Shown: piece after piece, positions 1 through 64,000 of the stretch | Position numbering within the stretch: the stretch's first letter is position 1 | Layout: the number at the start of each line of letters is the position of its first letter | NCBI RefSeq assembly: GCF_900176355.1 | Contig: NZ_FWXI01000003.1 | Span: 62,001-126,000, forward strand | From: Sporomusa malonica | GTDB lineage: Bacteria; Bacillota; Negativicutes; Sporomusales; Sporomusaceae | Direction: 5' to 3' | Length of the DNA stretch: 64,000 bases | Notes under the pieces: model-generated | Told to the model about the DNA's origin: nothing | What the model saw: only the letters and a program-made list of their open reading frames with translations | Database searches by the model: none | Translations under genes and position numbers: made by a program

Positions 1-370
1 CGCGCGGCAGACGGGGTATGGCTTGCTGTACTTTTTCGTTGACCACTTGGCGGGCAAAGTAAGGATCAACCCCGTCTTCAAAGATTACAGTAATGAGTGA
101 CATCCCAAAAGAAGAAGACGAACGTACTTCTTTGACCTTTGGCAGCCCGCGCAAGGCCGTCTCCAACGGATAGGTAACCTGGTCCTGAATTTCCTGCGGA
201 CCGCGGCCCATCCAGTCGGCTGAGACGAGCACCTGATTTTCACTTAGGTCAGGAAAAGCGTCGATAGGGGTGTCGCGCACGACAAAGATTCCCCAGACAA
301 TGACTAGCGCAGTAAACACCAGTATAATGACGCGATTTTTCAAAGAAAATTCGATTAATCTATTTAACAT
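1..370 (-). CDS. RND heavy-metal efflux pump, CusA/CzcA family (N-terminal part)
   Basis: The reading frame starts at ATG 370 and runs off the left edge, so only the first ~123 residues are visible. It opens with a short cytoplasmic N-terminus, a hydrophobic first transmembrane segment (about residues 12-30) and the sequence DTPIDAFPDLSENQV, which is typical of CusA/CzcA inner-membrane proton/metal antiporters. It follows the adaptor gene by only 11 bases and the TolC gene lies further upstream, so the three form a tripartite exporter operon. The metal (Cu/Ag or Zn/Co/Ni) cannot be read from this fragment. The family call is secure; the specificity is unknown. Confidence 0.9.
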   Translation of the reverse strand, partial: MLNRLIEFSLKNRVIILVFTALVIVWGIFVVRDTPIDAFPDLSENQVLVSADWMGRGPQEIQDQVTYPLETALRGLPKVKEVRSSSSFGMSLITVIFEDGVDPYFARQVVNEKVQQAIPRLPR

Positions 371-381
371 GCCGCGCCCCC

Positions 382-1680
382 TTAATGACCGCTATGTTCG
401 CCACCGGCAGCCTGAGCAGCAGGTGCAAGCGGTGTTTTTGCCGGAGCTGCAGCACCACTATTGGCGCTACCTGAAGCAGGTGCTGGCGTTGCAGCTCCCT
501 TGGCGGCTCCCCCGCCACCATGACCAGCGTGGCTACCAAGGCTGCCTAACTTGGTCTGAGAATCAATGAGGAAGGTCGCGGCAGTAACTACCGTTTCACC
601 GGGCTGCAGTCCTGACAGGATTTGGACATAGCCGTCGGCGTGTTGCCCTATAACCACCTCGCGTTTGACAAAGGTATCTTCGCTTTGGGCTATAAAGACG
701 ATTTTACGGCTGCCGGTATCAAGGAGACTGGATTCCGGTATAACTAGGCTGTCCCCTAGCGGGATTTGCACATTGGCATTAACGAACATATTGGGTTTTA
801 GCTTTCCGCCAGGGTTGGCCAGTTCTACCCGTACCTTAACTGTCCGGGTGGCGTCATCGAGTACCGGGTTAATAAAGGTCACATTGCCAGTAAAGGTTTG
901 CCCCGGATAGGCGCCACTGGTCACCACGACCGGCTGACCGGGAGTAATGCCAGCGATGTCTTTTTCATAAATATCGGTATACAGCCAAACAGTAGATAAG
1001 TCTGATAGGCTATACAGTTTGTCGCCAGGCATAATGAAGGCTCCTGGCAGCAGTTGTTTTTCCAGCACTGTTCCGCCAAACTGGGCATAAATGGTCATAT
1101 GATCGTTTAGCTGCCGGGTATGTTCCAGATGCGCAATGTCATTGTCTGAAACATTTAACAACTGCAGTTTACGCCGGGCCGCGTCTCGGAGGCGGTTATT
1201 GATCTGGACGATATCTTTGCTGGCATTTTTGAGTTTCTGCACAGTCTCTAGTGATAATAAGTATTCTTCCTGCGCCGCAATATAGGTTGGGCTATATACA
1301 GATGCAATAGCCTGTCCAGGAGCAATAGTTTGCCCCTCAGCAGTTATATACAGCTCGTCCACCCGCCCTTCGACCCGGGAGGTAATATACGTCCGGCCGC
1401 TTTCATTCATAGCAATCTTGCCTGTAGTCTTGATTTCCTTGGCTAGCGACTTGACAATTGCTTGCGCTGTCTGCACCCCAGCTAACTGTCTGGCCTTGGC
1501 ATCCAAAGTGACTGTATCGCCCATGGCCATAACCGGGGTATTGGTTTGGTGACCCGTATGGTCTACTGCCGCCGGTTTATTGTGCTGCGTGGTATAGTAG
1601 TAGCCGGTACCGCCAATTACCAGAATACCAGCGGTCACACCAATGATAAGTTTCTTTTTGGCCTGTAGTTTTTCGATCAT
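382..1680 (-). CDS. Efflux RND periplasmic adaptor subunit (CusB/CzcB-type membrane fusion protein)
   Basis: This 432-residue protein has an N-terminal signal-anchor (about residues 9-26), then the barrel-sandwich, alpha-hairpin and beta-barrel regions of HlyD/CusB membrane-fusion proteins. It would link the inner-membrane RND pump to TolC in the periplasm. I chose ATG 1680 because GGAGAGG lies 6-7 bases upstream. An in-frame ATG at 1710, overlapping the tolC stop codon, is the alternative. The C-terminus (about the last 45 residues) is a low-complexity Ala/Gly/Pro/His tail ending in HSGH, possibly flexible and metal-binding. It is the second gene of the tolC-adaptor-pump operon. Confidence 0.9.
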   Translation of the reverse strand: MIEKLQAKKKLIIGVTAGILVIGGTGYYYTTQHNKPAAVDHTGHQTNTPVMAMGDTVTLDAKARQLAGVQTAQAIVKSLAKEIKTTGKIAMNESGRTYITSRVEGRVDELYITAEGQTIAPGQAIASVYSPTYIAAQEEYLLSLETVQKLKNASKDIVQINNRLRDAARRKLQLLNVSDNDIAHLEHTRQLNDHMTIYAQFGGTVLEKQLLPGAFIMPGDKLYSLSDLSTVWLYTDIYEKDIAGITPGQPVVVTSGAYPGQTFTGNVTFINPVLDDATRTVKVRVELANPGGKLKPNMFVNANVQIPLGDSLVIPESSLLDTGSRKIVFIAQSEDTFVKREVVIGQHADGYVQILSGLQPGETVVTAATFLIDSQTKLGSLGSHAGHGGGGAAKGAATPAPASGSANSGAAAPAKTPLAPAAQAAGGEHSGH

Positions 1681-1709
1681 GCTGTCCTCTCCTTTTTCCG
1701 GCTTACTCA

Positions 1710-3053
1710 TTATGGCTGCGCTCCACTAGTGAATAAAGGCTTCCCTATCGCTTTCTCCAAATTAGCCGCCGCTTTTTCATAATCTGTTTTCGCTTTGTAT
1801 AGGCCCAATTTGGCATTGCGGAGGGTATTAACACCTTCCAGGACAGTCATAAGGTCTACTTTGCCATGGGTGTAACCTACAACAGCAGCCTGGTAGGTCT
1901 GCTCGGCCTGGGGAATGATGGTATTTTTATATAGTTCAATCTGGCGCCAGGTAGCTTGGGCATCGGTAAGCGTCATTTGAACATCAAGTTCAGTCATATT
2001 CTTCATATTCTGAAGGGCAGCTTGCGAAGCTTCAAGGCTGGCCTTAGCTGCTTTTATTTCGGCTTTGTTTTTACCCTCCCAGATAGGGATCATGGCCATG
2101 ATTTCAATCTTCCAGGTCGGTTTTCGTTCGCCCAGCATCAATGTTGTATTCATAGGGTCCATCGGATCCACTTGTGACTCGATCATGGGTTCCTTATTTT
2201 TTTTGTAACCCAAACTGACTTCAAAGTCAGGCAATTGTTGTTTTTTCGCTAAATCAACTCCGTTTTTGGCCATCTCGACTTGATACTGCATCCCAGTGAC
2301 TGACGGCTTGCCTTCAGTCGCGGTTTTAATGAGAGCGGCCATATCAAAATTAGGCGGAGGAGCTGTAAATTCTTCTTTGACTTCAAAGGCAGTATTGGTG
2401 CTGCGCCCCATCAAGTTGTTAATCTTAGCTTTGGCCACAGCCTCCATCGAAGCCATATTTAAAAGGTCAATTGTCATTTGCGAAAACTCAGTCTGGGCTT
2501 TCAGCGTATCCTGAAGTGGCACCATACCTGTTGAGTAATTAACTTGAGCCAACTTTGCCAGCTGACCCATAAGCTGCTGGCTCTCCTTACCAATTACCAG
2601 CGCTTGTTTGGAATAAAGATAATCATAATAGGCCTGTTTTGTTTGTGCATAGATCTCAACCTGTTTTTCACCCCAGCCGGCTTTGGTCATGCTTGCTTCA
2701 TTCTCTGCCATCTTACCCATAGCTTTAAGCTTAGATGGATTCATAATTTCCTGGCTGATGCTGAATTCTGTCATCATGCCTTTACCTGGGTTCAAGCTTG
2801 AGGTTGGGATATCGTCCTTCATAATGCCGATTTTAGGATTAGGTTGTGCTGTGACTATGGGAATGCGACTGGACTTCTCCTCCCATTTTTTCTCGGTTTC
2901 TACAACCGCTGGGTTGTTTGTGATAGCGGTGTTTACGATCTCCTGCAGGGTCATGGTCTGCTCCTCTGCAAGCACTGGCTGTAAATTAGTTGCGAGCATA
3001 ATACCGAATACGATGAATGCTCTTAAAATGCCAGCTTTTGGGGTACTAGTCAT
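1710..3053 (-). CDS. TolC-family outer membrane efflux protein
   Basis: A 447-residue protein with a signal peptide ending near VLAEE and two long coiled-coil halves rich in Ala, Gln, Lys and Glu, as in TolC/CusC. It would form the outer-membrane channel of the exporter encoded by the next two genes, and its presence implies a diderm envelope. AAGGAGGTT precedes the ATG at good spacing. The stop codon overlaps an in-frame ATG of the adaptor ORF (TAATG). The promoter carries tandem 11-bp TTCATA half-sites (3160-3204). Methionines are frequent in the mature part, which may reflect a soft-metal role, but that is inference. Confidence 0.92.
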   Translation of the reverse strand: MTSTPKAGILRAFIVFGIMLATNLQPVLAEEQTMTLQEIVNTAITNNPAVVETEKKWEEKSSRIPIVTAQPNPKIGIMKDDIPTSSLNPGKGMMTEFSISQEIMNPSKLKAMGKMAENEASMTKAGWGEKQVEIYAQTKQAYYDYLYSKQALVIGKESQQLMGQLAKLAQVNYSTGMVPLQDTLKAQTEFSQMTIDLLNMASMEAVAKAKINNLMGRSTNTAFEVKEEFTAPPPNFDMAALIKTATEGKPSVTGMQYQVEMAKNGVDLAKKQQLPDFEVSLGYKKNKEPMIESQVDPMDPMNTTLMLGERKPTWKIEIMAMIPIWEGKNKAEIKAAKASLEASQAALQNMKNMTELDVQMTLTDAQATWRQIELYKNTIIPQAEQTYQAAVVGYTHGKVDLMTVLEGVNTLRNAKLGLYKAKTDYEKAAANLEKAIGKPLFTSGAQP

Positions 3054-3145
3054 TGTTCAACCTCCTTGGATTTTAGTTTAACTGCCTCAAACTCCAGAGC
3101 TTTATGTAGCATGCAATTAGTTGCTCTGCTGGACTATAATGCATG

Positions 3146-3204
3146 ATTATACTTTACATTATGAATATGAAGAAGTTATGAAGAAACTATGAAATTTTAT
3201 TGAA
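3146..3204 (-). promoter_or_regulatory. tolC operon promoter with four tandem 11-bp half-sites
   Basis: On the minus strand, TTCATA-like half-sites occur at an exact 11-bp period (plus-strand TATGAA at 3166, 3177, 3188 and ATTGAA at 3199, with an extra TATGAA at 3160). They lie 8 bases upstream of a TATAAT -10 (3146-3151), where a -35 would sit. Direct repeats at 11 bp are the usual layout for OmpR/PhoB-family response regulators. The 17-mer TATGAAGAAGTTATGAA is identical at two other promoters in the window. The regulator itself is not in view. Confidence 0.75.
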
Positions 3205-3251
3205 TTTAAACAAAAAACTTAAAAATTATAGTAAAAAAGACTTAGAACAAT

Positions 3252-3279
3252 AAACAACCCTCCCCTGGGAGGGCTGTTT
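3252..3279 (-). terminator. Terminator after the small secreted metal-binding protein gene
   Basis: An inverted repeat (AAACAGCCCTCCC with its near-complement) follows the stop codon of the 3291-3602 gene by about 10 bases. The downstream T-tract is weak. Confidence 0.6.
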
Positions 3280-3290
3280 GCTACTATCTT

Positions 3291-3602
3291 TTATTGCTGC
3301 GAGATATTAGCTGAGCTTTGCTGGCTGGAATGGCAACTAGCATTGTCACCCATCATGCTGCTGTTACCACCCATCATACTATTCATCATAGAACCCATGT
3401 TAGACATATGCTCATCCATAGCTTTTGCTTGCTCTGGCGTCAGTACACCGTCTTTCACATGCTGCTCCACCATTTTTTTGTGTATTTCGTTCATTTGCCC
3501 TTTATCCATCATACCGGGTGCAGTCGACTCCGCAAAAGCGAAGGTGGCTCCTAGCGTAATCACCAGTGAAGCGGCCAGACCTATAATTAAACCTTTTTTC
3601 AT
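3291..3602 (-). CDS. Small secreted Met/His-rich protein, DUF2680-like
   Basis: This 103-residue protein has a clear signal peptide (cleavage near AFA-ES). Residues ~35-67 carry a segment of the type KDGVLTPEQAKAMDEHM, as in DUF2680 proteins. A Met/Ser/Gly-rich tail with many Met and some His and Cys follows, suggesting periplasmic soft-metal binding. That function is inferred from composition and from the neighbouring efflux and copper genes. AAGGAGG precedes ATG 3602. Its promoter (3634-3676) has the same 17-bp direct-repeat box as the tolC operon, so both are probably induced together. Confidence 0.75.
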   Translation of the reverse strand: MKKGLIIGLAASLVITLGATFAFAESTAPGMMDKGQMNEIHKKMVEQHVKDGVLTPEQAKAMDEHMSNMGSMMNSMMGGNSSMMGDNASCHSSQQSSANISQQ

Positions 3603-3633
3603 CTTGTATTCCTCCTTGTTTGGATTTGTCTTT

Positions 3634-3676
3634 ATTATAGCAAGTCATTATGAAGAAGTTATGAATACTTCTTGAA
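3634..3676 (-). promoter_or_regulatory. Promoter with 11-bp direct-repeat box (second copy)
   Basis: Plus-strand half-sites TATGAA (3649), TATGAA (3660) and CTTGAA (3671) are 11 bp apart and end 9 bases upstream of a minus-strand TATAAT -10 (3634-3639). The 17-mer at 3649-3665 is identical to those at 3166-3182 and 9110-9126. Confidence 0.75.
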
Positions 3677-3848
3677 GAACTTGTGCGATTTGAAAAAACT
3701 CCTAGGATAATGGGCGAACCTATTCAAAAACGAGAATGATAGTGAAAGTCATCGTAATACCACACCGTAACCATTAATCATATGCACACTATTTCTGCCT
3801 AATAAAAAACGGACAAAATCTATAAAAGACTTTGTCCACCCTGTTAGT

Positions 3849-3999
3849 TTTATCCGATGACTAAGTCGCTCTAAGACTCGCGCTTCTACAAGCGAGAGTT
3901 ATACCCAAAGGGCACAGGCGAGCGTCTAAATCCCTGGAAGTTGGTCGACTAAACTTCAGATGGGGTTAAAAACCCACCTGAAGCTAAGTCTCTCTTTAT
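3849..3999 (+). repeat. Palindrome-rich dispersed repeat, copy 1 (IS200/IS605-type remnant suspected)
   Basis: A ~150-bp non-coding unit begins TTTATCCGATGAC and ends CTAAGTCTCTCTTTAT. Internal elements are an imperfect hairpin around CTCTAAGACTC and a strong stem-loop (CTTCAGATGGGGTT with AACCCACCTGAAG). The same unit recurs in opposite orientation at 34937-35064. No transposase frame is present in either copy. Hairpin ends and a possible TTTAT target at both borders resemble IS200/IS605 single-strand transposon ends or derived palindromic elements; that assignment is inference. Confidence 0.7.
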
Positions 4000-4057
4000 C
4001 ATCAAGTTTCTGTAGCCGTTATTAACGGGTTGACCAACCCATAAGATCATAGACAAT

Positions 4058-4228
4058 TCAGTAGCCCCATACTGCTTCTACAAACTGAAATACTGCAAAA
4101 ACCAGCGCAATAGTTGTCCACCAGCCTGTCAATGATTTGGAAATAACCAGCCATAGTAAAATTATACCAATTATACTTCGGATTATTCTATCCGTGTTAC
4201 CTAAATTCTTTCTAAGATCAAGCACCAA
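4058..4228 (-). CDS. Small DUF2892 (YgaP-like) membrane protein
   Basis: This 56-residue protein begins at TTG 4228 with GGGGGAG six bases upstream (GTG 4225 is also possible). It has the N-terminal pattern NLGNTDRIIRSIIG and two hydrophobic helices separated by a short turn with WW, which is the DUF2892 pattern found alone or at the end of YgaP rhodaneses. It sits alone between the dispersed repeat and the copper operon. Function is unknown; a membrane location is expected. Confidence 0.75.
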   Translation of the reverse strand: MVLDLRKNLGNTDRIIRSIIGIILLWLVISKSLTGWWTTIALVFAVFQFVEAVWGY

Positions 4229-4340
4229 GACCTACTCCCCCTTAGATAGCTCCAATACAAATAAGTCGTACTAGATATAAGCTATCTTTCCCAATCCAGA
4301 CCGCATCATTCACCTTGTTTAGATGGATGGCCTAAACCAA

Positions 4341-4380
4341 AATACGCAGAAGCCTACTGTGCAGGCTTCTGCGTATTTTT
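4341..4380 (-). terminator. Terminator of the csoR-copA-copZ operon
   Basis: A 15-bp stem (AATACGCAGAAGCCT and complement) with a 7-base loop lies 14 bases past the copZ stop. TTTT follows on the minus strand and a longer T-run on the plus strand, so it could work in both directions. Confidence 0.85.
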
Positions 4381-4393
4381 TCTAATCCCGTAA

Positions 4394-4597
4394 TTAAACC
4401 ACGTCAAAACCAGCGTCTTCCACAGCCTTCACAAGCGCATCTCGATTAGCCGCGCCAGTTACAAGTGCTTCTTTTTTTGCCAGATCAACACTGGCACTTA
4501 CCACTCCTGGAATAGCCTGGAGTGCTTTTTCAACAGCCATTTTGCAATGTCCGCAAGACATACCTTCAATTCTCAATATCGTTTCTTCTTGACTCAC
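4394..4597 (-). CDS. copZ: Copper chaperone CopZ
   Basis: A 67-residue HMA-domain protein with the metal motif GMSCGHC (Cys15 and Cys18 with the chosen start). It would carry Cu(I) to CopA in the cytoplasm. GTG 4597 is preferred because GGGGAGGTGATG lies just upstream. The longer frame from ATG 4645 adds 16 residues unlike HMA proteins and begins inside the copA stop codon. It is the last gene of csoR-copA-copZ, directly before a terminator. Confidence 0.92.
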   Translation of the reverse strand: MSQEETILRIEGMSCGHCKMAVEKALQAIPGVVSASVDLAKKEALVTGAANRDALVKAVEDAGFDVV

Positions 4598-4644
4598 AAC
4601 ATCACCTCCCCTCGTAAATGACTTAGCCTCAGACTCCCCCTGCA

Positions 4645-7068
4645 TTAAGCCTTATACGGATTGAACCGTTTCAGCCTAAGGGCATTGGTTACCACCGAAA
4701 CCGAACTAAAGGCCATAGCTGCCCCTGCCAAGACAGGTGATAGGAATCCGGCTGCCGCAACTGGAATGCCAAGCGAATTATAGACAAGCGCCCAGAATAG
4801 ATTCTGCTTAATATTGCGCATAGTTGCCTTACTTAAGCGAATGGCAGCCACAATACCAGTCAGGTCACCCCGCATTAGCGTAATATCGGCTGCCTCAATA
4901 GCAACATCGGTGCCGGTACCAATCGCAAAGCCCACATCGGCGGTCGCCAGCGCCGGAGCATCATTAATGCCGTCGCCAACCATAGCCACAACCTTCCCCT
5001 CTTTTTTAAGAGCCTCAACCTTTTCGGCTTTGTGTTCTGGCAATACTTCAGCCATAACGCTGGTTATGCCGACGGTTTGGGCGATAGCCTGAGCAGTCCG
5101 GGTATTATCACCGGTTATCATCCATACTTCAATACCCATTTTTTGCAGCTCAGCTACAGCTTGAGCCGAGTTCTCTTTCACCGTATCAGCCACTGCAAAT
5201 AAACCGCTAAGCTTGTTTTCTAAGGCAAACAACATGACCGTCTTACCCTGAAGTTCCAACTCTTCAATTTGTGGAACAGTTGCTGCGAACTCAATATTGT
5301 TGTCTTTCATAAGTTTGCGAGTACCTACTAAAATTCTTTTTCCTTCAATAGTAACTTCAACCCCGTACCCCGGAATGGCAGTAAAAAGCTCAGGGTCTTC
5401 CAGGGATAACCCTTGCTTTTTACCATAGCTTACAATTGCCTGAGCCAAAGGATGTTCAGAATTTTTCTCTGCCCTGACAGCCAGGCGTAGGAGTTCAGCT
5501 TCAGCAAGTCCAGCAAGCGGCACAATATCAGTAACTTCAGGTTCACCCTTGGTAATTGTGCCTGTTTTATCAAGGACAATGGTCGTCAGTCTATGGGCAT
5601 TCTCTAAGTGCTCAGCCCCTTTGATCAATATCCCGTTTTCCGCGCCTTTACCTGTCCCTACCATAATTGAGGTCGGCGTAGCTAAACCAAGTGCGCAAGG
5701 ACATGCGATGACTAGTACGGCAGTGAAGTTAACTAACGCCCGCGAGAAATTGCCTGGATCCAGAATAAAAAACCATACCACAAAGGTTAACAGAGACAGT
5801 CCGACAACGACCGGTACAAAATAGGCTGATACTACGTCAGCAAAGCGCTGAATTGGCGCTTTAGATCCTTGGGCTTCTTCGACAATGCGTACTATCTGAG
5901 CTAAAGCAGTATCTTTGCCAACTTTCGTAGCCTTAAACTTGAAGGTGCCTAATTTGTTGATGGTTGCGCCAACTACCTGATCCCCCGTCTTTTTATCAAC
6001 AGGCAAACTTTCACCAGTAAGCATCGACTCATCCAGTGTTGATGTCCCTTCAACAATAACGCCATCGACCGGAACTTTTTCGCCGGGACGTACTACTACA
6101 ACATCGCCGACCAGGACCGATTCGACTGGAATGTCAATTTCCTTTCCGTCGCGAAACACTCTGGCCGTCTTGGCCTGTAGCCCCATAAGGGCCTTAATCG
6201 CCTCAGAGGTCCGCCCCTTGGCGGTGGCTTCAAGCAATTTACCTAATATAATCAGCGTAATTAAAATAGCCGATGTTTCAAAATATAAGTCGGGTGCGTG
6301 GCGAAGTACGTTAGCGATGCTATAGAAATAGGCAGCTGATGTTCCAAGCGCCACCAGAACATCCATATTCGCGCTCCCATTCTTAAGTACCATATATGCG
6401 CCCCGGTAAAACTGCCAACCGGCGATAAATTGAACAGGAGTCGCCAATACCAATTGGAGATATGGATTCATCAATAACTCGGTGGCCCTCCCCATCACCC
6501 CCAGCATATGCATCGCCATGGCCAGCAGCAGTGGCAGGGAAAACACGGTTGCTAACACTAAGCGAAAGCGTTGTCTACTTACTTCGGCTTCACGAGCTTT
6601 CTTTTCTTTGTCTACCGCAGCGGTATCTGCGAGATCATGCACACCATAACCAAGGTTTTCAATTTTACCCTTAATATCGCTTAAGCTAATTACACCCGGA
6701 TAATACTCCACCGTAGCCTTCTCCACCGCCAGATTGACAACAGCGCTCACAACACCGGGCAGCTTATTCAAGCCTCTTTCCACGCGACCTGAGCAGGCCG
6801 CGCAGGTCATGCCGGTAATCTTTAAGTCTACCTTATCCTTGATAACCTGATAGCCCAAGTCTTCAATCTTATGTGCTATCTCACTCAGGCTAATCTGCGA
6901 GCGCTCATAGGTTATAGCTGCCTTCTCAGTGGCAAGATTAACGGCAGCCTTTTCTACTCCTTTGAGTTTGGCGAGCCCACGTTCCACCCTGCCTGAGCAG
7001 GCAGCACATGTCATGCCTCCTATTTTTAAAAAGATAGTCTCTACAGATGCTCTGTTTGAATCGGTCAT
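4645..7068 (-). CDS. copA: Copper-exporting P1B-type ATPase CopA
   Basis: This 807-residue pump has two N-terminal HMA domains, each with GMTCAAC (Cys at about 21/24 and 89/92). It has the intramembrane ACPCALGL metal site, DKTGT phosphorylation site, SEHPLAQA histidine-proline motif, TGDN and GDGINDAPA. The length and CPC motif indicate Cu(I) export. I chose ATG 7068, which has AAGGGGTG upstream; a GTG at 7077 would add three residues and has no properly placed ribosome site. It lies between csoR and copZ and should be controlled by the CsoR operator at 7387-7404. Confidence 0.96.
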
Positions 7069-7104
7069 ATTTTTCACCCCTTTACTTCTCGTAGCATACC
7101 ACTC

Positions 7105-7374
7105 TTACTTTGTGAACTTAGATAAGACGCCCATCAACTCATCGACAGCTTCTTCAGTACGGTTTTCTTTTATAGCGTTAACCACACAACTTTTCGTATG
7201 ACTTTCAATCATTATAAGTGCGACCTGATTGAGTGCGGCCCTCGCTGCCATAATCTGCTGCAGAATATCTACGCAATAGCGACCTTCATCAACCATCTTT
7301 TCAATTCCGTTGATTTGTCCGCCAGTTCGCCTCAGTCTTTTTTTGATATCTGTTTTTTCCCTGTCATCGAGCAT
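7105..7374 (-). CDS. csoR: Copper-sensing transcriptional repressor CsoR
   Basis: An 89-residue all-helical DUF156 protein. The Cu(I) ligand set is intact: Cys34 (YCVDIL), His59 and Cys63 (SHTKSC). AGGAGGG lies five bases before ATG 7374. It heads the csoR-copA-copZ operon, and a matching palindrome covers its own transcription start, so autoregulation with release by Cu(I) is expected from the family. Confidence 0.95.
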   Translation of the reverse strand: MLDDREKTDIKKRLRRTGGQINGIEKMVDEGRYCVDILQQIMAARAALNQVALIMIESHTKSCVVNAIKENRTEEAVDELMGVLSKFTK

Positions 7375-7386
7375 ACAATCCCTCCT

Positions 7387-7437
7387 ACTATACCCCTGTA
7401 TAGTATTATTGTAAGACTAAATATAATATACTGTCAA
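7387..7437 (-). promoter_or_regulatory. csoR operon promoter and CsoR operator
   Basis: On the minus strand TTGACA (7432-7437) and TACAAT are 18 bp apart. The palindrome ACTATACCCCTGTATAGT (7387-7404) lies just past the -10 and overlaps the start site. It has the G/C-rich core with A/T-rich inverted arms typical of CsoR operators. Confidence 0.85.
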
Positions 7438-7497
7438 TGCTTTTAGTTTTGCCTAGACAAAAACAGACTAACCATTACCGAATAATTAACGTACCCG

Positions 7498-7525
7498 TTG
7501 AAATAATAAGAGAGTAAATTATACT
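7498..7525 (+). promoter_or_regulatory. Promoter of the Cys-rich copper-storage-like gene
   Basis: TTGAAA (7498-7503) and TATACT (7520-7525) with a 16-bp spacer, 14 bases before the start codon and directly followed by AGGAGGG. No CsoR-like palindrome is evident here. Confidence 0.6.
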
Positions 7526-7538
7526 AGGAGGGATACCT

Positions 7539-7883
7539 ATGCCCACAGTATTAAATGCACCAAACAAGATGCAGACTTGTATTGATGCTTGCAACGGGTG
7601 TATGCAAGCTTGCGAGGAATGCTTGTCTTTGTGCCTACAAGAATCCGATGTCAAAGCAAGAACCCACTGTATCAATATGCTCCGTGACTGCGCAGACATA
7701 TGCGCCATGTCTGCGCAATATATGGCCCGGGGTAGCCATCATGCGAAACAATTATGTTCTCTCTGCGCAACCATTTGCGATGCTTGCGCCAGTGACTGCG
7801 CTCAATTCAAAGATCCCCATTGTCAACAGTGTGCCGACGCTTGCAAGGCATGCGCGGCAGAGTGCCGGAAAATGGCGCAGTAA
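7539..7883 (+). CDS. Cys-rich four-helix-bundle copper-binding protein (DUF326/Csp-like)
   Basis: A 114-residue protein with 19 cysteines, mostly spaced CxxxC or CxxC along predicted helices (for example CIDACNGCMQACEECLSLC). This is the pattern of DUF326 proteins and the cytosolic copper-storage protein Csp3, which hold many Cu(I) ions inside a four-helix bundle. There is no signal peptide, so it is probably cytosolic. It is divergent from csoR-copA-copZ, which supports a copper role. AGGAGGG precedes the ATG. Confidence 0.85.
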   Translation: MPTVLNAPNKMQTCIDACNGCMQACEECLSLCLQESDVKARTHCINMLRDCADICAMSAQYMARGSHHAKQLCSLCATICDACASDCAQFKDPHCQQCADACKACAAECRKMAQ

Positions 7884-7890
7884 CACAACA

Positions 7891-7929
7891 TGCCCCCGTC
7901 ACCTAAGCACATGCTTAGTAACGGGGGCA
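7891..7929. terminator. Bidirectional terminator between convergent genes
   Basis: A long stem (TGCCCCCGT..ACTAAGCA and complement) fills the gap between the 7883 stop (plus) and the 7930 stop (minus). No strong T-run is seen on either side. Confidence 0.65.
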
Positions 7930-8313
7930 TTAGCGAACTATTGTATCCGTATCAGTCGGTGCGGACGACACAACTTTAATTACAATGCGATAAGGCAAGC
8001 ATACAATTTGCTGAGGTGCGTGTTGGATCCAGCCCATCTTAATGCAGTCCTGGTTGGGGCAATCGGCTTCTCGCACCCGAATTCTAGTGTCCTGCACCTC
8101 GACAATATCATAATGAGAGTCGCCGCCAATCCGGAATTCTTGCTTATACCCCTCTTTTAGTGGCACCATTTTATATAAGGTACCCTCCACCCATATTTCA
8201 GCCTTTTGCTCGCCACCCGCAGCCACTATAGACATGTTGAGTCCAATGCCGACTATAGCTATCAGGAGTACTAAAACAACTAATACCTTATCAGCCCTTG
8301 TCATTCCTACCAT
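7930..8313 (-). CDS. NusG domain II-containing membrane-anchored protein
   Basis: A 127-residue protein with one N-terminal transmembrane segment (about residues 10-32) and an extracytoplasmic NusG-domain-II-like fold. The region with ADCPNQDCIKMGWI and IVCLPYRIVI is characteristic. Such proteins are common in Firmicutes but have no settled function. Its start overlaps the stop of the TPM-domain gene, so the two are co-translated. GGAGGTG is about 10 bases upstream of ATG 8313. Confidence 0.75.
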   Translation of the reverse strand: MVGMTRADKVLVVLVLLIAIVGIGLNMSIVAAGGEQKAEIWVEGTLYKMVPLKEGYKQEFRIGGDSHYDIVEVQDTRIRVREADCPNQDCIKMGWIQHAPQQIVCLPYRIVIKVVSSAPTDTDTIVR

Positions 8314-9059
8314 TTGCGGTCAGCACCTCCGCCACCGCCTGACCCGCCCCCGTAACCGCCTCCGCCGCCACCGCGGAAACGTAATAACGATAATAAGAGT
8401 AAAGTAATACTGCCGCCGAAGAATAACCAATCACCTGCAACAAGTGCGGCCAAGCCAACAAAAGCTATCAATTGCAGCCATCCGGGTAATCCATTCCACC
8501 AAGTAGCGACACCTAGGCTTGCATCGGTTGCTTTATTTTTTTCATTGGAGCGTCCATCTTTACCGTACTCCCCAGATATAGTGCCGACCAACGCCTTGTA
8601 TCCTGTCCACACGCCGCGATTGTAGTCACCCTGTTGAAAATACGGAAGTACTGATTCATCCAAAATTCTACCTACTTTGGCATCATTAAGGACTCCCTCT
8701 AAACCATATCCAACCTCAATTCGAGACTGCTTGTCATTTACTGCAATCAGTAGAAGAACACCATTATTCTGGGTCTTATCTCCAATCCCCCACTTACGGA
8801 GAATCCCGAGGGAATAATCTTCAATCGGCACACCTTCTAACGAATTCACCGTGACAACAACCACTTGCGCCTTAGTGGTTTCCGCTATCTTTCTGCCTAG
8901 TTTGTTGATCTTAACCTTAGTTTCATCAGACAATACACCAGCATAATCCTGCACATACCTACTGCTTACTGGCGCAGGCGGTATTGTCGTCTGCGCTGAA
9001 GCTACTGCAGTCGCTGCCAAAGATATCACAAGTATGAGCCAAATCAGTAATTTCTTCAT
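8307..9059 (-). CDS. TPM-domain (DUF477/YgcG-like) membrane protein
   Basis: A 250-residue protein: signal peptide, TPM domain (about residues 35-155, with VQDYAGVLSD and NNGVLLLIAVNDKQSRIEVGYGLEG), a transmembrane region near residues 190-225 and a Gly-rich tail ending GGGADRKW. TPM proteins are extracytoplasmic and some are acid phosphatases or repair factors; the role here is unknown. I chose ATG 9059 with AGGTGA upstream rather than GTG 9068. The promoter holds the third copy of the shared 17-bp box, linking it to the efflux and Met-rich protein genes. Confidence 0.82.
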   Translation of the reverse strand: MKKLLIWLILVISLAATAVASAQTTIPPAPVSSRYVQDYAGVLSDETKVKINKLGRKIAETTKAQVVVVTVNSLEGVPIEDYSLGILRKWGIGDKTQNNGVLLLIAVNDKQSRIEVGYGLEGVLNDAKVGRILDESVLPYFQQGDYNRGVWTGYKALVGTISGEYGKDGRSNEKNKATDASLGVATWWNGLPGWLQLIAFVGLAALVAGDWLFFGGSITLLLLSLLRFRGGGGGGYGGGSGGGGGADRKW

Positions 9060-9094
9060 ACTAGTCACCTACTCTTATCTAACTCTTTACACTA

Positions 9095-9137
9095 ATTGTA
9101 CTCTTTCAGTATGAAGAAGTTATGAATATTTGGTGAA
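9095..9137 (-). promoter_or_regulatory. Promoter with 11-bp direct-repeat box (third copy)
   Basis: Plus-strand TATGAA at 9110 and 9121 plus GGTGAA at 9132, 11 bp apart, 9 bases upstream of minus-strand TACAAT (9095-9100). The 17-mer core and its distance to the -10 match the copy at 3649. Confidence 0.75.
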
Positions 9138-9270
9138 GAACTTATATTTTTATTGATGACCAATCCATTTAAGATTCCCTACGTCTACCTCACCTGACTT
9201 TAAGTCTCTCTTATGAAATCCCACGGTATCATCAAATGCTTTCATTGAAAAAATCCCTGTCGTAAAAGAG

Positions 9271-9303
9271 AAGACGGCTAGTGCCAAAAACACTAACCGT
9301 CTT
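9271..9303 (-). terminator. Terminator of the DUF1659-DUF2922-YvrJ operon
   Basis: AAGACGGTTAGTG and near-complement around TTTTTGG, seven bases past the 9310 stop and followed by CTCTTTTA on the minus strand. Confidence 0.7.
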
Positions 9304-9309
9304 CCTATT

Positions 9310-9456
9310 TTAGGAGATTTCCTCAGTATCAAATTCAACCATAATGCAATCGCCCTCAGGTTTATCACCGTATACGATTCGCAAGCCGCCGGCCGTTACC
9401 TCGACTTCTTTTTCGCCTGTGGTGAGATTACACGTTACCGAAACCTTATCTGTCAC
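9310..9456 (-). CDS. Small hypothetical protein downstream of yvrJ
   Basis: A 48-residue frame from GTG 9456, three bases after the YvrJ stop, with AAAGGGG upstream. It is acidic and predicted to be mostly beta (VSVTCNL, KEVEVTAGGLRIVYG) with two Cys. I do not recognise a family. It fills the space to the operon terminator and is in phase with the operon, so it is more credible than the overlapping 72-residue frame at 9150-9368. Confidence 0.6.
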   Translation of the reverse strand: MTDKVSVTCNLTTGEKEVEVTAGGLRIVYGDKPEGDCIMVEFDTEEIS

Positions 9457-9459
9457 AGT

Positions 9460-9663
9460 TTACCCCTTTCCATCGTTATCACAGGTATGACACGGTTTCC
9501 CTTCACGGCACTTGATGCACCGGCTGGCATGGGCTTCAAGTTGAATCTTTAGCTCTATGGCTTCATTAGTGAAAGCTTCCAGTGTAGTCTGAAGCTTAAC
9601 CAGCAGCCAGGTTGCCACCGCGATGGGAAACCCCACCTGCCCGATTACCTGCCAGACATCCAT
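9460..9663 (-). CDS. YvrJ family protein with extra Cys tail
   Basis: A 67-residue protein with a single N-terminal hydrophobic segment (VIGQVGFPIAVATWLLVKL) as in the YvrJ family. It then has a short amphipathic helix and an unusual tail with C-x2-C-x5-C-x2-C, which could bind Zn or an Fe-S centre. YvrJ proteins are short and uncharacterised and usually lie with DUF1659 and DUF2922 genes, as here. Confidence 0.8.
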   Translation of the reverse strand: MDVWQVIGQVGFPIAVATWLLVKLQTTLEAFTNEAIELKIQLEAHASRCIKCREGKPCHTCDNDGKG

Positions 9664-9677
9664 AGCCCACCTACTTT

Positions 9678-9890
9678 TTACACTAGCGCTACGCTATCAG
9701 AGATGCGGACAATGGCCTCTACTCGGCTAACCAGTTCGCTGCCGCGATTGACCAAAATGTTTTTTGCAATAATGGTATCCATGGCGGTGTTGACCTGAGC
9801 CAAAGTTAAATCGTCCTTAGGATCCGGCAGGCTAAGAGTGACCTCTTTACCAACGGAATCGCGGAACGTCATGTCCAAATACTTTTTCAT
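9678..9890 (-). CDS. DUF2922 family protein
   Basis: A 70-residue protein of the DUF2922 type: beta-rich start (MKKYLDMTFRDSVGKEVTLSL), PDPKDDLT, then a helix and a final strand. GGGAGGT precedes the ATG. Function is unknown. It is the middle gene of the DUF1659-DUF2922-YvrJ cassette that recurs in spore-forming Firmicutes. Confidence 0.85.
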   Translation of the reverse strand: MKKYLDMTFRDSVGKEVTLSLPDPKDDLTLAQVNTAMDTIIAKNILVNRGSELVSRVEAIVRISDSVALV

Positions 9891-9934
9891 CGATTAGTAC
9901 CTCCCTTCTTTTTATTCAAAAACCTTGGTTCCAG

Positions 9935-10159
9935 TTACTGGTTAATGAGATTGCAGCGCTCAGTTAAGGCAACGTCGGTAACAGTATGTTTCTGCAAATC
10001 GGCAAGCGCTTGGGCAACATCAAAAACATTCTGTTCAGTTGCGTTAGACTTCAGGTTACCGAAGGTACGGTTGGCATACACCGGATTACCGGTGCCACTA
10101 ATACCTGTTTGCACTTTGACAGTAAAGCTGCCAAGCTGAGGTACTTTTACTACAGCCAT
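9935..10159 (-). CDS. DUF1659 family protein
   Basis: A 74-residue DUF1659 protein: two strands with GTGNPVYANRTFGNLKSNA and a C-terminal helix (VFDVAQALADLQKHT). AAAGGAGGG lies ten bases upstream of the ATG. It heads the operon with DUF2922, YvrJ and the 48-residue protein. The promoter lies about 210 bases upstream, leaving a long structured leader (10160-10358). Confidence 0.85.
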   Translation of the reverse strand: MAVVKVPQLGSFTVKVQTGISGTGNPVYANRTFGNLKSNATEQNVFDVAQALADLQKHTVTDVALTERCNLINQ

Positions 10160-10190
10160 GTGTAACTCCCTCCTTTCTTCAGAAAATGCA

Positions 10191-10294
10191 CCAAGACCGC
10201 GGGAAATCCCGCGGTCTTGGGCGGGAATGGTGATCTATAGCAAGCGAAGCAGTTATATAACCACTTCGATTTGCCCGTGACCCTCACCATTCCC
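10191..10294 (-). promoter_or_regulatory. Structured mRNA leader of the DUF1659 operon
   Basis: Two strong structures lie between promoter and first gene. One is a perfect 13-bp stem with a 4-base loop (10191-10220). The other is a long hairpin closed by GGGAATGGTGA/TCACCATTCCC (10223-10233 with 10284-10294) with a second inner stem. Neither has a T-run on the minus strand, so they are not ordinary terminators. No known riboswitch consensus was recognised. Confidence 0.55.
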
Positions 10295-10330
10295 AGTGGT
10301 GTATAAGTTTATCAGGCGGCACACCTCCAT
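10253..10330 (-). CDS. Possible 25-residue leader peptide upstream of DUF1659 operon
   Basis: An ATG at 10330, about 28 bases after the predicted transcription start, opens a 25-codon frame with the sequence LYTTGNGEGHGQIEVVI and stops inside the large hairpin. There is no clear separate Shine-Dalgarno site; GGAGGTG lies within its first codons and might instead serve a later start. Its position in the leader suggests a regulatory upstream ORF, but coding status is unproven. Confidence 0.3.
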   Translation of the reverse strand: MEVCRLINLYTTGNGEGHGQIEVVI

Positions 10331-10365
10331 GCCAGACTCTTAAGGTATTTAAATAGCTTATCATG

Positions 10366-10394
10366 ATTGTATAACGTTAAAATCAAAAGGTCAA
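10366..10394 (-). promoter_or_regulatory. Promoter of the DUF1659 operon
   Basis: Minus-strand TTGACC (10389-10394) and TACAAT (10366-10371) with an exact 17-bp spacer. Between it and the amidase stop (10395-10651) the DNA is AT-rich with no gene visible. Confidence 0.75.
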
Positions 10395-10651
10395 TATTAC
10401 CAAAAGCCCCCATCTTACGACAAATTGTACCTGTCATTCTACTTCACCCTGTATTGCCCCTAAAAGTAATTTATCGTCATCAAAATTTTTTTAATTTTTT
10501 TTGAAAATTTCTTAGGTACAATAATTTAGGCCCCGCTTAGCTCCTTGAAGCTAAATATTATCAAGCATGAGTAGCGAATTTAACGCAGACATTTGCCAAA
10601 CCCTTCATATAAAATGTAATTAATATCTTCCCCATTCTGCAGAGTGGTCTG

Positions 10652-11197
10652 TTATGAAGTAACTTCACCCATATAGTCTTCTATTCCACTAGCAATGGCA
10701 AGCGCCGCCGCCAACTGACACACATATGTTTTCAAAATCCGCCGCTCAGTATCATTTGAAATAAACGCCACTTCCACCAGCACTGCTGGGCAATTGGTCT
10801 CCCTCAGCACCTGAAAGCATGCTGCTTTCACACCCCGGTCAACGGTGTCTAGCTCGGTTACTAGTCGTGCCTGAATACACTTTGCCAGCCGCCGACCTGA
10901 GACGCTAGCTGGATAGTAATACGTTTCCGTCCCGTGCGCGGCTTTATTTGCAACACTATTAGCATGGATACTGACAAACATATCTGCCTGATTGGCATTG
11001 GCTAATTCCGCTCGAAAACTTAAGTTATCAGTAGCAATATCACCGGTTCGCGTCAACCAAACCTCATGACCTGCCTCGTACAACTGCTCGACCAGCAACT
11101 TAGCAATCGCCAAAACCACATCACATTCCCGCACGCCACCGGCACACGCTCCTGGTTCTGCCGGCCCAGAATGTCCGGGGTCTACAACAATTTTCAT
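10652..11197 (-). CDS. N-acetylmuramoyl-L-alanine amidase (Amidase_3, CwlC-like)
   Basis: A 181-residue single-domain zinc amidase. VVDPGHSG supplies the first His ligand, a Glu lies near VRECDVVLAIA, SIHANS supplies the second His and VEVAFISN the catalytic Glu. It hydrolyses the amide bond between muramic acid and the stem peptide. No signal peptide or cell-wall-binding repeats are present, so release would need lysis or another route; mother-cell or phage-type lysins of this form are known. I chose ATG 11197 with GGAGGGG upstream. It may mark the left side of the mobile element or belong to the chromosome. Confidence 0.85.
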   Translation of the reverse strand: MKIVVDPGHSGPAEPGACAGGVRECDVVLAIAKLLVEQLYEAGHEVWLTRTGDIATDNLSFRAELANANQADMFVSIHANSVANKAAHGTETYYYPASVSGRRLAKCIQARLVTELDTVDRGVKAACFQVLRETNCPAVLVEVAFISNDTERRILKTYVCQLAAALAIASGIEDYMGEVTS

Positions 11198-11902
11198 GAA
11201 ATCCCCTCCGCTGATTTTGTAGTTTATCCGCACTCAAGCCCGCTCCGCGTCCCTCCGGGCGGCGCTGCAGCCGCTCACGCGTCTTCCGCCTGCCGTCCTC
11301 GGGCCGCTCCGCTCAGTGCCATATCTGACGGATACCACTGCATGGCTGCTCGTCCGCTCCTTGCGCCGTTTCGCTCAGCTCCACTATCCTCATCCGCTCC
11401 CGCTCAGCCACCGCTAACGCTTGCAGTCGTATCCTGCTAGGGTGGCATCTCATAGCCTGGCAAGGTAGCAGGCCAGGGAACTCCTTTCACTCGCACCCAG
11501 ACCTGCCGTTCAAAGCGGTACCGGCCGCCTACCACAAAAACAATAAGGTTGGCGGCCTGATTCGTCACCCATCCCTACCCCTTCCCATCAAGGGAAGGGA
11601 AGCGCAGCCATCCGATAATATTGCCTTATGTCACCAGGTTGTCGGGGCGAATCACCTTAGCGGCACAGCCGCACGGTCCTTCACTTATCCCGCCACCCTT
11701 CCGCACTGTACCGGCTATGCCCTCCACGAAAAACCATGTTCCGGTCATAACCGCCACGCTGCTGTGACATAAGGACATTATCCGACGTCTGCGCACCGCT
11801 CACGCGGTACCGTCGCCCTGGCTCCGGTATATATGTTCCCACCCCTAGCCCCTCCCGTAAATCAGGAGGGGAACAAGCACTGAGCTATAGGTATAGCCAG
11901 CC
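11198..11902 (-). other. GC-rich, hairpin-dense non-coding region
   Basis: About 700 bases without a convincing gene, clearly more GC-rich than its surroundings. Several stem-loops lie in series: 11456-11477, 11523-11557, 11579-11599 and 11849-11872. A long-range inverted repeat (11611-11634 with 11764-11787, about 20 of 24 matching) encloses ~130 bases. A TGAGCGG-type word recurs five times on the minus strand. It could be a large structured RNA, an oriT or single-strand origin, or decayed coding sequence. Confidence 0.5.
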
Positions 11903-11980
11903 CTACTCTCTCCCGCCGCAAGTTTTAATCACAATATAAGCCATGGCCACAACTAATAACAATCTTCTACGCTTTGCCAC
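11903..11980 (-). CDS. Possible 25-residue membrane peptide
   Basis: From GTG 11980, overlapping the preceding stop codon as TAGTG, a 25-codon frame encodes a basic N-terminus (AKRRR), a hydrophobic stretch (LLLVVAMAYIVI) and a Cys-containing tail. The overlap suggests translational coupling to the 35-residue frame upstream. It is too short to assign and may not be real. Confidence 0.35.
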   Translation of the reverse strand: MAKRRRLLLVVAMAYIVIKTCGGRE

Positions 11981-12087
11981 TACCTGCATCCCATGTAGCG
12001 CCTCTCTTCATTAATGGTTTCGTTATACTTCTCCAGCGTCCGAAACATACTGTCAGGCTCGGTAAGAACCAAAGTTCTGGCATGCAC
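11980..12087 (-). CDS. Possible 35-residue protein downstream of ssb
   Basis: GTG 12087 has GGAGGGA eight bases upstream, and that site overlaps the ssb stop region. The product is polar and helical (DSMFRTLEKYNETINEERR), unlike random translation. An alternative ATG at 12083 in another frame gives a less protein-like product. No family recognised. Confidence 0.4.
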   Translation of the reverse strand: MHARTLVLTEPDSMFRTLEKYNETINEERRYMGCR

Positions 12088-12101
12088 CGAAAATCTCCCT
12101 C

Positions 12102-12479
12102 CTAACCGGACACCTCTTTCCCCAAAGAGTTCCAATCCTGTTGTATACGGTGTTCTCCATCGAAGCCTACCGATAACCTGTCTACAAACTCCACATCGCG
12201 GACCACTACTTCAGTGATTTTTTTCTTTTGTCCATCCGTACCGTCCAACCGCCGGACATGTAAACGCCCCTCCACAGCAACTTTGCTTCCTTTCACCAAA
12301 TGACTGGCGATTGTCTCTGCCAGGGTATCCCAGGCCACACAATCAATAATATCCGTCTCTTCCCGGATTTTTGTCCGGTAATGGACAATCACCGCAAAAG
12401 AACAGACGGCCTTGCCGTTTGGCGTATACCGCATATCCGGGTTCTGGGCCACACGGCCAATGATAATGACTTTGTTCAC
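12102..12479 (-). CDS. ssb: Single-stranded DNA-binding protein (mobile-element copy)
   Basis: A 125-residue OB-fold SSB with NKVIIIGRVAQNPDMRYT at the start, then DIIDCVAWDTLAE and GSKVAVEGRLHVRR. GTG 12479 has GGAGAGGG six bases upstream and matches the usual SSB N-terminus. The C-terminus ends GKEVSG and lacks the acidic DDIPF-type tip through which housekeeping SSBs recruit partners, so this is probably a specialised element-borne SSB. It follows the Rep-like gene and the origin-like region. Confidence 0.9.
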   Translation of the reverse strand: MNKVIIIGRVAQNPDMRYTPNGKAVCSFAVIVHYRTKIREETDIIDCVAWDTLAETIASHLVKGSKVAVEGRLHVRRLDGTDGQKKKITEVVVRDVEFVDRLSVGFDGEHRIQQDWNSLGKEVSG

Positions 12480-12500
12480 ACCAAACCCTCTCCTCAAAAG

Positions 12501-12702
12501 TTATCCACATATCCACAACCCCTATTACTATTATTGGTTTATGTTTATATTGTTTACGTTTATATAATGTAACCAGGTTGCCAACCAATATGGTTAACAA
12601 CAGCCTCCTTGCCAACCAGGTTGGCAACCATTATGGTTGGCAAGTTTTCGAAACCAACGTTAAAAAAGGTTTATCCACTGGTTTATCCACAGGTTTTCCA
12701 CA
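12501..12702. other. Candidate replication origin of the integrated element
   Basis: Perfect DnaA boxes TTATCCACA lie at 12501-12509 and 12683-12691, with near matches at 12671-12679 (TTATCCACT) and 12694-12702 (TTTTCCACA). Between them is an AT-rich stretch (about 12525-12570) with repeated GTTTA words and then two ~27-bp direct repeats. The right-hand boxes lie inside the 3' end of the Rep-like gene, where they encode a KPVDKPVDKP repeat. This arrangement is known from phage and plasmid replisome-organiser genes. Confidence 0.6.
12571..12644. repeat. Iteron-like direct and inverted repeats
   Basis: Two 27-bp direct repeats start at 12571 and 12614 (AACCAGGTTGSCAACCAWTA...). The second unit is also framed by a perfect 10-bp inverted repeat, CTTGCCAACC/GGTTGGCAAG. 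They lie in the ssb-rep gap within the origin-like region and may bind the Rep protein, or repress ssb. Confidence 0.65.
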
Positions 12703-12978
12703 CAAAGAATGTAGTACATAATACGGGGCCAAGCGCCCCGGCCTGGGTATATGCATAATCAATCCAGCCTCCACCAGTTCCGTTCTGGCTCTGGATAGAG
12801 CCGAATAGCTGTACCCCAACATCCCCAACAAAGTACTGCTGGCCACCGTAAAATGCGGCGGCCAGCCCGCCCGGTTACACAGGTGCATTAGTACACCCCA
12901 TAATGCCTGGGCATCACTTGTCAGTGGCTGAGTAAGTAAGCGGGCATAAAAGCTATTCAGTTCCATTATGTAGTTCAT
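12631..12978 (-). CDS. Rep/replisome-organiser-like protein
   Basis: A 115-residue protein with a predicted winged-helix region (about residues 20-90: LTSDAQALWGVLMHLCN, SYSALSRARTELVEAGLI). Its C-terminal KPVDKPVDKP repeat is encoded by DnaA-box-like DNA. Those traits match replication initiators and organisers of phages and small plasmids, though no family is certain. The start is uncertain: ATG 12978 gives a typical N-terminus but lacks a strong ribosome site, and longer or slightly shorter frames are possible. It lies between the excisionase-like gene and ssb. Confidence 0.6.
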   Translation of the reverse strand: MNYIMELNSFYARLLTQPLTSDAQALWGVLMHLCNRAGWPPHFTVASSTLLGMLGYSYSALSRARTELVEAGLIMHIPRPGRLAPYYVLHSLCGKPVDKPVDKPFLTLVSKTCQP

Positions 12979-13039
12979 GGATAGGCCCACACCCACAACA
13001 AAAACTGTAAGATAATCGCCCAGCCAATCGCTGCCGGTA

Positions 13040-13261
13040 TCATGGGGCAACGCGTTTTAGACTGGCTGTTTCCACCCCCACTTTCGCTATCGCCCGTTTG
13101 CGCAGCCATTCGTTGGCAGCCTCTACATGAATCAAAAACCGGTTGCCCTCTTTGGACGCGGGAAAATCCGACAAGTAGCACAATTCCCTGACACGATTCT
13201 GCCCAATTCCCGTCATCGTGGCAAACTCTTTCACCGATACCATGATCTTTGCAGTGCTCAT
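13040..13261 (-). CDS. Excisionase-type helix-turn-helix protein
   Basis: A 73-residue MerR/excisionase-fold protein: VSVKEFATMTGIGQNRVREL is the helix-turn-helix and FLIHVEAANEWLRKRA the wing and helix. ATG 13261 has GGAGG eight bases upstream. It is the first gene of the leftward xis-rep-ssb set and could be the recombination directionality factor for the integrase, or a replication-control regulator. Confidence 0.75.
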   Translation of the reverse strand: MSTAKIMVSVKEFATMTGIGQNRVRELCYLSDFPASKEGNRFLIHVEAANEWLRKRAIAKVGVETASLKRVAP

Positions 13262-13303
13262 ACCCCATACCTCCCATATCATAATATAGTTAAGTTATTA
13301 CAA

Positions 13304-13367
13304 TTTGTAGTATATAGTACAAATTAAAATATTTCAATACATTTTGTAATTTATTGTTTACAAAATG
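13304..13367. promoter_or_regulatory. Paired palindromic operators in the divergent xis/XRE promoter region
   Basis: TTTGTA..TACAAA (13304-13323) and CATTTTGTAA..TTACAAAATG (13340-13367) give four similar half-sites between the leftward genes and the rightward XRE gene. This is the layout of a phage-like lysogeny switch and the likely binding region of the adjacent XRE repressor. Confidence 0.65.
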
Positions 13368-13446
13368 ACGTAACATGTTTTAGAATGAAATTATCAAATA
13401 AAAAATGACGGTGTGTGAAAAAAGATGATGGTGTGTGTGATAAATC

Positions 13447-13779
13447 ATGATAAGTGAAAAACTTCGGGCCGCCCGCTCTAACATGAACATGTCCCAAGCG
13501 GCGCTCGCCCGTGTCGTCGGCGTCAAACAATCCACCGTAGCCTCTTGGGAAAAGGGACGAACTGAACCAGATACGATTATGTTGGGACGACTGGCCCAGG
13601 CGCTGAAAGTGACAACTGATCATCTCCTCGGCATCCAATCCGAACAGTTGTCCCTACCGGAAGGAGTGGCCGACATAGCCAAAAAGATTGCCGACCTCTC
13701 ACCCAGTGACCGAGTGGTAGTGGAAAAAATCGTAGCCGCATTAAGCACAGAGGATAAATCAAATGTCGTCCCTAGTTGA
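13447..13779 (+). CDS. XRE-family (Cro/CI-like) repressor
   Basis: A 110-residue protein with an N-terminal Cro/CI helix-turn-helix (SQAALARVVGVKQSTVASWEKGRTEPD, about residues 16-45) and a short helical C-terminus likely used for dimerisation. It is divergent from the xis-rep-ssb genes with paired palindromes in between, so it probably represses them and maintains the integrated state. Upstream is an odd GGTGTGTG-type repeat instead of a clear GGAGG site. Confidence 0.85.
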   Translation: MISEKLRAARSNMNMSQAALARVVGVKQSTVASWEKGRTEPDTIMLGRLAQALKVTTDHLLGIQSEQLSLPEGVADIAKKIADLSPSDRVVVEKIVAALSTEDKSNVVPS

Positions 13780-13897
13780 CCGGTGGATTCGTGTACTACT
13801 GACCCAAAAGCGGTAATACCAAAATAATCTCCCTTCATGATTCACTAGAATTCTCGCACTTCTTACCGCGTTAAATATTAAAAGGCGGTGTGTGAAA

Positions 13898-15040
13898 ATG
13901 GCAAAACGTGCAAACGGAGAAGGAACAATCTGCAAAAGGAAAGACGGCCTCTGGACAGCGGCCATCACGGTAGGCCGGGATGAGAAAACCGGCAAATTGA
14001 TTCGAAAATATGTGTACGGCAAAACCAAAACCGAAGTACAAGAAAAAAAGACCACTCTTTTCGAGCAGTCTAAAGGCATTACTTTTGTTGATGCCGACAA
14101 AGTCACAGTAGAACAATGGATAAAAAAATGGCTGGAAACCTATGCAAGGCCCAAAGTTCGCCAAAATACTTATGAGTCCTATGAGTCAGTCGCCACCCGG
14201 CACGTTATCCCAGCGTTAGGTAAAAATAAGCTGACCAAATTACAATCCAACCAAATCCAAACCATGATCAATGAAATTATTGCCAAACATTCACCCCGCC
14301 TGGGTCAATATTCGTTCGCAGTTTTACGCATGGCTTTACGCCAGGCACTTAAAGAACACTTACTATTACGTGACCCGACATTGGCCGTATCACCGCCAAA
14401 AAAGGTAAAAAAAGAAGTGCGGCAGCTCACCGTGGAAGAATGGAATAAACTCTTCACTGAGGCCAAAAAGAAATCTGGTATGCATCTGGCTATCTTAGTA
14501 GAATGGGCCACTGGGATGCGTCGGGAAGAAATTCTAGGCCTACGGTGGTGTGATACCAATTTAGATAAAAAATATTTGTCCATCTGCAATGTAGTCATTG
14601 TCACCAAAGCAGGCCCCCAATTTTCCATTCCCAAGTCGAAAAGCGGCTTCCGCCAAATCACCATCCCCGACTTTGTGGCAAACGAATTGAAACACCATAA
14701 AACAAAACAAACCGCCGAACGGCTTGCAGCAGAAGAGTGGCATAATCACGACCTTGTTTTCTGCCGAAAAAATGGCCTTCCATTAGAACCCAGGGACTTT
14801 TCCCATCGCTTCTCCGAAATTGCTAAAGACGCCGGTGTAAGCAGTACTTTCCACGATCTCCGCCATGACCATGCCACCCGGCTCTTTGCCGAAGGCAAAC
14901 ACCCCAAAGATGTCCAGGACCGACTCGGTCACAGCTCGATTTCCATGACGCTCGACACCTACACCCACCATGTTCCATCCCGGCAAACTACGATTGCCGA
15001 TTGGCTACAGACAACCATCCCGTCAGCAGCAAAATCCTGA
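13898..15040 (+). CDS. Site-specific tyrosine integrase
   Basis: A 380-residue phage/ICE-type tyrosine recombinase: an AP2-like arm-binding N-terminus (GEGTICKRKDGLWTAAI), a core-binding domain and a catalytic domain. Arg lies in TGMRREEILGLRW, His-x-x-Arg in HDLRHDHATR, the second His in LGHSS, and the Tyr nucleophile in LDTYTHH. ATG 13898 is preferred over the GTG two codons earlier. It ends 170 bases before tRNA-Leu, which is the usual position for an integrase whose attachment site is the tRNA 3' end. Confidence 0.92.
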   Translation: MAKRANGEGTICKRKDGLWTAAITVGRDEKTGKLIRKYVYGKTKTEVQEKKTTLFEQSKGITFVDADKVTVEQWIKKWLETYARPKVRQNTYESYESVATRHVIPALGKNKLTKLQSNQIQTMINEIIAKHSPRLGQYSFAVLRMALRQALKEHLLLRDPTLAVSPPKKVKKEVRQLTVEEWNKLFTEAKKKSGMHLAILVEWATGMRREEILGLRWCDTNLDKKYLSICNVVIVTKAGPQFSIPKSKSGFRQITIPDFVANELKHHKTKQTAERLAAEEWHNHDLVFCRKNGLPLEPRDFSHRFSEIAKDAGVSSTFHDLRHDHATRLFAEGKHPKDVQDRLGHSSISMTLDTYTHHVPSRQTTIADWLQTTIPSAAKS

Positions 15041-15041
15041 C

Positions 15042-15157
15042 TACAACAATAATTTTATTTTCATTGTTGTAGAATCTCCGTAAAAATATTATCCCTACTT
15101 AAAAATTACATTTCATAACCTTACTCTACCCTTTTATTGTTGTACGGTTGTTGTAGT
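15042..15157. repeat. Integrase arm-type site candidates (ATTGTTGTAG repeats)
   Basis: ATTGTTGTAG-like words occur four times between the integrase stop and the tRNA: inverted at 15042-15051, and direct at about 15063, 15138 and 15149. The first pair also forms a perfect stem that could end integrase transcription. Clustered short repeats beside an integrase are typical of arm-binding sites. Confidence 0.5.
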
Positions 15158-15165
15158 AAAAAATA

Positions 15166-15196
15166 AAGGCTGTCAGGATCAAATCCCGACAGCCTT
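15166..15196 (-). terminator. Terminator of tRNA-Leu
   Basis: AAGGCTGTC and its complement form a stem 14 bases past the tRNA 3' end on the minus strand, followed by TTTATTTTTTA. Confidence 0.85.
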
Positions 15197-15209
15197 GTCA
15201 TTGTTGAAT

Positions 15210-15291
15210 TGGTGCGGGAGAATGACTTGAACCGCCACGGTCACCCGCCAGATCCTAAGTCTGGTGCGTCTGCCAATTCCGCCACTCCCGC
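15210..15291 (-). tRNA. tRNA-Leu (anticodon UAG), T-stem mispaired
   Basis: The 82-nt sequence has acceptor stem GCGGGAG/CTCCCGC, a D arm with GGCAGACGC, anticodon stem CCAGA/TCTGG with loop CTTAGGA (anticodon TAG), a short class-II variable arm (CGG-GTGA-CCG) and an encoded CCA. The T arm is abnormal: the 5' side reads GGCGG before TTCAAGT, but the 3' side reads CATT(C) and cannot pair with it, and the arm appears one base short. The gene lies next to an integrase, so its 3' end may have been altered by integration. Confidence 0.8.
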
Positions 15292-15407
15292 GTCCTCAGA
15301 ATTAATACTATACCAGCTAATTAGATTATTGTCAACATAGGACTATAAAGAAAACACGGTTTGCGCCGAGCCTTAGCGACAGCGGAAAAAACCAGCATCC
15401 CCAAGAA

Positions 15408-17456
15408 CTACACTATCTCAAAATCTACAAAAACATCATAGAAGGCAACTCCTTTGGAGCCAGTACTGATATCCCCCATGTCTGATGGCAAACCTGCATT
15501 CAGGTCATTGAGCCGCATTTCCTCTCCCGGCCGCCATCCTTGGTGGCAGACTAAGATGTCTGGTGGAGTATCATGGGAAATACAGGCTTTGAGCGTTATT
15601 GCCCCCAGGCTGTTGTATACTCTTATTTGTTTTCCGGTCACTACTCCTTTCATTGCTGCAGTTTGTGGATTGATAAATACGATTTGCTCCGAGTATTTTA
15701 GTAAAGTTTCGATATTCAGAAATTGGGAGTTAAGCCCTTGCTGAGCATGAGATGTTATAAGCCAATATGGATACTTACTACTCGGCGCAATTCCTGCTTT
15801 ATATTCCGGTAATGCCGCCAGGTTGTTCTCCCTCGCCTTAATCGAAAAAAATTCAAACTTGCCTGAATTTGTTGCAAAGCATTTATCCTCCCAAGCCGTA
15901 CGCGGAACGGCCGCCCGTCTTGGACCGGCGGCTAAATCCGACCAGTGGTTAATCCCCAAGAGAGCATACATTCTATCATTGAATTCGTCATCGAGAAAAT
16001 CGGCGTGAGATTTATCAACAGGAAAAGAACTGCTGCCCTCCCGGTATTGGTTTAACGTCTTGGCCAAAAGTTGAGCAATTTCAAGATCACTCTTCGCATC
16101 GAATAAAGGCGGGATCGCTTGCTCATTCAAGCCAATCCAATGATGCCAGTAGCTGGGAACTACATCAAGTTCTTCAAATTGGGTCGTCGCTGGCAAAACA
16201 ATATCAGAATAACGCGCAGTAGGAGTCAAGAATTGTTCGACAGTAACAATTAGTTCCAGCTTATCCAGCTCTTTGGTCAAAATACTACCTGATACATCCT
16301 GCGTCACCAAATTGCGGCATGACACCCAAAGCAGCTTGACCGGCGGATCATTGAGTCTCTTCAGTCCCTGGGCGAACTCGTTAATATTGATATACCTAGC
16401 CCCACTGGGACTATTAAGAAAATGATAATTAAACCCCCATGTCATTTGATGGGCATATTGAACCCCGCCACCGGCAACTCCAATATTACCTGTCATCGCA
16501 GCTAATGCATCAATTGCGCGCAAACTTTGGCCGCCGTTGATATGGCGTTGCATACCAAATCCCGCCCATATATACACAGGACCAGAACTGGCCATCATGC
16601 TGGCCAGTTCTTTTATTGTCTCCAGTCGCTGGCCGCATTGTCCGGCAAGATAATCAATATCTAATTCTACGAGGTATTCCCTAAATTGCTGCCACCCAAC
16701 TGTATGACAATCGATAAAATTCTGGTCAATCCGGCCGCTCTCGAAGAGCTTTTTTGCTATAGCTAGTGCTAAAGCTCCATCTTCACCCGGATTGATCTGT
16801 ACAAAGCAGTTTGCTTTCCGGGCTGTCTGAGTATAAATAGGATCAATAACTATAACCTTTGCCCCATGATCTTGCGCCCGATAAATATAAGGTAACGAGT
16901 GTATCGCCGTCCAAGCCGGATTTACTCCCCAGAGAATAATGAGTCCTGCCTTTTCCATTTCCTGTGGGTCAGAATTCACATTTCTACCTAAATCATACAG
17001 CTGCGCATCCAGACCTGCAGACCAACACGGTGATCCTCGTGCCTGGGTAGTAGGACCTAAGCTATTGAACATACCTTCTACTGCGTTGTGCAGGATTCCA
17101 AAATTCCCGGAATACTTGTTAAGACAAAGCGGTAGTGTGGAGTGATAGCGATCTTTTATGTCCAGGATTTTTTCACAAATAATCGCCATTGCCTGTTCCC
17201 ACGTCAGCCGTTCCCATTGTCCCGAGCCACGCCCAATTTGGCGCATAGGATAGCGAATCCGCTCTGGACTGTAAACCCGCCGGACATAGGTTTGGCCTTT
17301 GGAACACAGTTTTCCGCTCGTATAACCGTGTTCCGGATCTCCTGTAACCTTTTCTAAAAGACCTTTGCGGACATAGGCTAGAATCCCGCAAGTATCATAA
17401 CAATTGCGGGGACAGACGTGCCGGGTAATTTGGTAACCATCGTGTGTATAAATCAT
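15408..17456 (-). CDS. Molybdopterin oxidoreductase, DMSO-reductase family, without Tat signal
   Basis: A 682-residue catalytic subunit with an N-terminal [4Fe-4S] motif (CPRNCYDTC with a later Cys in LCSKGQ) and the full bis-MGD fold. It is a close paralogue of the 731-residue protein at 18984-21179, sharing RYPMRQ-GRGSG, LPLCLNKYSGNF and the C-W-x-AG segment. It lacks the ~50-residue twin-arginine leader, so it should stay in the cytoplasm. ATG 17456 is preferred over GTG 17465, which is too close to GGAGAG. It lies about 120 bases after the anchor gene, at the end of the operon. Confidence 0.9.
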   Translation of the reverse strand: MIYTHDGYQITRHVCPRNCYDTCGILAYVRKGLLEKVTGDPEHGYTSGKLCSKGQTYVRRVYSPERIRYPMRQIGRGSGQWERLTWEQAMAIICEKILDIKDRYHSTLPLCLNKYSGNFGILHNAVEGMFNSLGPTTQARGSPCWSAGLDAQLYDLGRNVNSDPQEMEKAGLIILWGVNPAWTAIHSLPYIYRAQDHGAKVIVIDPIYTQTARKANCFVQINPGEDGALALAIAKKLFESGRIDQNFIDCHTVGWQQFREYLVELDIDYLAGQCGQRLETIKELASMMASSGPVYIWAGFGMQRHINGGQSLRAIDALAAMTGNIGVAGGGVQYAHQMTWGFNYHFLNSPSGARYININEFAQGLKRLNDPPVKLLWVSCRNLVTQDVSGSILTKELDKLELIVTVEQFLTPTARYSDIVLPATTQFEELDVVPSYWHHWIGLNEQAIPPLFDAKSDLEIAQLLAKTLNQYREGSSSFPVDKSHADFLDDEFNDRMYALLGINHWSDLAAGPRRAAVPRTAWEDKCFATNSGKFEFFSIKARENNLAALPEYKAGIAPSSKYPYWLITSHAQQGLNSQFLNIETLLKYSEQIVFINPQTAAMKGVVTGKQIRVYNSLGAITLKACISHDTPPDILVCHQGWRPGEEMRLNDLNAGLPSDMGDISTGSKGVAFYDVFVDFEIV

Positions 17457-17583
17457 AGAAATCACGCTCTCCTGTTGTCTTATCTGTTCTTTCTAGATTT
17501 CAGTTCAGATTCCCTTCACTAAAGGTTCTGGCCGCCACACGTCCTATGTAAGAAGGCCCGCTTGCAGCAGGCCTTCACAACTA

Positions 17584-18405
17584 TTATAGCCCAAACATGG
17601 TTAACGCTACTGCCGAACTATAGAATAGTTCCCTGCCAAGCAACTCCCCAATAAGTACCAGAGCAAATAAAATAGGAACATAGCAGCGAACATTCCATTC
17701 CCGCTTCGATCCTGCGTAGCCCAACAAACTTAACGGAGCTATCAGTCCGATCAACAGGCGAGGCCAAAAAGTCATACCTAGTATGATGTTCCTGCCGGTA
17801 AGGGCCTCTGTATTGCCCATGCCAGTCATCAGAGTTACGTATAAGGCGAGGCTAGTCAGACTACACACGAGAGCTGCAGCCACAATCATGAATATATTTT
17901 TCCCGAAAACATATTGCCTGGTATGTGCTATAACTGCAATAAATAACGGTCCAAGGCTTGCTGCGGTCAAAAGAAAGAACAGTACCGGACCAGCATTGTT
18001 CCAGGCAGGTCGCGCCGGTAATGTGTAAACTAGTCCGGACGATATTACTGCCAGTATCGCGACAATCGCACCGACTAAACCTACTGATCTGCGAGATCTG
18101 CCGGTTTTCCATTGCCAGTAGTATAAAACCGCCAATGTAAAGAATAAACCAAATGCCAAAACTTCATGACTTAACCGGGATGTCCCAACATGAGCTAACG
18201 CACGGTATGCCTCAAAAGGCTGCCCCAAATGTCCCATGGATGCCACTAGAGCCAACCCCATTGCCACCACAATACCCAAGGCGGAAAATGTACCGATTTT
18301 GTTTTCAACTTTTCCCGTAAAGGTATCAAGCGCCCAAAGAGTAATGAAGGCTCCAGCTGCCATCTGAGATAGAACGGTAAACAGGACTAATGCCCACTCA
18401 GCCAC
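17584..18405 (-). CDS. DmsC-type membrane anchor subunit
   Basis: A 273-residue protein with eight predicted transmembrane helices, of the DmsC anchor family. It oxidises menaquinol and passes electrons to the Fe-S subunit. GTG 18405 overlaps the stop of the Fe-S gene (TAGTG) and has GGAGGG seven bases upstream. It is the third gene of the exported reductase (catalytic, Fe-S, anchor). Confidence 0.9.
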   Translation of the reverse strand: MAEWALVLFTVLSQMAAGAFITLWALDTFTGKVENKIGTFSALGIVVAMGLALVASMGHLGQPFEAYRALAHVGTSRLSHEVLAFGLFFTLAVLYYWQWKTGRSRRSVGLVGAIVAILAVISSGLVYTLPARPAWNNAGPVLFFLLTAASLGPLFIAVIAHTRQYVFGKNIFMIVAAALVCSLTSLALYVTLMTGMGNTEALTGRNIILGMTFWPRLLIGLIAPLSLLGYAGSKREWNVRCYVPILFALVLIGELLGRELFYSSAVALTMFGL

Positions 18406-18968
18406 TATTTCTCCCTCCTAACCTGTACCCCAACAATGGGTTTGATAAATCTAGTTGTCGGCTTGGTTATGCCGATATCCGGAAAACCAGGCAACGTTCG
18501 ACTAACCTTGCTAAAGTTATTATTGTTCAAGTCAATAACCGAAATAGCTTCCATCGGGCAACCAGCAACGCAGGCTGGCTTCTCTCCCCGGTCTTGTCGA
18601 GCCGCGCACATATGACATTTTTCGACTTTTTTCACTTTCTCATTAAACTGAGGTACCTTATACGGACAGGCCAACATACACATCCGGCAACCGATGCAAC
18701 GCTGCGGATCGTGGATAACGATTCCATCTTCTCTTTTGGTATAGGCAATAACCGGGCAAGCAGTCAGACAGGCCGGGTCTTCACAGTGATTACAGGCCAT
18801 GGATGCAAACTCCCTGGCTGCACTACCAAATGCATCCTCCCGTAGTGGGTAAACCTTGCGCCACCGAATCGAAGGTTCTTGTTGATATTCGTTTTTACAA
18901 GCCATCTCACAGGAGTGACAGCCTACGCAGCGGTCGCTATCCACAAGAAAACCTAATTTTTTAGCCAC
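18405..18968 (-). CDS. DmsB-type four-cluster ferredoxin subunit
   Basis: A 187-residue protein with four Cys groups for [4Fe-4S] clusters: CVGCHSCEMAC, CNHCEDPACLTAC, CIGCRMCMLAC and CHMCAAR..ACVAGC. It relays electrons from the membrane anchor to the molybdenum subunit and travels with the Tat-exported partner. GTG 18968 has AGGAGGGG upstream. It shares its C-terminal style (TKPTTRFIKP) with the separate Fe-S protein at 23863-24417. Confidence 0.93.
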   Translation of the reverse strand: MAKKLGFLVDSDRCVGCHSCEMACKNEYQQEPSIRWRKVYPLREDAFGSAAREFASMACNHCEDPACLTACPVIAYTKREDGIVIHDPQRCIGCRMCMLACPYKVPQFNEKVKKVEKCHMCAARQDRGEKPACVAGCPMEAISVIDLNNNNFSKVSRTLPGFPDIGITKPTTRFIKPIVGVQVRREK

Positions 18969-18983
18969 TTATACCCCTCCTCA

Positions 18984-21179
18984 CTAAACCTTTTGAATGG
19001 CAACGAAGTTGTCGTGGAAGGCGATTCCCGGAGACCCCGTAGCCTTTTTCCCCATGTCCGCCGGAATAGCTTTCACAGTGTAATTGACATTGAATTTTTT
19101 CCCTTTGTACCAAGCCTCATACACGGCAACCACATCGGGAGAAACAGTTTCAGTGACCTTGGCCGGCAAAATAATATAACCAATCTCGTTGTACATCTTG
19201 ACCGAATCTTTATCCTTAATTCCGTACGCAGTCGCTACACTCGGATGAAGTTCTAAACATGGTTCATTATTTATAGATGCCATCCAATCCAAATTCTGAA
19301 ACTGACTATGAATGTTCAGTTTCCAATGCGACGATATGCACCGCAGTGGATACTTGTCAGTAGGCTGCATTTCCTCGACGTAGACCGGTAGCGGAAAATG
19401 ACCCAGCTTCTTTGCCTCTTCTGACCAAAATTCATACTTTCCTGAAGGGGTTTTAAACTTACTGTCTTGCCAGGCAATCAGCCCGCTTTTGGCTTTTACC
19501 GGGCCTTTTTTCAACTCAGACCAATTATTTATGCCAAATTGCTTGTAAATGCCATCATTAAACTCTTTACCAACCCATTCCTGTAAATCTCCTGAAGTAG
19601 GGAAGGTACATGAACCCTTTTCCAGTTCATTGAGTTTAGCTGATAATTCCATGGCGATAGTAACATCGTTTTTGCTTTCATACATCGGCTTGATGGCCTG
19701 CTCATTAAGACTCAGCCAATAGTGCCAATACGATACGTTGACCCCTGGAGTCTCAAATGTAGTTGTGACTGGTAAAACAATATCTGACATCTCTACTGTA
19801 GGATTCATGTACATGTCGGCGGTAACCACTAAGTCCATAGCCTCAAAAGCTTTTTTAACTACAGATGTCTCCGGGTCTTGTGTCATAGGTCCCCGGCAGG
19901 CTATCCACAACATTTTGATTGGCGGTTCTTTAGCGCTCAATACCTCGGCGCCGAAATTATTAATGTTAATCGACCGATCACCATTACCGCCGCTATTCTC
20001 AGGTTTTTTCTGAGACATTGCGTGATAATCGAACCCCCATGTCTGCAAATGAGCATATTGAGCACCACCGCCCGACTTGCCAATATTGCCGGTCATTGCC
20101 GCCAAAGCGTCAATGGCTCTCACGTTTTGTCCACCGTTGGTATGCCGCTGCATACCATAACCAATCCAGATATTAGCTGGTTTTGTCGTGGCGTATTCGC
20201 GGGCCAACCTTTCAATAACATATTGTGGTATTCCAGTCTTTTGAGCCGCCCATTCAACGGTTATGTCATTCTTTAGGTAGCTAAAAAACTCCTCAGCACC
20301 TTTACTATTTTTCGCCAGCCAGTCTCCATCATAAAGGCTATTATCCAGGATATAGCGAGCCATACCTAAAGCTAGCGCCCCATCAGTGCTAGCTTTGATC
20401 TGCAGATATAAATCTGCCTTTGAGGCGGTCTGGGATAAAAGAGGATCGATGACCACAATCTTGCAACCCCGGTTTTGGGCTTCTTTAATAAAAAACATGG
20501 AATGTAAAGAACACCATGCCGGATTGGCACCCCAGATGATCATATACTTTGAATTCACAATATCCTCAGGATCATTACTATAAATCGTGCCGAAATCAAA
20601 GGTCTGAGCGTCAATTCCCGCCGGCCAGCAGGGTGTCCCGGTTGCCCGGGTGGTGTTACCGATACTTGTTAACATTCCTTCGATACCATAGTGCATGATA
20701 TCGAAGTTACCGGAATATTTATTTAAACAAATTGGCAGCGTACTCCCGTATTCTTTCTTAATACGCAAAATAGTTTTTGCAATTTCGGAATAAGCCTCGT
20801 CCCAGCTAATTCTTTGCCAATTGCCTGAGCCGCGGCCCATCTGACGCATAGGGTATTTTATCCTGTCCGGGCTATACACGCTGCGCGTATAGCTATACCC
20901 TTTGGCACATAATCTGCCGCGGGTATATGTGCTTGTCGGATTTCCCTCTACTTTTTTCAAAACCCCATCTTCAACTGTTGATATAATCGAACAGGTATCA
21001 TAACAGTTACGGGGACAGGCATTGTTAAACACTTTCCGATCAATGCTAGCTGTAGCGCCGATCGGACTGAGGCCGGAAAAAATAAAGTCAAATATCGTTC
21101 CGCCAAATCCCACTGCCGCCGCAGTCGCAGTAGCACTTTTAATGAAGCTACGACGGGTTAATAGACCTTGCTGCTTCAA
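18984..21179 (-). CDS. Tat-exported molybdopterin oxidoreductase, DMSO-reductase family
   Basis: A 731-residue catalytic subunit. The N-terminus has a twin-arginine signal (TRRSFIKS, then a hydrophobic stretch), then the [4Fe-4S] motif ACPRNCYDTC..LCAKG and the bis-MGD domains. The region where family members place the Mo ligand reads TGTPCWPAG, so Cys may be the ligand instead of the Ser of true DMSO reductases; sulfur-compound or other oxyanion substrates are therefore possible. It starts at TTG 21179 with AAGGAGG upstream and overlaps the chaperone stop codon. Confidence 0.9.
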   Translation of the reverse strand: MKQQGLLTRRSFIKSATATAAAVGFGGTIFDFIFSGLSPIGATASIDRKVFNNACPRNCYDTCSIISTVEDGVLKKVEGNPTSTYTRGRLCAKGYSYTRSVYSPDRIKYPMRQMGRGSGNWQRISWDEAYSEIAKTILRIKKEYGSTLPICLNKYSGNFDIMHYGIEGMLTSIGNTTRATGTPCWPAGIDAQTFDFGTIYSNDPEDIVNSKYMIIWGANPAWCSLHSMFFIKEAQNRGCKIVVIDPLLSQTASKADLYLQIKASTDGALALGMARYILDNSLYDGDWLAKNSKGAEEFFSYLKNDITVEWAAQKTGIPQYVIERLAREYATTKPANIWIGYGMQRHTNGGQNVRAIDALAAMTGNIGKSGGGAQYAHLQTWGFDYHAMSQKKPENSGGNGDRSININNFGAEVLSAKEPPIKMLWIACRGPMTQDPETSVVKKAFEAMDLVVTADMYMNPTVEMSDIVLPVTTTFETPGVNVSYWHYWLSLNEQAIKPMYESKNDVTIAMELSAKLNELEKGSCTFPTSGDLQEWVGKEFNDGIYKQFGINNWSELKKGPVKAKSGLIAWQDSKFKTPSGKYEFWSEEAKKLGHFPLPVYVEEMQPTDKYPLRCISSHWKLNIHSQFQNLDWMASINNEPCLELHPSVATAYGIKDKDSVKMYNEIGYIILPAKVTETVSPDVVAVYEAWYKGKKFNVNYTVKAIPADMGKKATGSPGIAFHDNFVAIQKV

Positions 21180-21808
21180 ATTACTCCCTCCTTATACAAT
21201 TCTGTTTCTTCCGACTGGAGAAATCCTGTCAGCGCTAATGCAGTACCGCTGCAGATAGACACTTTTCCTTTTGTTAGTACATCCTGACAGTGTTGATAAA
21301 CCCATGTCCGGATATGTTCTTCAAAAAAACTTCGGTAGAGTATTAGATAACAATTGGCTGCAGCTAGATCTTCTTCTGCCAGCCTTTGGCCAGCCTGAGA
21401 TAATAAGTAACAGATAAATTCTAATTCTAATCCTAAATGATCATCTGGAATAACATTTTTGCTCCCTACCTCAAGACCAGCCTTACGATAAAAATTACGT
21501 ACCGCTAAAGTTTCATTTTGCATCACTAGTCCCATGGCGTTTAGATAGGCGCTTTCAAAAGGAGGCGCCAGCAACTTCGCCGGGCCCACAAACAGACGAT
21601 TATACTCATATTCCACCTCGTCGTCCAAGTAATAATCTGCATTATAAATAAAATAATCTTTCCTAATAATTACCATGTACTCCTGAACTGCTTCTATTGC
21701 TTTTTCCGCCTGCCCCCAACTCCCTTGATAATATTGCTTAAATAGTGAATATATCGATAAACGTTTAGCCAAATTGCTCAGCATGTCAGACTTGTGGTTT
21801 TGCAACAT
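21176..21808 (-). CDS. TorD/DmsD-family molybdoenzyme chaperone
   Basis: A 210-residue all-helical protein with the family signatures YEYNRLFVGP, APPFESAYL and PDDHLGLELEFICYLL. It binds the Tat leader and helps cofactor insertion in the following catalytic subunit. ATG 21808 overlaps the lipoprotein gene and has AAGGAG ten bases upstream. The overlap with genes on both sides indicates tight co-expression. Confidence 0.9.
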   Translation of the reverse strand: MLQNHKSDMLSNLAKRLSIYSLFKQYYQGSWGQAEKAIEAVQEYMVIIRKDYFIYNADYYLDDEVEYEYNRLFVGPAKLLAPPFESAYLNAMGLVMQNETLAVRNFYRKAGLEVGSKNVIPDDHLGLELEFICYLLSQAGQRLAEEDLAAANCYLILYRSFFEEHIRTWVYQHCQDVLTKGKVSICSGTALALTGFLQSEETELYKEGVI

Positions 21809-22100
21809 CGCTCGCCTGCTCCTTATCTTGAATTGGCATGTCCTTGACTTCGGCCTCCGGAATCAACTGCTGTCCACTACTGGATCGAATTGGGAACTTT
21901 TTGATGCCATTCTTTAGTTCAGCTTCCGACAATTTCAGCTTCTTGGGAACGGTAGGCTGAGCAACCCCTTGGTAACTTTGATCCATTGCACCGTTATCAA
22001 GCTGTACAGCCTTAGGTGCGGTTGTCGTACCACAAGCGGTGATCAATATTGACGTACTAAACAAAATAATAACCAGCAACAATAGATATTTCCGTGACAA
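21786..22100 (-). CDS. Small lipoprotein of the reductase operon
   Basis: A 104-residue protein from TTG 22100, with GGAGGTG six bases upstream. The N-terminus is a lipoprotein signal with lipobox ILITAC (Cys about residue 23). The rest is polar with Pro/Lys/Gln-rich stretches and one Cys only. No domain recognised. It is first in the lipoprotein-chaperone-reductase operon and may assist the exported enzyme at the membrane; this is inference. Confidence 0.75.
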   Translation of the reverse strand: MSRKYLLLLVIILFSTSILITACGTTTAPKAVQLDNGAMDQSYQGVAQPTVPKKLKLSEAELKNGIKKFPIRSSSGQQLIPEAEVKDMPIQDKEQASDVAKPQV

Positions 22101-22129
22101 GCTAACCACCTCCAATTTCTTTTGATTTA

Positions 22130-22185
22130 ATTATATAAAATTCTGACAACATTTTTTTTGTAGGTTTCTCCAAACATTTCGTTTG
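22130..22185 (-). promoter_or_regulatory. Activated promoter of the reductase operon with palindrome
   Basis: Minus-strand TATAAT (22130-22135) has no good -35. The palindrome CAAAC-GAAAT-GTTTG (22171-22185) is centred near -55. An activator site at this distance with a weak -35 fits control by the adjacent PucR-type regulator. Confidence 0.5.
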
Positions 22186-22186
22186 T

Positions 22187-22225
22187 TCATGTAAAAAAAA
22201 ACAAAACCAACCTTATTGGTTGGTT
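22187..22225 (-). terminator. Terminator overlapping the end of the PucR-type gene
   Basis: AACCAACC-AATAA-GGTTGGTT followed by TTGTTTTTTTTT on the minus strand. The stem uses the last three codons and stop of the regulator gene, separating it from the reductase operon. Confidence 0.9.
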
Positions 22226-23856
22226 TTCCGCATTTTCACTATTTTACATGCAACCGAGAGACTTACCCGGCTCTCCATTTTTTGCAAGTCGGCATCTAAC
22301 AATTCTTCAATCTTCTTCAAACGATATCTCAGTGTATTAGAATGCATAAATAGTTTTTCCGCTATTAAGTTTAAATCTCCATTTTGCTGAAAATATATCT
22401 GCAGTGTTTCAAGATAATTAGTGTTATTTTTTTCGTCATATTCAATGATCACGCCTAAGTGCTCTTTATAGTATTCGTCCAGTTGGTCCAGGCTAACGTG
22501 AGACAAAAGCCGAATAACACCCAAATCTTCAAAATGAGTAATGTGCCCTTTTTCTTGGATAAATCGCCCTAAATCCAAGGCATACTTTGCTTCTTGGTAA
22601 CTTCGGCAAAGATCCACAACAGATGAATAAAACTTACCTATCCCGACGGAAAACGTAACTGTCGGGAGTATCTCCTGCATTGCATTCTGCAACAATTTGG
22701 CAAGGCTTTTCAGGTGTTGTTTAATTCTTTTGTCTTCATCATCGTTGCCTGGAATTATCACTACAATCTGATCCTGCATTTCACTTATGATGACATGCCG
22801 AAAGTGCTGCTTTAGAAATGCAGTAGTAGAAGATTGCAACTGTTCCAGTATTTGATCCTTATTTAGTAGTTGCTTAAAATCATCCGGTTCAACAATCAAA
22901 AGACGATGCGGCTTGCCGAATTCCCAACCCCAATATCGGCCTCGCTTAATAAGTGCATTTTCAGATTCAAAATTATTATACAAAAGGTCATAGAGGAAGT
23001 GATCTTTATACTTCTTTTCAATCTCCTCCGTATTTTTGCGGCTAATCAAAACCTGAAGACAAGAAAGCCCTACCTCGCTGATCTGGCATAAATCCAATTC
23101 ATTTAGTTGTCCTGCGACATCAAAAACTAATAAATAACCAAGAAGCTGATTTCCCCACAAGAGCAGTTTAACAGAGACAATGATATTTTGATTGTTAAAA
23201 ATTATTACCTGTTGATAAACTTTTTCCAGCATGAGATCATTTTTCTTATGCTGGATGATTTTAAGCCGGGCTGATTTCACCAACTCCCCTAGTTCATCGG
23301 CAGGCCAAAATCGCTCAGTGCCTCCTTGGGCTAGAATTTGAAATACCGAGTCAACCAAAATAGCCGGATTTTGTAGATACTCCGCCAGTTGGTTAAGCAG
23401 CGCCGGTAAGTCCATCCTTAAATTAGTCACCTGACGGATTCGATAATGTTCTGAAATGCTTGTTATTTTTCCATTTTGCACTAAATTCACCACTAACTCG
23501 AGTGCAAACTTTAATTCCTGCTCCTCAATTCTCTTCGAACAAACAAACAACGGAATATGGTTTTTTTCTGCCTGATCTATAAGGCCCTGAGAAAGCGCAG
23601 CTCCATACCCACTGATCAGGATTCCGGCTGGAGCCAAATTTAAATATACCGCCAATATCGCGTCCAGATCTTTTCGCTCCTCTTCAGCGCAAACCAAAAT
23701 AAAAGCGTCCTCTAAACTGCTCTCAGGTACCCCTTTAAAAGCCGTAACAACCCGGAAAATCTTTTTATTTCGTCCCCCCGCCCAGCCAGCGACAACCGTC
23801 GCTTGTGCCACAGGATCAATTGTTGTTAGTTCCTGCACTGTACAAAACTGCTGCAT
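22213..23856 (-). CDS. PucR/CdaR-type transcriptional regulator
   Basis: A 547-residue protein with an N-terminal PucR-like sensor (about residues 1-130), a central region, and a C-terminal PucR helix-turn-helix (about residues 485-540: NLIAEKLFMHSNTLRYRLKKIEELL). Family members usually activate catabolic operons for purines, sugar acids or amino-acid derivatives. Here it lies between an Fe-S protein gene and a molybdoenzyme operon, an unusual partner. GGTGAG precedes ATG 23856. Confidence 0.88.
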   Translation of the reverse strand: MQQFCTVQELTTIDPVAQATVVAGWAGGRNKKIFRVVTAFKGVPESSLEDAFILVCAEEERKDLDAILAVYLNLAPAGILISGYGAALSQGLIDQAEKNHIPLFVCSKRIEEQELKFALELVVNLVQNGKITSISEHYRIRQVTNLRMDLPALLNQLAEYLQNPAILVDSVFQILAQGGTERFWPADELGELVKSARLKIIQHKKNDLMLEKVYQQVIIFNNQNIIVSVKLLLWGNQLLGYLLVFDVAGQLNELDLCQISEVGLSCLQVLISRKNTEEIEKKYKDHFLYDLLYNNFESENALIKRGRYWGWEFGKPHRLLIVEPDDFKQLLNKDQILEQLQSSTTAFLKQHFRHVIISEMQDQIVVIIPGNDDEDKRIKQHLKSLAKLLQNAMQEILPTVTFSVGIGKFYSSVVDLCRSYQEAKYALDLGRFIQEKGHITHFEDLGVIRLLSHVSLDQLDEYYKEHLGVIIEYDEKNNTNYLETLQIYFQQNGDLNLIAEKLFMHSNTLRYRLKKIEELLDADLQKMESRVSLSVACKIVKMRKTNQ

Positions 23857-23862
23857 GTTGTC

Positions 23863-24417
23863 TCACCGTCCTATCCGCCAAAAACTCTGAGGTGTTTTTG
23901 GTAAAATAAACCGCACTGATGGTCTGGTAAACTGGATAATCGGAAAATATGGGAGCATCTCCTGAGCTCCTAAAGGCAGAGGTTCGTTCAAGTCCACTAT
24001 TTGGAGTGCGCCAACAATACATGCATCCACGCAAGCCGGCGCAAGTCCCTTATCAATACGTTCGACACAAAAGTTGCATTTACTCGCCTTTTGAGTTCGC
24101 GGATTTGCCTTCGGCGCCTGAAAAGGACAAGCTCCAATACAACTTTGACAGCTAATACAGCTTTGAGATTGGTGCAGTACTATCCCATCCCGCCGTTTAT
24201 GAAAGCATTTCCGTTTACAAACACGAATACATTCCGGATTTATACAATGGTTGCAGGCTAATGATAAAAACCCCAACCCCCGATTGTCCTTACTAATGCG
24301 GATAACACGCCGATGCTGCAACTGGTCGCTCTGGTGTTCGTTGATGCAAGCGATCTCACAACCTCTACACCCAACACACTTATTTAAGTCAATCAAAAAT
24401 CCCAGCTGCTTTCTCAC
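23863..24417 (-). CDS. DmsB-like four-cluster Fe-S protein, co-transcribed with the regulator
   Basis: A 184-residue protein with four Cys groups (CVGCRGCEIAC, CNHCINPECIRVC, CISCQSCIGAC, CNFC..ACVDAC), closely resembling the DmsB-type subunit at 18405. GTG 24417 has GGAG eight bases upstream. It is followed after six bases by the PucR-type gene, so they form one unit. It may be the electron partner of the non-exported catalytic subunit at 15408-17456; this is inference. Confidence 0.88.
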   Translation of the reverse strand: MRKQLGFLIDLNKCVGCRGCEIACINEHQSDQLQHRRVIRISKDNRGLGFLSLACNHCINPECIRVCKRKCFHKRRDGIVLHQSQSCISCQSCIGACPFQAPKANPRTQKASKCNFCVERIDKGLAPACVDACIVGALQIVDLNEPLPLGAQEMLPYFPIIQFTRPSVRFILPKTPQSFWRIGR

Positions 24418-24530
24418 GCAAGCATCTCCTGTCCTCAGATACTTAAGTCTAGTCTCTTCTAAATTCCACTCGAAAAGATTAAAACCCTTTGAGTATTACT
24501 AATACGCATAATAGTAGTTCGGCGTAGGTT

Positions 24531-24555
24531 CGCCCCCCTTGTGCTAAGGGGGGCG
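24531..24555. terminator. GC-rich hairpin downstream of the isochorismatase gene
   Basis: CGCCCCCCTT and complement with a 6-base loop, about 105 bases past the stop at 24660. No clear T-run, so termination is possible but uncertain. Confidence 0.45.
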
Positions 24556-24659
24556 ATTTCATCTTATAAGCGTAAGGCATTATTAATGCTTATTTAATGG
24601 GTAGATATTTGCAAATTGGAGGCAAAACAATCATGCATTTACCCAATTCATGCCACTCC

Positions 24660-25196
24660 CTACTTTACTAGCCGTGAAATCGTTCTAAATACTTCAGTTC
24701 CAGCCTCACGACATAGCTCAAATAAGATTGACTCTACTGTCGTAAGAATAGCACCTTCATATTCCATACGCCGCAAGGCAATCTCATATTCATGGTGTCT
24801 GCGAGAACTAATTGCATCCGTAACTACTATCGGGAGATAACCTAACGCCTTCAAATCAATGACTGTCTGTAGGACACAAATATGCGCTTCAATGCCAGTT
24901 ATAATAACATATTTGCAGCCGGACTCGCGAAGCTTGGCGCTAAGGTTATCATTACCACAACAGCTAAAAGTAATTTTATCATAACAGGCGTTAATATGAG
25001 TCCGAAGTTCATCAATAATATCTCCCAGCCCTTGCGGATACTGCCTAGCTGCCACTAGAGGCACTCCCAAGGCTGTTATCCCTTTAAGTAGAGTAATGAT
25101 TTTTTGACTTAACGCCTCTTTATTTTCCATGTGAGGGTATAGTTTCTCCTGGACATCAATCAGCAGTACCAAGGACTCCTCTTTATTAATACGCAT
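24660..25196 (-). CDS. Isochorismatase-family cysteine hydrolase
   Basis: A 178-residue alpha/beta hydrolase with the catalytic Asp in LLIDVQEKL, a Lys in DKITFSC and the nucleophile Cys in TGIEAHICVLQT. Members include nicotinamidases, YcaC-like and isochorismate hydrolases; the substrate cannot be assigned. ATG 25196 has GGAGGA nine bases upstream. It is probably an independent gene between the reductase and arsenic regions. Confidence 0.85.
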   Translation of the reverse strand: MRINKEESLVLLIDVQEKLYPHMENKEALSQKIITLLKGITALGVPLVAARQYPQGLGDIIDELRTHINACYDKITFSCCGNDNLSAKLRESGCKYVIITGIEAHICVLQTVIDLKALGYLPIVVTDAISSRRHHEYEIALRRMEYEGAILTTVESILFELCREAGTEVFRTISRLVK

Positions 25197-25381
25197 AAAC
25201 ACAGTTCCTCCATTCCACAAGACCTACCGCCCCAGGATATTCCTAGAATGGTAGGTCTGCTCTTTCATATACGTCGGCTACGATAATCAACAGCTCCTAG
25301 CTTGGGCGAGCTTATAAGCAATTGCTTTGCCTATACCCTGGGCAGCTCCCGTATGACTGAGCCCTTCAACATTATCGCTCA

Positions 25382-25963
25382 TCACTCCCCGTCTGTTACC
25401 CTCAACTGCCTCCCCACATTAAATGCTGTGCCCACTTTCTCTCCAAGATTCCAATACTCGCGTAAACCAGCGGCGTATACCAGAGGGTTTACTTTTCCTA
25501 ATATTATTCTTCCAGTATCATCAACACAATTGTTGTCGATATGGGTCTCTACAATTTGTCCCAGAAATACAATAAACTCCCCTATTTGTAATTCATTCAC
25601 TACCTTGCACTCAAGATTATAGGCACATTCCTGAATAATCGGGGCACCAACTTTTAAACCTGGGGCAGGAGTAAAATGTGTCTCTTTAAATTTATCATTA
25701 CGTCGTCCACTGACAATACCGCAGTAGTCAACCTCAGCCACCTTACTAGTTCCCGGAATATTAACCGTAAACTCTCCTTGATTGCGAATGCTCTCCGTAG
25801 AGTGTCGTTTGTTGGTCATTGATACTGCTATAGTCGGCGGCTCAGAGCATACCATCCCCACCCACGCTATCGTGATAATATTGGGTTTTTCCAGGGTTCC
25901 GCTAGCAACCAATGTAATCGGAGTTGGAAAAAATGTATCAGACGGACCCAATTGCTTTTTCAC
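25382..25963 (-). CDS. Flavin reductase-like FMN-binding protein
   Basis: A 193-residue flavin-reductase-like split-barrel protein with FPTPITLVAS near the N-terminus, SMTNKRHST and GEFTVNIP. Many anaerobe members act as FMN-dependent reductases, often of unknown substrate. GTG 25963 has GGAGGTG six bases upstream; the longer frame from TTG 25978 would place the ribosome site inside the coding region. It lies 31 bases after arsM and may belong to that operon. Confidence 0.82.
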   Translation of the reverse strand: MKKQLGPSDTFFPTPITLVASGTLEKPNIITIAWVGMVCSEPPTIAVSMTNKRHSTESIRNQGEFTVNIPGTSKVAEVDYCGIVSGRRNDKFKETHFTPAPGLKVGAPIIQECAYNLECKVVNELQIGEFIVFLGQIVETHIDNNCVDDTGRIILGKVNPLVYAAGLREYWNLGEKVGTAFNVGRQLRVTDGE

Positions 25964-25994
25964 TGGCTTCACCTCCAAAATGTTTAAAACGCAA

Positions 25995-27272
25995 CTATTT
26001 AGTCTCTAACCTCATGCATGTACTGCAGGCTGGGCAGATAGAATTTAATGCAGAATCGTTGAGTAGTGAGGCTGGAACTTCAGCGCGTGAAACCTTATTA
26101 AAACCAAATTGCTTCAGATACTTTTCCGCCGTTTCGGTTAATAGATATACTTCTTTGATACCGCTAGACCTAGCCTTACTGAGTGCAGTAGTTACCAGTT
26201 GAGCAGCAATGCCTTGCTTTCGGGAGCTGGAGGCTACGGCCAGCGAGCGAAGAAGTCCGTAGGAACCTGACCGTTCCATCCCGATAACCGCTAGCAGTTC
26301 ATTTCCCTTGTTCGAAGCAACCAAGAAGTTATTAATGCTAGATTCGACACCGGCTGTTGGAAGACCGGCACTCACAATCAACTGACTTACTTTGGATAAA
26401 TCGGCGGCGGTTGCTTCGCGTATTTGGTAGTCCACACCTTTACAAGCGGTTATGCTAGGCTTACGAGCTCGAATAAACGCGCTCACCACCGCACCTTGCA
26501 GTTGCGTTAACTCTTCCTTAGATAACTGCGAAAACAATTCGGAGTGTAAATCAGCAAAGTCATAGACCCGCGTTACCTGGATTTCGACGTTTTTAAATCC
26601 GGCCGCCTGCAGCTTGCCTTGGTATTCAGCATCACTAAGAGCCCCTGCTATACAGCCTGCCCAGGCAATAAGATCCTGCTGTAATTTTGAGGGTATAGCC
26701 TTTTTTAAGACAATATCGGATACGGCAAACCGGCCGCCTGACTTCAAGACCCGGAAGCATTCTTGCAGAACCTGATCTTTATCAAAAGATAGATTGATGA
26801 CACAGTTTGAGATAATTACGTCGACCGAGTTATCTGGTAATGGTATGTCCTCGATGTGGCCTTTTAAGAACTCAGCGTTCGAAATTCCTGATTTTTGTTG
26901 GTTTTGTCTGGCTTCTTCCAACATTTCATCTGTCATATCCAATCCATATGCTTTCCCATAAGGGCCCACCCTCTTAGCTGAGAGCAATACATCCAGCCCT
27001 GCACCGCTGCCCAAATCTAATACTACCTCCCCAGCGTAGAGTTCAGCCAGTGCAGTAGGATTGCCGCAACCAAATGAGGTTGCAACTAGATCTGTGGAAA
27101 GTCCCTGAACCTCAGTTTCTGAGTACAAATTTCCGGTAATCATCTGTGTTGCTTTGCTGAGACTTGTATCACAACAAGAAGTCCTTGAACCAGCCCCTCC
27201 ACAACACCCCTTTTTTGCAGTAATAGCGTTGGCATATTTCTTACGTACTACCTCTCTAATTGTTTCACTCAC
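25995..27272 (-). CDS. arsM: Arsenite methyltransferase fused to a GNAT acetyltransferase (ArsM-ArsN-like)
   Basis: A 425-residue two-domain protein. Residues ~1-275 are an ArsM SAM-dependent methyltransferase: [12 protein letters not shown] is the SAM site, and the As(III)-binding Cys are in [16 protein letters not shown] and AGCIAGAL, with extra Cys in GCCGG/SCC near the N-terminus. Residues ~285-425 form an N-acetyltransferase ([21 protein letters not shown]) resembling ArsN proteins, ending with a Cys pair in [11 protein letters not shown] 27272 has GGAGG eight bases upstream. It overlaps the MarR gene and probably methylates arsenite and acts on an arsenical or related compound. Confidence 0.88.
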
Positions 27273-27771
27273 AATCACAACCTCCTTTTTCTATCGCTTG
27301 ATTCCCAAAACAGACTTGACTAATGTTAAAACTCATATCGGTGTCTCTTACGGCGGTGAGAAGATATGGTAATGCCTCAATCACTACATCCTGTTTTTCT
27401 TCAGGAACCGAACGTAACACTCGGGCGAAATATTCTTCCATACTGCCATTAATTAATTCAACCATTTTACTACCATTTTCGGTTAAGGTAATTTTGGTAT
27501 ACCGCCGATCCTGTTTATCACTTTGCCTTTCTACCAGTCCTATATTAACCAGGTTATCGACTGTGCGACTCATGGTGCTTTTATCAAGAGTAAGTGACTC
27601 TGATAATTCGTTTAAAGATAACGTATTCTTTCTTCCAATTTCGATTAAAGTATGGCATTGAGCGACTGTGATCCCGCAACATGCGGCGTCTGCCTTTTGT
27701 AACAGTCCCAGCTTCCTTACGCACGTCCTGACAACTTCCCTAAGAACTTGGGCGTTGTTCTCATCTGACAA
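27265..27771 (-). CDS. MarR-family regulator of the arsM operon
   Basis: A 168-residue winged-helix protein ([25 protein letters not shown], wing [10 protein letters not shown]). Unusual for MarR, it has clustered Cys: [11 protein letters not shown] near the N-terminus and GGCDCE at the end, which could bind As(III). TTG 27771 has GGGAGG eight bases upstream. It overlaps arsM by eight bases and is likely the local arsenic-responsive repressor; this is inference. Confidence 0.85.
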
Positions 27772-27800
27772 TGTAATGACCTCCCAACATAGTCCTGTTT

Positions 27801-28166
27801 CTACTTAGCTGCTGCCTTGATCTGTTGACAAGCAGTTGCTATAAATTTTTGCTGATCGCAGCCATCGACAAGTCCCATTGAAGTCAACACATAGGAGGTT
27901 GGCTTAAGCTCAGCTTTTTCAAGAGTTCTCTTGGCACAAGTCATCCCACAACCGTCGATAACAATTACTTTACTAGCTTCCCTCGCCGCGTTTATAAATC
28001 TTGGGTATCCCGCACCAATCCCAGCTAAACAACTGGTTCCGCATCTGGCATACCCCTCTTTACGGAGCTGGCGTCCAATCTTGTCACTTAATTCGCCTTC
28101 GGTACAGCACCCGGAACAGGTAAAAAGAATTCGTGTGTTCTGCTGGCATTCGTCCTTGCAGCCCAT
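27801..28166 (-). CDS. DGC-domain putative metal-binding protein
   Basis: A 121-residue Cys-rich protein of the DGC type: FTCSGCCTEGELSDKIG, ARCGTSCLAGIG and VIDGCGMTCAKR hold the conserved Cys pairs and the DGC motif. Members are annotated as zinc-binding. First gene of the DGC-marR-arsM unit, behind its own promoter. AAGGAGA precedes the ATG. A role in sensing or sequestering arsenite is suggested only by location. Confidence 0.8.
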   Translation of the reverse strand: MGCKDECQQNTRILFTCSGCCTEGELSDKIGRQLRKEGYARCGTSCLAGIGAGYPRFINAAREASKVIVIDGCGMTCAKRTLEKAELKPTSYVLTSMGLVDGCDQQKFIATACQQIKAAAK

Positions 28167-28227
28167 ACTTTATCTCCTTTTTGTTGTTTCTTCGAGAGAA
28201 ATCTGTCTTCAATATATTTCCATTACA

Positions 28228-28261
28228 ATTGTAACACGAAACAGTTTTATATTGCAACTAT
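28228..28261 (-). promoter_or_regulatory. Promoter and palindrome of the DGC-marR-arsM operon
   Basis: Minus-strand TTGCAA (28252-28257) and TACAAT (28228-28233) with an 18-bp spacer. The -35 is inside a near-perfect palindrome, TATATTGCAACTATA (28247-28261), a candidate operator for the MarR protein. Confidence 0.6.
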
Positions 28262-28289
28262 ATAATCAAAAACTTCCAATAAAAGACTA

Positions 28290-28324
28290 TAACAAAAATA
28301 AGAGAGGATTGCATACAGCAACCC
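28290..28324 (-). terminator. Terminator of the ars operon after arsA
   Basis: GGGTTGC-TGTAT-GCAATCC stem followed by TCTCTTATTTTTGTT on the minus strand, about 50 bases past the arsA stop. Confidence 0.75.
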
Positions 28325-28371
28325 CCTTTAACTTAATGCTCAGTCCAAGCTCCGTGTACCAACTAAAATAC

Positions 28372-30123
28372 CTACTTGATTAACTCCAACAGTTCTTTAC
28401 CTTGGATTTCCTTACCATGCCATTTGATTAATACTGTATTGCCCTGTGATATTTCAACGACTTTATTTATCCATTCGATTTCACTCTGCGACTTAGCTTT
28501 TAACAATGGGCTTTTCGTATGAGTAAGATATAGACTTGAGTTTACGATCCACCATTTTGAATGGATGCCGGCTCGCTCTAAATCATCAGTAAGCCTCATG
28601 GCCTCATGTACTGGCGTAGCTTCTGGGAGCGTGACAATTACGACTTCCGTCTCTGCGGCATTTCTTAATCTTGGCAGAAGTTTTTTTACACTTTCCGGTA
28701 TATCACCTTGGCTTTTTTGAATTTCTTTATGATAGCTCTGAGTAGCATCTAACAGTAATAAGGTGTGACCGGTAGGTGCAGTATCAACAACCACAACTTG
28801 ATTATCTGTTGCCTGTTCAACGATCTCGGCGAACGCTCTGAATACAGCTATTTCTTGTGTGCATGGTGATCTTAAATCTTCTTCAATATAAGCCAGGTCT
28901 GCATCGGCCATCGATTCTCTAGCCTTCGCCAATACTTCTTCCTTGTACTTTTCAAGCTCTAAGGCCTCATCAATATGACTTACTTTTAAATTTTCACTGT
29001 TACTAAGCATAAACTTTAAGTGATGGGCAGGGTCAGTCGTAGTAAGGTGTACTTTTACTCCTTTTTCTACTAATCCTACGGCTATTGCCGCCGCCAATGT
29101 ACTTTTACCGACCCCGCCCTTCCCCATTGTAAAGATGACTTTTTTATGGGTAGTATAAACATCTTCTATTAATGCACCTAAAGTGTGCACTTCGTTTATT
29201 TTAGCGGCATGTTCTTTTTCATCTAAGGAGTTATCAGTCAACATTCTGCGTATATTTTTTACACCATAGACATTGTAAGCACGCAGGGGAATATAGTAAG
29301 CTGTAATGTTATGCAGATAATCAGGCATCTCCTGAAGAGCTTGCTGCTGCTTATTATATAAACTTAGCGCTGTTTCATCCTCGGTTGTATCTAGTTCAAG
29401 AACTCCGTTAATAATCATGGTTTGATTGTTAACACCAAGATCTTTTAACTCTTCTGATGCCCGTTTGGCTTCCAACAGCGGAGTTTTTTCCGGTCTTGCA
29501 ACCAGCATAACGGTTGTCAGACTTTGGTTAGCTAAGGTCTCCACAGCATTTTTATACATCTGCTTGTTGCTTTCTAATCCGGATAACTGACCCAAACAAG
29601 ATGCCCCATGGGTATTTTCGCTGATAAAGTTACTCCACGCTGACGGGAGCTGAAGCATTCTAAGCGTATGGCCAGTAGGGGCCGTATCAAATATGACGTG
29701 ATCATACTTGTTTTTAATATTTTCATCTGTTAGATAATGGGAAAACTCATTAAAAGCAGCAATTTCTACTGTACATGACCCAGACAACTGTTCTTCCATA
29801 CTTGCAATTACCGCCTCAGGTAGAAGCCCTTTGTATGGCCCAATTACTTTCTCTTTATATTCACGAGCTGCTTCTACAGGATCTAAGTTAACTACAGTAA
29901 GATTAGGCACTTCAGCTATCGGTGTACCTTTGTTATCAAGTTCGACACCAAAAACATCCTGCAAATTCGAAGCAGGGTCAGTGCTTATTAGCATTACACT
30001 TTTGCCGCTATCGGCTAAACTGACCGCTGTTGCACATGCTGAAGATGTTTTGCCAACGCCGCCTTTGCCAGTGAAAAAGAAATATTTGGTAAGTTCTATA
30101 GAGGAAAGCTTATAAGATTGCAT
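28372..30123 (-). CDS. arsA: Arsenical pump-driving ATPase ArsA
   Basis: A 583-residue duplicated ATPase. Each half has a deviant Walker A (GKGGVGKTS near residue 19, GKGGVGKST near residue 325) and a DTAPTGHTL switch motif. It binds ArsD-delivered As(III) and powers an ArsB or Acr3 permease. ATG 30123 has AAGGA seven bases upstream; longer frames extend into the intergenic space before arsD. No permease gene follows, which is odd for arsA. Confidence 0.95.
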   Translation of the reverse strand: MQSYKLSSIELTKYFFFTGKGGVGKTSSACATAVSLADSGKSVMLISTDPASNLQDVFGVELDNKGTPIAEVPNLTVVNLDPVEAAREYKEKVIGPYKGLLPEAVIASMEEQLSGSCTVEIAAFNEFSHYLTDENIKNKYDHVIFDTAPTGHTLRMLQLPSAWSNFISENTHGASCLGQLSGLESNKQMYKNAVETLANQSLTTVMLVARPEKTPLLEAKRASEELKDLGVNNQTMIINGVLELDTTEDETALSLYNKQQQALQEMPDYLHNITAYYIPLRAYNVYGVKNIRRMLTDNSLDEKEHAAKINEVHTLGALIEDVYTTHKKVIFTMGKGGVGKSTLAAAIAVGLVEKGVKVHLTTTDPAHHLKFMLSNSENLKVSHIDEALELEKYKEEVLAKARESMADADLAYIEEDLRSPCTQEIAVFRAFAEIVEQATDNQVVVVDTAPTGHTLLLLDATQSYHKEIQKSQGDIPESVKKLLPRLRNAAETEVVIVTLPEATPVHEAMRLTDDLERAGIHSKWWIVNSSLYLTHTKSPLLKAKSQSEIEWINKVVEISQGNTVLIKWHGKEIQGKELLELIK

Positions 30124-30145
30124 AGGCATTCCTTCTTTCAGCATA

Positions 30146-30502
30146 TTAACAGCACCCACCATCACAGCAGCAACCACTTTTTTTAGGCTTGGTGTTTACA
30201 TCAAGCCCAGTCCATTGAGTAAATTCTTCATTTGTAGGATAACCTTTAGTTTTGGCTACTTGGCCATCAACTAGAGTAATCGGCAATATTTCAGGACCAT
30301 TTTGCTTTAAAGAATCATTGATCAGTTGGTTTTCCACGAAGGCATTTGGCTGACCCGAAAGATTAAACCGACTTATATCTGCTCCGTTTTGTTTAAGATT
30401 CTCAATCACAGTTGCTACTCTTAGAAGTTCCTTATCAACGCTTGCTCCGCATACACCAGTAGAACAGCACATAGCCGGGTCATAAATCACTATTTTTTTC
30501 AT
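30146..30502 (-). CDS. arsD: Arsenite metallochaperone ArsD
   Basis: A 118-residue ArsD with the As(III)-transfer Cys at 12, 13 and 18 (AMCCSTGVC) and a Cys-rich tail (SGCCCDGGCC). The start at ATG 30502, with GGAGAG eight bases upstream, places the Cys at the same numbers as in well-studied ArsD. A partly palindromic site (ATATCCC..GGAATAT, 30576-30595) in the gap upstream suggests a second ArsR-regulated promoter for arsD-arsA. Confidence 0.95.
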   Translation of the reverse strand: MKKIVIYDPAMCCSTGVCGASVDKELLRVATVIENLKQNGADISRFNLSGQPNAFVENQLINDSLKQNGPEILPITLVDGQVAKTKGYPTNEEFTQWTGLDVNTKPKKSGCCCDGGCC

Positions 30503-30650
30503 AGTATCCACTCTCCTATCATTTTTTAGGCACTTATACTATCTATCCATTAGATTATGTCGGACTTATATTCTTATATCCCCATGCAGGAATATATATT
30601 GTATTATATGAGTCGACTATAAAAAATGTAATACTGTTTTTATAATTAGT

Positions 30651-31010
30651 TTACTCATCTAAACTAATTATATGTTCACACCCGCCACCCAGCTCCTTGT
30701 ATTTCTTTAGGCGAGAGAGATCATGCTGACACTTAACAATAGTGTTGAGCTCTTGCTCCAACACTATACCAACAAAGGGATGCCGCGCTAACAGATCGGT
30801 GTTAATCGCAAAGTAAACCCATTGCGCCTGTTTCTCAGCAATGATAATATCTGCTGTTTTTAGTCGACTTAAGTGACGGGAAGCATTGGATTGACTAATC
30901 TGTAATATATCTTCCATTTCACAGACACATAAAGGTCCTTGCCTAAGTAAGTTTAAGATCCGAATACGGGTCTCATCACCCAGAGCTTTCAAAATTTCTA
31001 CTACGTCCAT
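30651..31010 (-). CDS. arsR: ArsR/SmtB arsenic-responsive repressor
   Basis: A 119-residue winged-helix repressor with the As(III) site CVCEM (Cys28, Cys30) in the recognition-helix region and QSNASRHLSRLK as recognition helix. AGGAGGGG precedes the ATG. It heads arsR-arsD-arsA; a palindrome immediately upstream would give autoregulation. Confidence 0.94.
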   Translation of the reverse strand: MDVVEILKALGDETRIRILNLLRQGPLCVCEMEDILQISQSNASRHLSRLKTADIIIAEKQAQWVYFAINTDLLARHPFVGIVLEQELNTIVKCQHDLSRLKKYKELGGGCEHIISLDE

Positions 31011-31021
31011 ATTTCCCCTCC

Positions 31022-31036
31022 TATAATATGATTATA
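31022..31036 (-). promoter_or_regulatory. Candidate ArsR operator
   Basis: Perfect palindrome TATAAT-ATG-ATTATA just upstream of the arsR ribosome site, overlapping the likely -10. Site size and AT-rich arms fit ArsR-type operators. Confidence 0.55.
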
Positions 31037-31169
31037 TTCCGTTTCACTCATATACGCAAGAACTTATTTAATTTCTAGTTTAAATATCAGCTTTGTCAGG
31101 CGTATAAGTTTAATTGGGGAGTAAAAGAATTCATAGTTATATCTCTTTTCGCTAGGGAGAGAAAGAAAA

Positions 31170-31191
31170 CCTGACGAATCGAATCATCAGG
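31170..31191 (-). terminator. Terminator of the phosphatase pair
   Basis: CCTGATGA..TCGTCAGG stem followed by TTTTCTTTC on the minus strand, about 105 bases after the 31298 stop. Confidence 0.6.
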
Positions 31192-31297
31192 CTTCTTCCA
31201 ATGTATCCTATTTTTTATTCTTTATAAACTAAGTAAAGAGCTGGAGAATTACACAAATGGATTCGCTTCCTATATTGTTCCGCCCTGAAGTTATTTC

Positions 31298-32245
31298 TTA
31301 GGCAGCCTTACTTTTAGCTTTACTCAAAAATCGGTCCACAATTCTCTTTATTTCTGTATCCATAGGCACTTTGTCATTGATAGGATACAGCATGCCCTTA
31401 TGCGACTTCAAAACCCACTTACCATCCTTGTTCTCATAAGTTAAATCCAATCTGCCGAGAAAGATGTTATCCTCTCCCCCTGCTTGGGTGATGGGGATTC
31501 CCCCTGAACGATATATGGGCTGCGGAATAACAAAATGATCATCAGCGCCGATTATAAAGGAAATACCGCTGTCTGCAAGGTCTTTATCAATCTGTAAGTC
31601 TCCCGCAAGTCCCGCGTGTGACAGTACTATTTGAATATCTGATGCCTTACGCACCTCGGGAATAAGTGTTTTCACCGTAGTAAAGGCGTCTTCCACAATT
31701 TTGTTAGAAGCTTGGGGGTACTTCTTGACTTTATTGGAAGTTACCCCTAAAATACCTATTTTCATGTCTGCTACCTGTTTGACTATATAAGGCTGTACAC
31801 CTGGCAAATATTCGCCCGCTTGCGTCCTGACATTGGCACAAAGAGTCGGAAAGTTTGCCTGATTTATTAAATTATATAGTTTTTCATCAGTTACAGCCTG
31901 ATCGGGATGAGCTTTAAACTCATTATTGCCGAGTTCCCAGACATCATACTTTAGTGCATTTAGTACAGCCATCTCCAATTCTCCGTAAAAAACCTTATGA
32001 TATGGACCACGAATAGAAAGGTCGCCACCATCGATAAGTAATATGTTTTTCTTTTCGGCTCGTATCTGCTTTATGATAGATGCTTTTCTTGCCAAGGCAT
32101 ATGGTTCATAATCGTGAAAATCGTTTGTATGAATTATTGTCAGATTGAATACTTGCGGCTGATTTGGCCCAGCAAATACACCCACTGGAATTATTAATGC
32201 TATAACAATTGCTAAAGTAACAAGATAGGCTATTTTTTTGTACAT
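31298..32245 (-). CDS. Secreted 5'-nucleotidase-type metallophosphatase (catalytic domain only)
   Basis: A 315-residue protein with a signal peptide (cleavage near VFA-GP) and a calcineurin-like metallophosphatase domain: IIHTNDFHDYE, DGGDL, LGNNEF, LSHAGL and GADDHF are the metal-ligand motifs. The usual C-terminal 5'-nucleotidase substrate domain is missing, so it is half the normal length (~550 residues). GNNEF replaces the common GNHE, a possible change at the catalytic His. It follows the choice-of-anchor-I gene by 23 bases. Confidence 0.85.
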   Translation of the reverse strand: MYKKIAYLVTLAIVIALIIPVGVFAGPNQPQVFNLTIIHTNDFHDYEPYALARKASIIKQIRAEKKNILLIDGGDLSIRGPYHKVFYGELEMAVLNALKYDVWELGNNEFKAHPDQAVTDEKLYNLINQANFPTLCANVRTQAGEYLPGVQPYIVKQVADMKIGILGVTSNKVKKYPQASNKIVEDAFTTVKTLIPEVRKASDIQIVLSHAGLAGDLQIDKDLADSGISFIIGADDHFVIPQPIYRSGGIPITQAGGEDNIFLGRLDLTYENKDGKWVLKSHKGMLYPINDKVPMDTEIKRIVDRFLSKAKSKAA

Positions 32246-32268
32246 GCTCTGCTACCTCCTTATTTTTT

Positions 32269-33831
32269 TCATCTGGCTTGATGCATTTCAAAGATAGCTA
32301 CCGTGCCACTAACTTCATTAGCAGCTAAAAGCAGCGGCTTACCGGTTGGGCTCTTGGCAGCAGTTACAAAACATAGGCCTTCTGGCGAAACATCTCCGGC
32401 AATTTTATCACTGAAATCACGTGTATTAATATAATCAACATAATAAGCATTGGTCGGATCTGTAATGTTATAAGCCATTACACCACCAATTCGTTCTAAG
32501 CCAATAAAAGCATACATCTGGTTTCCGATAATGCCAACCTTTATATCTTCAGGCTCTGGGCCTTTTTTACCACTGCGACTGTCTATGGATGTATCCTTAT
32601 TTGAAGCATTAAAATGCTTAGGATACTTTTCTGCTGTTATGGTTTCAAAGTCACTGCCACTATCAAATACCAGCTTCATAGTATCTGACTGCCAAATCGA
32701 GAAAGACCGCGCACCAAAAGTATAATTTTTATCTGCTGCCAGCCCTTCATGTTCCGAGTTTTTTAGGACATCTACTTTTTGCCCATCAATTACGGCAGTA
32801 GCAATATTACTGTAAGAGCCCCATTCCCTGCCATCGCCTTCGTTCGGTGTTAAAACGTAGGCTTTACCTTTGCTTTCATATATGGCAATACCGTCAGGCA
32901 TATAGATTCCGTACACATTCTGTGATTTTATGTCAATTTTCTTATCTTTTACTAAATCAATAGCATTCTTCTCTATACTATGATCTTTAAAACCAAGTCC
33001 TTTTATGGTAATAAAATTCTTGTTTTGTATATCTAACACTGCTATCGAATTTGCTTCCTGCAAACTGATATATGCTTTTTTGCTATCTGCACTTATCGCA
33101 ATATATTCCGGCTCTAAATCCAGCGCTGGAGCAACGTCTTTTTTTAAAAGAACCTTATCGCTGATCAACTGTTCGCGCTTTGCATCGAATCTTTCAAAAC
33201 CAACTATAGCCGCAGTTGCTTTTTCTATGCCTTTTTGTAAATCAATTATAGTTACCGAGCCTCTGGGATCTACCGTTCCAGGCTCGTAGCCCAGCCGCGG
33301 TTCTCCCTCATCAGCAGTTAGAACATAATTGCCGTCAGGCGTAAAGGCAACCATATCTGGCTGAACGCCAGTAGCAATGTATTTGATGAATTTTCCATTA
33401 TAATCCAAAATAACTACTGCCCCAGGTTTTGTGTAGTCTGCCTCCTGCACTGCGAGCGCTATTATTTTTTTCTTGGTATTTACATCAACGCTGGTGATAT
33501 CGCCAAATGTAAAGCCTGGTATTGTTTTACTAACGTCAATTCTATCGGTAGCTACATCAAAAGCTGTAGTACCATCAGAATTCAATTTTACGATATCAAC
33601 CGTTTTAGTAACACCATTTACTATGTACATTTTTTTATTATCGGAATTGAACTTTACTATTTCTGCCACGCCACCATCAGGATTGGAAAAACCAGTAGCA
33701 TAGCTTGATAAATGTTTTAGCGTCATTTCCTTATTGCCACCATTAATATTCCCGGCAAATACGGTAGTACCTATTGATGAAACCAGGTACAAAAGTGATG
33801 CCGCCAAAAATGTCCATGCCTTCGTTTTCAA
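32269..33831 (-). CDS. Choice-of-anchor I family secreted beta-propeller protein
   Basis: A 520-residue exported protein with a signal peptide (cleavage near VFA-GN) and repeated propeller blades (SVDVNTKKKIIALAVQ, FTPDGNYVLTADEGEPR, PEYIAISADSKKAYIS, GPEPEDIKVG). This is the choice-of-anchor I / YncE-like family, often linked to alkaline phosphatase or nucleotidase domains in longer proteins. Here a separate phosphatase gene follows. TTG 33831 has GAGGAGG seven bases upstream; the frame from ATG 33873 overlaps the promoter -10. Confidence 0.85.
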   Translation of the reverse strand: MKTKAWTFLAASLLYLVSSIGTTVFAGNINGGNKEMTLKHLSSYATGFSNPDGGVAEIVKFNSDNKKMYIVNGVTKTVDIVKLNSDGTTAFDVATDRIDVSKTIPGFTFGDITSVDVNTKKKIIALAVQEADYTKPGAVVILDYNGKFIKYIATGVQPDMVAFTPDGNYVLTADEGEPRLGYEPGTVDPRGSVTIIDLQKGIEKATAAIVGFERFDAKREQLISDKVLLKKDVAPALDLEPEYIAISADSKKAYISLQEANSIAVLDIQNKNFITIKGLGFKDHSIEKNAIDLVKDKKIDIKSQNVYGIYMPDGIAIYESKGKAYVLTPNEGDGREWGSYSNIATAVIDGQKVDVLKNSEHEGLAADKNYTFGARSFSIWQSDTMKLVFDSGSDFETITAEKYPKHFNASNKDTSIDSRSGKKGPEPEDIKVGIIGNQMYAFIGLERIGGVMAYNITDPTNAYYVDYINTRDFSDKIAGDVSPEGLCFVTAAKSPTGKPLLLAANEVSGTVAIFEMHQAR

Positions 33832-33864
33832 AAATTTTCCTCCTCGTATAATTCGTTTTACATT

Positions 33865-33918
33865 ATTATACATTTTAGAGGAAGGAGTTTAGTTATGAAA
33901 AGTTTAAGTTTTTGTTAA
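33865..33918 (-). promoter_or_regulatory. Promoter with Pho-box-like repeats
   Basis: Minus-strand TTAACA, TTAAAC and ATAACT half-sites at 33913, 33902 and 33891 are exactly 11 bp apart, upstream of TATAAT (33865-33870). The spacing and words recall Firmicute PhoP boxes, which fits a phosphatase operon. The distance to the -10 is longer than for the metal-related boxes, so confidence is limited. Confidence 0.45.
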
Positions 33919-34896
33919 GATATCTGTGGATTTTACAACCCTCATTCCTGTTAATTTGAATTTTTCCAAGGCTTCTTTAGCAATCGCTGGAAAATCGGGG
34001 CTGCCTTCTGTTGGTTGGACTGGTGACATACAATCTTCAAGGATATAAATTTTACTTTCTTCAAAACCAAGCGAATTATTAGGCATACGCTTTTTCTCTT
34101 TTTGAATGGCTTTATGCATGTCTTCCAAAGTCGCTTTTACACAATGACTCAACGCTTCCCCCGCGACGTAGATTCGATCAAAACTTATCAAATCTGTCAT
34201 CAAATTCTCGTCGAAGTTTCCAACACTCTTCATTGAACCATCTTTAAAGTACAGATTCGGGACTTCAGGCGATAATACGCTGTAATTTTCTGTCCAGGGG
34301 CTTTCCCCTTTTGTGACCCATTTTATTTCCTTGCCGGTCATTAAAGAGTAGAAAAATAACGTTTCATACAGCATTGGAACCACCGCATTATCGACAGAAC
34401 CTTTCTGAGTGTGATACTCCCATGTAATCAGAATGTACTTTTCACTTTTCTCAAGCTGTTCAAGATAGCTTTCAATAAGCTCAATCGGGATCCATTCAGC
34501 ATATGGTCTCCACTTTTTCTCTCTAATATTTTCCAAGGTAATCATCGTAAACGGATCAGGATTTTCATTTTGATCGTTAATCCAAAATCCCGGAGTATGT
34601 ATTTGAAATACTGTATGAGTATCAAGAGACACTCGAATTTCATCAATCAGTTCCAGATTACGGTAGATAAAATCACAAGTTCGTTCTATATCTTTCTCAG
34701 CCCCATCGACATATAGACTTGCACCAGGAATGCAAAATCCCACCTGTGGGTCAATCAAAAAGAGTACTATTTTTTCACTCTTGGGGACAGGTTTAAATTC
34801 CTTACGAAGTTCCCGTACTTCATTTTGAATGATGTCATACCTGGGTAAGTATAAATCCCCGGCACGGTTAGGAGAATAAAAACAAGGCTTTCTCAT
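33904..34896 (-). CDS. Large nicotinamidase/isochorismatase-like cysteine hydrolase
   Basis: A 330-residue protein with the cysteine-hydrolase fold: VLFLIDPQVGFCIPGASL (catalytic Asp), TWEYHTQKG (Lys region differs), and VAGEALSHCVKATLEDM, where Cys is the nucleophile. It is longer than PncA (~200 residues). Its position beside pncB, nadD, nadE and nadK suggests it supplies nicotinate from nicotinamide. It ends inside the promoter region of the choice-of-anchor-I gene. Confidence 0.8.
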   Translation of the reverse strand: MRKPCFYSPNRAGDLYLPRYDIIQNEVRELRKEFKPVPKSEKIVLFLIDPQVGFCIPGASLYVDGAEKDIERTCDFIYRNLELIDEIRVSLDTHTVFQIHTPGFWINDQNENPDPFTMITLENIREKKWRPYAEWIPIELIESYLEQLEKSEKYILITWEYHTQKGSVDNAVVPMLYETLFFYSLMTGKEIKWVTKGESPWTENYSVLSPEVPNLYFKDGSMKSVGNFDENLMTDLISFDRIYVAGEALSHCVKATLEDMHKAIQKEKKRMPNNSLGFEESKIYILEDCMSPVQPTEGSPDFPAIAKEALEKFKLTGMRVVKSTDILTKT

Positions 34897-34936
34897 TTAA
34901 GTCAACCGCCTTTCAAATTATTTCATCGGACTTGCA

Positions 34937-35064
34937 ATAAAGTGAGACTTAGCTTCAGGTGGGGTTAACCCCATCTGAAGTTTAGTCGACCTTATCCAGG
35001 GACTTAGTCGCTCTTAACTCCCTATAGAAGAGGGAGTCTTAGAGCGACTTGGTCATCGGATAAA
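34937..35064 (-). repeat. Palindrome-rich dispersed repeat, copy 2
   Basis: Reverse-strand copy of the unit at 3849-3999, with the same borders (TTTATCCGATGAC, CTAAGTCTCNCTTTAT). Here both hairpins are near-perfect: AGTCGCTCTAAGACTCCC..GGGAGTTAAGAGCGACT, and CTTCAGATGGGGTT-AACCCCACCTGAAG. It lies between pncB and the nicotinamidase-like gene and contributes the last codons and stop of pncB. Confidence 0.75.
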
Positions 35065-36393
35065 TTCCAATTCTGGGTTATTGCATGCAGAGCGACCGAT
35101 TTTAGCTAGATTGTGCCAATCATTACCGACCTTAATTTTAACGATGTCGGCGGTGAAGTCGTTATTAGTTTCGGGTGAGTTTTCGATTAGACTAGACCCT
35201 ACACCATAAAAATCTACAGGTACGTCTTGTTCCTCGAACTCTCTGATTTTCTTTGCGTTAAAGCCCCCGGTTACGAAGATTTTAACATCTTTACAGTATT
35301 TCTTTGCGAGGTCAAGAAACTCTGCCGGAACATTCCATTCCAAATAGGCGTTATCGAGCCCTTCCCGAATGTTCCAGACTAGCTTGGGAGATACTCCCAT
35401 ATCAAGAGCTTTATTCCCGGTCGGAACGATAGACTTATCTCTCATGTTTGCGGAGGTATCTGGGCGCACTCCGAATAATTTATATTGTGCAGCTTCTTCT
35501 AAGTTCCCTTGCTGGTAAAGTTCAAAATATTTATCCCATAGCCTTTTCATAACTTTTTTTGATTCACCAACACAGTCATTATGGAAATCTACTAAGGCAA
35601 TGCGGTTTATTGCGGGATGTAAGAGTCTGGCAAATTGAAACATTGCCTCTGCGGTATCTCCGCAAAAGCTTGCAATAGTAGAGTGTGAAATAGTGCCAAC
35701 TCCACTACCCGACCAATATGCAGCGCCACTATCGGTAGATACAAAAGTACCATTTTTCGTGCCATATTTTTTATTATAAGCATCAATCCCTAACGAATAA
35801 GCGTAACCATGTAACGCCTGGATTTTATATGGAGTGAACCGTGCCGGAAAAAACAGGACTTCTTTGTCTCGAGCCGCTACTAAAGTATTAAATACATTGG
35901 TAGCAATTCTTGTAGGTTCAGCCATCGCTCCTAGCATAACTGTTTCTAATTTTGCGAAGTAACGATGGTTGCCACGCACTTTAATGACAGGAACTACCTT
36001 CTTGGGATCTCCATCATAGGTAACATACGTACCATCTTGTACAGCTTCGACCTCAAGTTCATCATATGTATTTACAAATTCGCCATTTTCGGTATAATAT
36101 CCGGTACATTGTTTCAGAATTGCTAGTGCTTCATCAACCCCGGCAACTACACTAAAGGGGCGGCGGCGAGTAAAGAATTGTATTTCAACTTCCATGTTCC
36201 CGGTATAAATTACTGAGCAATCTAGCTCTTTAAGATCACTTTCTCCTTGGAATTGATACTTCTCAGCAGCTAGTTTTTCGAGTAATTCTACGTTATTACA
36301 AAAATATTTATCAGAGTACCACCCCTGGCGAATTCGTTCTGCATCAATCATAAATAATTCTTCGGGTAATCGTTTGTTATTGAATATGCTCAT
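35053..36393 (-). CDS. pncB: Nicotinate phosphoribosyltransferase
   Basis: A 446-residue NAPRTase converting nicotinate and PRPP to nicotinate mononucleotide. Visible family traits are the N-terminal DAERIRQGWYSDKYF, the VMLGAMAEPTRIATN segment, SGAAYWSGSGVGTISHS and VTGGFNAKKIREFE in the barrel. ATG 36393 overlaps the nadK stop (ATGA). The final three codons and stop (..FIR) lie in the dispersed repeat, so its C-terminus was probably altered by the insertion. Confidence 0.9.
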   Translation of the reverse strand: MSIFNNKRLPEELFMIDAERIRQGWYSDKYFCNNVELLEKLAAEKYQFQGESDLKELDCSVIYTGNMEVEIQFFTRRRPFSVVAGVDEALAILKQCTGYYTENGEFVNTYDELEVEAVQDGTYVTYDGDPKKVVPVIKVRGNHRYFAKLETVMLGAMAEPTRIATNVFNTLVAARDKEVLFFPARFTPYKIQALHGYAYSLGIDAYNKKYGTKNGTFVSTDSGAAYWSGSGVGTISHSTIASFCGDTAEAMFQFARLLHPAINRIALVDFHNDCVGESKKVMKRLWDKYFELYQQGNLEEAAQYKLFGVRPDTSANMRDKSIVPTGNKALDMGVSPKLVWNIREGLDNAYLEWNVPAEFLDLAKKYCKDVKIFVTGGFNAKKIREFEEQDVPVDFYGVGSSLIENSPETNNDFTADIVKIKVGNDWHNLAKIGRSACNNPELEFIR

Positions 36394-37223
36394 GTTAAGT
36401 CACTCCGCTCTTTTTTATCTTTATCCCATTTCATCTTTCGTGATAGAAGTTGATAGAAGGTTTCATTGTTAAGCCGAATCAAATTAGTCATCGTGGAAGC
36501 TTTATTAATGACGATACAATCATCAGTTTCCAACTCAATATCCACTTGACCATCTGCCGAAAGAAGAAGTTCCTTATGATACGATTCGACTACGATTTTG
36601 ATTTCTTTGTTGTCACAGGCTATCATCGACCTTACGTTAAGTAAATGAGAACAGATAGGAGTGATTACGTTGATTCCAAGGTCGGGAGGAATAATTGCAC
36701 CCCCGGCTGATATGGAATACCCGGTACTTCCGGTAGCTGTGCTTATGATAATTCCGTCTGCTGGAAAGTTCCCTACATAATCCCCGCCGATATGAGTTCT
36801 AAGTCTTACTAGCTTAGCTATAGCTCCTTTGACTACTATGTCGTTTAGAGCGGTGCACTGCGCTACATTTCTCTTGTGTCGATATACTCGTGCCTCTAAG
36901 CGTTTTCGTTTATCTATGGTAAATTGACTATTTAAAATTAGAGAAAGCGCCTCAATGACTTTGGGAAGGTTATATTCCATTCCGGTTAAGAAACCTAAAT
37001 GTCCAGTGTTAATCCCGAAGATAGGAATTTCCCCTACATATCTGGCTGTACCTAATACGGTTCCATCTCCCCCGAAAGAAAGAACTACATCTAATTCCGG
37101 GAGGGGATTATTTAAATCCAGTATCTCGACGCTACTTCCCTGTCTCTCGATATGCGTTATGACAGTCTCTATCGCAGAGGTTTTGAGTCCTTTAGAGCGA
37201 TTGAGCATAATGCCTACCTTCAA
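36390..37223 (-). CDS. nadK: NAD kinase
   Basis: A 277-residue NAD kinase with the GGDGT motif (FGGDGTVLGTARYVG, about residues 50-64), NTGHLGFLTG, and the second conserved region ATGSTGYSISAGG. It makes NADP from NAD. TTG 37223 has GAGGTG six bases upstream, preferred over GTG 37232. It sits between the NrtR-like regulator and pncB. Confidence 0.92.
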   Translation of the reverse strand: MKVGIMLNRSKGLKTSAIETVITHIERQGSSVEILDLNNPLPELDVVLSFGGDGTVLGTARYVGEIPIFGINTGHLGFLTGMEYNLPKVIEALSLILNSQFTIDKRKRLEARVYRHKRNVAQCTALNDIVVKGAIAKLVRLRTHIGGDYVGNFPADGIIISTATGSTGYSISAGGAIIPPDLGINVITPICSHLLNVRSMIACDNKEIKIVVESYHKELLLSADGQVDIELETDDCIVINKASTMTNLIRLNNETFYQLLSRKMKWDKDKKERSDLT

Positions 37224-37241
37224 TGAATACACCTCGCTTTA

Positions 37242-38150
37242 CTAATCTTCTACCCAATCGGGATTGAAACGGAACAGTCTAGCAGGCTTATAAGGCTTTC
37301 CGGATTCCCATTCATCTGTCTCTATGACCATTTTTTTCTGTTTCTCCATTTTATCCCGGAAATTTCTGCTATAAATGGCTTTCCCGGTGATAACTTCGTA
37401 AAGCTTCTTTAGTTCCGTTAAAGTAAACAATTCCGGCATAAGAGAAAAAGCAATATCGGTATATTCTACTTTGTTTTTTAATCGCTCAAGAGCATAAAAG
37501 ATAACCGTTGCGTGATCGAAAGCAAGCCCTGAAGGATTATCCAAATATTCAAGGCCGATTTTAGAATTTCTTCCTTCCATCACCTTAGTAACAATTACAG
37601 TATCTTTGATTTCATGCTCGCCATTGACCAAGGAAAGCTCATAAGTTCTTTTGCGAATATAACCTGTTTGGGTTTGAGTTTTTATTTCTTCAAGAAGTGT
37701 GGCTTTTACATCAAACCAACAGGCATCTTCAGCATCATCTCCGGCTTTAACGTTTAGTTTAGAACTATCTACAAGCGCCATATATGAGGTGCTGATAACC
37801 CTTCGGCGAAGGTCACGGTAAACCTTGCCCCAAGTATAAAGCTGTTCCATGTAAACATCAGAAACGTTAGTTTCTTCTTCCAACTCCCGGATTGCCGCTT
37901 TATCAAGATCTTCAAAGTAATTAACAAATCCCCCTGGCAAAGCCCATTTAGCTTTATATGGGTCGGTTACATCAACAACAAGGGGGTCTCCCTTACGTTT
38001 AATAAGAAGAACTCGCAACACTTTATCTGGAACTGACCGAGCTTTGATTTCGACGTCTACAGCTGTTAGGATTATCATATCCACAGTTGTAGACGGTTTT
38101 TTATATTTACTGTCATCGTAGTCTTTAAGAAATTCTTTTTGTTCGATCAT
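37242..38150 (-). CDS. NrtR-like Nudix-domain transcriptional regulator of NAD synthesis
   Basis: A 302-residue protein: a Nudix domain (about residues 25-170, box GGFVNYFEDLDKAAIRELEEE) and a C-terminal winged helix (about residues 225-300, TLTELKKLYEVITGKAIYSRNFRDKM). This is the NrtR architecture, which senses ADP-ribose and represses NAD genes. An active ADP-ribose pyrophosphatase is the alternative since the Nudix box is intact. It is in the operon and two palindromes precede nadD. AGGGGTG precedes ATG 38150. Confidence 0.88.
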   Translation of the reverse strand: MIEQKEFLKDYDDSKYKKPSTTVDMIILTAVDVEIKARSVPDKVLRVLLIKRKGDPLVVDVTDPYKAKWALPGGFVNYFEDLDKAAIRELEEETNVSDVYMEQLYTWGKVYRDLRRRVISTSYMALVDSSKLNVKAGDDAEDACWFDVKATLLEEIKTQTQTGYIRKRTYELSLVNGEHEIKDTVIVTKVMEGRNSKIGLEYLDNPSGLAFDHATVIFYALERLKNKVEYTDIAFSLMPELFTLTELKKLYEVITGKAIYSRNFRDKMEKQKKMVIETDEWESGKPYKPARLFRFNPDWVED

Positions 38151-38154
38151 AATT

Positions 38155-38973
38155 TCACCCCTGTTTTATACTGTCGTAGATTGTTATCGGTGGTTTTGTC
38201 TTGTGATCGCCCTTTAAATAAAAGGCATAAATCTTATCAAATACTTCATCGCAGACTTCTTTTCCGGTAAGAAAGTTCTCAATATCTTGGTAAGTGAACC
38301 CAAGCTCATCTTCATCAGGTCTACAAGGTGTATTATCCAAAAGGTCAGGGGAAGGAGTTTTTTGATAAAATCGTTCGGGAGAATCCAGAGTTTTAAGCAA
38401 TTCTGCACCTTGAAATTTAGTTAATCCAAAGATCGGCAGAATGTCGGCGGCTCCATCTCCGAATTTGGTGTAGAAACGAGTACAATTCTCAGAAGCATGG
38501 TCGGTTCCCAGTACTGCAAGCTCCTGCATTCCAGCTACCGCATATTGAGCCACCATGCGAATCCGTGCTTTTACATTACCCTTATGATAATCTGTAAGAG
38601 GTTCTCCCGTAGCTCGTTCATACTCGATACAAAAAGCATCTACGATAGGTTTGATATTAAGGTTAAACACATTGTCCGGTTTAATAAAATCAATAGCGAG
38701 CTCAACGTCTTCTGCATCTTTCTGCACTCCGTAAGGAAGCTTCATAGCAACAAATCTTTTCCCCTCCAAACTTACGGCTGTTTGCGCTAGTCTGCCCGAC
38801 AGCGTCGAATCTTGCCCGCCAGATAGTCCGAGGACAAATCCATTAAGCCCGGTTTCTCGTAAAAAAGACCGTAAAAATTGGACCCGCTCATAAATTTCCT
38901 GGCTCGGATTAACCTCCGGGAGAGTTTTTACTTCCTCAATTATTCTTTGTTGAATTTCTTTGTTATAAGCCAT
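38155..38973 (-). CDS. nadE: Ammonia-dependent NAD synthetase
   Basis: A 272-residue NadE with the N-type ATP pyrophosphatase motif LSGGQDSTLSG, then LGTDHASENCTRFYTKFGDGAADILP and a C-terminal KRxx-like segment (KTPSPDLLD..CRPDEDELG). It amidates deamido-NAD with ammonia; the glutaminase domain is absent. AAGGAAGG precedes the ATG. The gene follows nadD by 16 bases. Confidence 0.95.
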   Translation of the reverse strand: MAYNKEIQQRIIEEVKTLPEVNPSQEIYERVQFLRSFLRETGLNGFVLGLSGGQDSTLSGRLAQTAVSLEGKRFVAMKLPYGVQKDAEDVELAIDFIKPDNVFNLNIKPIVDAFCIEYERATGEPLTDYHKGNVKARIRMVAQYAVAGMQELAVLGTDHASENCTRFYTKFGDGAADILPIFGLTKFQGAELLKTLDSPERFYQKTPSPDLLDNTPCRPDEDELGFTYQDIENFLTGKEVCDEVFDKIYAFYLKGDHKTKPPITIYDSIKQG

Positions 38974-38989
38974 TTTAATCCTTCCTTTC

Positions 38990-39640
38990 TTATCCTAAAT
39001 TTCGAACATCCAGTTCGTCTAATTTCATAACGCAATCTCCTTTTAAGTAAACATTATTGTTTTTGATATACCAGTACACAGCTTCAGGAAGCAAATACCG
39101 GGGATCTGCACCGCTTTCAAATTCTTCTCTTATGTAACTTGAACTAATTTCATTTACTATGCCTTTATAAATCAGGCTAAAGTTCCTATGATACTTACGA
39201 AGCAGTGGGGTTTTGGCGATTATCTCACCCATAGGAATGTTTTGACGTTCAATTACAATAAATTTAGTAGATTGAATAAATTTTTCTCCATAAGTCCAAT
39301 TAGGCAATGCTGCTAAAAGGTCTGCTCCCATCAGAAAAAACAATTCATCGTCCGGGTATTTTTCCCGAAAATGTTCCATAGTAAAATAGCTATATTGCTT
39401 GCCTGAGATAGCCTTCATTTCGTGATCATCAATCTCAAATATGCTATTTTCAGCCACAGCTAATCTGAGCATTTCCATCCGATGAAGGTCTGCTACCTCG
39501 ATATTCTTATCTGTGCGTTTGGATGAAGAAGGAAGTAAAATAACCTTATCTAATTCTTCTCTTTGCGCAATTGTGTTTCCTGACCAGAGATGCCCATTCG
39601 TTGGAGGATTGAATGAAGAACCATAAATACCTATTCGCAT
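38990..39640 (-). CDS. nadD: Nicotinate-nucleotide adenylyltransferase
   Basis: A 216-residue NadD-type nucleotidyltransferase with GIYGSSFNPPTNGHL (nucleotide-binding HxGH-like site), FFLMGADLLAALPNWTYGE and ISSSYIREEFESGADPRYLLPEAVYWYI. It converts nicotinate mononucleotide to deamido-NAD. First gene of the NAD operon; the promoter overlaps palindromic operators. Confidence 0.93.
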   Translation of the reverse strand: MRIGIYGSSFNPPTNGHLWSGNTIAQREELDKVILLPSSSKRTDKNIEVADLHRMEMLRLAVAENSIFEIDDHEMKAISGKQYSYFTMEHFREKYPDDELFFLMGADLLAALPNWTYGEKFIQSTKFIVIERQNIPMGEIIAKTPLLRKYHRNFSLIYKGIVNEISSSYIREEFESGADPRYLLPEAVYWYIKNNNVYLKGDCVMKLDELDVRNLG

Positions 39641-39654
39641 TACATCACCCGACT

Positions 39655-39717
39655 TATTAGTATTTTACTATTAAGTACTTTTGATATTAGTATATGACTA
39701 CTAAGTAAAAATTGCAA
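39655..39717 (-). promoter_or_regulatory. NAD operon promoter with two palindromic operators
   Basis: Minus-strand TTGCAA (39712-39717) and TATACT (39689-39694) with a 17-bp spacer. Two near-identical 22-bp direct repeats (39655-39676 and 39685-39706, 30 bp apart) each contain TTAGTA-N6-TACTAA, perfect in the upstream one and one mismatch in the other. The upstream site lies between -35 and -10. A binding site for the NrtR-like protein is the likely meaning. Confidence 0.75.
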
Positions 39718-39752
39718 GTATTTTATAAAAATGACATAACAAAAAAAATGCT

Positions 39753-39792
39753 AAAAGCCAGAATTTCTCAACGTATAGAAATTCTGGCTTTT
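39753..39792 (-). terminator. Terminator of the nuclease-helicase gene
   Basis: AAAAGCCAGAATTTCT and complement with an 8-base loop, followed by TTTTAGCATTTTTTTT on the minus strand, about 110 bases past the helicase stop. Confidence 0.85.
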
Positions 39793-39905
39793 ATTTCGTT
39801 TATCTCTTAACAATAAAATTCGTATTTCACTTGTGGATCGAGTCTGATCTCTTCCACATTTTTTGGTTACAAATGCTTGAACGCTTAAACTTGATCCTCT
39901 GTGTC

Positions 39906-42281
39906 TCAGCCTTGCCAAAACCCTTTTGCCTTTGCATAGATACTGTGAACATTTTTAGCACTTACTGCACCATGCCATTCTGGTGGGAATAGCCTCCGAT
40001 ACCTTGATTGCGATAGTCTTTCGTCAATTAGGAGAACCAGCCCCCGATCCTGTTCGGTTCGAATTACACGCCCTGCTGCTTGTAAGACCTTGTTCATTCC
40101 CGGATAGACATAAGCGTACTCATACCCCTGGCGGTTATTTTTATCAAACCACTGTCTGATAATCTCACGCTCTAAGCATACTTTCGGTAACCCTACACCA
40201 ACAATAATGGCTCCAATGAGCCGCTCACCGGTTAAATCAATTCCTTCACCAAATACTCCTCCAAGGACAGCGAAGCCCACAAGTGTCTCGACATTATCAC
40301 CGGAAAACTGGCACAAAAATTCGGCACGTTCTTCTTCTGTCATCTCTCCGATTTGACGTACGACTCTAATTAATGGGTTTTTCAACGAAAATCGCTGATA
40401 CACTTCCTCCATATAGCGATAGGAAGGCAAAAATACCAAGTAGTTCCCGGCTCTTGCTTTGATTGCAGCTGTTGTACTTTCAACAATAAGGTCGTATGTC
40501 TTTTCCCGTGTTTTATAAGTAGTACTAATATTATCGGCGACTAAGAGGGCCAAATTATTGTGGGTAAACGGAGAAGGAACTACAATTTTACCATCCCCTT
40601 CCTCACCGCCTAATATCTCTAAAAAGTAATTGAGGGGAGTTAATGTAGCCGAGAAATAGATGGCCGCTCGCCCTCGTTTGACAGCCTGCTTCAATAACTC
40701 GGAGGGGTTAACGCAAAAAAGCTTTAGTTTTATATCTTTGTCTATTTTCTCAACATATGTCACATACCGTTCATCGTACATCTCGGAAGTCCGCAGGTAA
40801 GCGTTGACTTTGAAATAAATATCCATTAGTTCTTCGCGGAAATCTGCCTGTTGATTTTTGGCCAGCCATTTTTCGGCCAAATCCATAAATTTTCTTAACA
40901 GTGGCAAAATGTCGGTCAGCGATTGTTCTCGGATAAAGTAGTCGAATTCTCCCACTGCCGGTTTTTCGACACACGACTTTCCGGTCTTCAGTAAAAACGT
41001 GTTTATCTTGCCAGCAGCTTTAGCAAGCTGTGGGAGCTGGTCATTAACACTTTTCTTTATATCAAGAAAACTCTGCTTAGTTATTTCGGCTGAAAACATG
41101 TCCCGAGCGCGGTCAACAAGATTATGAGCCTCGTCGATAAGAAAGCAATATTGTGCATCATTTTCATGAAAGAACTGCTTTAGATACACCCGGGGGTCAA
41201 ATACATAGTTATAGTCACAGATGACTGCATCGGTCCAAAAGGCTAACTCCAGGGACAACTCAAATGGACAAATTCTATGTTCCCTGGCGCACTGTTCAAT
41301 CGCCTCACGCGTAAAGGCTTCCAGCCGCCAACAGTCATTTAGAGCCAAATTAATTCGGTCATAATAGCCTTGAGCATAGGGACACTCCTCCGGCGTACAT
41401 GCCGCCCCAGGCACAAAACAGGTTTTTTCTTTTGCCGTTAATGTCAGCGTTTTACATTTCAAACCAGCTTGCCGCAGCCGATCAAAAGCTTCTTCGGCTA
41501 GTTGGCGAGTTACTGTCTTAGCTGTGAGAAAAAATATTTTTTCCACATGCCCCATACCCAGGGCCTTAACGGCAGGAAAAACAGTTGCCATTGTCTTACC
41601 TGTGCCGGTTGGTGCTTGAGCAAACAGTTTAAGCCCCATACTCAGTGTCTTATATACCGCAACAGCCAGCTGCCGCTGGCCATGGCGAAATGCGGAAAAG
41701 GGAAATTGTAATAGTTGTGCAGAGTTATTCCGTTCATTGATCCATTCCCCAAGCCGGTTGGCCCACATAGCGTACTCAGTAATCAAGCAGTTAAAAAAAT
41801 CTGACAGTTCTAAAATAGAGTATCTTTGTTTAAAAGCTTTGATTTCTAAAGTAGTAACCTGGCAGTAAGAAATTTGCACACTGACTTGCTTAAGGCCATG
41901 CTGTACGGCATAAATATAGGCGTAGCACTTAGCCTGCGCCCAGTGCAGCAGATTATGACCTTCCTCAATGGCCTCAAGCTCTTCGGTTACTGACTTGATC
42001 TCATCAATTGTTACCTGCACCATGCCGGCTTCATCTTTTGCCGTAATTACGCCGTCGGCACGACCGCTGATCTGTATTTTTACATCAGGTCGCTCAACAA
42101 CGATAGATAAACTTATCTCCGGTTCATACTCTGATCCCTGTGATTTTTGAATATGACGATGGATTCTGCTTCCGTCGACCATCCGTGAACTACCGGTAAA
42201 GGCTGCGGACAAATCCCCTGACCGGAGCACAAACTCAACCAAACTCCGCACCGAAGTTTTAATCACTTTATCTGAAGACAT
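39906..42281 (-). CDS. PD-(D/E)XK nuclease fused to an XPD/DinG-type superfamily 2 helicase
   Basis: A 791-residue protein. Residues ~1-190 look like a Cas4/RecB-type nuclease (RADGVITAKD, then DEIKS as the D/E-x-K motif and QAKCYAYIYAVQH). Residues ~195-785 are a DinG/XPD helicase: Walker A APTGTGKT, Fe-S Cys group (KTCFVP, AACTPEECPY, RICPFEL), DEAHN, SATL and VLQAAGRVIRTEQDRG. It likely unwinds and cuts DNA in repair. A strong terminator follows it. The ATG has no notable oddity. Confidence 0.88.
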   Translation of the reverse strand: MSSDKVIKTSVRSLVEFVLRSGDLSAAFTGSSRMVDGSRIHRHIQKSQGSEYEPEISLSIVVERPDVKIQISGRADGVITAKDEAGMVQVTIDEIKSVTEELEAIEEGHNLLHWAQAKCYAYIYAVQHGLKQVSVQISYCQVTTLEIKAFKQRYSILELSDFFNCLITEYAMWANRLGEWINERNNSAQLLQFPFSAFRHGQRQLAVAVYKTLSMGLKLFAQAPTGTGKTMATVFPAVKALGMGHVEKIFFLTAKTVTRQLAEEAFDRLRQAGLKCKTLTLTAKEKTCFVPGAACTPEECPYAQGYYDRINLALNDCWRLEAFTREAIEQCAREHRICPFELSLELAFWTDAVICDYNYVFDPRVYLKQFFHENDAQYCFLIDEAHNLVDRARDMFSAEITKQSFLDIKKSVNDQLPQLAKAAGKINTFLLKTGKSCVEKPAVGEFDYFIREQSLTDILPLLRKFMDLAEKWLAKNQQADFREELMDIYFKVNAYLRTSEMYDERYVTYVEKIDKDIKLKLFCVNPSELLKQAVKRGRAAIYFSATLTPLNYFLEILGGEEGDGKIVVPSPFTHNNLALLVADNISTTYKTREKTYDLIVESTTAAIKARAGNYLVFLPSYRYMEEVYQRFSLKNPLIRVVRQIGEMTEEERAEFLCQFSGDNVETLVGFAVLGGVFGEGIDLTGERLIGAIIVGVGLPKVCLEREIIRQWFDKNNRQGYEYAYVYPGMNKVLQAAGRVIRTEQDRGLVLLIDERLSQSRYRRLFPPEWHGAVSAKNVHSIYAKAKGFWQG

Positions 42282-42360
42282 ATATCATTACCCTTCGGCT
42301 TCATTATTGTTTCTTTGTTACATCTTAATTCCAAAATTCTTTGTTTTTCAATAAAATTCT

Positions 42361-42473
42361 ATTGATAATCAATAAGTCATTTACCACAGGAAACTCAAAA
42401 CTCCTGCCAAACTAGAGAGAGCTAGAAAAATAAAGTTCCTGTTAGGGCAGCGATTATGTTCGCTGTCTTTTTT
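42361..42473 (+). promoter_or_regulatory. Palindrome and orphan terminator upstream of the hydrolase gene
   Basis: The gap 42282-42610 holds a perfect palindrome ATTGAT-A-ATCAAT (42361-42373) and a plus-strand intrinsic terminator (CAGCGA-TTATGT-TCGCTG then TCTTTTTT, 42448-42473). No gene lies upstream on that strand, so the terminator could be an attenuator for the next gene or the end of a small RNA. Confidence 0.45.
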
Positions 42474-42610
42474 GCTGTTTCTGTAATATTTGATACTCCA
42501 TTTGGAATCCTATGGTACAGATTGCATTGCTGAACTTCCAACTCTATGTCGTAACTACACATATTAGTGCTACTAGCAACAGCATCCTGTTTAAGTCAGA
42601 GGTACCACGG

Positions 42611-43576
42611 ATGGATACTCCATTGCAAATACATAAACGCAAAGTCTACACAACTACTGCTATAGGTCTTATCTTCTTGGTTCTCCTTATCTCAAGCTTA
42701 CTATTTCTCTTAGGAGGACTGATTTTTCATACCGAATTTTGTTTGTTAAATACAAGAATCGAGTTTTTACATTATAAGAACCTGCAATCCAGACTTAAGT
42801 ATGGCCTGCAAGATCAGGGATGGCAGCCAATTAGACTACAATCTCGGTTTGGCTATGAACTTATAGGCACATTTATACTAAACCCAAGACCATCGAATAA
42901 GACAATAATATTCCTTCATGGCATATCAGCCACACAAGCCATGGGAATGCATTATGTGGAAATGTATTTGAACGAAGGTTATAATCTTTTAATTTACGAC
43001 TCACGCAGCCACGGGGCAAGCAGTGGCGCTTGTACAACCTGGGGTTACTATGAAAAGTATGATCTTGACCAATGGATAGATTGGCTTTTAGAAAGAAACC
43101 CGCAGAGCACCATAGGCGTGCATGGGGTATCAATGGGTGCCGCAACTGCGCTCATGCATACAGCACTGAATGAACCGTCGAAACGTGTAAAATTTTACAT
43201 TGCCGATAGTCCCTATAGTGATCTGACAAAGTTAATCACTCAAAAAATAATAACTTATACACAATCTCAGTACCCGTTATGGATACATATCCTTGTAAAA
43301 TGCGCCAGTCTAGTATCCTATTTCCAGTCTGATTTCTTATACGAAGAAGTATCACCAATTAAAAATTTAACGAATGTGACTACTCCTATACTCTATCTTC
43401 ATAGTGAGGCAGATGTGATTGTGCCTGTAGAAATGAGCCGCGAACTGTACGAGGCAACAAACGGCTATCGAGAATTACACACATTCCCTAACATAAAGCA
43501 CGGCAGGGCTGCTATCGATAGAAAAAGTGAGTATCAGGACATTGTGGTAAAATTTCTCCACATCGTAGATGAATAG
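42611..43576 (+). CDS. Membrane-anchored alpha/beta hydrolase
   Basis: A 321-residue protein: a transmembrane anchor near residues 15-40, then an alpha/beta hydrolase with oxyanion HGISATQ, nucleophile in GVSMGAAT, Asp in SEADVIVP and His in IKHG. The YkcD/BAAT-type 'alpha/beta hydrolase of unknown substrate' is the closest description. ATG 42611 has AGAGG eight bases upstream; a longer frame begins at 42512 without ribosome site. Confidence 0.82.
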   Translation: MDTPLQIHKRKVYTTTAIGLIFLVLLISSLLFLLGGLIFHTEFCLLNTRIEFLHYKNLQSRLKYGLQDQGWQPIRLQSRFGYELIGTFILNPRPSNKTIIFLHGISATQAMGMHYVEMYLNEGYNLLIYDSRSHGASSGACTTWGYYEKYDLDQWIDWLLERNPQSTIGVHGVSMGAATALMHTALNEPSKRVKFYIADSPYSDLTKLITQKIITYTQSQYPLWIHILVKCASLVSYFQSDFLYEEVSPIKNLTNVTTPILYLHSEADVIVPVEMSRELYEATNGYRELHTFPNIKHGRAAIDRKSEYQDIVVKFLHIVDE

Positions 43577-43644
43577 CTATTCGCTTCACTCGAATATTTT
43601 ATATTTCTTAATGGAACCCTACTCCAAACAGGAGGTGATATAAA

Positions 43645-43782
43645 TTGGAGAAATTGGGACAGAAGTCTTCCGCTGAAGAAACGAAAGAACAAAAAGCAGT
43701 TGATAGTTTAACCCATCGACCCGATCAAAATTTAAAAGACAAATTATCTAATGTTGTTGAAGTAATTGACAGTCTTCCCTAG
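43645..43782 (+). CDS. Small hypothetical protein with strong ribosome site
   Basis: A 45-residue highly charged protein from TTG 43645, with GGAGGTG seven bases upstream and a terminator ten bases after the stop. It has no hydrophobic segment or Cys and looks helical (AEETKEQKAVDSL, KDKLSNVVEVIDSLP). No family recognised. The ribosome site and terminator argue that it is real. Confidence 0.65.
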   Translation: MEKLGQKSSAEETKEQKAVDSLTHRPDQNLKDKLSNVVEVIDSLP

Positions 43783-43792
43783 TTCTTTATTT

Positions 43793-43818
43793 AAACGGTG
43801 GCATTCGCTACCGTTTTG
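43793..43818 (+). terminator. Terminator after the 45-residue protein gene
   Basis: AAACGGT and complement with a 10-base loop, followed by TTTTGT. Confidence 0.7.
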
Positions 43819-43850
43819 TAATTATAGCAATCTATTGCATTTTGAAAAAA

Positions 43851-43886
43851 GTCAAGACAAGCTGCCGTACTGTCGCTTGTCTTGAC
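43851..43886 (-). terminator. Terminator of the YmaF gene
   Basis: A perfect 12-bp stem GTCAAGACAAGC with its complement, followed by TTTTTTC on the minus strand. Confidence 0.85.
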
Positions 43887-43972
43887 TTCATAAATCTATT
43901 CCCTGTTGCTAATCGGGCCAAAAGTATCTCGCTTTACCGTCGGGCCTTATTTTCAGCGGCCTCGCTTTTCCA

Positions 43973-44416
43973 TTACTCATCTTCGCGCTTACAGTCCTTA
44001 TGATCGTGATCACAGTCTTTGTGGTCGCAGTCACAGTCTTTATGATCGCAGTCACATTTCTTTTTGTCTGGCGCAGTGTCCGTCGTACTGTTAAAGCAAT
44101 GTGTATGCCCAAGAACTAAGCTTGTTTCCCCGCAAAATTGATGTGTGTGCTCATCACCAGCCACTTCAATAGCTGGCCCTGTCACCACATCAACTACGTG
44201 CCAATGAACTGGTCCGCCTTTTGGATCGGAAGTAGTTAGAACGTGAATACAATGAACGTGACTATGTCCTGAATAAAGTGCCGGACCAGTTGTTCCTAAA
44301 ATACCATGTTGGTGATCGCGAGCTACATCCGCGATAGTGATAAACGCATGATTGTGCTCTGTGTTTTGGCAAACGGGCTCGACATAATAGTGCTGCCTCT
44401 GATCTTCTTCACTCAA
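43973..44416 (-). CDS. YmaF-family His-rich protein with Cys-Asp-His repeat tail
   Basis: A 147-residue YmaF-family protein with many His (HNHAFITI, HSHVHCIHVLTT, VHWHVVDVVTGP, GDEHTHQF, GHTHCF). The C-terminus is an in-register repeat of a C-D-[CH]-D-H-K-D unit, a likely metal chelator. TTG 44416 has GGAGGTG six bases upstream, and this excludes the upstream ATG, which overlaps the ribosome site. Function is unknown; metal binding is inferred from composition. Confidence 0.8.
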   Translation of the reverse strand: MSEEDQRQHYYVEPVCQNTEHNHAFITIADVARDHQHGILGTTGPALYSGHSHVHCIHVLTTSDPKGGPVHWHVVDVVTGPAIEVAGDEHTHQFCGETSLVLGHTHCFNSTTDTAPDKKKCDCDHKDCDCDHKDCDHDHKDCKREDE

Positions 44417-44571
44417 AAGCATCACCTCCTTTATTAACATAATATTCTACAAGGCAAATTAAGTGACTATCTAAACCATAAATATTCTATAGTTACTTTC
44501 AGTAAAAGGGAAAGGCTACTTCCGCACTATTAACGCTACACTCAGCATGTGTTTTGATAGAAGGGTAAAAA

Positions 44572-44605
44572 AATAATGCTACCCAAAGTTAAGGGGCAGC
44601 ATTAT
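44572..44605 (-). terminator. Terminator of selO
   Basis: ATAATGCTGCCCC and near-complement, followed by TTTTTTT on the minus strand, about 70 bases past the selO stop. Confidence 0.8.
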
Positions 44606-44675
44606 CTGTACTAATAGTAAACCATGACAAAACTTGATTGCGAAAAATAGAAAGACCATCCCTAATGCTTCTATA

Positions 44676-46148
44676 TCAGGTACCGCAAAAGGTTCGGTAA
44701 GGACTGGTTGATAATGCAGGCAGTGTGGAGTAATCAGCCTGTTCGGGCGAGTGCGCGTAAGGGCTTGAAAGAACATCAAGAAGCCGTTCCATCACACAAT
44801 AGTCTCCTTCTTTCACTGCGGCTTCTAATGCGGCTTCTACCCGGTGGTTGCGAGGGATTAGCGCCGGATTGCAGTTCCGCATCAATTGATGCGAGGAGGC
44901 TTTCGGTTCCTGCGGCCTGCCTAGTCTCGCCTGCCACAGCTCATGCCACTGAGCAAATTCTGTGGTACCAAACAGGACCGTGTCCTCTGGCGTATCAAAA
45001 GTTAATGCGCGGAAAGTATTGGTATAGTCCGCACGATACTTCTGCATCATACTGAGGAGGCCTTCAATAAGAGATTCATCCTGTGCCTCTTCGTTAAATA
45101 TCCCAAGTTTTGCTCTCATTCCCGCGAGCCAATTACAGTGATATAACTCAGTGAAATTTGAAATCGCATCCTGGGCCAGTTTGACAGCCTGCTCCTGATC
45201 GACATGCAGCAGCGGCAATAGGGTTTCAGCAAATCGCGCGAGATTCCACCCGGCAATAAGCGGCTGATTGCTATAGGCATAGCGGCCTTGAGTGTCGATG
45301 GAACTAAAGACTGTTGCCGGGTCATAGGCATCCATAAAGGCGCAAGGACCATAATCAATAGTTTCTCCACTAAGGGTCATGTTGTCGGTGTTCATCACCC
45401 CGTGGATAAAGCCAACCAGTTGCCATTTGGCAATCAGCACGGCCTGATGCTTGATCACTTCCTGAAGTAGCGAAAGATATCGACTCTCGTCAGCTTCAAT
45501 GTCTGGAAAATGGCGCTTTAGTGTATAGTCAGCCAGGACCCGGAGATCCTCGATAGTGCCCCATGTTGAAACGTACTGAAAAGTGCCGACGCGCAGATGA
45601 CTGGTAGCCACGCGAGTCAGAATTGCACCCGGCTGGTTGGTTTCGCGGATTACTGACTCACCGGTTATCACCACCGCTAGGCTGCGGGTGGTAGCAATAC
45701 CAAGCGCATGCATTGCTTCGCTGATGATGTATTCGCGCAGCATCGGTCCAAGTGCGGCTCGACCATCGCCCCGACGGGAGTATGGCGTTTTACCTGCACC
45801 CTTGAGCTGAATATCAAACCGTTCACCTAGGGGAGTGATCTGCTCGCCTATGAGCAAAGCTCGGCCGTCCCCTAACATCGTAAAATGCCCAAATTGATGC
45901 CCCGCATAAGCTTGAGCAAGCGGCAAAGCGCCTTCAGGAATCCGGTTGCCAGCAAGCACCGCTACGCCATCTTTGCTTTGCAGTGCCTGGACATTCAACC
46001 CCAGGGATGTTGCCAAGGGATAATTAAGAATGATCAACTTCGGTGAACGTACAGGGGTTGGGTTGAAGCTGCTAAAAAACGTTTCTGGCAGACGGGCATA
46101 ACTGTTGTCTAAGTTCCATCCTGTTTCTATTATCGTTCCTGTTATCAT
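44676..46148 (-). CDS. selO: Protein adenylyltransferase SelO (YdiU/UPF0061)
   Basis: A 490-residue pseudokinase-fold AMP-transferase, with [38 protein letters not shown] and YGPCAFMD. The C-terminus ends FCGT with the usual near-terminal Cys. It transfers AMP to Ser/Thr/Tyr of proteins, affecting redox responses. ATG 46148 has GGAG five bases upstream, preferred over the frame beginning at 46208. Confidence 0.92.
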
Positions 46149-46205
46149 CGAGTCTCCTTTTCTTCTTTTGTCTTTTTGATACCTAGTTTTTTCTTTTACA
46201 TCAAA

Positions 46206-46240
46206 CAAAAAAAATCATAGGCATCCCTATGATTTTTTTG
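46206..46240. terminator. Terminator between selO and the diguanylate cyclase gene
   Basis: AAAATCATAGG-CATC-CCTATGATTTTTTT: a stem with A/T runs on both sides, so it can end transcription of the upstream cyclase gene on the minus strand. Confidence 0.8.
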
Positions 46241-46374
46241 TTATCTCTTTCTATTCCAACACAAGGCAGCCTGTTTTAGTGTCTACTGCTGCCAATTTAT
46301 TATACCCTTCACCTATAGCTGGCGCCCGTTAATGCGCCTATCTCCAATGCTTCGTCGTTTGTCAGAAGTTCACC

Positions 46375-47466
46375 CTACAGCACTTCAATCCGTCCTCGTC
46401 CATTCCGCTTGGCATGATATAGGGCTTCGTCTGCCCTCTTTAGTACGCTCTCAAAGGACGAATCCTGATCCCTCGCTTCGGCAATGCCAATACTGATGCT
46501 GAAGGTGATCGTTTTACCGTGATATATGATAGGATTTCTATTAACGCCAAGCCTAAGTCTTTCGGCAATCTGTTTTGATTGTTCACTCGGGAGGTTGAGT
46601 AATACCAGAACAAATTCATCGCCACCTAATCGACCCCAGATGTTTTTTTCATAAAGGCTATTCGCCACATAGGCTGCAAATTCGCGCAAAATCATATCTC
46701 CTACGGCATGCCCATAGCTGTCATTTAGTTTTTTAAAGTAATCAATGTCAATCATCAGGACAGAAAACGATTGACCACTACTTCTAAATCTCTCAAATTC
46801 CTTGGTTGTGAGATGTACTAGTTTTCGCCGGTTTAATATCCCGGTAAGATGATCAATTGATGCCAACCTATTCAATTCCTCTTTGGCCCGAGTCTCATCT
46901 AAACGCGCCTTAAATTCAGTGCGTCGGTGTTTTTCCAGTGAAGATGAAAAAATAACACCTAGGACGTTGGCCATAACAAATGCTGCCAGCATGATATGAA
47001 GGGAATGTAGGCTGACTGATTCAGAGAACCTCCAGTGCAGAGTCAGCGTACCGATAGATAGAATGAGGGGAGGTACAACTCTTATGCAGAATCTATTGGG
47101 AAACACCATATAGGCACTGAACAGAATCAACATGGTGATTGATCCGTTTGGAGGGACATAGGGAGCCCAGCTATAGTTAATGAATAATACAACGGCAGTA
47201 GCAAACATAGCCCAGCGTAGGAAAATGTAATCATACTCCCGGCCAGTGGAAACTTTAAACAGAGCGTAAATAGTATAAAGAGAAAATACGAAAAATACTA
47301 GTCGTATTGCTAATGAAAGCACAAATTTACTGCTATAACCAAAAAGGAGATAATCCGAATATGCAAAGAGGAGAACGGGAATTAACCAGACAGCAATGGC
47401 CACTCTGGTATGCCGGGCATCTGCAACTAGGTAATAGGCCCGGTATATAGACTCAAAATCATCCAT
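46375..47466 (-). CDS. Membrane diguanylate cyclase (GGDEF)
   Basis: A 363-residue protein with about six transmembrane helices (residues ~20-190) and a C-terminal GGDEF domain with intact active site (GRLGGDEFVLVL) and SIGIAEA. It makes cyclic-di-GMP. The residues five before GGDEF are not RxxD, so the product-inhibition I-site seems absent. The start is uncertain: ATG 47466 lacks a good ribosome site, and a TTG/GTG at 47493-47487 is possible. Confidence 0.9.
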   Translation of the reverse strand: MDDFESIYRAYYLVADARHTRVAIAVWLIPVLLFAYSDYLLFGYSSKFVLSLAIRLVFFVFSLYTIYALFKVSTGREYDYIFLRWAMFATAVVLFINYSWAPYVPPNGSITMLILFSAYMVFPNRFCIRVVPPLILSIGTLTLHWRFSESVSLHSLHIMLAAFVMANVLGVIFSSSLEKHRRTEFKARLDETRAKEELNRLASIDHLTGILNRRKLVHLTTKEFERFRSSGQSFSVLMIDIDYFKKLNDSYGHAVGDMILREFAAYVANSLYEKNIWGRLGGDEFVLVLLNLPSEQSKQIAERLRLGVNRNPIIYHGKTITFSISIGIAEARDQDSSFESVLKRADEALYHAKRNGRGRIEVL

Positions 47467-47588
47467 TATATCGGCTCGAGCTTTCACCAACAAAACATCA
47501 TCATTCTTCCTTATGCTAGTATTTCTAACATATTTCGGTAAACTAATGATATATTCCTTCTACAATAATATTAGGAGTGTGACGAAAA

Positions 47589-47963
47589 ATGGCTGAGACA
47601 ATGAATCCGGTAATTTGGTTCGAAATTCCTGTGGTGGATATGGAAAGAGGCAAAACTTTCTATGAAGCGGTGTTTAACCTAAAACTAACTATTGTCGACA
47701 TGGGACCGAGGCAGATGGCGATGTTTCCGATGGAAATGGGTGTTGCTGGAATTGGCGGGGCGCTGGTGAAGGAGGAACACTTTGTGCCGTCCTATGCTGG
47801 CACGATAGTGTACTTTTCTGTGGCTGACATCACCGGCACACTGAACAAGGTAGTTGTGAACAAAGGCAAAGAGCTTATCCCTAAGACGAGTATCGGGGAA
47901 TACGGTTTTTGCGCTTATTTTGAAGACAGTGAGGGCAACCGGATTGGATTACACACGATGTAG
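47589..47963 (+). CDS. VOC-family (glyoxalase-like) protein
   Basis: A 124-residue single VOC domain with VIWFEIPVVDMERGKTFYEAVF at the start and YGFCAYFEDSEGNRIGLH at the end, including the usual metal-ligand Glu/His positions. Substrate unknown. AGGAG lies about 11 bases before the ATG. It is convergent with the 48095-48421 gene across a perfect palindrome. Confidence 0.88.
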   Translation: MAETMNPVIWFEIPVVDMERGKTFYEAVFNLKLTIVDMGPRQMAMFPMEMGVAGIGGALVKEEHFVPSYAGTIVYFSVADITGTLNKVVVNKGKELIPKTSIGEYGFCAYFEDSEGNRIGLHTM

Positions 47964-48027
47964 TAATCCCTGCCACCTAAAGAGAGTCTAGGGGTGAGCT
48001 GCGCCATTTCTGTTTTGATCAACAGTT

Positions 48028-48072
48028 ACATAACAAAAGATCCTGGACTTAGTCCAGGATCTTTTGTTATGT
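48028..48072. terminator. Perfect 22-bp bidirectional terminator
   Basis: ACATAACAAAAGATCCTGGACT, one base, then the exact complement. It lies between convergent genes, with T-rich arms on both strands. Confidence 0.9.
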
Positions 48073-48094
48073 AAACACGCCTTTTCTGAGCGAA

Positions 48095-48421
48095 TTAATG
48101 CTTCACATCAAATAAAATTTTATAAAAATAACCCTGTTTTTTATCTTCATACAGCCAAATCAATGGCTTAGTACGTTTTTGCAAATAACCCCAGTCGATA
48201 GTGACTGCTACTACCCTATTGAAAGTGCGACTAGAAGAGTCATTGAAACGCAGTGCCACTTGCAGTGAACGGCTGTTATCATTTTTGTTTAGTTCAAACT
48301 GTTCTAAAATTCTTGTATCGTCATTTTCCTGCAGATTATCAAAGACTTTTACCTGGCGGCCAACAGTATTTTTCAATATTTCCTGGAGGCTGGAGTATAC
48401 ACCGTCAAATCGATTGTTCAT
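48095..48421 (-). CDS. Hypothetical protein
   Basis: A 108-residue soluble protein from ATG 48421 with AGGTG five bases upstream. It is rich in Asn/Asp and has a beta-rich C-terminal half (VVAVTIDWGYLQKRTKPLIWLYEDKK). I do not recognise a family. A 137-residue frame from 48508 adds a Cys-containing N-terminus without ribosome site. Confidence 0.6.
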   Translation of the reverse strand: MNNRFDGVYSSLQEILKNTVGRQVKVFDNLQENDDTRILEQFELNKNDNSRSLQVALRFNDSSSRTFNRVVAVTIDWGYLQKRTKPLIWLYEDKKQGYFYKILFDVKH

Positions 48422-48665
48422 TAATACACCTGCTTTCAAAATGTTTCCCGAACAATGAGAAGAGAAGATACGCCGCAGACAGTTAACTGAACTGTTTTTG
48501 CCAACCAATAATCTTGCCTAAAATAACTATATAAGGGCTAACGCAAATAAGCAAACTGAATTTACTGAATGTTACTAAAATAGAACTGAAGTGGTGAAAA
48601 ACGCAACTGAAGTGGTCGGCTAACATTGCGCCACTTCCACCCGTAACCCTATCGGATTATAAATA

Positions 48666-48706
48666 AAACTGAGCGCCATCAGTTTAGGTTACTGGGCGCT
48701 CAATTT
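48666..48706 (-). terminator. Terminator of the MFS gene
   Basis: TTGAGCGCC and complement around a 16-base loop, followed by TTTTATTTA on the minus strand. Confidence 0.7.
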
Positions 48707-48727
48707 TATTAATTTAAACTCTATTCA

Positions 48728-49987
48728 TTAATTTTCAGTCGCCGACACAAAACGAGTATCAGCTTTCGGTGGTAGTTTGACTAAGGATACAACTAATGCT
48801 GTAAAGACTAATGCGCCACCCATAAAGATGAATGCAGCATTATAACCGGACATACCAACTAAATAGCCGATTATAATTGGAGATAAGATGCCGCCTATAC
48901 TGCCACCTGCATTCATAACGCCGGTCGCCATACCAACATAACTGCGTTTAACCGATTCCATTGGCATAGCCCATAAGGGACCAAACGCCATACCTACAAG
49001 AAATCCTGTGCAAACCAGCAGTCCCATAGCAATATTTTCTGTTGGGGCTGCAACAACACCATAAAGCACCGGCCCGGCTGCTAAATTCACAAGAATTGCC
49101 TGCATTTTACGGTGACCAGCAAACACTTTATCGGAAAGCCAGCCGCCAAACGGTTGAGCGATACCCAGTGCTAAAAACGGTAATCCGGAGAAGATACCCA
49201 TTTTCACCAATTCAAAGCCACGTGCTTTTACTAAATAACTAGGCAACCAGGATAATAAACCAAAGAATGCACACATAAAACCAAAATAAGTAAGAGCCAA
49301 CAGGCAAATATTCCGATTTTTCAGTACACTCATAAGTCCCACACTAGTTTCGTCTGATGCTGCCGATGCTATTTCTACTTGTCCACTTTTAATATAATTA
49401 AGTTCCTCTTGTGTGATGTCAGGATCTTCTTCCGGAGAATTTTTTACTAGAAAGTACAATAATGGAAGAATTACAAAGCCCAATCCACCAAAAATATAGA
49501 ATAGTGCATGCCAGCCCCAAAGACCAATAATAGCCACGGCGATTGACGGTGCAACAGCAGGACCGAAGGAACATGCAGAGGTAAAGATTGCATTAGCAGT
49601 TGCCCGTTCCTGATTGGGAAACCAGTTACTATTCAATTTGAAAGCGCAAGGCGGCTGAAGACCTTCGCCAATGCCAAAAAGTACACGTACGATAAAAAAC
49701 TGGGAAAATGAACGCGCTACCCCTGTAGCCATCGTCATAATTGACCACCATATTAAGGCAACAATCAGCACCTTTTTAGGCCCAACTTTATCACTCAGAT
49801 AGCCGCCGGGTATTTGAAAGATAGTATATGTTATAAAAAAGGCACTAAATAGATAACCGACTTGTTCCGGAGATAATGAGAATTCCTTGGATATCAGGGG
49901 CATAGCGACCGACAAATTTACCCGATCGAGAAATGCCACGAAAAATACGATCCATGATACGGCTAACACTACCCAACGTTTTTTCAT
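48728..49987 (-). CDS. MFS transporter, anion:cation symporter type
   Basis: A 419-residue twelve-helix transporter with DRVNLSVAMP in helix 1 and GGYLSDKVGPKKVL in loop 2-3, as in the ACS family (hexuronate, phthalate, tartrate, other organic anions). Adjacent metabolism genes suggest uptake of an organic acid or sulfur amino-acid derivative. It is the last gene of the leftward unit starting at 51867, about 80 bases after the cysteine-desulfidase-like gene. Confidence 0.88.
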   Translation of the reverse strand: MKKRWVVLAVSWIVFFVAFLDRVNLSVAMPLISKEFSLSPEQVGYLFSAFFITYTIFQIPGGYLSDKVGPKKVLIVALIWWSIMTMATGVARSFSQFFIVRVLFGIGEGLQPPCAFKLNSNWFPNQERATANAIFTSACSFGPAVAPSIAVAIIGLWGWHALFYIFGGLGFVILPLLYFLVKNSPEEDPDITQEELNYIKSGQVEIASAASDETSVGLMSVLKNRNICLLALTYFGFMCAFFGLLSWLPSYLVKARGFELVKMGIFSGLPFLALGIAQPFGGWLSDKVFAGHRKMQAILVNLAAGPVLYGVVAAPTENIAMGLLVCTGFLVGMAFGPLWAMPMESVKRSYVGMATGVMNAGGSIGGILSPIIIGYLVGMSGYNAAFIFMGGALVFTALVVSLVKLPPKADTRFVSATEN

Positions 49988-50066
49988 ATATCTTTCCTCC
50001 TATTAATCTATTAGATTGCATATTTAGTTAAGTTAAATATTCCAATACTAATAACATGATTGGAAA

Positions 50067-51332
50067 TTACTTTCCTATCATAATATTAAGGATTTCTACA
50101 TCGGTGGATTTCATGCCATAGCAGCCCATACGGCCAATATTTTGAATTGTCTGTTCGTAATCTTTTTCCACAAGTCCTTCTCCGAATGGAAAGAACAAAT
50201 CGTGTTTTGCCATTTCATAGCCCATAATGCCCGCATCTACTGCACTGGAAATCTTTGCCGCGCAAGAAGCCTTGGCTCCATCGCATATAATGCCGCCCAC
50301 ATTACCCAAAGAATTGATGAGGGTCTTTCCAATGACATCATAATCAGCACCATTCAGATAAGCAATGCCGCAAGCTGCAGCCGCCCCAGCTGATACGGCT
50401 CCACAGTAAGCAGATAGGTTTCCAATATAGCGTTTCTGGTGAAGGGACAGAAGGTTGGTCAAAACAAGAGCCCTGTAAAGGGTATCCTCATCTACTCCAA
50501 TCTCTTCAGCATAAACGACAACCGGCATAGTACAAGTAATCCCCTGATTGCCGCTTCCCGAGTTGATGACTACCGGGAGGGCACAACCATTCATTCTCGC
50601 ATCGGAACCTGCTGCCGCTGCCGCTCTTGCCCTGATTCTTACATCATTACTGCCAAACTTTAAGAAAGTCTGTCCCACCTGGGCCCCCCATTTATTTGTC
50701 AAGCCTTCTTCTGATATGGCAGAATTGTACTTAATTTGTCTACCGATGATTTCTCTTATATCATCCAAATTTACTTCATTGGCAAACTGGAGTATGTCCC
50801 TGATATTGAGATTTGACTTATCCCCAGACTCTTGAATTGCAATATCAGGCTTTTCAAATATTAACTGACCATTTTTTTCTATTCTGGCAATGTGGTTGTG
50901 CTTGGTTCTTACTTCCACAGCTGCCGTTTCCTGTCCGGCTGTCAACTCTGCGCGGATGAAAAGATTTTCTTCTCCTTCTTCCAGCTCACAGCTACATATT
51001 CCCTGGCTATATAACGTTCTGGTCTTATCGATGTCTTCCTGTTTTACTTGGCTGATGGCCTCAAGCTCCAGTTCTGGCTTCCCTGCGACAATGCCTAAAA
51101 TGGCTGCCACTTCTACGCCCTTCTGACCGCCGGAATTAGGCACTACAACACCCTTCACATTTTTAATAATATTGCCGCTGCAACGGACAACCATCTGTTC
51201 CGGTGTCCGCCCAAGGACCTCTCTTGCCTTTGCAGCTGTAAAGGCAATGGCAATCGGTTCCGTGCAGCCCATAGCCGGAATCAATTCTCCTTTTAATATC
51301 GTAACATAATTATCGTATTTCATCTTATCCAT
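50067..51332 (-). CDS. L-cysteine desulfidase-like / UPF0597 Fe-S enzyme (CyuA/YhaM family)
   Basis: A 421-residue protein with PAMGCTEPIAIAFTAAKAR, a Cys-containing GICSCEL, NGCALPVVINSGSGNQG and the late Cys group (IICDGAKASCAAK). These are the traits of UPF0597/CyuA, an Fe-S enzyme splitting cysteine to pyruvate, sulfide and ammonia. L-serine dehydratase is a related alternative. ATG 51332 has AAGGAG eight bases upstream. It follows an ATC-hydrolase-family gene, so a cysteine-derivative route is plausible. Confidence 0.85.
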   Translation of the reverse strand: MDKMKYDNYVTILKGELIPAMGCTEPIAIAFTAAKAREVLGRTPEQMVVRCSGNIIKNVKGVVVPNSGGQKGVEVAAILGIVAGKPELELEAISQVKQEDIDKTRTLYSQGICSCELEEGEENLFIRAELTAGQETAAVEVRTKHNHIARIEKNGQLIFEKPDIAIQESGDKSNLNIRDILQFANEVNLDDIREIIGRQIKYNSAISEEGLTNKWGAQVGQTFLKFGSNDVRIRARAAAAAGSDARMNGCALPVVINSGSGNQGITCTMPVVVYAEEIGVDEDTLYRALVLTNLLSLHQKRYIGNLSAYCGAVSAGAAAACGIAYLNGADYDVIGKTLINSLGNVGGIICDGAKASCAAKISSAVDAGIMGYEMAKHDLFFPFGEGLVEKDYEQTIQNIGRMGCYGMKSTDVEILNIMIGK

Positions 51333-51360
51333 TAAGAGTTCTCCTTTTTTCAATGCTCAA

Positions 51361-51867
51361 TTACTTATCATTTTTGAAAAAGGATACCTGACAGGTACTG
51401 CAACCTTTAGCAATGGTATCTCCCAAATGGAATTCAAATCCCATAGCCTTGGCAATGCCTCTGTCACCATCCATAGCTATGTCGCATAATTTCTCGCAGG
51501 TCGCATCATCAAAGCCTAAATCCTGCCATGCTTTCAGCAGTGGGCAGTGATGGAATTCTAGATCCACTCTATCTTCAGTTTTGGTTTTGAATTCAATTTC
51601 AAAAGTCTTTACGACATTCGGAGTTAGGAAAGTCTCTGCAAAGCATGTAACGTTTTGGGGATCCTTGCATTGGGATTTGATTGCAGCGCCCTGGACCTCA
51701 CCAGTTTCTGAAATTGCTTCACGTATGAATTTTTCTGCTTCTTCTGCCTTTCCTGCTTCTCTGGCCTTGGTGTACGTTAAACCGGTCCAGGTTGCACGAT
51801 GTCCGATTGCACCTCTCTGAATGTCCACTACGGGGTCTCCTTTGATACTAATTTTGTTATTAATCAT
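51361..51867 (-). CDS. L-2-amino-thiazoline-4-carboxylate (ATC) hydrolase-family protein
   Basis: A 168-residue protein with the family pattern FHHCPLLKAWQDLGF..TCEKLCDIAMDGD and GDTIAKGCSTCQVSF. Named members open ATC to N-carbamoyl-L-cysteine, but most are uncharacterised. ATG 51867 has AGGAG seven bases upstream. It heads the leftward unit, divergent from the GntR gene with operator-like sites in the gap, and the next gene acts on cysteine, so ATC-to-pyruvate conversion is possible. Confidence 0.75.
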   Translation of the reverse strand: MINNKISIKGDPVVDIQRGAIGHRATWTGLTYTKAREAGKAEEAEKFIREAISETGEVQGAAIKSQCKDPQNVTCFAETFLTPNVVKTFEIEFKTKTEDRVDLEFHHCPLLKAWQDLGFDDATCEKLCDIAMDGDRGIAKAMGFEFHLGDTIAKGCSTCQVSFFKNDK

Positions 51868-52023
51868 ACTTTTTCTCCTCTCCTCATTACCACAGCGTCC
51901 TTCTAAGAAATCCGAACTCGTTCCGTCAGCACCTAATATGATCACAACAATACCCGGCATTTCCGCTTATAATCAGCATTAATTGCTGAATTTTACAATG
52001 CAATCATATATCTTGCTACAGTT

Positions 52024-52037
52024 CTGATCATATCACG
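52024..52037. promoter_or_regulatory. GntR operator candidate, left site
   Basis: CTGATCATATCACG contains the palindrome TGAT-CAT-ATCA. It is the exact reverse complement of the site at 52160-52173, on the ATC-hydrolase side of the divergent region (51868-52280), the rest of which is AT-rich and gene-free. Confidence 0.65.
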
Positions 52038-52159
52038 CAAATTGATACCGGTCAATATTTTTTTAATAATTATAATAATCGACATTTTTTATACGTATTA
52101 TTATATAAATACTGTATAAATATTGTAGTTTTAATCTAAATCATTTACATTTAGTATTT

Positions 52160-52173
52160 CGTGATATGATCAG
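52160..52173. promoter_or_regulatory. GntR operator candidate, right site
   Basis: CGTGATATGATCAG, exact reverse complement of 52024-52037, nearer the gntR start. Two identical 14-bp sites in opposite orientation in a divergent promoter region suggest coordinated control and possibly looping. Confidence 0.65.
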
Positions 52174-52280
52174 TAATAGTAGTTTTATTTTAGTATTTAT
52201 GCACTTCATGTTCATCTCATATTGACTTACCTTTTTTTTCAATATATAATTATTTGACAATGCTATTAAGGAGATATTTT

Positions 52281-52928
52281 ATGGGCAAAGAAAATTTGGA
52301 TACATTAAAGGATCAAGTTTATGATGCTTTGTTTTCTGATATTATCAATGGAGTATATCCTGCCGATACAATCCTGACTGAGAAATTTTTAATGGAAAAA
52401 TATGGGGTTAGCCGTGCACCAATACGCGAAGCACTTACCCAGTTGACTGGAACCCATATCCTGTCCAGCATTCCCAGACAGGGATATAAAATTTTTCAGC
52501 CAAGTGAACAACAGTTGTTAGAAGTCATTAAATTCCGTTCTGCTTTGGAGTGTTCTTTTTTGGAAAGCTATTGTACCTATATCGATGAATCCCGGATCAA
52601 AGAACTGAGAAACACCTGTGTGGACTACATCAACTGTCCGACTAATGATTTCATGTCTCACTGGCACTACAACTGCCAGTTTCATCTGAAATTGTTCTCC
52701 ATTTATGGCAACCATTACGCTTATAAACTCTTGGAAGATGCTTTGAACATTCAGACTATCTTTTTCGTACAAAAAAAACATTCCGCCACCATGGATTTGC
52801 ACCTGGCTTTAGTTGACTATCTGGAAAAAGGCGAGATTACAACGGCTGTGACCATTTTAAAGGCAGATATTGAAAACCTGCTACTTCTGGGCACTGCTCC
52901 TACCCCAGTTGACCCAATCAGAAAATGA
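52281..52928 (+). CDS. GntR-family (FadR/FCD-type) regulator
   Basis: A 215-residue protein: an N-terminal GntR winged helix (DQVYDALFSDIINGVYPADTILTEKFLMEKYGVSRAPIREAL) and a helical FCD-like ligand domain with SALECSFLE and LHLALVDYLEKGE. FCD regulators respond to organic acids. ATG 52281 has AAGGAGA upstream. It is divergent from the ATC-hydrolase unit, with matching operators between. Confidence 0.9.
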   Translation: MGKENLDTLKDQVYDALFSDIINGVYPADTILTEKFLMEKYGVSRAPIREALTQLTGTHILSSIPRQGYKIFQPSEQQLLEVIKFRSALECSFLESYCTYIDESRIKELRNTCVDYINCPTNDFMSHWHYNCQFHLKLFSIYGNHYAYKLLEDALNIQTIFFVQKKHSATMDLHLALVDYLEKGEITTAVTILKADIENLLLLGTAPTPVDPIRK

Positions 52929-52950
52929 TACATATCGCATCCTTACTATA

Positions 52951-52992
52951 AAATCCCGCTTTCAGGCCTTTTGGTCTAAAAGCGGGATTTTT
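52951..52992. terminator. Bidirectional terminator between gntR and the hydratase operon
   Basis: AAATCCCGCTTT and complement around a 15-base loop, with TTTTT on the plus strand and TTTTATAG on the minus strand. Confidence 0.85.
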
Positions 52993-53011
52993 CTACAATC
53001 TAAAGTATCAT

Positions 53012-55354
53012 TTAGTTTTCAGCGTAGTAGTTTATTAGACACCCAGCCAAGATTATATCGCGATCGTCTTTAGAAAGATTCTCTAGTTTCAGTTCTAGAT
53101 CAGTTTTACCTTGTTCATTTAGTACATATGCTTTTATTCTATCTGTCCCGTTTACAATACTTAGACGAATATTGGGGATAAAAATGTAATCATCCACTTT
53201 CAACTTATTGACCTCTTCACGATTCATAGTAAAAGGAATCATTCCCCAATTTATGACATTGCTGCGGTAGCGTTTTGTGGCATATTCAATGGCAATATTA
53301 GCATCACCACCCAGGACCTTCTGACAAGAAGCCGCCTGCTCCCTCGCCGAACCGTCACCCGGCTTTGCCGCATATATTACACTGCCTAGCCCAGTATTTT
53401 TAATTAGTTCCAGCAATTCCTCTGCGTTTAATTGATCCCCCGAAAAGATCGCTCGGAAGGTATCTATTAATCCGTGCAACTCCCCATTCTTCACACGCTT
53501 TTGCCGCTCTATCTCCAGTTGCTGCACAGCTTTAGCCCTGCCAACATACTCCGGATCTTTTCTCGATAGCGTAAACTCCGCTAATTTGAATGGGTTTGAT
53601 CGATAGGATGATGTTTCCCCCGATGGAATCAGTTCATCAGTGGTTGTTACTGGATCGTGAATAACAGAAGCTAATTTAATCAGTAAGTTTTCCGGAAGAG
53701 GTCTAATCTCAGGCCAATTGGCAATGCCGGGACCATATTTCAGTTTATCCTCCGCCTTAGCCTCGCCAAAGCCTTGGTATACACGGTTATCATAAGACTG
53801 TTTGTCGAATTTATAGGATACAGGAGTTTCTTCATAATCTATCTCAGTCGCAGGTGTCAATAAGCCGCCATGTATCGCCGTTGCTGCAATAGACCGAGCA
53901 TCCATCAAAGCCACTGAAGCTATCTGGCCATTTCCCGGTTTTGAGCCCTCTCTATTGGGGAAATTACGTGTTGCATGTCTGATACTCAAAGCATTATTAG
54001 CTGGCGTGTCGCCTGCTCCAAAACAAGGGCCGCAGAACGAAGTCTTAATGATCGTACCGGCACTAATCATTTTTTCAATAGAGCCATTCCTCATCAACTC
54101 AGCGAAAACTGGCTGACTTGCCGGATAAGCGCTCAAAGAAAAATCACCATTGCCAATGGATTTTCCATCTACGATTTTCGCAACTGCCGTAAGGTTTTCA
54201 AAAGTCCCCCCTGAGCATCCGACTACAATCCCTTGGTCAACCATTAGACGTCCATTGACCAGTTTATCGGTCAAATTGAAGTTCACATTGGGGTTTTCTA
54301 ACTGCCTCTTACCTTCAATCTCGACTTCACGTAAAATATCAACAGCATTACGATTAAGTTCAGAAATTGAATAAACATTTCTCGGGTGAAACGGAAGGGC
54401 AATCATGGGAACAATGCGGTTTAAATCGACTTTTACCATGCTGTCATAGTAGCATACTGCGCCTGGTTCCAACTTACTGTAGTCTTTGCCCCGCCTGTGA
54501 ATAGCAAAGTATTCAGCAACCTTCTCATCAGTTTGCCATATAGAGGATAAACACGTAGTTTCAGTAGTCATAACATCTATACCGTTACGGAAATCCACAC
54601 TAAGATTATTTACACCTGGTCCAACAAATTCCATTACTTTATTTTTTACAAAACCATCTTTAAAGACAGCTCTGATAATAGCGAGAGCAACATCTTGCGG
54701 TCCGACGCCATTAACGGGCTGACCTTCTAGGTAAATCCCTACGACCTCTGGCCTAGGTGCATTATAGGTATGATTTAATAACTGTTTGACCAACTCAGGA
54801 CCACCCTCACCAATAGCCATGGTCCCCAGAGCTCCATAGCGGGTATGACTATCTGAGCCCAAAATCATCTTGCCACATCCGGCCATAGTCTCCCGCATAT
54901 ACTGATGTATAACAGCCAGATGGGCCGGTACATAAATACCGCCGTACTTTTTAGCTGCAGACAAGCCAAAAGCATGGTCATCTTCATTAATGGTACCGCC
55001 AACAGCACATAGACTGTTATGACAATTAGTCAAAACATAAGGTACTGGAAATTCGTTAAGCCCGCTGGCAATGGCCGTCTGGATAATACCAACAAAAGTT
55101 ATATCGTGAGAAGCGAGGGCATCAAATTTTAATTTCAGGTTACGTTTATCCTTTGAGGTATTATGTGCTTCCATAATCCTGCTGGTGATGGTGTTATTTC
55201 TTGCCACTTCCTTCGTTATCTCTGCTTCGGCTATTGGCTGAAGGTCTTCCCGGCGTAGCATGTCATTAACCTTGTCTACACCTAATTGATCTGCATCCTC
55301 TATAATGAGTTTTCCCCTCAGGAGATATACGCCATTTTCAACTAACTCAACCAT
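53012..55354 (-). CDS. Aconitase-superfamily hydratase 1 (single-chain, ~780 residues)
   Basis: A 780-residue single-chain aconitase-fold enzyme. Fe-S ligands are Cys in VVGCSGG and CxxC in [16 protein letters not shown] and ITKE/PHNTS-like segments lie in the N-terminal part. The swivel domain at the C-terminus has [13 protein letters not shown] and [15 protein letters not shown]. It is a paralogue of the 56619-58937 gene. Unlike ordinary aconitase (~640 residues), its class is annotated simply as 'hydratase' and substrates are unknown. Last gene of the operon. Confidence 0.85.
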
Positions 55355-55387
55355 ATTTCCACTCCCTATAAAATTACATTTATAAAA

Positions 55388-56530
55388 CTACAAAACAGGT
55401 ATAAATATTTCACCCTTCATGATTCTTCGTGCCGTACGCTCCATACCAACTCGAGATACGCTTTCCCCGTCCGCGGCGACAGTAACAAGTACTTCCACAA
55501 TTCCTTCCGAGTGGCCGATTCTTACCATGCGCTCTTTTACCCCTGGCAGGAAGCCGGCAATTTGATTGGGAACAGTCCCCGGCAAGAGGGCTGCTGCTGC
55601 TAAATTATATAAACCGCTGGCCGGGCAGGTACGATGCAATTTCCACATTGATACAGCCTTGACTAGGATATCGACGTCTTCTTTTTTTATATGCTCGCCC
55701 CCAGTAGTTACATAGTCCTGGGCGGGAGCAACGACCGCTATTTTGGGGACATTTGGCTTATTCTGCCTGGCATCCTGTTCGTCCGCTGCCATACCGGCAA
55801 GTACTGCCACTTTATCACGGATTAAATTAAGTTCATCCAGCATTGCCTGATTCGTGGCAACTTCTTTGTGCGATTCGGCGCCGATTAAGCCTACATCCTT
55901 ACCCGCTAAAAGGATAAAAGGATTTATTAGGTCTGAGAAAGTTACCTCATAGGCGGCTTTCTTTGATTTCACCTCAGACTTAGGTCCGAGAAGCAGTTGT
56001 TTTCCCGTCATTTCACCCCCAGGGCTCATGATTGAGACCCGGAACATCGCCCCTGGTTTTACTACACCAGGCATTTGGTAATCCCCGCTGACCTTAGCCT
56101 TGCCGTTTACAACTGGTATTTCCATGTGCAGTATTTTTTTGATGTTGGTATTATAAACATAAACGTCTGCCATCTCAGCAGAAGAGTCAACAGTTACTAA
56201 GCCCTCATCCACAGCAAAAGCGCCGGCAGCCACCATCAAATTACCACAAGTTCCTTTTTCATCGACGACAGCCTCGGCAACCCCAAGTTGAACAAATGTC
56301 CAATCGACATCTGCCCCCTCCTTAGAAGATGGCGCGATTATCCCCACCTTGCTTGTTGAAGATGTAGTACCACCCAACCCATTAACCTGCGAAGGATTAT
56401 AGCAATCGATACCTTCCAGAAAAATCTTATTGCGCATCTGGATATCTGCCGGCAAATCCTTCTTATGAAAGAACAATCCCCGACTAGTTCCACCTCTATA
56501 TACACTACAAAGAACTGAAAACTGTGGCAT
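55388..56530 (-). CDS. PrpF-family cis-trans / double-bond isomerase
   Basis: A 380-residue protein with duplicated diaminopimelate-epimerase fold, having VYRGGTSRGLFFHKKDLP, a Cys in KGTCGNLMVAAGAFA and SMWKLHRTCPASGLYNLAAA. Relatives are 2-methylaconitate isomerase, 3-methylitaconate isomerase and 4-oxalomesaconate tautomerase. ATG 56530 has AGGAGG seven bases upstream. It lies between the two hydratases, so it probably shifts or isomerises the double bond of their product. Confidence 0.87.
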   Translation of the reverse strand: MPQFSVLCSVYRGGTSRGLFFHKKDLPADIQMRNKIFLEGIDCYNPSQVNGLGGTTSSTSKVGIIAPSSKEGADVDWTFVQLGVAEAVVDEKGTCGNLMVAAGAFAVDEGLVTVDSSAEMADVYVYNTNIKKILHMEIPVVNGKAKVSGDYQMPGVVKPGAMFRVSIMSPGGEMTGKQLLLGPKSEVKSKKAAYEVTFSDLINPFILLAGKDVGLIGAESHKEVATNQAMLDELNLIRDKVAVLAGMAADEQDARQNKPNVPKIAVVAPAQDYVTTGGEHIKKEDVDILVKAVSMWKLHRTCPASGLYNLAAAALLPGTVPNQIAGFLPGVKERMVRIGHSEGIVEVLVTVAADGESVSRVGMERTARRIMKGEIFIPVL

Positions 56531-56618
56531 TAAAATTCCTCCTAACGTTCCACAATAGAACCGTCTTCGCAAACCAAGGAATTAGTCCGAGAATTTAGAA
56601 AGCTTGCTAGACCGATCA

Positions 56619-58937
56619 TTAGGTGTTACTTCTGTAATAATTAATAAGGCAGCCGGCCAATATCGTCTCTCTTTCTTCTTTTGACAGGTTCTCTAATTTG
56701 AGTTCAATTTGCGAGATACTATTTACCCTTATTATAAAAGCCTGAACTTTTTCCGCACCGTCGGCTACAGCTTTTCTGATCCCAGGGATGTGAATTAAAT
56801 CATCTACAAAAAACTTAGTAAGTGTTTCCCGTTCAACAGTAAACGGAACAAGGCCCCAATTTATCAAATTGCTACGATATCGCTTTGTGGCATATTCATG
56901 CACTACATTAGCCTGCCCACCCAACATTTTTTGGCTAGATGCCGCCTGTTCCCTAGCCGACCCATCCCCTGGCTTAACAGCAACTATCAGACTGCCAATC
57001 GCGGTATTTGGCAAACAATCTCGAAACTGCTTTGGCAAGCCGATTTCGTCAACGATTTGCTCAAAAATTTGACCGCCGTTATCCTGCTCTAACGCGCTTA
57101 AACGCTTTGCTTCAAACTTCTTAACGTCGTTAGACCTTCCTACATAAGCAGGCTCTTTGCGACATAACGTAAATTCAGCCAGCTTTTGAGGATTAGAACG
57201 ATAGGTTGATGCTTCGCCGGAGGGGATAAGTTCATCTGTAGTTGTAATCGGGTCTTTTAGAATAGCCGATACTTTGAGCAGAAGATTCTCTGCAAGCGTT
57301 GGTATCGGTGGCCAACCAGAAATATTAGGACCAGTCTTTAACTCTGTTTCAGGCTTAGAGTTACCAAATCCCTGATAAACCCGATTACCATAGACATTTT
57401 GATCAAACTTATAATTGCCTTTGCTATAGGTAACCTCGACCTCAGTTGCAGGAGTCAATACCCCACCATTTAAAGACGTAGCCGCAATAGATCTAGCATC
57501 CATCAACGCGCTAGACGCAAGTTGGCCATTGGTTGGGCTTGAGCCCTCTCTATGCTTAAAATTCCTTGTTACGTGACGAATACTCAAGCTGCCATGCGAA
57601 GGAATATCCCCAAAACCGAAGCATGGTCCACAAAATGCAGGCTTAATGGCTGCTCCGGCTGTCATTAAGATCTCAATAGCCCTGTGTCTTAATAAATCAA
57701 GGTAAATCGGCTGACTTGCCGGATAAACACTAAGGGAGAAATAACCATTGCCGATTGACTTATTACCTAAAATGTCAGCCATTGCCATGACATTTTCAAA
57801 CATACCGCCAGAACACCCTGCAACAACGCCTTGTTCCACTTTCAGGCGGCCATTTACCAGTTTGTCAGTAAGCCGTAGTACTAAGTTCGGATTATCTAAT
57901 TGTTTTTGTGCTTCAACTTCAACTTGTCTCAAGATATCTGAGCCGTTTTGGTTTAACTCAGCTATAGACCAAACATTACTGGGGTGAAAGGGTAGAGCAA
58001 TCATCGGTTCTATTTCACTCAGATTTACCTTAACTAGCCCATCATAATAACTTACTTCGGCTGGATCTAATCTGGTATATGCTTCAGAGCGTCCGTGGAT
58101 TATAAAATACTCCTTAACCTTCTCATCTGTACGCCAAATGCTCGATAAGCATGTTGTCTCAGTGGTCATGACATCGATACCATTCCTGAAGTCAATCGAA
58201 AGTTTTGATACACCAGGTCCGACAAATTCCATGACCTTGTTGGTCACGAAGCCATTATCATAAACCGCTTTGATTATGGCTAAAGCAACGTCTTGCGAAC
58301 CAACACCTGGCTTCGGTTCGCCAGCTAGATAAATAGCGATGACCTCAGGGTAGGATATATCGTATGTTTTTTTAAGCATTTGCTTAACGATTTCCGGGCT
58401 GCCTTCGCCGACCCCCATAGTTCCGAGCGGCCCATAGCGGGTATGACTGTCCACCGTAAGTATCATTTTGCCACAGCCTGTCATCATTTCTCTCATATAC
58501 TGGTGAATGACTGCCTGGTTCGGCGGTACAAAAGTACCGCCATACTTTTGGGCTGCAGTAAAGCCGAAGGCATGATCATCCTCAGCTATCGTCCCGCCGA
58601 TCGCACATAAACTGTTATGACAATTGGTCATTATAAACGGCACAGGAAATTCGTTTATACCACCAAGGGCAGCAGTTTGTACTATCCCAACGTAGGTCAG
58701 ATCATGTGAGGCCAAAGCATCAAAGCGGAGTTTTAAATTACGCCAGTCATCTGATTGGTTGTGACTGATCAAAATTTGATAAGCAATAGTGCCTTTTCTA
58801 GCCTTATCAATTGAAAGAGCTTTATCTGATGAGGGTTCAAGTCCCTCACGTATTAAACAGCAATTAATCTCGTCTACGTTTTTTAAGATAACTTGACCTT
58901 TGAAAAGAAAGACTCCTCCATGTAATAACTCAATCAT
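56619..58937 (-). CDS. Aconitase-superfamily hydratase 2 (single-chain, ~770 residues)
   Basis: A 772-residue paralogue of the 53012 enzyme, with the same architecture and order: TVDSHTRYGPLG, VVAGCSGGMF, FCGPCFGFGD and the C-terminal swivel with [14 protein letters not shown] and KRYRSNLINWGLVPF. The two paralogues are clearly similar in every block. Two hydratases around an isomerase suggest dehydration, isomerisation and rehydration of one substrate, or two branches. It is 88 bases upstream of the PrpF gene. Confidence 0.85.
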   Translation of the reverse strand: MIELLHGGVFLFKGQVILKNVDEINCCLIREGLEPSSDKALSIDKARKGTIAYQILISHNQSDDWRNLKLRFDALASHDLTYVGIVQTAALGGINEFPVPFIMTNCHNSLCAIGGTIAEDDHAFGFTAAQKYGGTFVPPNQAVIHQYMREMMTGCGKMILTVDSHTRYGPLGTMGVGEGSPEIVKQMLKKTYDISYPEVIAIYLAGEPKPGVGSQDVALAIIKAVYDNGFVTNKVMEFVGPGVSKLSIDFRNGIDVMTTETTCLSSIWRTDEKVKEYFIIHGRSEAYTRLDPAEVSYYDGLVKVNLSEIEPMIALPFHPSNVWSIAELNQNGSDILRQVEVEAQKQLDNPNLVLRLTDKLVNGRLKVEQGVVAGCSGGMFENVMAMADILGNKSIGNGYFSLSVYPASQPIYLDLLRHRAIEILMTAGAAIKPAFCGPCFGFGDIPSHGSLSIRHVTRNFKHREGSSPTNGQLASSALMDARSIAATSLNGGVLTPATEVEVTYSKGNYKFDQNVYGNRVYQGFGNSKPETELKTGPNISGWPPIPTLAENLLLKVSAILKDPITTTDELIPSGEASTYRSNPQKLAEFTLCRKEPAYVGRSNDVKKFEAKRLSALEQDNGGQIFEQIVDEIGLPKQFRDCLPNTAIGSLIVAVKPGDGSAREQAASSQKMLGGQANVVHEYATKRYRSNLINWGLVPFTVERETLTKFFVDDLIHIPGIRKAVADGAEKVQAFIIRVNSISQIELKLENLSKEERETILAGCLINYYRSNT

Positions 58938-59025
58938 TTCACTTTTTGCTCCTTCAAAATGATAACTTTTATAAACGATTGCATGTTAAACAACATCACG
59001 TTATCTACGCTTTTACAACGACCGA

Positions 59026-59646
59026 TTACTTTTCAGGAAGTAGATTTTCAATATATTTAAGTGCCGCTTCCCTATTTACCAAAGCACTTTCAGCCCGAAC
59101 TTGATCCTTCTTCATTTTTGTCTCAGCCGCTTCCAAGACCTGTTCCGCTCTTTCTTTAGGGATCACCAATACGCCGTTTGCGTCCCCCACGATAATATCG
59201 CCAGGATGAATAGTTACGCCTCCGCAGGATATAGGTACATTGATCTCCCCCATCCCGATTTTTTTACTGCAGGCGAGCGTCGCACCCAAACAAAATACCG
59301 GATAGTTCATTTCCTTTATACTAAGAATATCTCGTACCGTTCCATCGGCTACTACGCCGCCGAACCCTAAGGTTCGAGCTAAGCCAATAACAAAGTCCCC
59401 GGCAAATGACCTATATCTGGCCCCCTCAGCATCCACCACCAATATATCTCCCGGCTTTCCCGATTTCATTGCTTGTAGTACCATCATGTTGTCGCCTGAC
59501 GGTACCTTTACGGTGATTGCTTGCCCGCAAATTTTATATTCTTCTTTTAGCGGCTTGATGGCTGTATTCAAATGATTGAACCCTTGCATAGCATCGGATA
59601 TACAAGTGGTTGAAATTGATCGCAGTTCATCAATAAGTGCTTTCAT
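59026..59646 (-). CDS. RraA-like class II pyruvate aldolase
   Basis: A 206-residue RraA-fold protein with the intact D-x20-R-D catalytic motif of 4-carboxy-4-hydroxy-2-oxoadipate / HMG aldolases (Asp in FAGDFVIGL, then ADGTVRD). RNase-regulator RraA proteins lack this operon context, so a metal-dependent retro-aldol cleavage yielding pyruvate or oxaloacetate is the best inference. ATG 59646 follows GGAGGATAATG; the preceding ATG is possible. A dehydrogenase gene lies upstream. Confidence 0.82.
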   Translation of the reverse strand: MKALIDELRSISTTCISDAMQGFNHLNTAIKPLKEEYKICGQAITVKVPSGDNMMVLQAMKSGKPGDILVVDAEGARYRSFAGDFVIGLARTLGFGGVVADGTVRDILSIKEMNYPVFCLGATLACSKKIGMGEINVPISCGGVTIHPGDIIVGDANGVLVIPKERAEQVLEAAETKMKKDQVRAESALVNREAALKYIENLLPEK

Positions 59647-59745
59647 CATTATCCTCCATACATAACTGTTCAAATGGACATCACTGTGTTAAATCTTAGG
59701 CCATCTAGTTTTGCAAAAGAAAACTAAATGGCCTTTTCTTAGTAA

Positions 59746-60708
59746 TTAATCAATCCGGGCAATTGACAATGGTGCCTGACCAGCAGCCACTCTTTGGATG
59801 TTTTGCCAGGCAAAACTTATGCGGCGATTCCAGCCCTCACACGTATGCCCAGCTGTATGAGGAGATACGACAACGTTTTCTAGCTTCAAGAACGGGTCAT
59901 CTGCTGGCGCAGGTTCTTTAAAGAAGACATCAAGACCAGCACCGGCAATCCGTTTGGACTGCAGAGCTTCAAAGAACGCCTCTTGGTCAACGAGTTCGGC
60001 CCGGCAGGTATTAATGATGACTGAGGTGGGTTTCATAAGTGAAAACTCACGTTTGCCTACAAGACCCCAAGTGTCCTTAAGCAGCGGTGCATGTATCGAA
60101 ATAATATCCGCGGTACTCACCAATTCTTCTAAAGAAGCCCTACGCGCTCCTAACTCTGTTTCAATATCTGTGGCAGGAAATGGATCATAATATATGATAT
60201 CTGTCTCAAATGCCTTAAGTCTCCGGGCTACTTTGCGGCCAATGTTTCCTGCCCCAATAATGCCGACCGTTTTACCGGCTACTTCAAAAGTGTCGAAGCC
60301 ATTGATTGCTTGACGCCATTTTCCCTCACGAACAGACTTATCACAATTAATCAGTCTCTTATAAAGAGCCAGCAATAACGCTATGCTGTGTTCTGCTACC
60401 GCCCAAGAATTTGCACCACCATTAGTAGCTACCGGAATATTAAGTTCTTTCGCGGTGTTCATATCAATCTTATCATAGCCGGCAGTCAAGGACTGGATAA
60501 GCTTGAGTGATTTGGCTTCCTGTAGAACTCTGCCGGAAATAACTCCTGGGTGAAGCATCACATATTCTACGTCCTGCATAAGGTTAATTTTTTCCTCATC
60601 GCTAAGCTTACTTGACGCATAGGATATCTCAAAACCGTCCGGGGCCATTTCGCAGAATATATCCACTACTCGTTGGTCATTTCCATTTAAAAAAAGTACT
60701 TTACCCAT
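59746..60708 (-). CDS. D-2-hydroxyacid dehydrogenase (NAD-dependent)
   Basis: A 320-residue protein of the phosphoglycerate/D-2-hydroxyacid dehydrogenase family. GAGNIGRKVA is the NAD site, Arg in NTCRAELVD and His in VSPHTAGHTC are the catalytic residues, and Glu in FKEPAP sits as expected. ATG 60708 has GGAGG four bases upstream. In this operon it would oxidise a 2-hydroxy acid made by hydration to the 2-oxo acid needed by the aldolase. Confidence 0.88.
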   Translation of the reverse strand: MGKVLFLNGNDQRVVDIFCEMAPDGFEISYASSKLSDEEKINLMQDVEYVMLHPGVISGRVLQEAKSLKLIQSLTAGYDKIDMNTAKELNIPVATNGGANSWAVAEHSIALLLALYKRLINCDKSVREGKWRQAINGFDTFEVAGKTVGIIGAGNIGRKVARRLKAFETDIIYYDPFPATDIETELGARRASLEELVSTADIISIHAPLLKDTWGLVGKREFSLMKPTSVIINTCRAELVDQEAFFEALQSKRIAGAGLDVFFKEPAPADDPFLKLENVVVSPHTAGHTCEGWNRRISFAWQNIQRVAAGQAPLSIARID

Positions 60709-60752
60709 ATAGCCTCCATATTTCATCTAATATTTTAATGTTCAAAGCCAGA

Positions 60753-62678
60753 CTAATTATTTCTTAATTTAATCCAGTTAAGGCGCCCACCAACACGAAT
60801 AATATCAAGTTCATCTTGGGATAGCGGAGTTTCAACCGCTACCTTAACGTCCTTCGTATGGTTGTGAACAAAATATTGAGCTCCCTGTTTTAAGCTTGTT
60901 GTATCAATTGACAACGAATCGCCTTGGTCGAACAGGTCAATATCATCCTCGTTAATCAGGATAAACGGAATCAACCCAAAGTTTACTAAATTAGCAAGAT
61001 GAATACGTGCAAAGCTTTTTGCAATCACAGCCCTGACTCCTAGATATCTTGGGGCTAGTGCCGCTTGCTCTCTGCTTGATCCCTGCCCATAATTATGACC
61101 AGCTACAATAAAGCCGCTTCCCGCTTCTTTAGCCCTTTCAGGAAAAGATTCATCTACTACTTTAAACACAAACTTAGATATCTCGGGTATGTTACAACGG
61201 ATGGGCAGGAAGTGGGCCCCTGCGGGTACTATGTGATCTGTGGTGATGTCATCGCCGACCTTAATAAGTGTTTTACCTGTAAGCTGATCGGGTACGGCTT
61301 CTATTTCAGGCAACGGTTTAATGTTAGGACCTCGCCGAATTGGAGTATCATCAAAACTCTCTTTAGGCCGCAAGAACATACTTTCATCAATAATAAATTT
61401 TGTAGGCATGTCATATTTCCAGATAGACAGATCCAAATCACGGGGGTCGGTTATTTTGCCTGTTATTGCCGAAGCCGCAGCGACTTCAGGACTTACTAAA
61501 TACACACTTGCACATTCGGTGCCGCAGCGTCCAATAAAGTTTCTCGGACCAGTTCTAAGTGATTTTCCATGAGTAGGAGGTGCAAAGCCCATGCCATTGC
61601 AAGCACCACAAAACATCTCCATAATTCGTACACCAGAGCAGACTAAATTGTCTATAACGCCTCGCCGAATAGCTTCTAGCATTACTTGTCGACTGCCGCA
61701 ATACAGCGCTGTGTCGACATTACCATGTACATGCTTTCCTTTTAAGATATGGGCAATTGACATGACATCCTGTAAGGAAGAATTAGTGCATCCGCCAAAC
61801 ATTACCTGATCAATATCAATTCCAGCCGCTTCGCGAACAGGCACAACGTTATCAGGTTGGTGCGGCAGAGCAATTAACGGCTCTAGTTCAGATAAGTTAA
61901 TTTCTATCACCTTGTCGTAAACAGCATCATCATCGGCAGATATTGGCTTCCACTCATGCTCTCTGCCTTGTGCCTTAAACCAGTATCGGGTAATTTCATC
62001 ACTTGGGAATACGGATGTTGTGGCACCGACTTCTGCACCCATATTACAGATAGTCGCACGCTCCGTAACATTTAAAGACTTTATACCAGGGCCAGTATAT
62101 TCAAGTATTGTGTTGAGACCGCCCTTAACTGAAATTCGTCTTAGAATCTCTAAAATGACATTTTTAGCTGATACAAACGGCGGTAACTCACCAGCAAGCA
62201 CCACTTTGATAATTTCAGGCATTTTAAAGTAAAACGGCTCTCCAGCCATTGACATTGCAATATCTAGACCGCCTGCACCTATGGCAAGCATGCCAACCCC
62301 GCCGGCGTTGACCGTATGTGAATCGCTGCCAAGCAGACTCTTTCCTGGCTTAGCAAAGCGCTCCAGATGCAGTTGATGACAAATCCCACTGGCTGGTTTG
62401 GTACACAGAATGCCGAATTTACTTGTAATATCCATTAAAAATCTGTGATCATCTGGATTTTTGTAATCAGCCTGCAAAATGTTGTGATCAATATAGCTTA
62501 CCGACAAATCTGTTTTTATCCGCTTCAATCCAATGGCTTCAAATTCTAAGTAAGCCATAACGCCCGTGACGTCATGCGTTAAAGTTTGAGAGATATGAAT
62601 TCCAATCCGGTTACCTTTCTTCATTTCCCCGTCAACCAGCGAAGCAGCAATTAGTTTTTCCGCAACAGTAAGTCCCAT
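60753..62678 (-). CDS. Aconitate hydratase family protein
   Basis: A 641-residue aconitase with GSDSHTVNAGG, the Fe-S Cys in FGGCTNSS and MFCGACNGMG, and a swivel domain with GQGSSREQAALAPRYLG and RIHLANLVNFGLIPF. It matches typical bacterial aconitase in length and is separate from the longer hydratases. It may convert citrate or a homologue (homocitrate, methylcitrate). First gene of the operon behind the sigma54 promoter; ATG 62678 follows GGGAGGTAAATG. Confidence 0.88.
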   Translation of the reverse strand: MGLTVAEKLIAASLVDGEMKKGNRIGIHISQTLTHDVTGVMAYLEFEAIGLKRIKTDLSVSYIDHNILQADYKNPDDHRFLMDITSKFGILCTKPASGICHQLHLERFAKPGKSLLGSDSHTVNAGGVGMLAIGAGGLDIAMSMAGEPFYFKMPEIIKVVLAGELPPFVSAKNVILEILRRISVKGGLNTILEYTGPGIKSLNVTERATICNMGAEVGATTSVFPSDEITRYWFKAQGREHEWKPISADDDAVYDKVIEINLSELEPLIALPHQPDNVVPVREAAGIDIDQVMFGGCTNSSLQDVMSIAHILKGKHVHGNVDTALYCGSRQVMLEAIRRGVIDNLVCSGVRIMEMFCGACNGMGFAPPTHGKSLRTGPRNFIGRCGTECASVYLVSPEVAAASAITGKITDPRDLDLSIWKYDMPTKFIIDESMFLRPKESFDDTPIRRGPNIKPLPEIEAVPDQLTGKTLIKVGDDITTDHIVPAGAHFLPIRCNIPEISKFVFKVVDESFPERAKEAGSGFIVAGHNYGQGSSREQAALAPRYLGVRAVIAKSFARIHLANLVNFGLIPFILINEDDIDLFDQGDSLSIDTTSLKQGAQYFVHNHTKDVKVAVETPLSQDELDIIRVGGRLNWIKLRNN

Positions 62679-62757
62679 CATTTACCTCCCATGTTGTGTT
62701 TAATAAGTATTCACATCTTCCAGTAGTAATTATTTAGTGCTCGTAAATACTTATTTT

Positions 62758-62772
62758 GCAATTAGCGTGCCA
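62758..62772 (-). promoter_or_regulatory. Sigma54 (-24/-12) promoter of the hydratase operon
   Basis: On the minus strand, TGGCAC-N5-TTGC matches the sigma54 consensus exactly. Transcription would start near 62746, about 70 bases before the aconitase start. The adjacent sigma54 activator gene points to it. Confidence 0.85.
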
Positions 62773-62809
62773 ATAATACGAATCCTTTGCAAATGCGCGT
62801 TTTGCTGGT

Positions 62810-62858
62810 TAAAAAACATTAAAGTTCAAACTATCATTCATATTTACAATGTTTTTTA
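62810..62858. promoter_or_regulatory. Enhancer-like inverted repeat upstream of the sigma54 promoter
   Basis: TAAAAAACATT and its exact complement AATGTTTTTTA, 27 bases apart, about 40-90 bases upstream of the -24 element. Sigma54 activators bind this kind of upstream palindrome; the spacing is somewhat loose. Confidence 0.4.
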
Positions 62859-62969
62859 TAATTATTTCATTAAACGAGTTTATAACTTCTCTTTTTCATC
62901 ATATGTTGCATAAAATTCTTTAAATGTTTCATTATAAATCAGAATTGTTTTAACTACATGAACATAATA

Positions 62970-62997
62970 AGAAAAGAGACTCGCAGGAGCCTCTTCT
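62970..62997 (-). terminator. Terminator of the sigma54 activator gene
   Basis: AGAAGAGGCTC-CTGC-GAGTCTCTTTTCT stem-loop followed by TATTATG on the minus strand, 12 bases past the stop. Confidence 0.7.
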
Positions 62998-63008
62998 TAC
63001 TGACTAAA

Positions 63009-64000
63009 CTATGCATTTATTCCTAATCGCTTCATTTTACGCCATAGCGTAGAGCGGCTTATCTTCATAAGTTCGGCAACATCGCCAATCTTCCCGTTAC
63101 AACTTTCTAGTGCCGCAACTATCTCCTTGGTCTCTTTTATATCCTGACTAGAAGCATTACTATTATCTATGTTCAGTATTTTGCAGATAAAAGCTGCACT
63201 AATCGTATTTCGCTGAGACAATGCAACAATTCGCTCTATTACATTCCGCAATTCGCGGATATTTCCTGGCCACGTATACTCTTCTAAGACTTTCGATGCA
63301 GCCTTACTCAGTTTCAGCTTATTTTGTGAGATACTATTTAAAAACTGAATGGCGTACAGTGAAATATCTTTCTTCCGCTCGCACAAGGCAGGAATTTTTA
63401 AATGTAACACATTTAAGCGATAATACAGATCTTCTCTAAATTTATTTTCAGACACAAGCTGTTGTAAGTTCTTATTTGTTGCGGCAATTACCCTTACATC
63501 TACTGGGATTACCCTATCACTCCCCAGCCTCATAACAGACCTTTCCTGCAAAACTCTTAGCAGCCTGCCTTGGTTTATATAATCCATTTCCCCAATTTCA
63601 TCTAGAAATATTGTTCCGGTGTGCGCTACTTCAAACAAACCAGTTTTTCCTTCCTTACTTGCCCCTGTAAAAGCGCCGCCAACGTAGCCAAATAGCTCAC
63701 TTTCCAAAAGTTGCGCTGGTAAGGCCGCACAATTCACTGCTACGAAGGGCCCTCTCGCCCGCTTACTATTATTATGAATACTCTGAGCAAATACTTCTTT
63801 TCCAACACCAGTTTCTCCGATAATTAGCACATTGGCATCTGTCACTGAGTAACTTTTGGCTTCATTGATCGCTGAGCATATTGCTGAGCTAGAACCATAA
63901 ATATCTTTAAATGAAAAGGTTGCTACATGACCTTTGGAATAAACCTCTTTTCTGATTCGGGCCTCCATCATTTGTATCTTAGTGATATCCTGAAAAGTAA
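63009..64000 (-). CDS. Sigma54-dependent activator (PAS-type, right end cut)
   Basis: The frame runs past the right edge: before MMEARIRKE it reads TFQDITKIQ, the end of a PAS domain, so the gene continues beyond 64000. Visible are the AAA+ core (Walker [15 protein letters not shown] loop, Walker B FLDEIGEM) and a C-terminal Fis-type helix-turn-helix ([21 protein letters not shown]). It most likely activates the adjacent -24/-12 promoter, sensing the pathway substrate through its PAS part. Confidence 0.93.

Follow-up and report, generated by a model that had tools for sequence, protein, structure and literature searches.

We identified six intact open reading frames on the minus strand (53012-62681) in the ORF listing of the 64-kb stretch of DNA that was analysed, hereafter called the window (Table 1). 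In the order of transcription they encode an aconitase (AcnA), a D-2-hydroxyacid dehydrogenase, an RraA-type protein, a hydratase (HydA), a PrpF-family isomerase and a second hydratase (HydB), and neighbouring ORFs are separated by 26-93 bp. The initial annotation had described this same gene order, which is borne out by the intact ORFs and by Pfam and NCBIfam profiles that back the family assignment of each of the six proteins. Its count of two single-chain hydratases is correct for HydA and HydB, but the total is three aconitase-family proteins because AcnA is single-chain as well. No transporter, lactonase or citrate lyase was detected with Pfam among the six genes. The dehydrogenase ORF may begin at 60726; a GGAGG stands before the start at 60711.

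Table 1. Features of the six-gene operon and its upstream region (positions in the window).
Feature	Position	Strand	Basis
Sigma-54 activator, C-terminal part (full protein: PrpR_N + PAS + sigma54 AAA+ + Fis HTH)	63009..63998	-	Profile search
Sigma-54 (-24/-12) box TGGCACGCTAATTGC	62758..62772	-	Exact match; seen again in relatives
AcnA (642 aa), single-chain aconitase of the PRK07229 family, in a separate 'cluster' clade	60753..62681	-	Pfam/NCBIfam, tree
D-2-hydroxyacid dehydrogenase, 321 aa	59746..60711	-	ORF, Pfam, motifs
RraA-type protein of the superfamily of class II pyruvate aldolases and oxaloacetate decarboxylases	59026..59649	-	Pfam/NCBIfam, motif
HydA (772 aa), single-chain hydratase of the aconitase family, YbhJ/PRK11413 type, in a divergent three-member clade	56619..58937	-	NCBIfam, tree
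PrpF-family isomerase, 380 aa	55388..56530	-	Pfam/NCBIfam, best solved relative
HydB, YbhJ/PRK11413-type hydratase, 780 aa, conventional member	53012..55354	-	NCBIfam

AcnA scores 877.2 bits against NF005558 (PRK07229; cut-off 612). When it is read against the residues that we take to form the aconitase active site, including pig Gln72, the Fe-S cysteines and catalytic motifs are kept, except for a His at the Gln72 position. This change, which also occurs in HydA and HydB, was considered as a mark of a new substrate and dropped, since it is found outside the cluster clade too (L143). All 11 rows of cluster-type aconitases group in a single clade (support 100/100), a result that is partly built in because the members were chosen by identity. 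HydA and HydB score 1173.6 and 1282.2 bits against NF008503 (YbhJ/PRK11413; cut-off 641). Against the AcnD equivalog TIGR02333 (cut-off 1419.85), AcnA, HydA and HydB reach 144.9, 54.5 and 57.3 bits, respectively. In other genomes the HydB family adjoins Re-citrate-synthase-like and isocitrate-dehydrogenase-family genes, which indicates that HydB probably functions as an aconitase. HydA is uncommon and, of the 73 YbhJ proteins compared, deviates most; its deviations showed no linear enrichment around active-site residues (Fisher p 0.82), which weighs against the route proposed below. The pair can thus not be called wholly unknown in type, and only HydA of the two appears specialised.

The dehydrogenase retains the Rossmann motif, the Asp after beta-2 and all of the R/E/H positions, which presumably have their usual roles. 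The RraA-type protein falls within its superfamily by score (153.4 bits, PF03737) and by the D-x20-R-D motif, which is intact as reported earlier; D86, R107 and D108 are invariant in 9/9 aligned rows. It remains below the cut-off for the LigK citroylformate (CHA) aldolase (TIGR02798; 124.8 of 304.5 bits), and among solved structures it is closest to 3noj, a 4-carboxy-4-hydroxy-2-oxoadipate aldolase. Aldol cleavage is its candidate role, with oxaloacetate decarboxylation as the main alternative. That the dehydrogenase and the RraA-type protein fall below every NCBIfam cut-off listed for them counts against the route proposed below. PrpF has 3-methylitaconate isomerase as its best solved relative by sequence, and scores 235.9 bits against the equivalog TIGR02334 (cut-off 440.55) and 228.2 bits against the 4-oxalomesaconate tautomerase (GalD/LigU) profile NF033377 (cut-off 440). 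Elsewhere the host genome has a second gene of the PrpF type, close to a pair of short ORFs that resemble aconitase (33%) and may encode a hydratase of two subunits.

The sigma-54 box (TGGCAC-N5-TTGC) is the sole exact match within the window. Shuffled sequence yielded a mean of 0.24 exact boxes per 64 kb and at least one box in 21/100 shuffles, so the match alone is weak; it becomes convincing because its 5' end lies 91 bp ahead of the AcnA ORF and because it recurs ahead of orthologous genes. The exact box precedes AcnA in the window and in the genomes G003 and G127 and precedes CitM in G048, while G012 and G015 have a box with one mismatch. Two boxes with one mismatch that lie some 280 bp upstream of HydB-type genes, in L036 and L043, were discounted as promoters. 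The activator gene upstream of the operon is cut by the window end, so that its sensor half lies beyond it; the complete gene (L164:2010-3869) encodes 619 aa. Its PrpR_N, PAS, sigma54 AAA+ and Fis HTH domains are those of a PrpR-type activator, and its score against the propionate PrpR equivalog TIGR02329 (359.8 bits) is under the cut-off of 499.2. PrpR_N is present in 5/5 activators scanned, a set without that of G015. Counting the window, six of the seven RraA loci described below have an RR54 relative, at 65-84% outside the window. As the box recurs, a PrpR-type activator adjoins the operon and the genome encodes sigma-54, the exact promoter and the sigma-54 control postulated in the initial annotation are supported.

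A close RraA, defined as a relative at E 1e-60, is encoded in 7 of the 380 Negativicutes-class genomes sampled, the window's own included. All seven RraA loci include a cluster-type aconitase (at least 60% to that of the window), and five a cluster-type dehydrogenase (63% or more). G003 was counted across a contig break, where the two contig ends share 385 bp of the dehydrogenase gene at 95.6%. The order AcnA-dehydrogenase-RraA-HydA is common to the window, G012 and, across that break, G003. This recurring co-location supports the six genes forming one pathway, as had been presumed. Several loci count against the route proposed below: those of G004 and G048 are without a dehydrogenase, and that of G004 also without activator and box; PrpF is absent from the whole G127 genome; and L140, L043 and, where a contig ends, L145 have cluster-type aconitases with no RraA in the fetched stretch. 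One could suppose a loose aggregate under a common promoter, with genes that serve several acids and an RraA-type protein without aldolase role, to which the gene mixing in relatives and the location of PrpF elsewhere in G003 would also fit; the conserved four-gene order renders this improbable.

Searches of a library of openly licensed PMC papers showed no characterised cluster with this gene set, in agreement with the earlier statement that no described pathway with the exact set was known. The lower pathway of protocatechuate 4,5-cleavage and gallate degradation consists of LigI-LigU-LigJ-LigK or GalD-GalB-GalC. It likewise uses a PrpF-superfamily isomerase and an RraA-superfamily aldolase on a hydroxytricarboxylate, and some relatives of the operon have a LigI-like protein. 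In contrast, aconitase-type hydratases take the place of LigJ/GalB in the operon, which also encodes a D-2-hydroxyacid dehydrogenase and has no gene for ring cleavage among its six; the host lineage is anaerobic, judging from named relatives. Trans-aconitate assimilation (TarAB/TbrAB) and E. coli ybhHIJ share a PrpF-family protein with the operon, and ybhHIJ also the YbhJ hydratase. Unlike these systems, the operon does not combine its isomerase with a transporter and additionally encodes RraA, a dehydrogenase and two further enzymes of the aconitase family; its control is of the PrpR/sigma-54 type, not by TarR. The 2-methylcitrate cycle has a PrpR-regulated AcnD-PrpF form, and Salmonella PrpR responds to 2-methylcitrate. 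PrpF, an aconitase-family enzyme and a PrpR_N-type sigma-54 activator are common to both, whereas the best AcnD score in the operon is 144.9 bits (cut-off 1419.85), methylcitrate synthase and lyase are absent among the six genes and RraA stands in place of PrpB. Nicotinate fermentation includes a branch with 3-methylitaconate isomerase and dimethylmalate dehydratase, which resembles the operon in the nearest solved relative of PrpF and in an aconitase-family hydratase; the operon hydratases, however, are single-chain and a dimethylmalate-lyase-type gene is absent among the six.

The neighbours in related loci point to the substrate. Citrate-type transporters (CitM, TctABC, DASS) occur in 5/7 loci and lactonase-type proteins of three folds in 3/7, namely a LigI-like amidohydrolase and a beta-propeller in G048 and a protein of the metallo-beta-lactamase type in G127 and G015. 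The window operon, with neither transporter nor lactonase, counts against the route proposed below in this respect. A Priestia plasmid carries RraA (56%), acnA, a lactonase and two citrate symporters, together with an Ldh-family and an isocitrate/isopropylmalate-family dehydrogenase. Together with the citrate lyase in 3/7 loci (G015, G127, G004), these genes suggest that the substrate is probably a citrate-like hydroxytricarboxylate or its lactone. The isomerisation, oxidation and cleavage foreseen by the initial annotation agree with the families, but the methylitaconate-type dicarboxylates that it named are less favoured by these neighbours.

The operon appears to encode a novel anaerobic route for degrading a citrate-like acid of plants. 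The PrpR-type activator would sense the acid and, with sigma-54, switch on the operon. AcnA, HydA, HydB and PrpF would shift the hydroxyl and double bond of the tricarboxylate such that a secondary 2-hydroxyl (R) comes to stand beside a carboxylate; the dehydrogenase would convert this hydroxyl to the oxo group of a 2-oxo acid, and the resulting 4-hydroxy-2-oxo acid would be split by RraA, acting as a metal aldolase, into a C3/C4 oxo acid and a second oxo acid. We regard this general route of isomerisation, 2-hydroxyl oxidation and RraA cleavage as evenly balanced between right and wrong. Against it, G004, G018 and G048 have genes of the HpcH/HpaI family alongside the set, whose products could be the aldolase instead of RraA. 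Hydroxycitrate is tentatively preferred as the likeliest substrate. Aconitase-type isomerisation would convert it via hydroxyaconitate to 1,3-dihydroxypropane-1,2,3-tricarboxylate, the dehydrogenase would form 2-oxo-3-carboxy-4-hydroxyglutarate, and cleavage would give oxaloacetate and glyoxylate or, after loss of CO2, pyruvate and glyoxylate; relatives perhaps import hydroxycitrate as lactone. According to a review, plants contain hydroxycitrate, which is a substrate of isocitrate dehydrogenase and of an enzyme from Micrococcus, and plant enzymes for such acids are described as unstudied at the genetic level (PMC4945632). The full explanation, PrpR-type/sigma-54-controlled breakdown of a citrate-like acid with hydroxycitrate as likeliest substrate, falls a little short of an even chance, and it is doubtful whether the operon serves to ferment hydroxycitrate, or a similar 2-hydroxylated tricarboxylate with its lactone, by a pathway in which HydA has a new aconitase-superfamily specificity.

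Fermentation of ordinary tricarboxylates (isocitrate, isocitrate lactone, trans-aconitate, citrate) is a possibility that we hold to be rather unlikely. PrpF would then convert trans- to cis-aconitate, the aconitases would form citrate, and a citrate lyase encoded elsewhere would cleave it; RraA would be a soluble oxaloacetate decarboxylase and the dehydrogenase would form D-lactate for redox balance. Citrate lyase in three related loci fits these steps and would be superfluous for the hydroxycitrate route, against which it counts. CitE-type genes occur in 7/7 genomes, all below the curated cut-off, and the window operon itself has no citrate lyase. The RraA superfamily includes oxaloacetate decarboxylases, judging from family and molecule names, but the Priestia set has no obvious need for one, and Priestia is an aerobic genus. 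E. coli ybhHIJ joins a PrpF-type protein, a permease and YbhJ, and the PrpF-superfamily proteins TarA/TbrA are aconitate isomerases (PMC11495376). In the host, however, the second PrpF-type gene with its aconitase-like ORFs (33%) could serve aconitate, and three aconitases, one of a rare divergent clade, would be redundant.

A C7 route akin to the lower protocatechuate/gallate pathway is unlikely. Here PrpF would isomerise 2-pyrone-4,6-dicarboxylate or 4-oxalomesaconate, aconitase-type hydration in place of LigJ/GalB would give citroylformate, and RraA, in line with its relative 3noj, would release pyruvate and oxaloacetate. The PrpF ortholog of G003 (91%) adjoins an aconitase, a LigI-like protein (70% to that of G048) and DASS, a setting that speaks for the preferred route as well, and a distant ortholog in G376 (49%) also lies beside a LigI-like protein. 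The best solved relatives of the G003 and G048 proteins are 2-pyrone-4,6-dicarboxylate hydrolases, but for G048 another amidohydrolase, 4mup, scores nearly equal to LigI, and a search of the host genome for LigI-like proteins at E 1e-70 gave none. Moreover, the dehydrogenase would have no place, PrpF reaches 228 of 440 bits for 4-oxalomesaconate tautomerase, and the usual sources of 4-oxalomesaconate require oxygen.

Under the preferred reading, citrate-like acid breakdown, the operon would define concrete genes by which anaerobes degrade an unusual tricarboxylic acid, a pathway in which aconitase-type enzymes may occupy the position of the LigJ/GalB hydratases of aerobic routes. It would also tie YbhJ and RraA-like proteins to a pathway; in the annotated records examined these are mostly named just 'hydratase' and 'RraA family protein'.

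Two other candidates in relatives were rejected. A supposed two-subunit fumarase near RraA in G127 and G129 consists of 2-oxoacid:ferredoxin oxidoreductase subunits according to a Pfam scan of the G127 genes, the G129 counterparts being of equal length, and the C18 gene (L036:11096-11905) encodes a methyltransferase. In favour of the preferred route, G310 has a dehydrogenase (57%) only two ORFs away from a gene of the HydB type. Against it, an RraA relative (52%) lies among unrelated genes in G531, the sole further match, besides the window's own, in 398 phylum genomes.

The operon of Sporomusa malonica is real, probably sigma-54-controlled and partly conserved. As proposed in the initial annotation, its six genes stand in the order AcnA (aconitase), D-2-hydroxyacid dehydrogenase, RraA, HydA, PrpF and HydB, and the D-x20-R-D motif is kept in RraA. 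All six ORFs are intact and on the minus strand, with intergenic gaps of 26-93 bp. Families of the six proteins were assigned with Pfam and NCBIfam (see table). No NCBIfam cut-off was reached by PrpF (236 bits vs 440.6 for methylaconitate isomerase; 228 vs 440 for oxalomesaconate tautomerase) or by RraA (125 bits vs 304.5 for LigK). The Rossmann motif, the Asp after beta-2 and the R/E/H positions of the dehydrogenase are all retained, and the Asp suggests NAD as cofactor. Neighbouring minus-strand genes encode an MFS organic-acid transporter, which could serve the operon, a serine-dehydratase-alpha/CyuA-like protein and a small protein, with a GntR/FCD regulator gene divergent from them.

Coordinates and assignments of the features (window positions unless an L number, a fetched stretch, is given)
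Feature	Position	Strand	Length	Assignment or remark
Six-gene operon	53012-62681	-		
AcnA		-	642 aa	PRK07229 aconitate hydratase, 877 bits vs cut-off 612 (NCBIfam)
D-2-hydroxyacid dehydrogenase		-	321 aa	Counted from start preceded by GGAGG site
RraA-type protein		-		Superfamily match
HydA		-	772 aa	PRK11413/YbhJ, 1174 bits vs cut-off 641
PrpF		-	380 aa	Superfamily match
HydB		-	780 aa	PRK11413/YbhJ, 1282 bits vs cut-off 641
Sigma-54 box	62758-62772			TGGCAC-N5-TTGC
Activator upstream of operon	L164:2010-3869			PrpR_N + PAS + sigma54 + Fis; completed from genome
MFS transporter, CyuA-like and small protein	48728-51960	-		
GntR/FCD regulator	52254-52928			
Arsenite-methyltransferase-like and ArsA-like genes	25995-27278 and 28372-30177			By eye
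Short ORF	L164:8317-8697			
NAD-salvage run	33904-39640			By eye
Tetronate-type kinase/class II aldolase sites	L038:3904-10016, L161:2504-9747, L172, L173			

The promoter box claimed at the head of the operon was borne out: it is exact, is the sole exact match in the window and recurs before orthologous genes. Since 21 of 100 shuffled sequences contained at least one exact match, the box is convincing because of its position and its recurrence in relatives, not as a bare match. It is exact upstream of AcnA in the window and in genomes G003 and G127 and upstream of CitM in G048, and versions with one mismatch precede AcnA and CitM in G012, CitM and RraA in G015 and an AcnA in G018. Across the scanned loci, the background per 360 bp is 0.001 exact matches, or 0.016 matches with at most one mismatch. 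The G004 locus, when scanned, gave no box. PrpR_N is present in all five activators scanned (window, G003, G012, G127 and G048), and the genome encodes sigma-54 itself (at C17).

A search with RraA at E 1e-60 identified seven of 380 class genomes (the window's own, G003, G004, G012, G015, G048 and G127). Cluster-type AcnA (at least 60% identical to that of the window) shares the locus with RraA in all seven, in G003 only across a contig break whose ends overlap inside the dehydrogenase gene (95.6% over 385 bp). The 11 cluster-type AcnA sequences form one clade (support 100/100), which is partly built in because its members were picked by identity. An RR54-type activator is found in six of the seven loci, the dehydrogenase (63-100%) and a citrate-type transporter (CitM, TctABC or DASS) each in five, and citrate lyase genes and lactonase-type genes each in three. 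In G012 the window's order AcnA-dehydrogenase-RraA-HydA-PrpF is retained, with CitM ahead of it and another AcnA behind. In G003, HydA adjoins HydB, and the PrpF ortholog (91%) lies at another site beside an aconitase, a LigI-like amidohydrolase and DASS; a PrpF search of G127 gave no match. In G310, two ORFs separate a dehydrogenase (57%) from a HydB-type gene, and the same stretch holds HydB-PrpF-DASS-LigI-like genes. In the distant G376, AcnA-PrpF-LigI-like-DASS has a lactonase, a further AcnA and RraA-like genes close by. Against the pattern, cluster-type AcnA occurs without RraA in fetched stretches L140, L043 and L145 (the last at a contig end), and HpcH/HpaI-family proteins, encoded in G004, G018 and G048, could share or take over the aldolase role. 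Also against it, the sole match besides the window's own genome among 398 phylum genomes, an RraA relative (52%) in G531, is surrounded by unrelated genes.

The two amidohydrolases compared with solved structures (G003 and G048) have 2-pyrone-4,6-dicarboxylate hydrolases as best relatives, with 4mup, another amidohydrolase, ranking next. G048 also encodes a PF10282 beta-propeller lactonase-family protein. A metallo-beta-lactamase protein of G127, with a 67% relative in G015, matches NCBIfam lactonases far under cut-off. On a Priestia megaterium plasmid, RraA (56%) is accompanied by acnA, a lactonase, two citrate:proton symporters and Ldh-family and isocitrate/isopropylmalate-family dehydrogenases; a Niallia taxi plasmid carries RraA (53%) together with CitM-like and Iso_dh genes, and no aconitase was seen in that stretch. 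The common theme of the loci is a citrate-like acid, accompanied in several genomes by a lactone-opening enzyme type, a 2-hydroxyacid dehydrogenase of varying fold, aconitase and RraA.

Four genes in the S. malonica genome pass the YbhJ cut-off. The copy on C27 (69% to HydB) lies downstream of HMGL/HCS_D2 (Re-citrate-synthase-like) and isocitrate/isopropylmalate dehydrogenase-family genes, a trio shared by G033 and detected by BLAST in L062, from a Sporomusaceae genome, and the copy on C18 is accompanied by TctABC and CitDEF-like genes. From these neighbours we infer that YbhJ proteins are aconitases. Judged by sequence, HydB is an ordinary YbhJ member and HydA an unusual one. When one genome per species (84,980 species) was scanned, a set that may omit records near the window's genome, the only high-identity best match to HydA among the best 80 of 404 confirmed stretches was L055 (79%; taken as a G003 contig), and the other loci, at most 66% identical to HydA, were closer to HydB with one exception at 55%. 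A further HydA is found in G012 (80%). The three HydA proteins depart from the family in 22-24 of 283 otherwise near-invariant columns, the highest count in a comparison of 73 YbhJ sequences (runner-up 16, median 4), and HydB in 6. The commonest residue of the HydA clade differs in 20 near-invariant columns, 16 of them identical in all three proteins. Although several deviations adjoin the DSHT motif, the Fe-S cysteines and the R580-equivalent, they are not enriched around active-site residues along the linear sequence (p 0.82).

In the proposed pathway, the acid would be imported, its lactone opened where needed, and the acid isomerised by the aconitase-type enzymes and PrpF, after which the dehydrogenase would oxidise an R-2-hydroxyl and RraA would cleave the oxidised product. 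Hydroxycitrate is the favoured candidate substrate, at fairly low confidence, proposed because it is citrate-like and forms lactones (Hibiscus acid is reportedly called a lactone in one study's title). It is also abundant in some plants, and enzymes acting on it are known without their genes (PMC4945632). The chief rival is fermentation of isocitrate or aconitate with RraA as oxaloacetate decarboxylase, which is favoured by CitE-like genes in all seven genomes, all scoring under the curated cut-off. For the second rival, a C7 route analogous to the 4-oxalomesaconate one, speaks the joint occurrence of PrpF and LigI-like neighbours.

To our knowledge, none of TarA/TbrA, ybhHIJ, AcnD-PrpF, the methylitaconate isomerase system and LigIUJK contains the whole set, although each overlaps the operon in part. 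TarA/TbrA are aconitate isomerases (PMC11495376). The suggestion that no described pathway has this exact set agrees with the failure of the NCBIfam equivalog tests for known systems and with searches of the openly licensed PMC library, in which no such cluster was found.

Other anaerobe clusters (L141, L146, L148, L149 and L151) combine AcnA (47-51%) and PrpF (35-37%), four of the five with a DASS-type transporter, and look like assimilation sets for trans-aconitate or similar acids. RraA (38-40%), dehydrogenases (35-37%) and LigI-like amidohydrolases occur together in L179, L180, L175 and L181, a separate though related module, with 2-oxoacid:ferredoxin oxidoreductase subunits in L179 (G127). 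Genes for tetronate-type kinases and class II aldolases are found repeatedly in the vicinity of HydB, CitM, RraA or LigI-like genes. Elsewhere in the window, a MarR-like gene is followed by one for an arsenite-methyltransferase-like protein whose C-terminal part is GNAT-like, adjoining a duplicated ArsA-like ATPase. Part of the methyltransferase is resembled by a short ORF in L164. The NAD-salvage run comprises nicotinamidase-like, nicotinate phosphoribosyltransferase-like, NAD kinase-like, NUDIX regulator-like, NadE-like and NadD-like genes.
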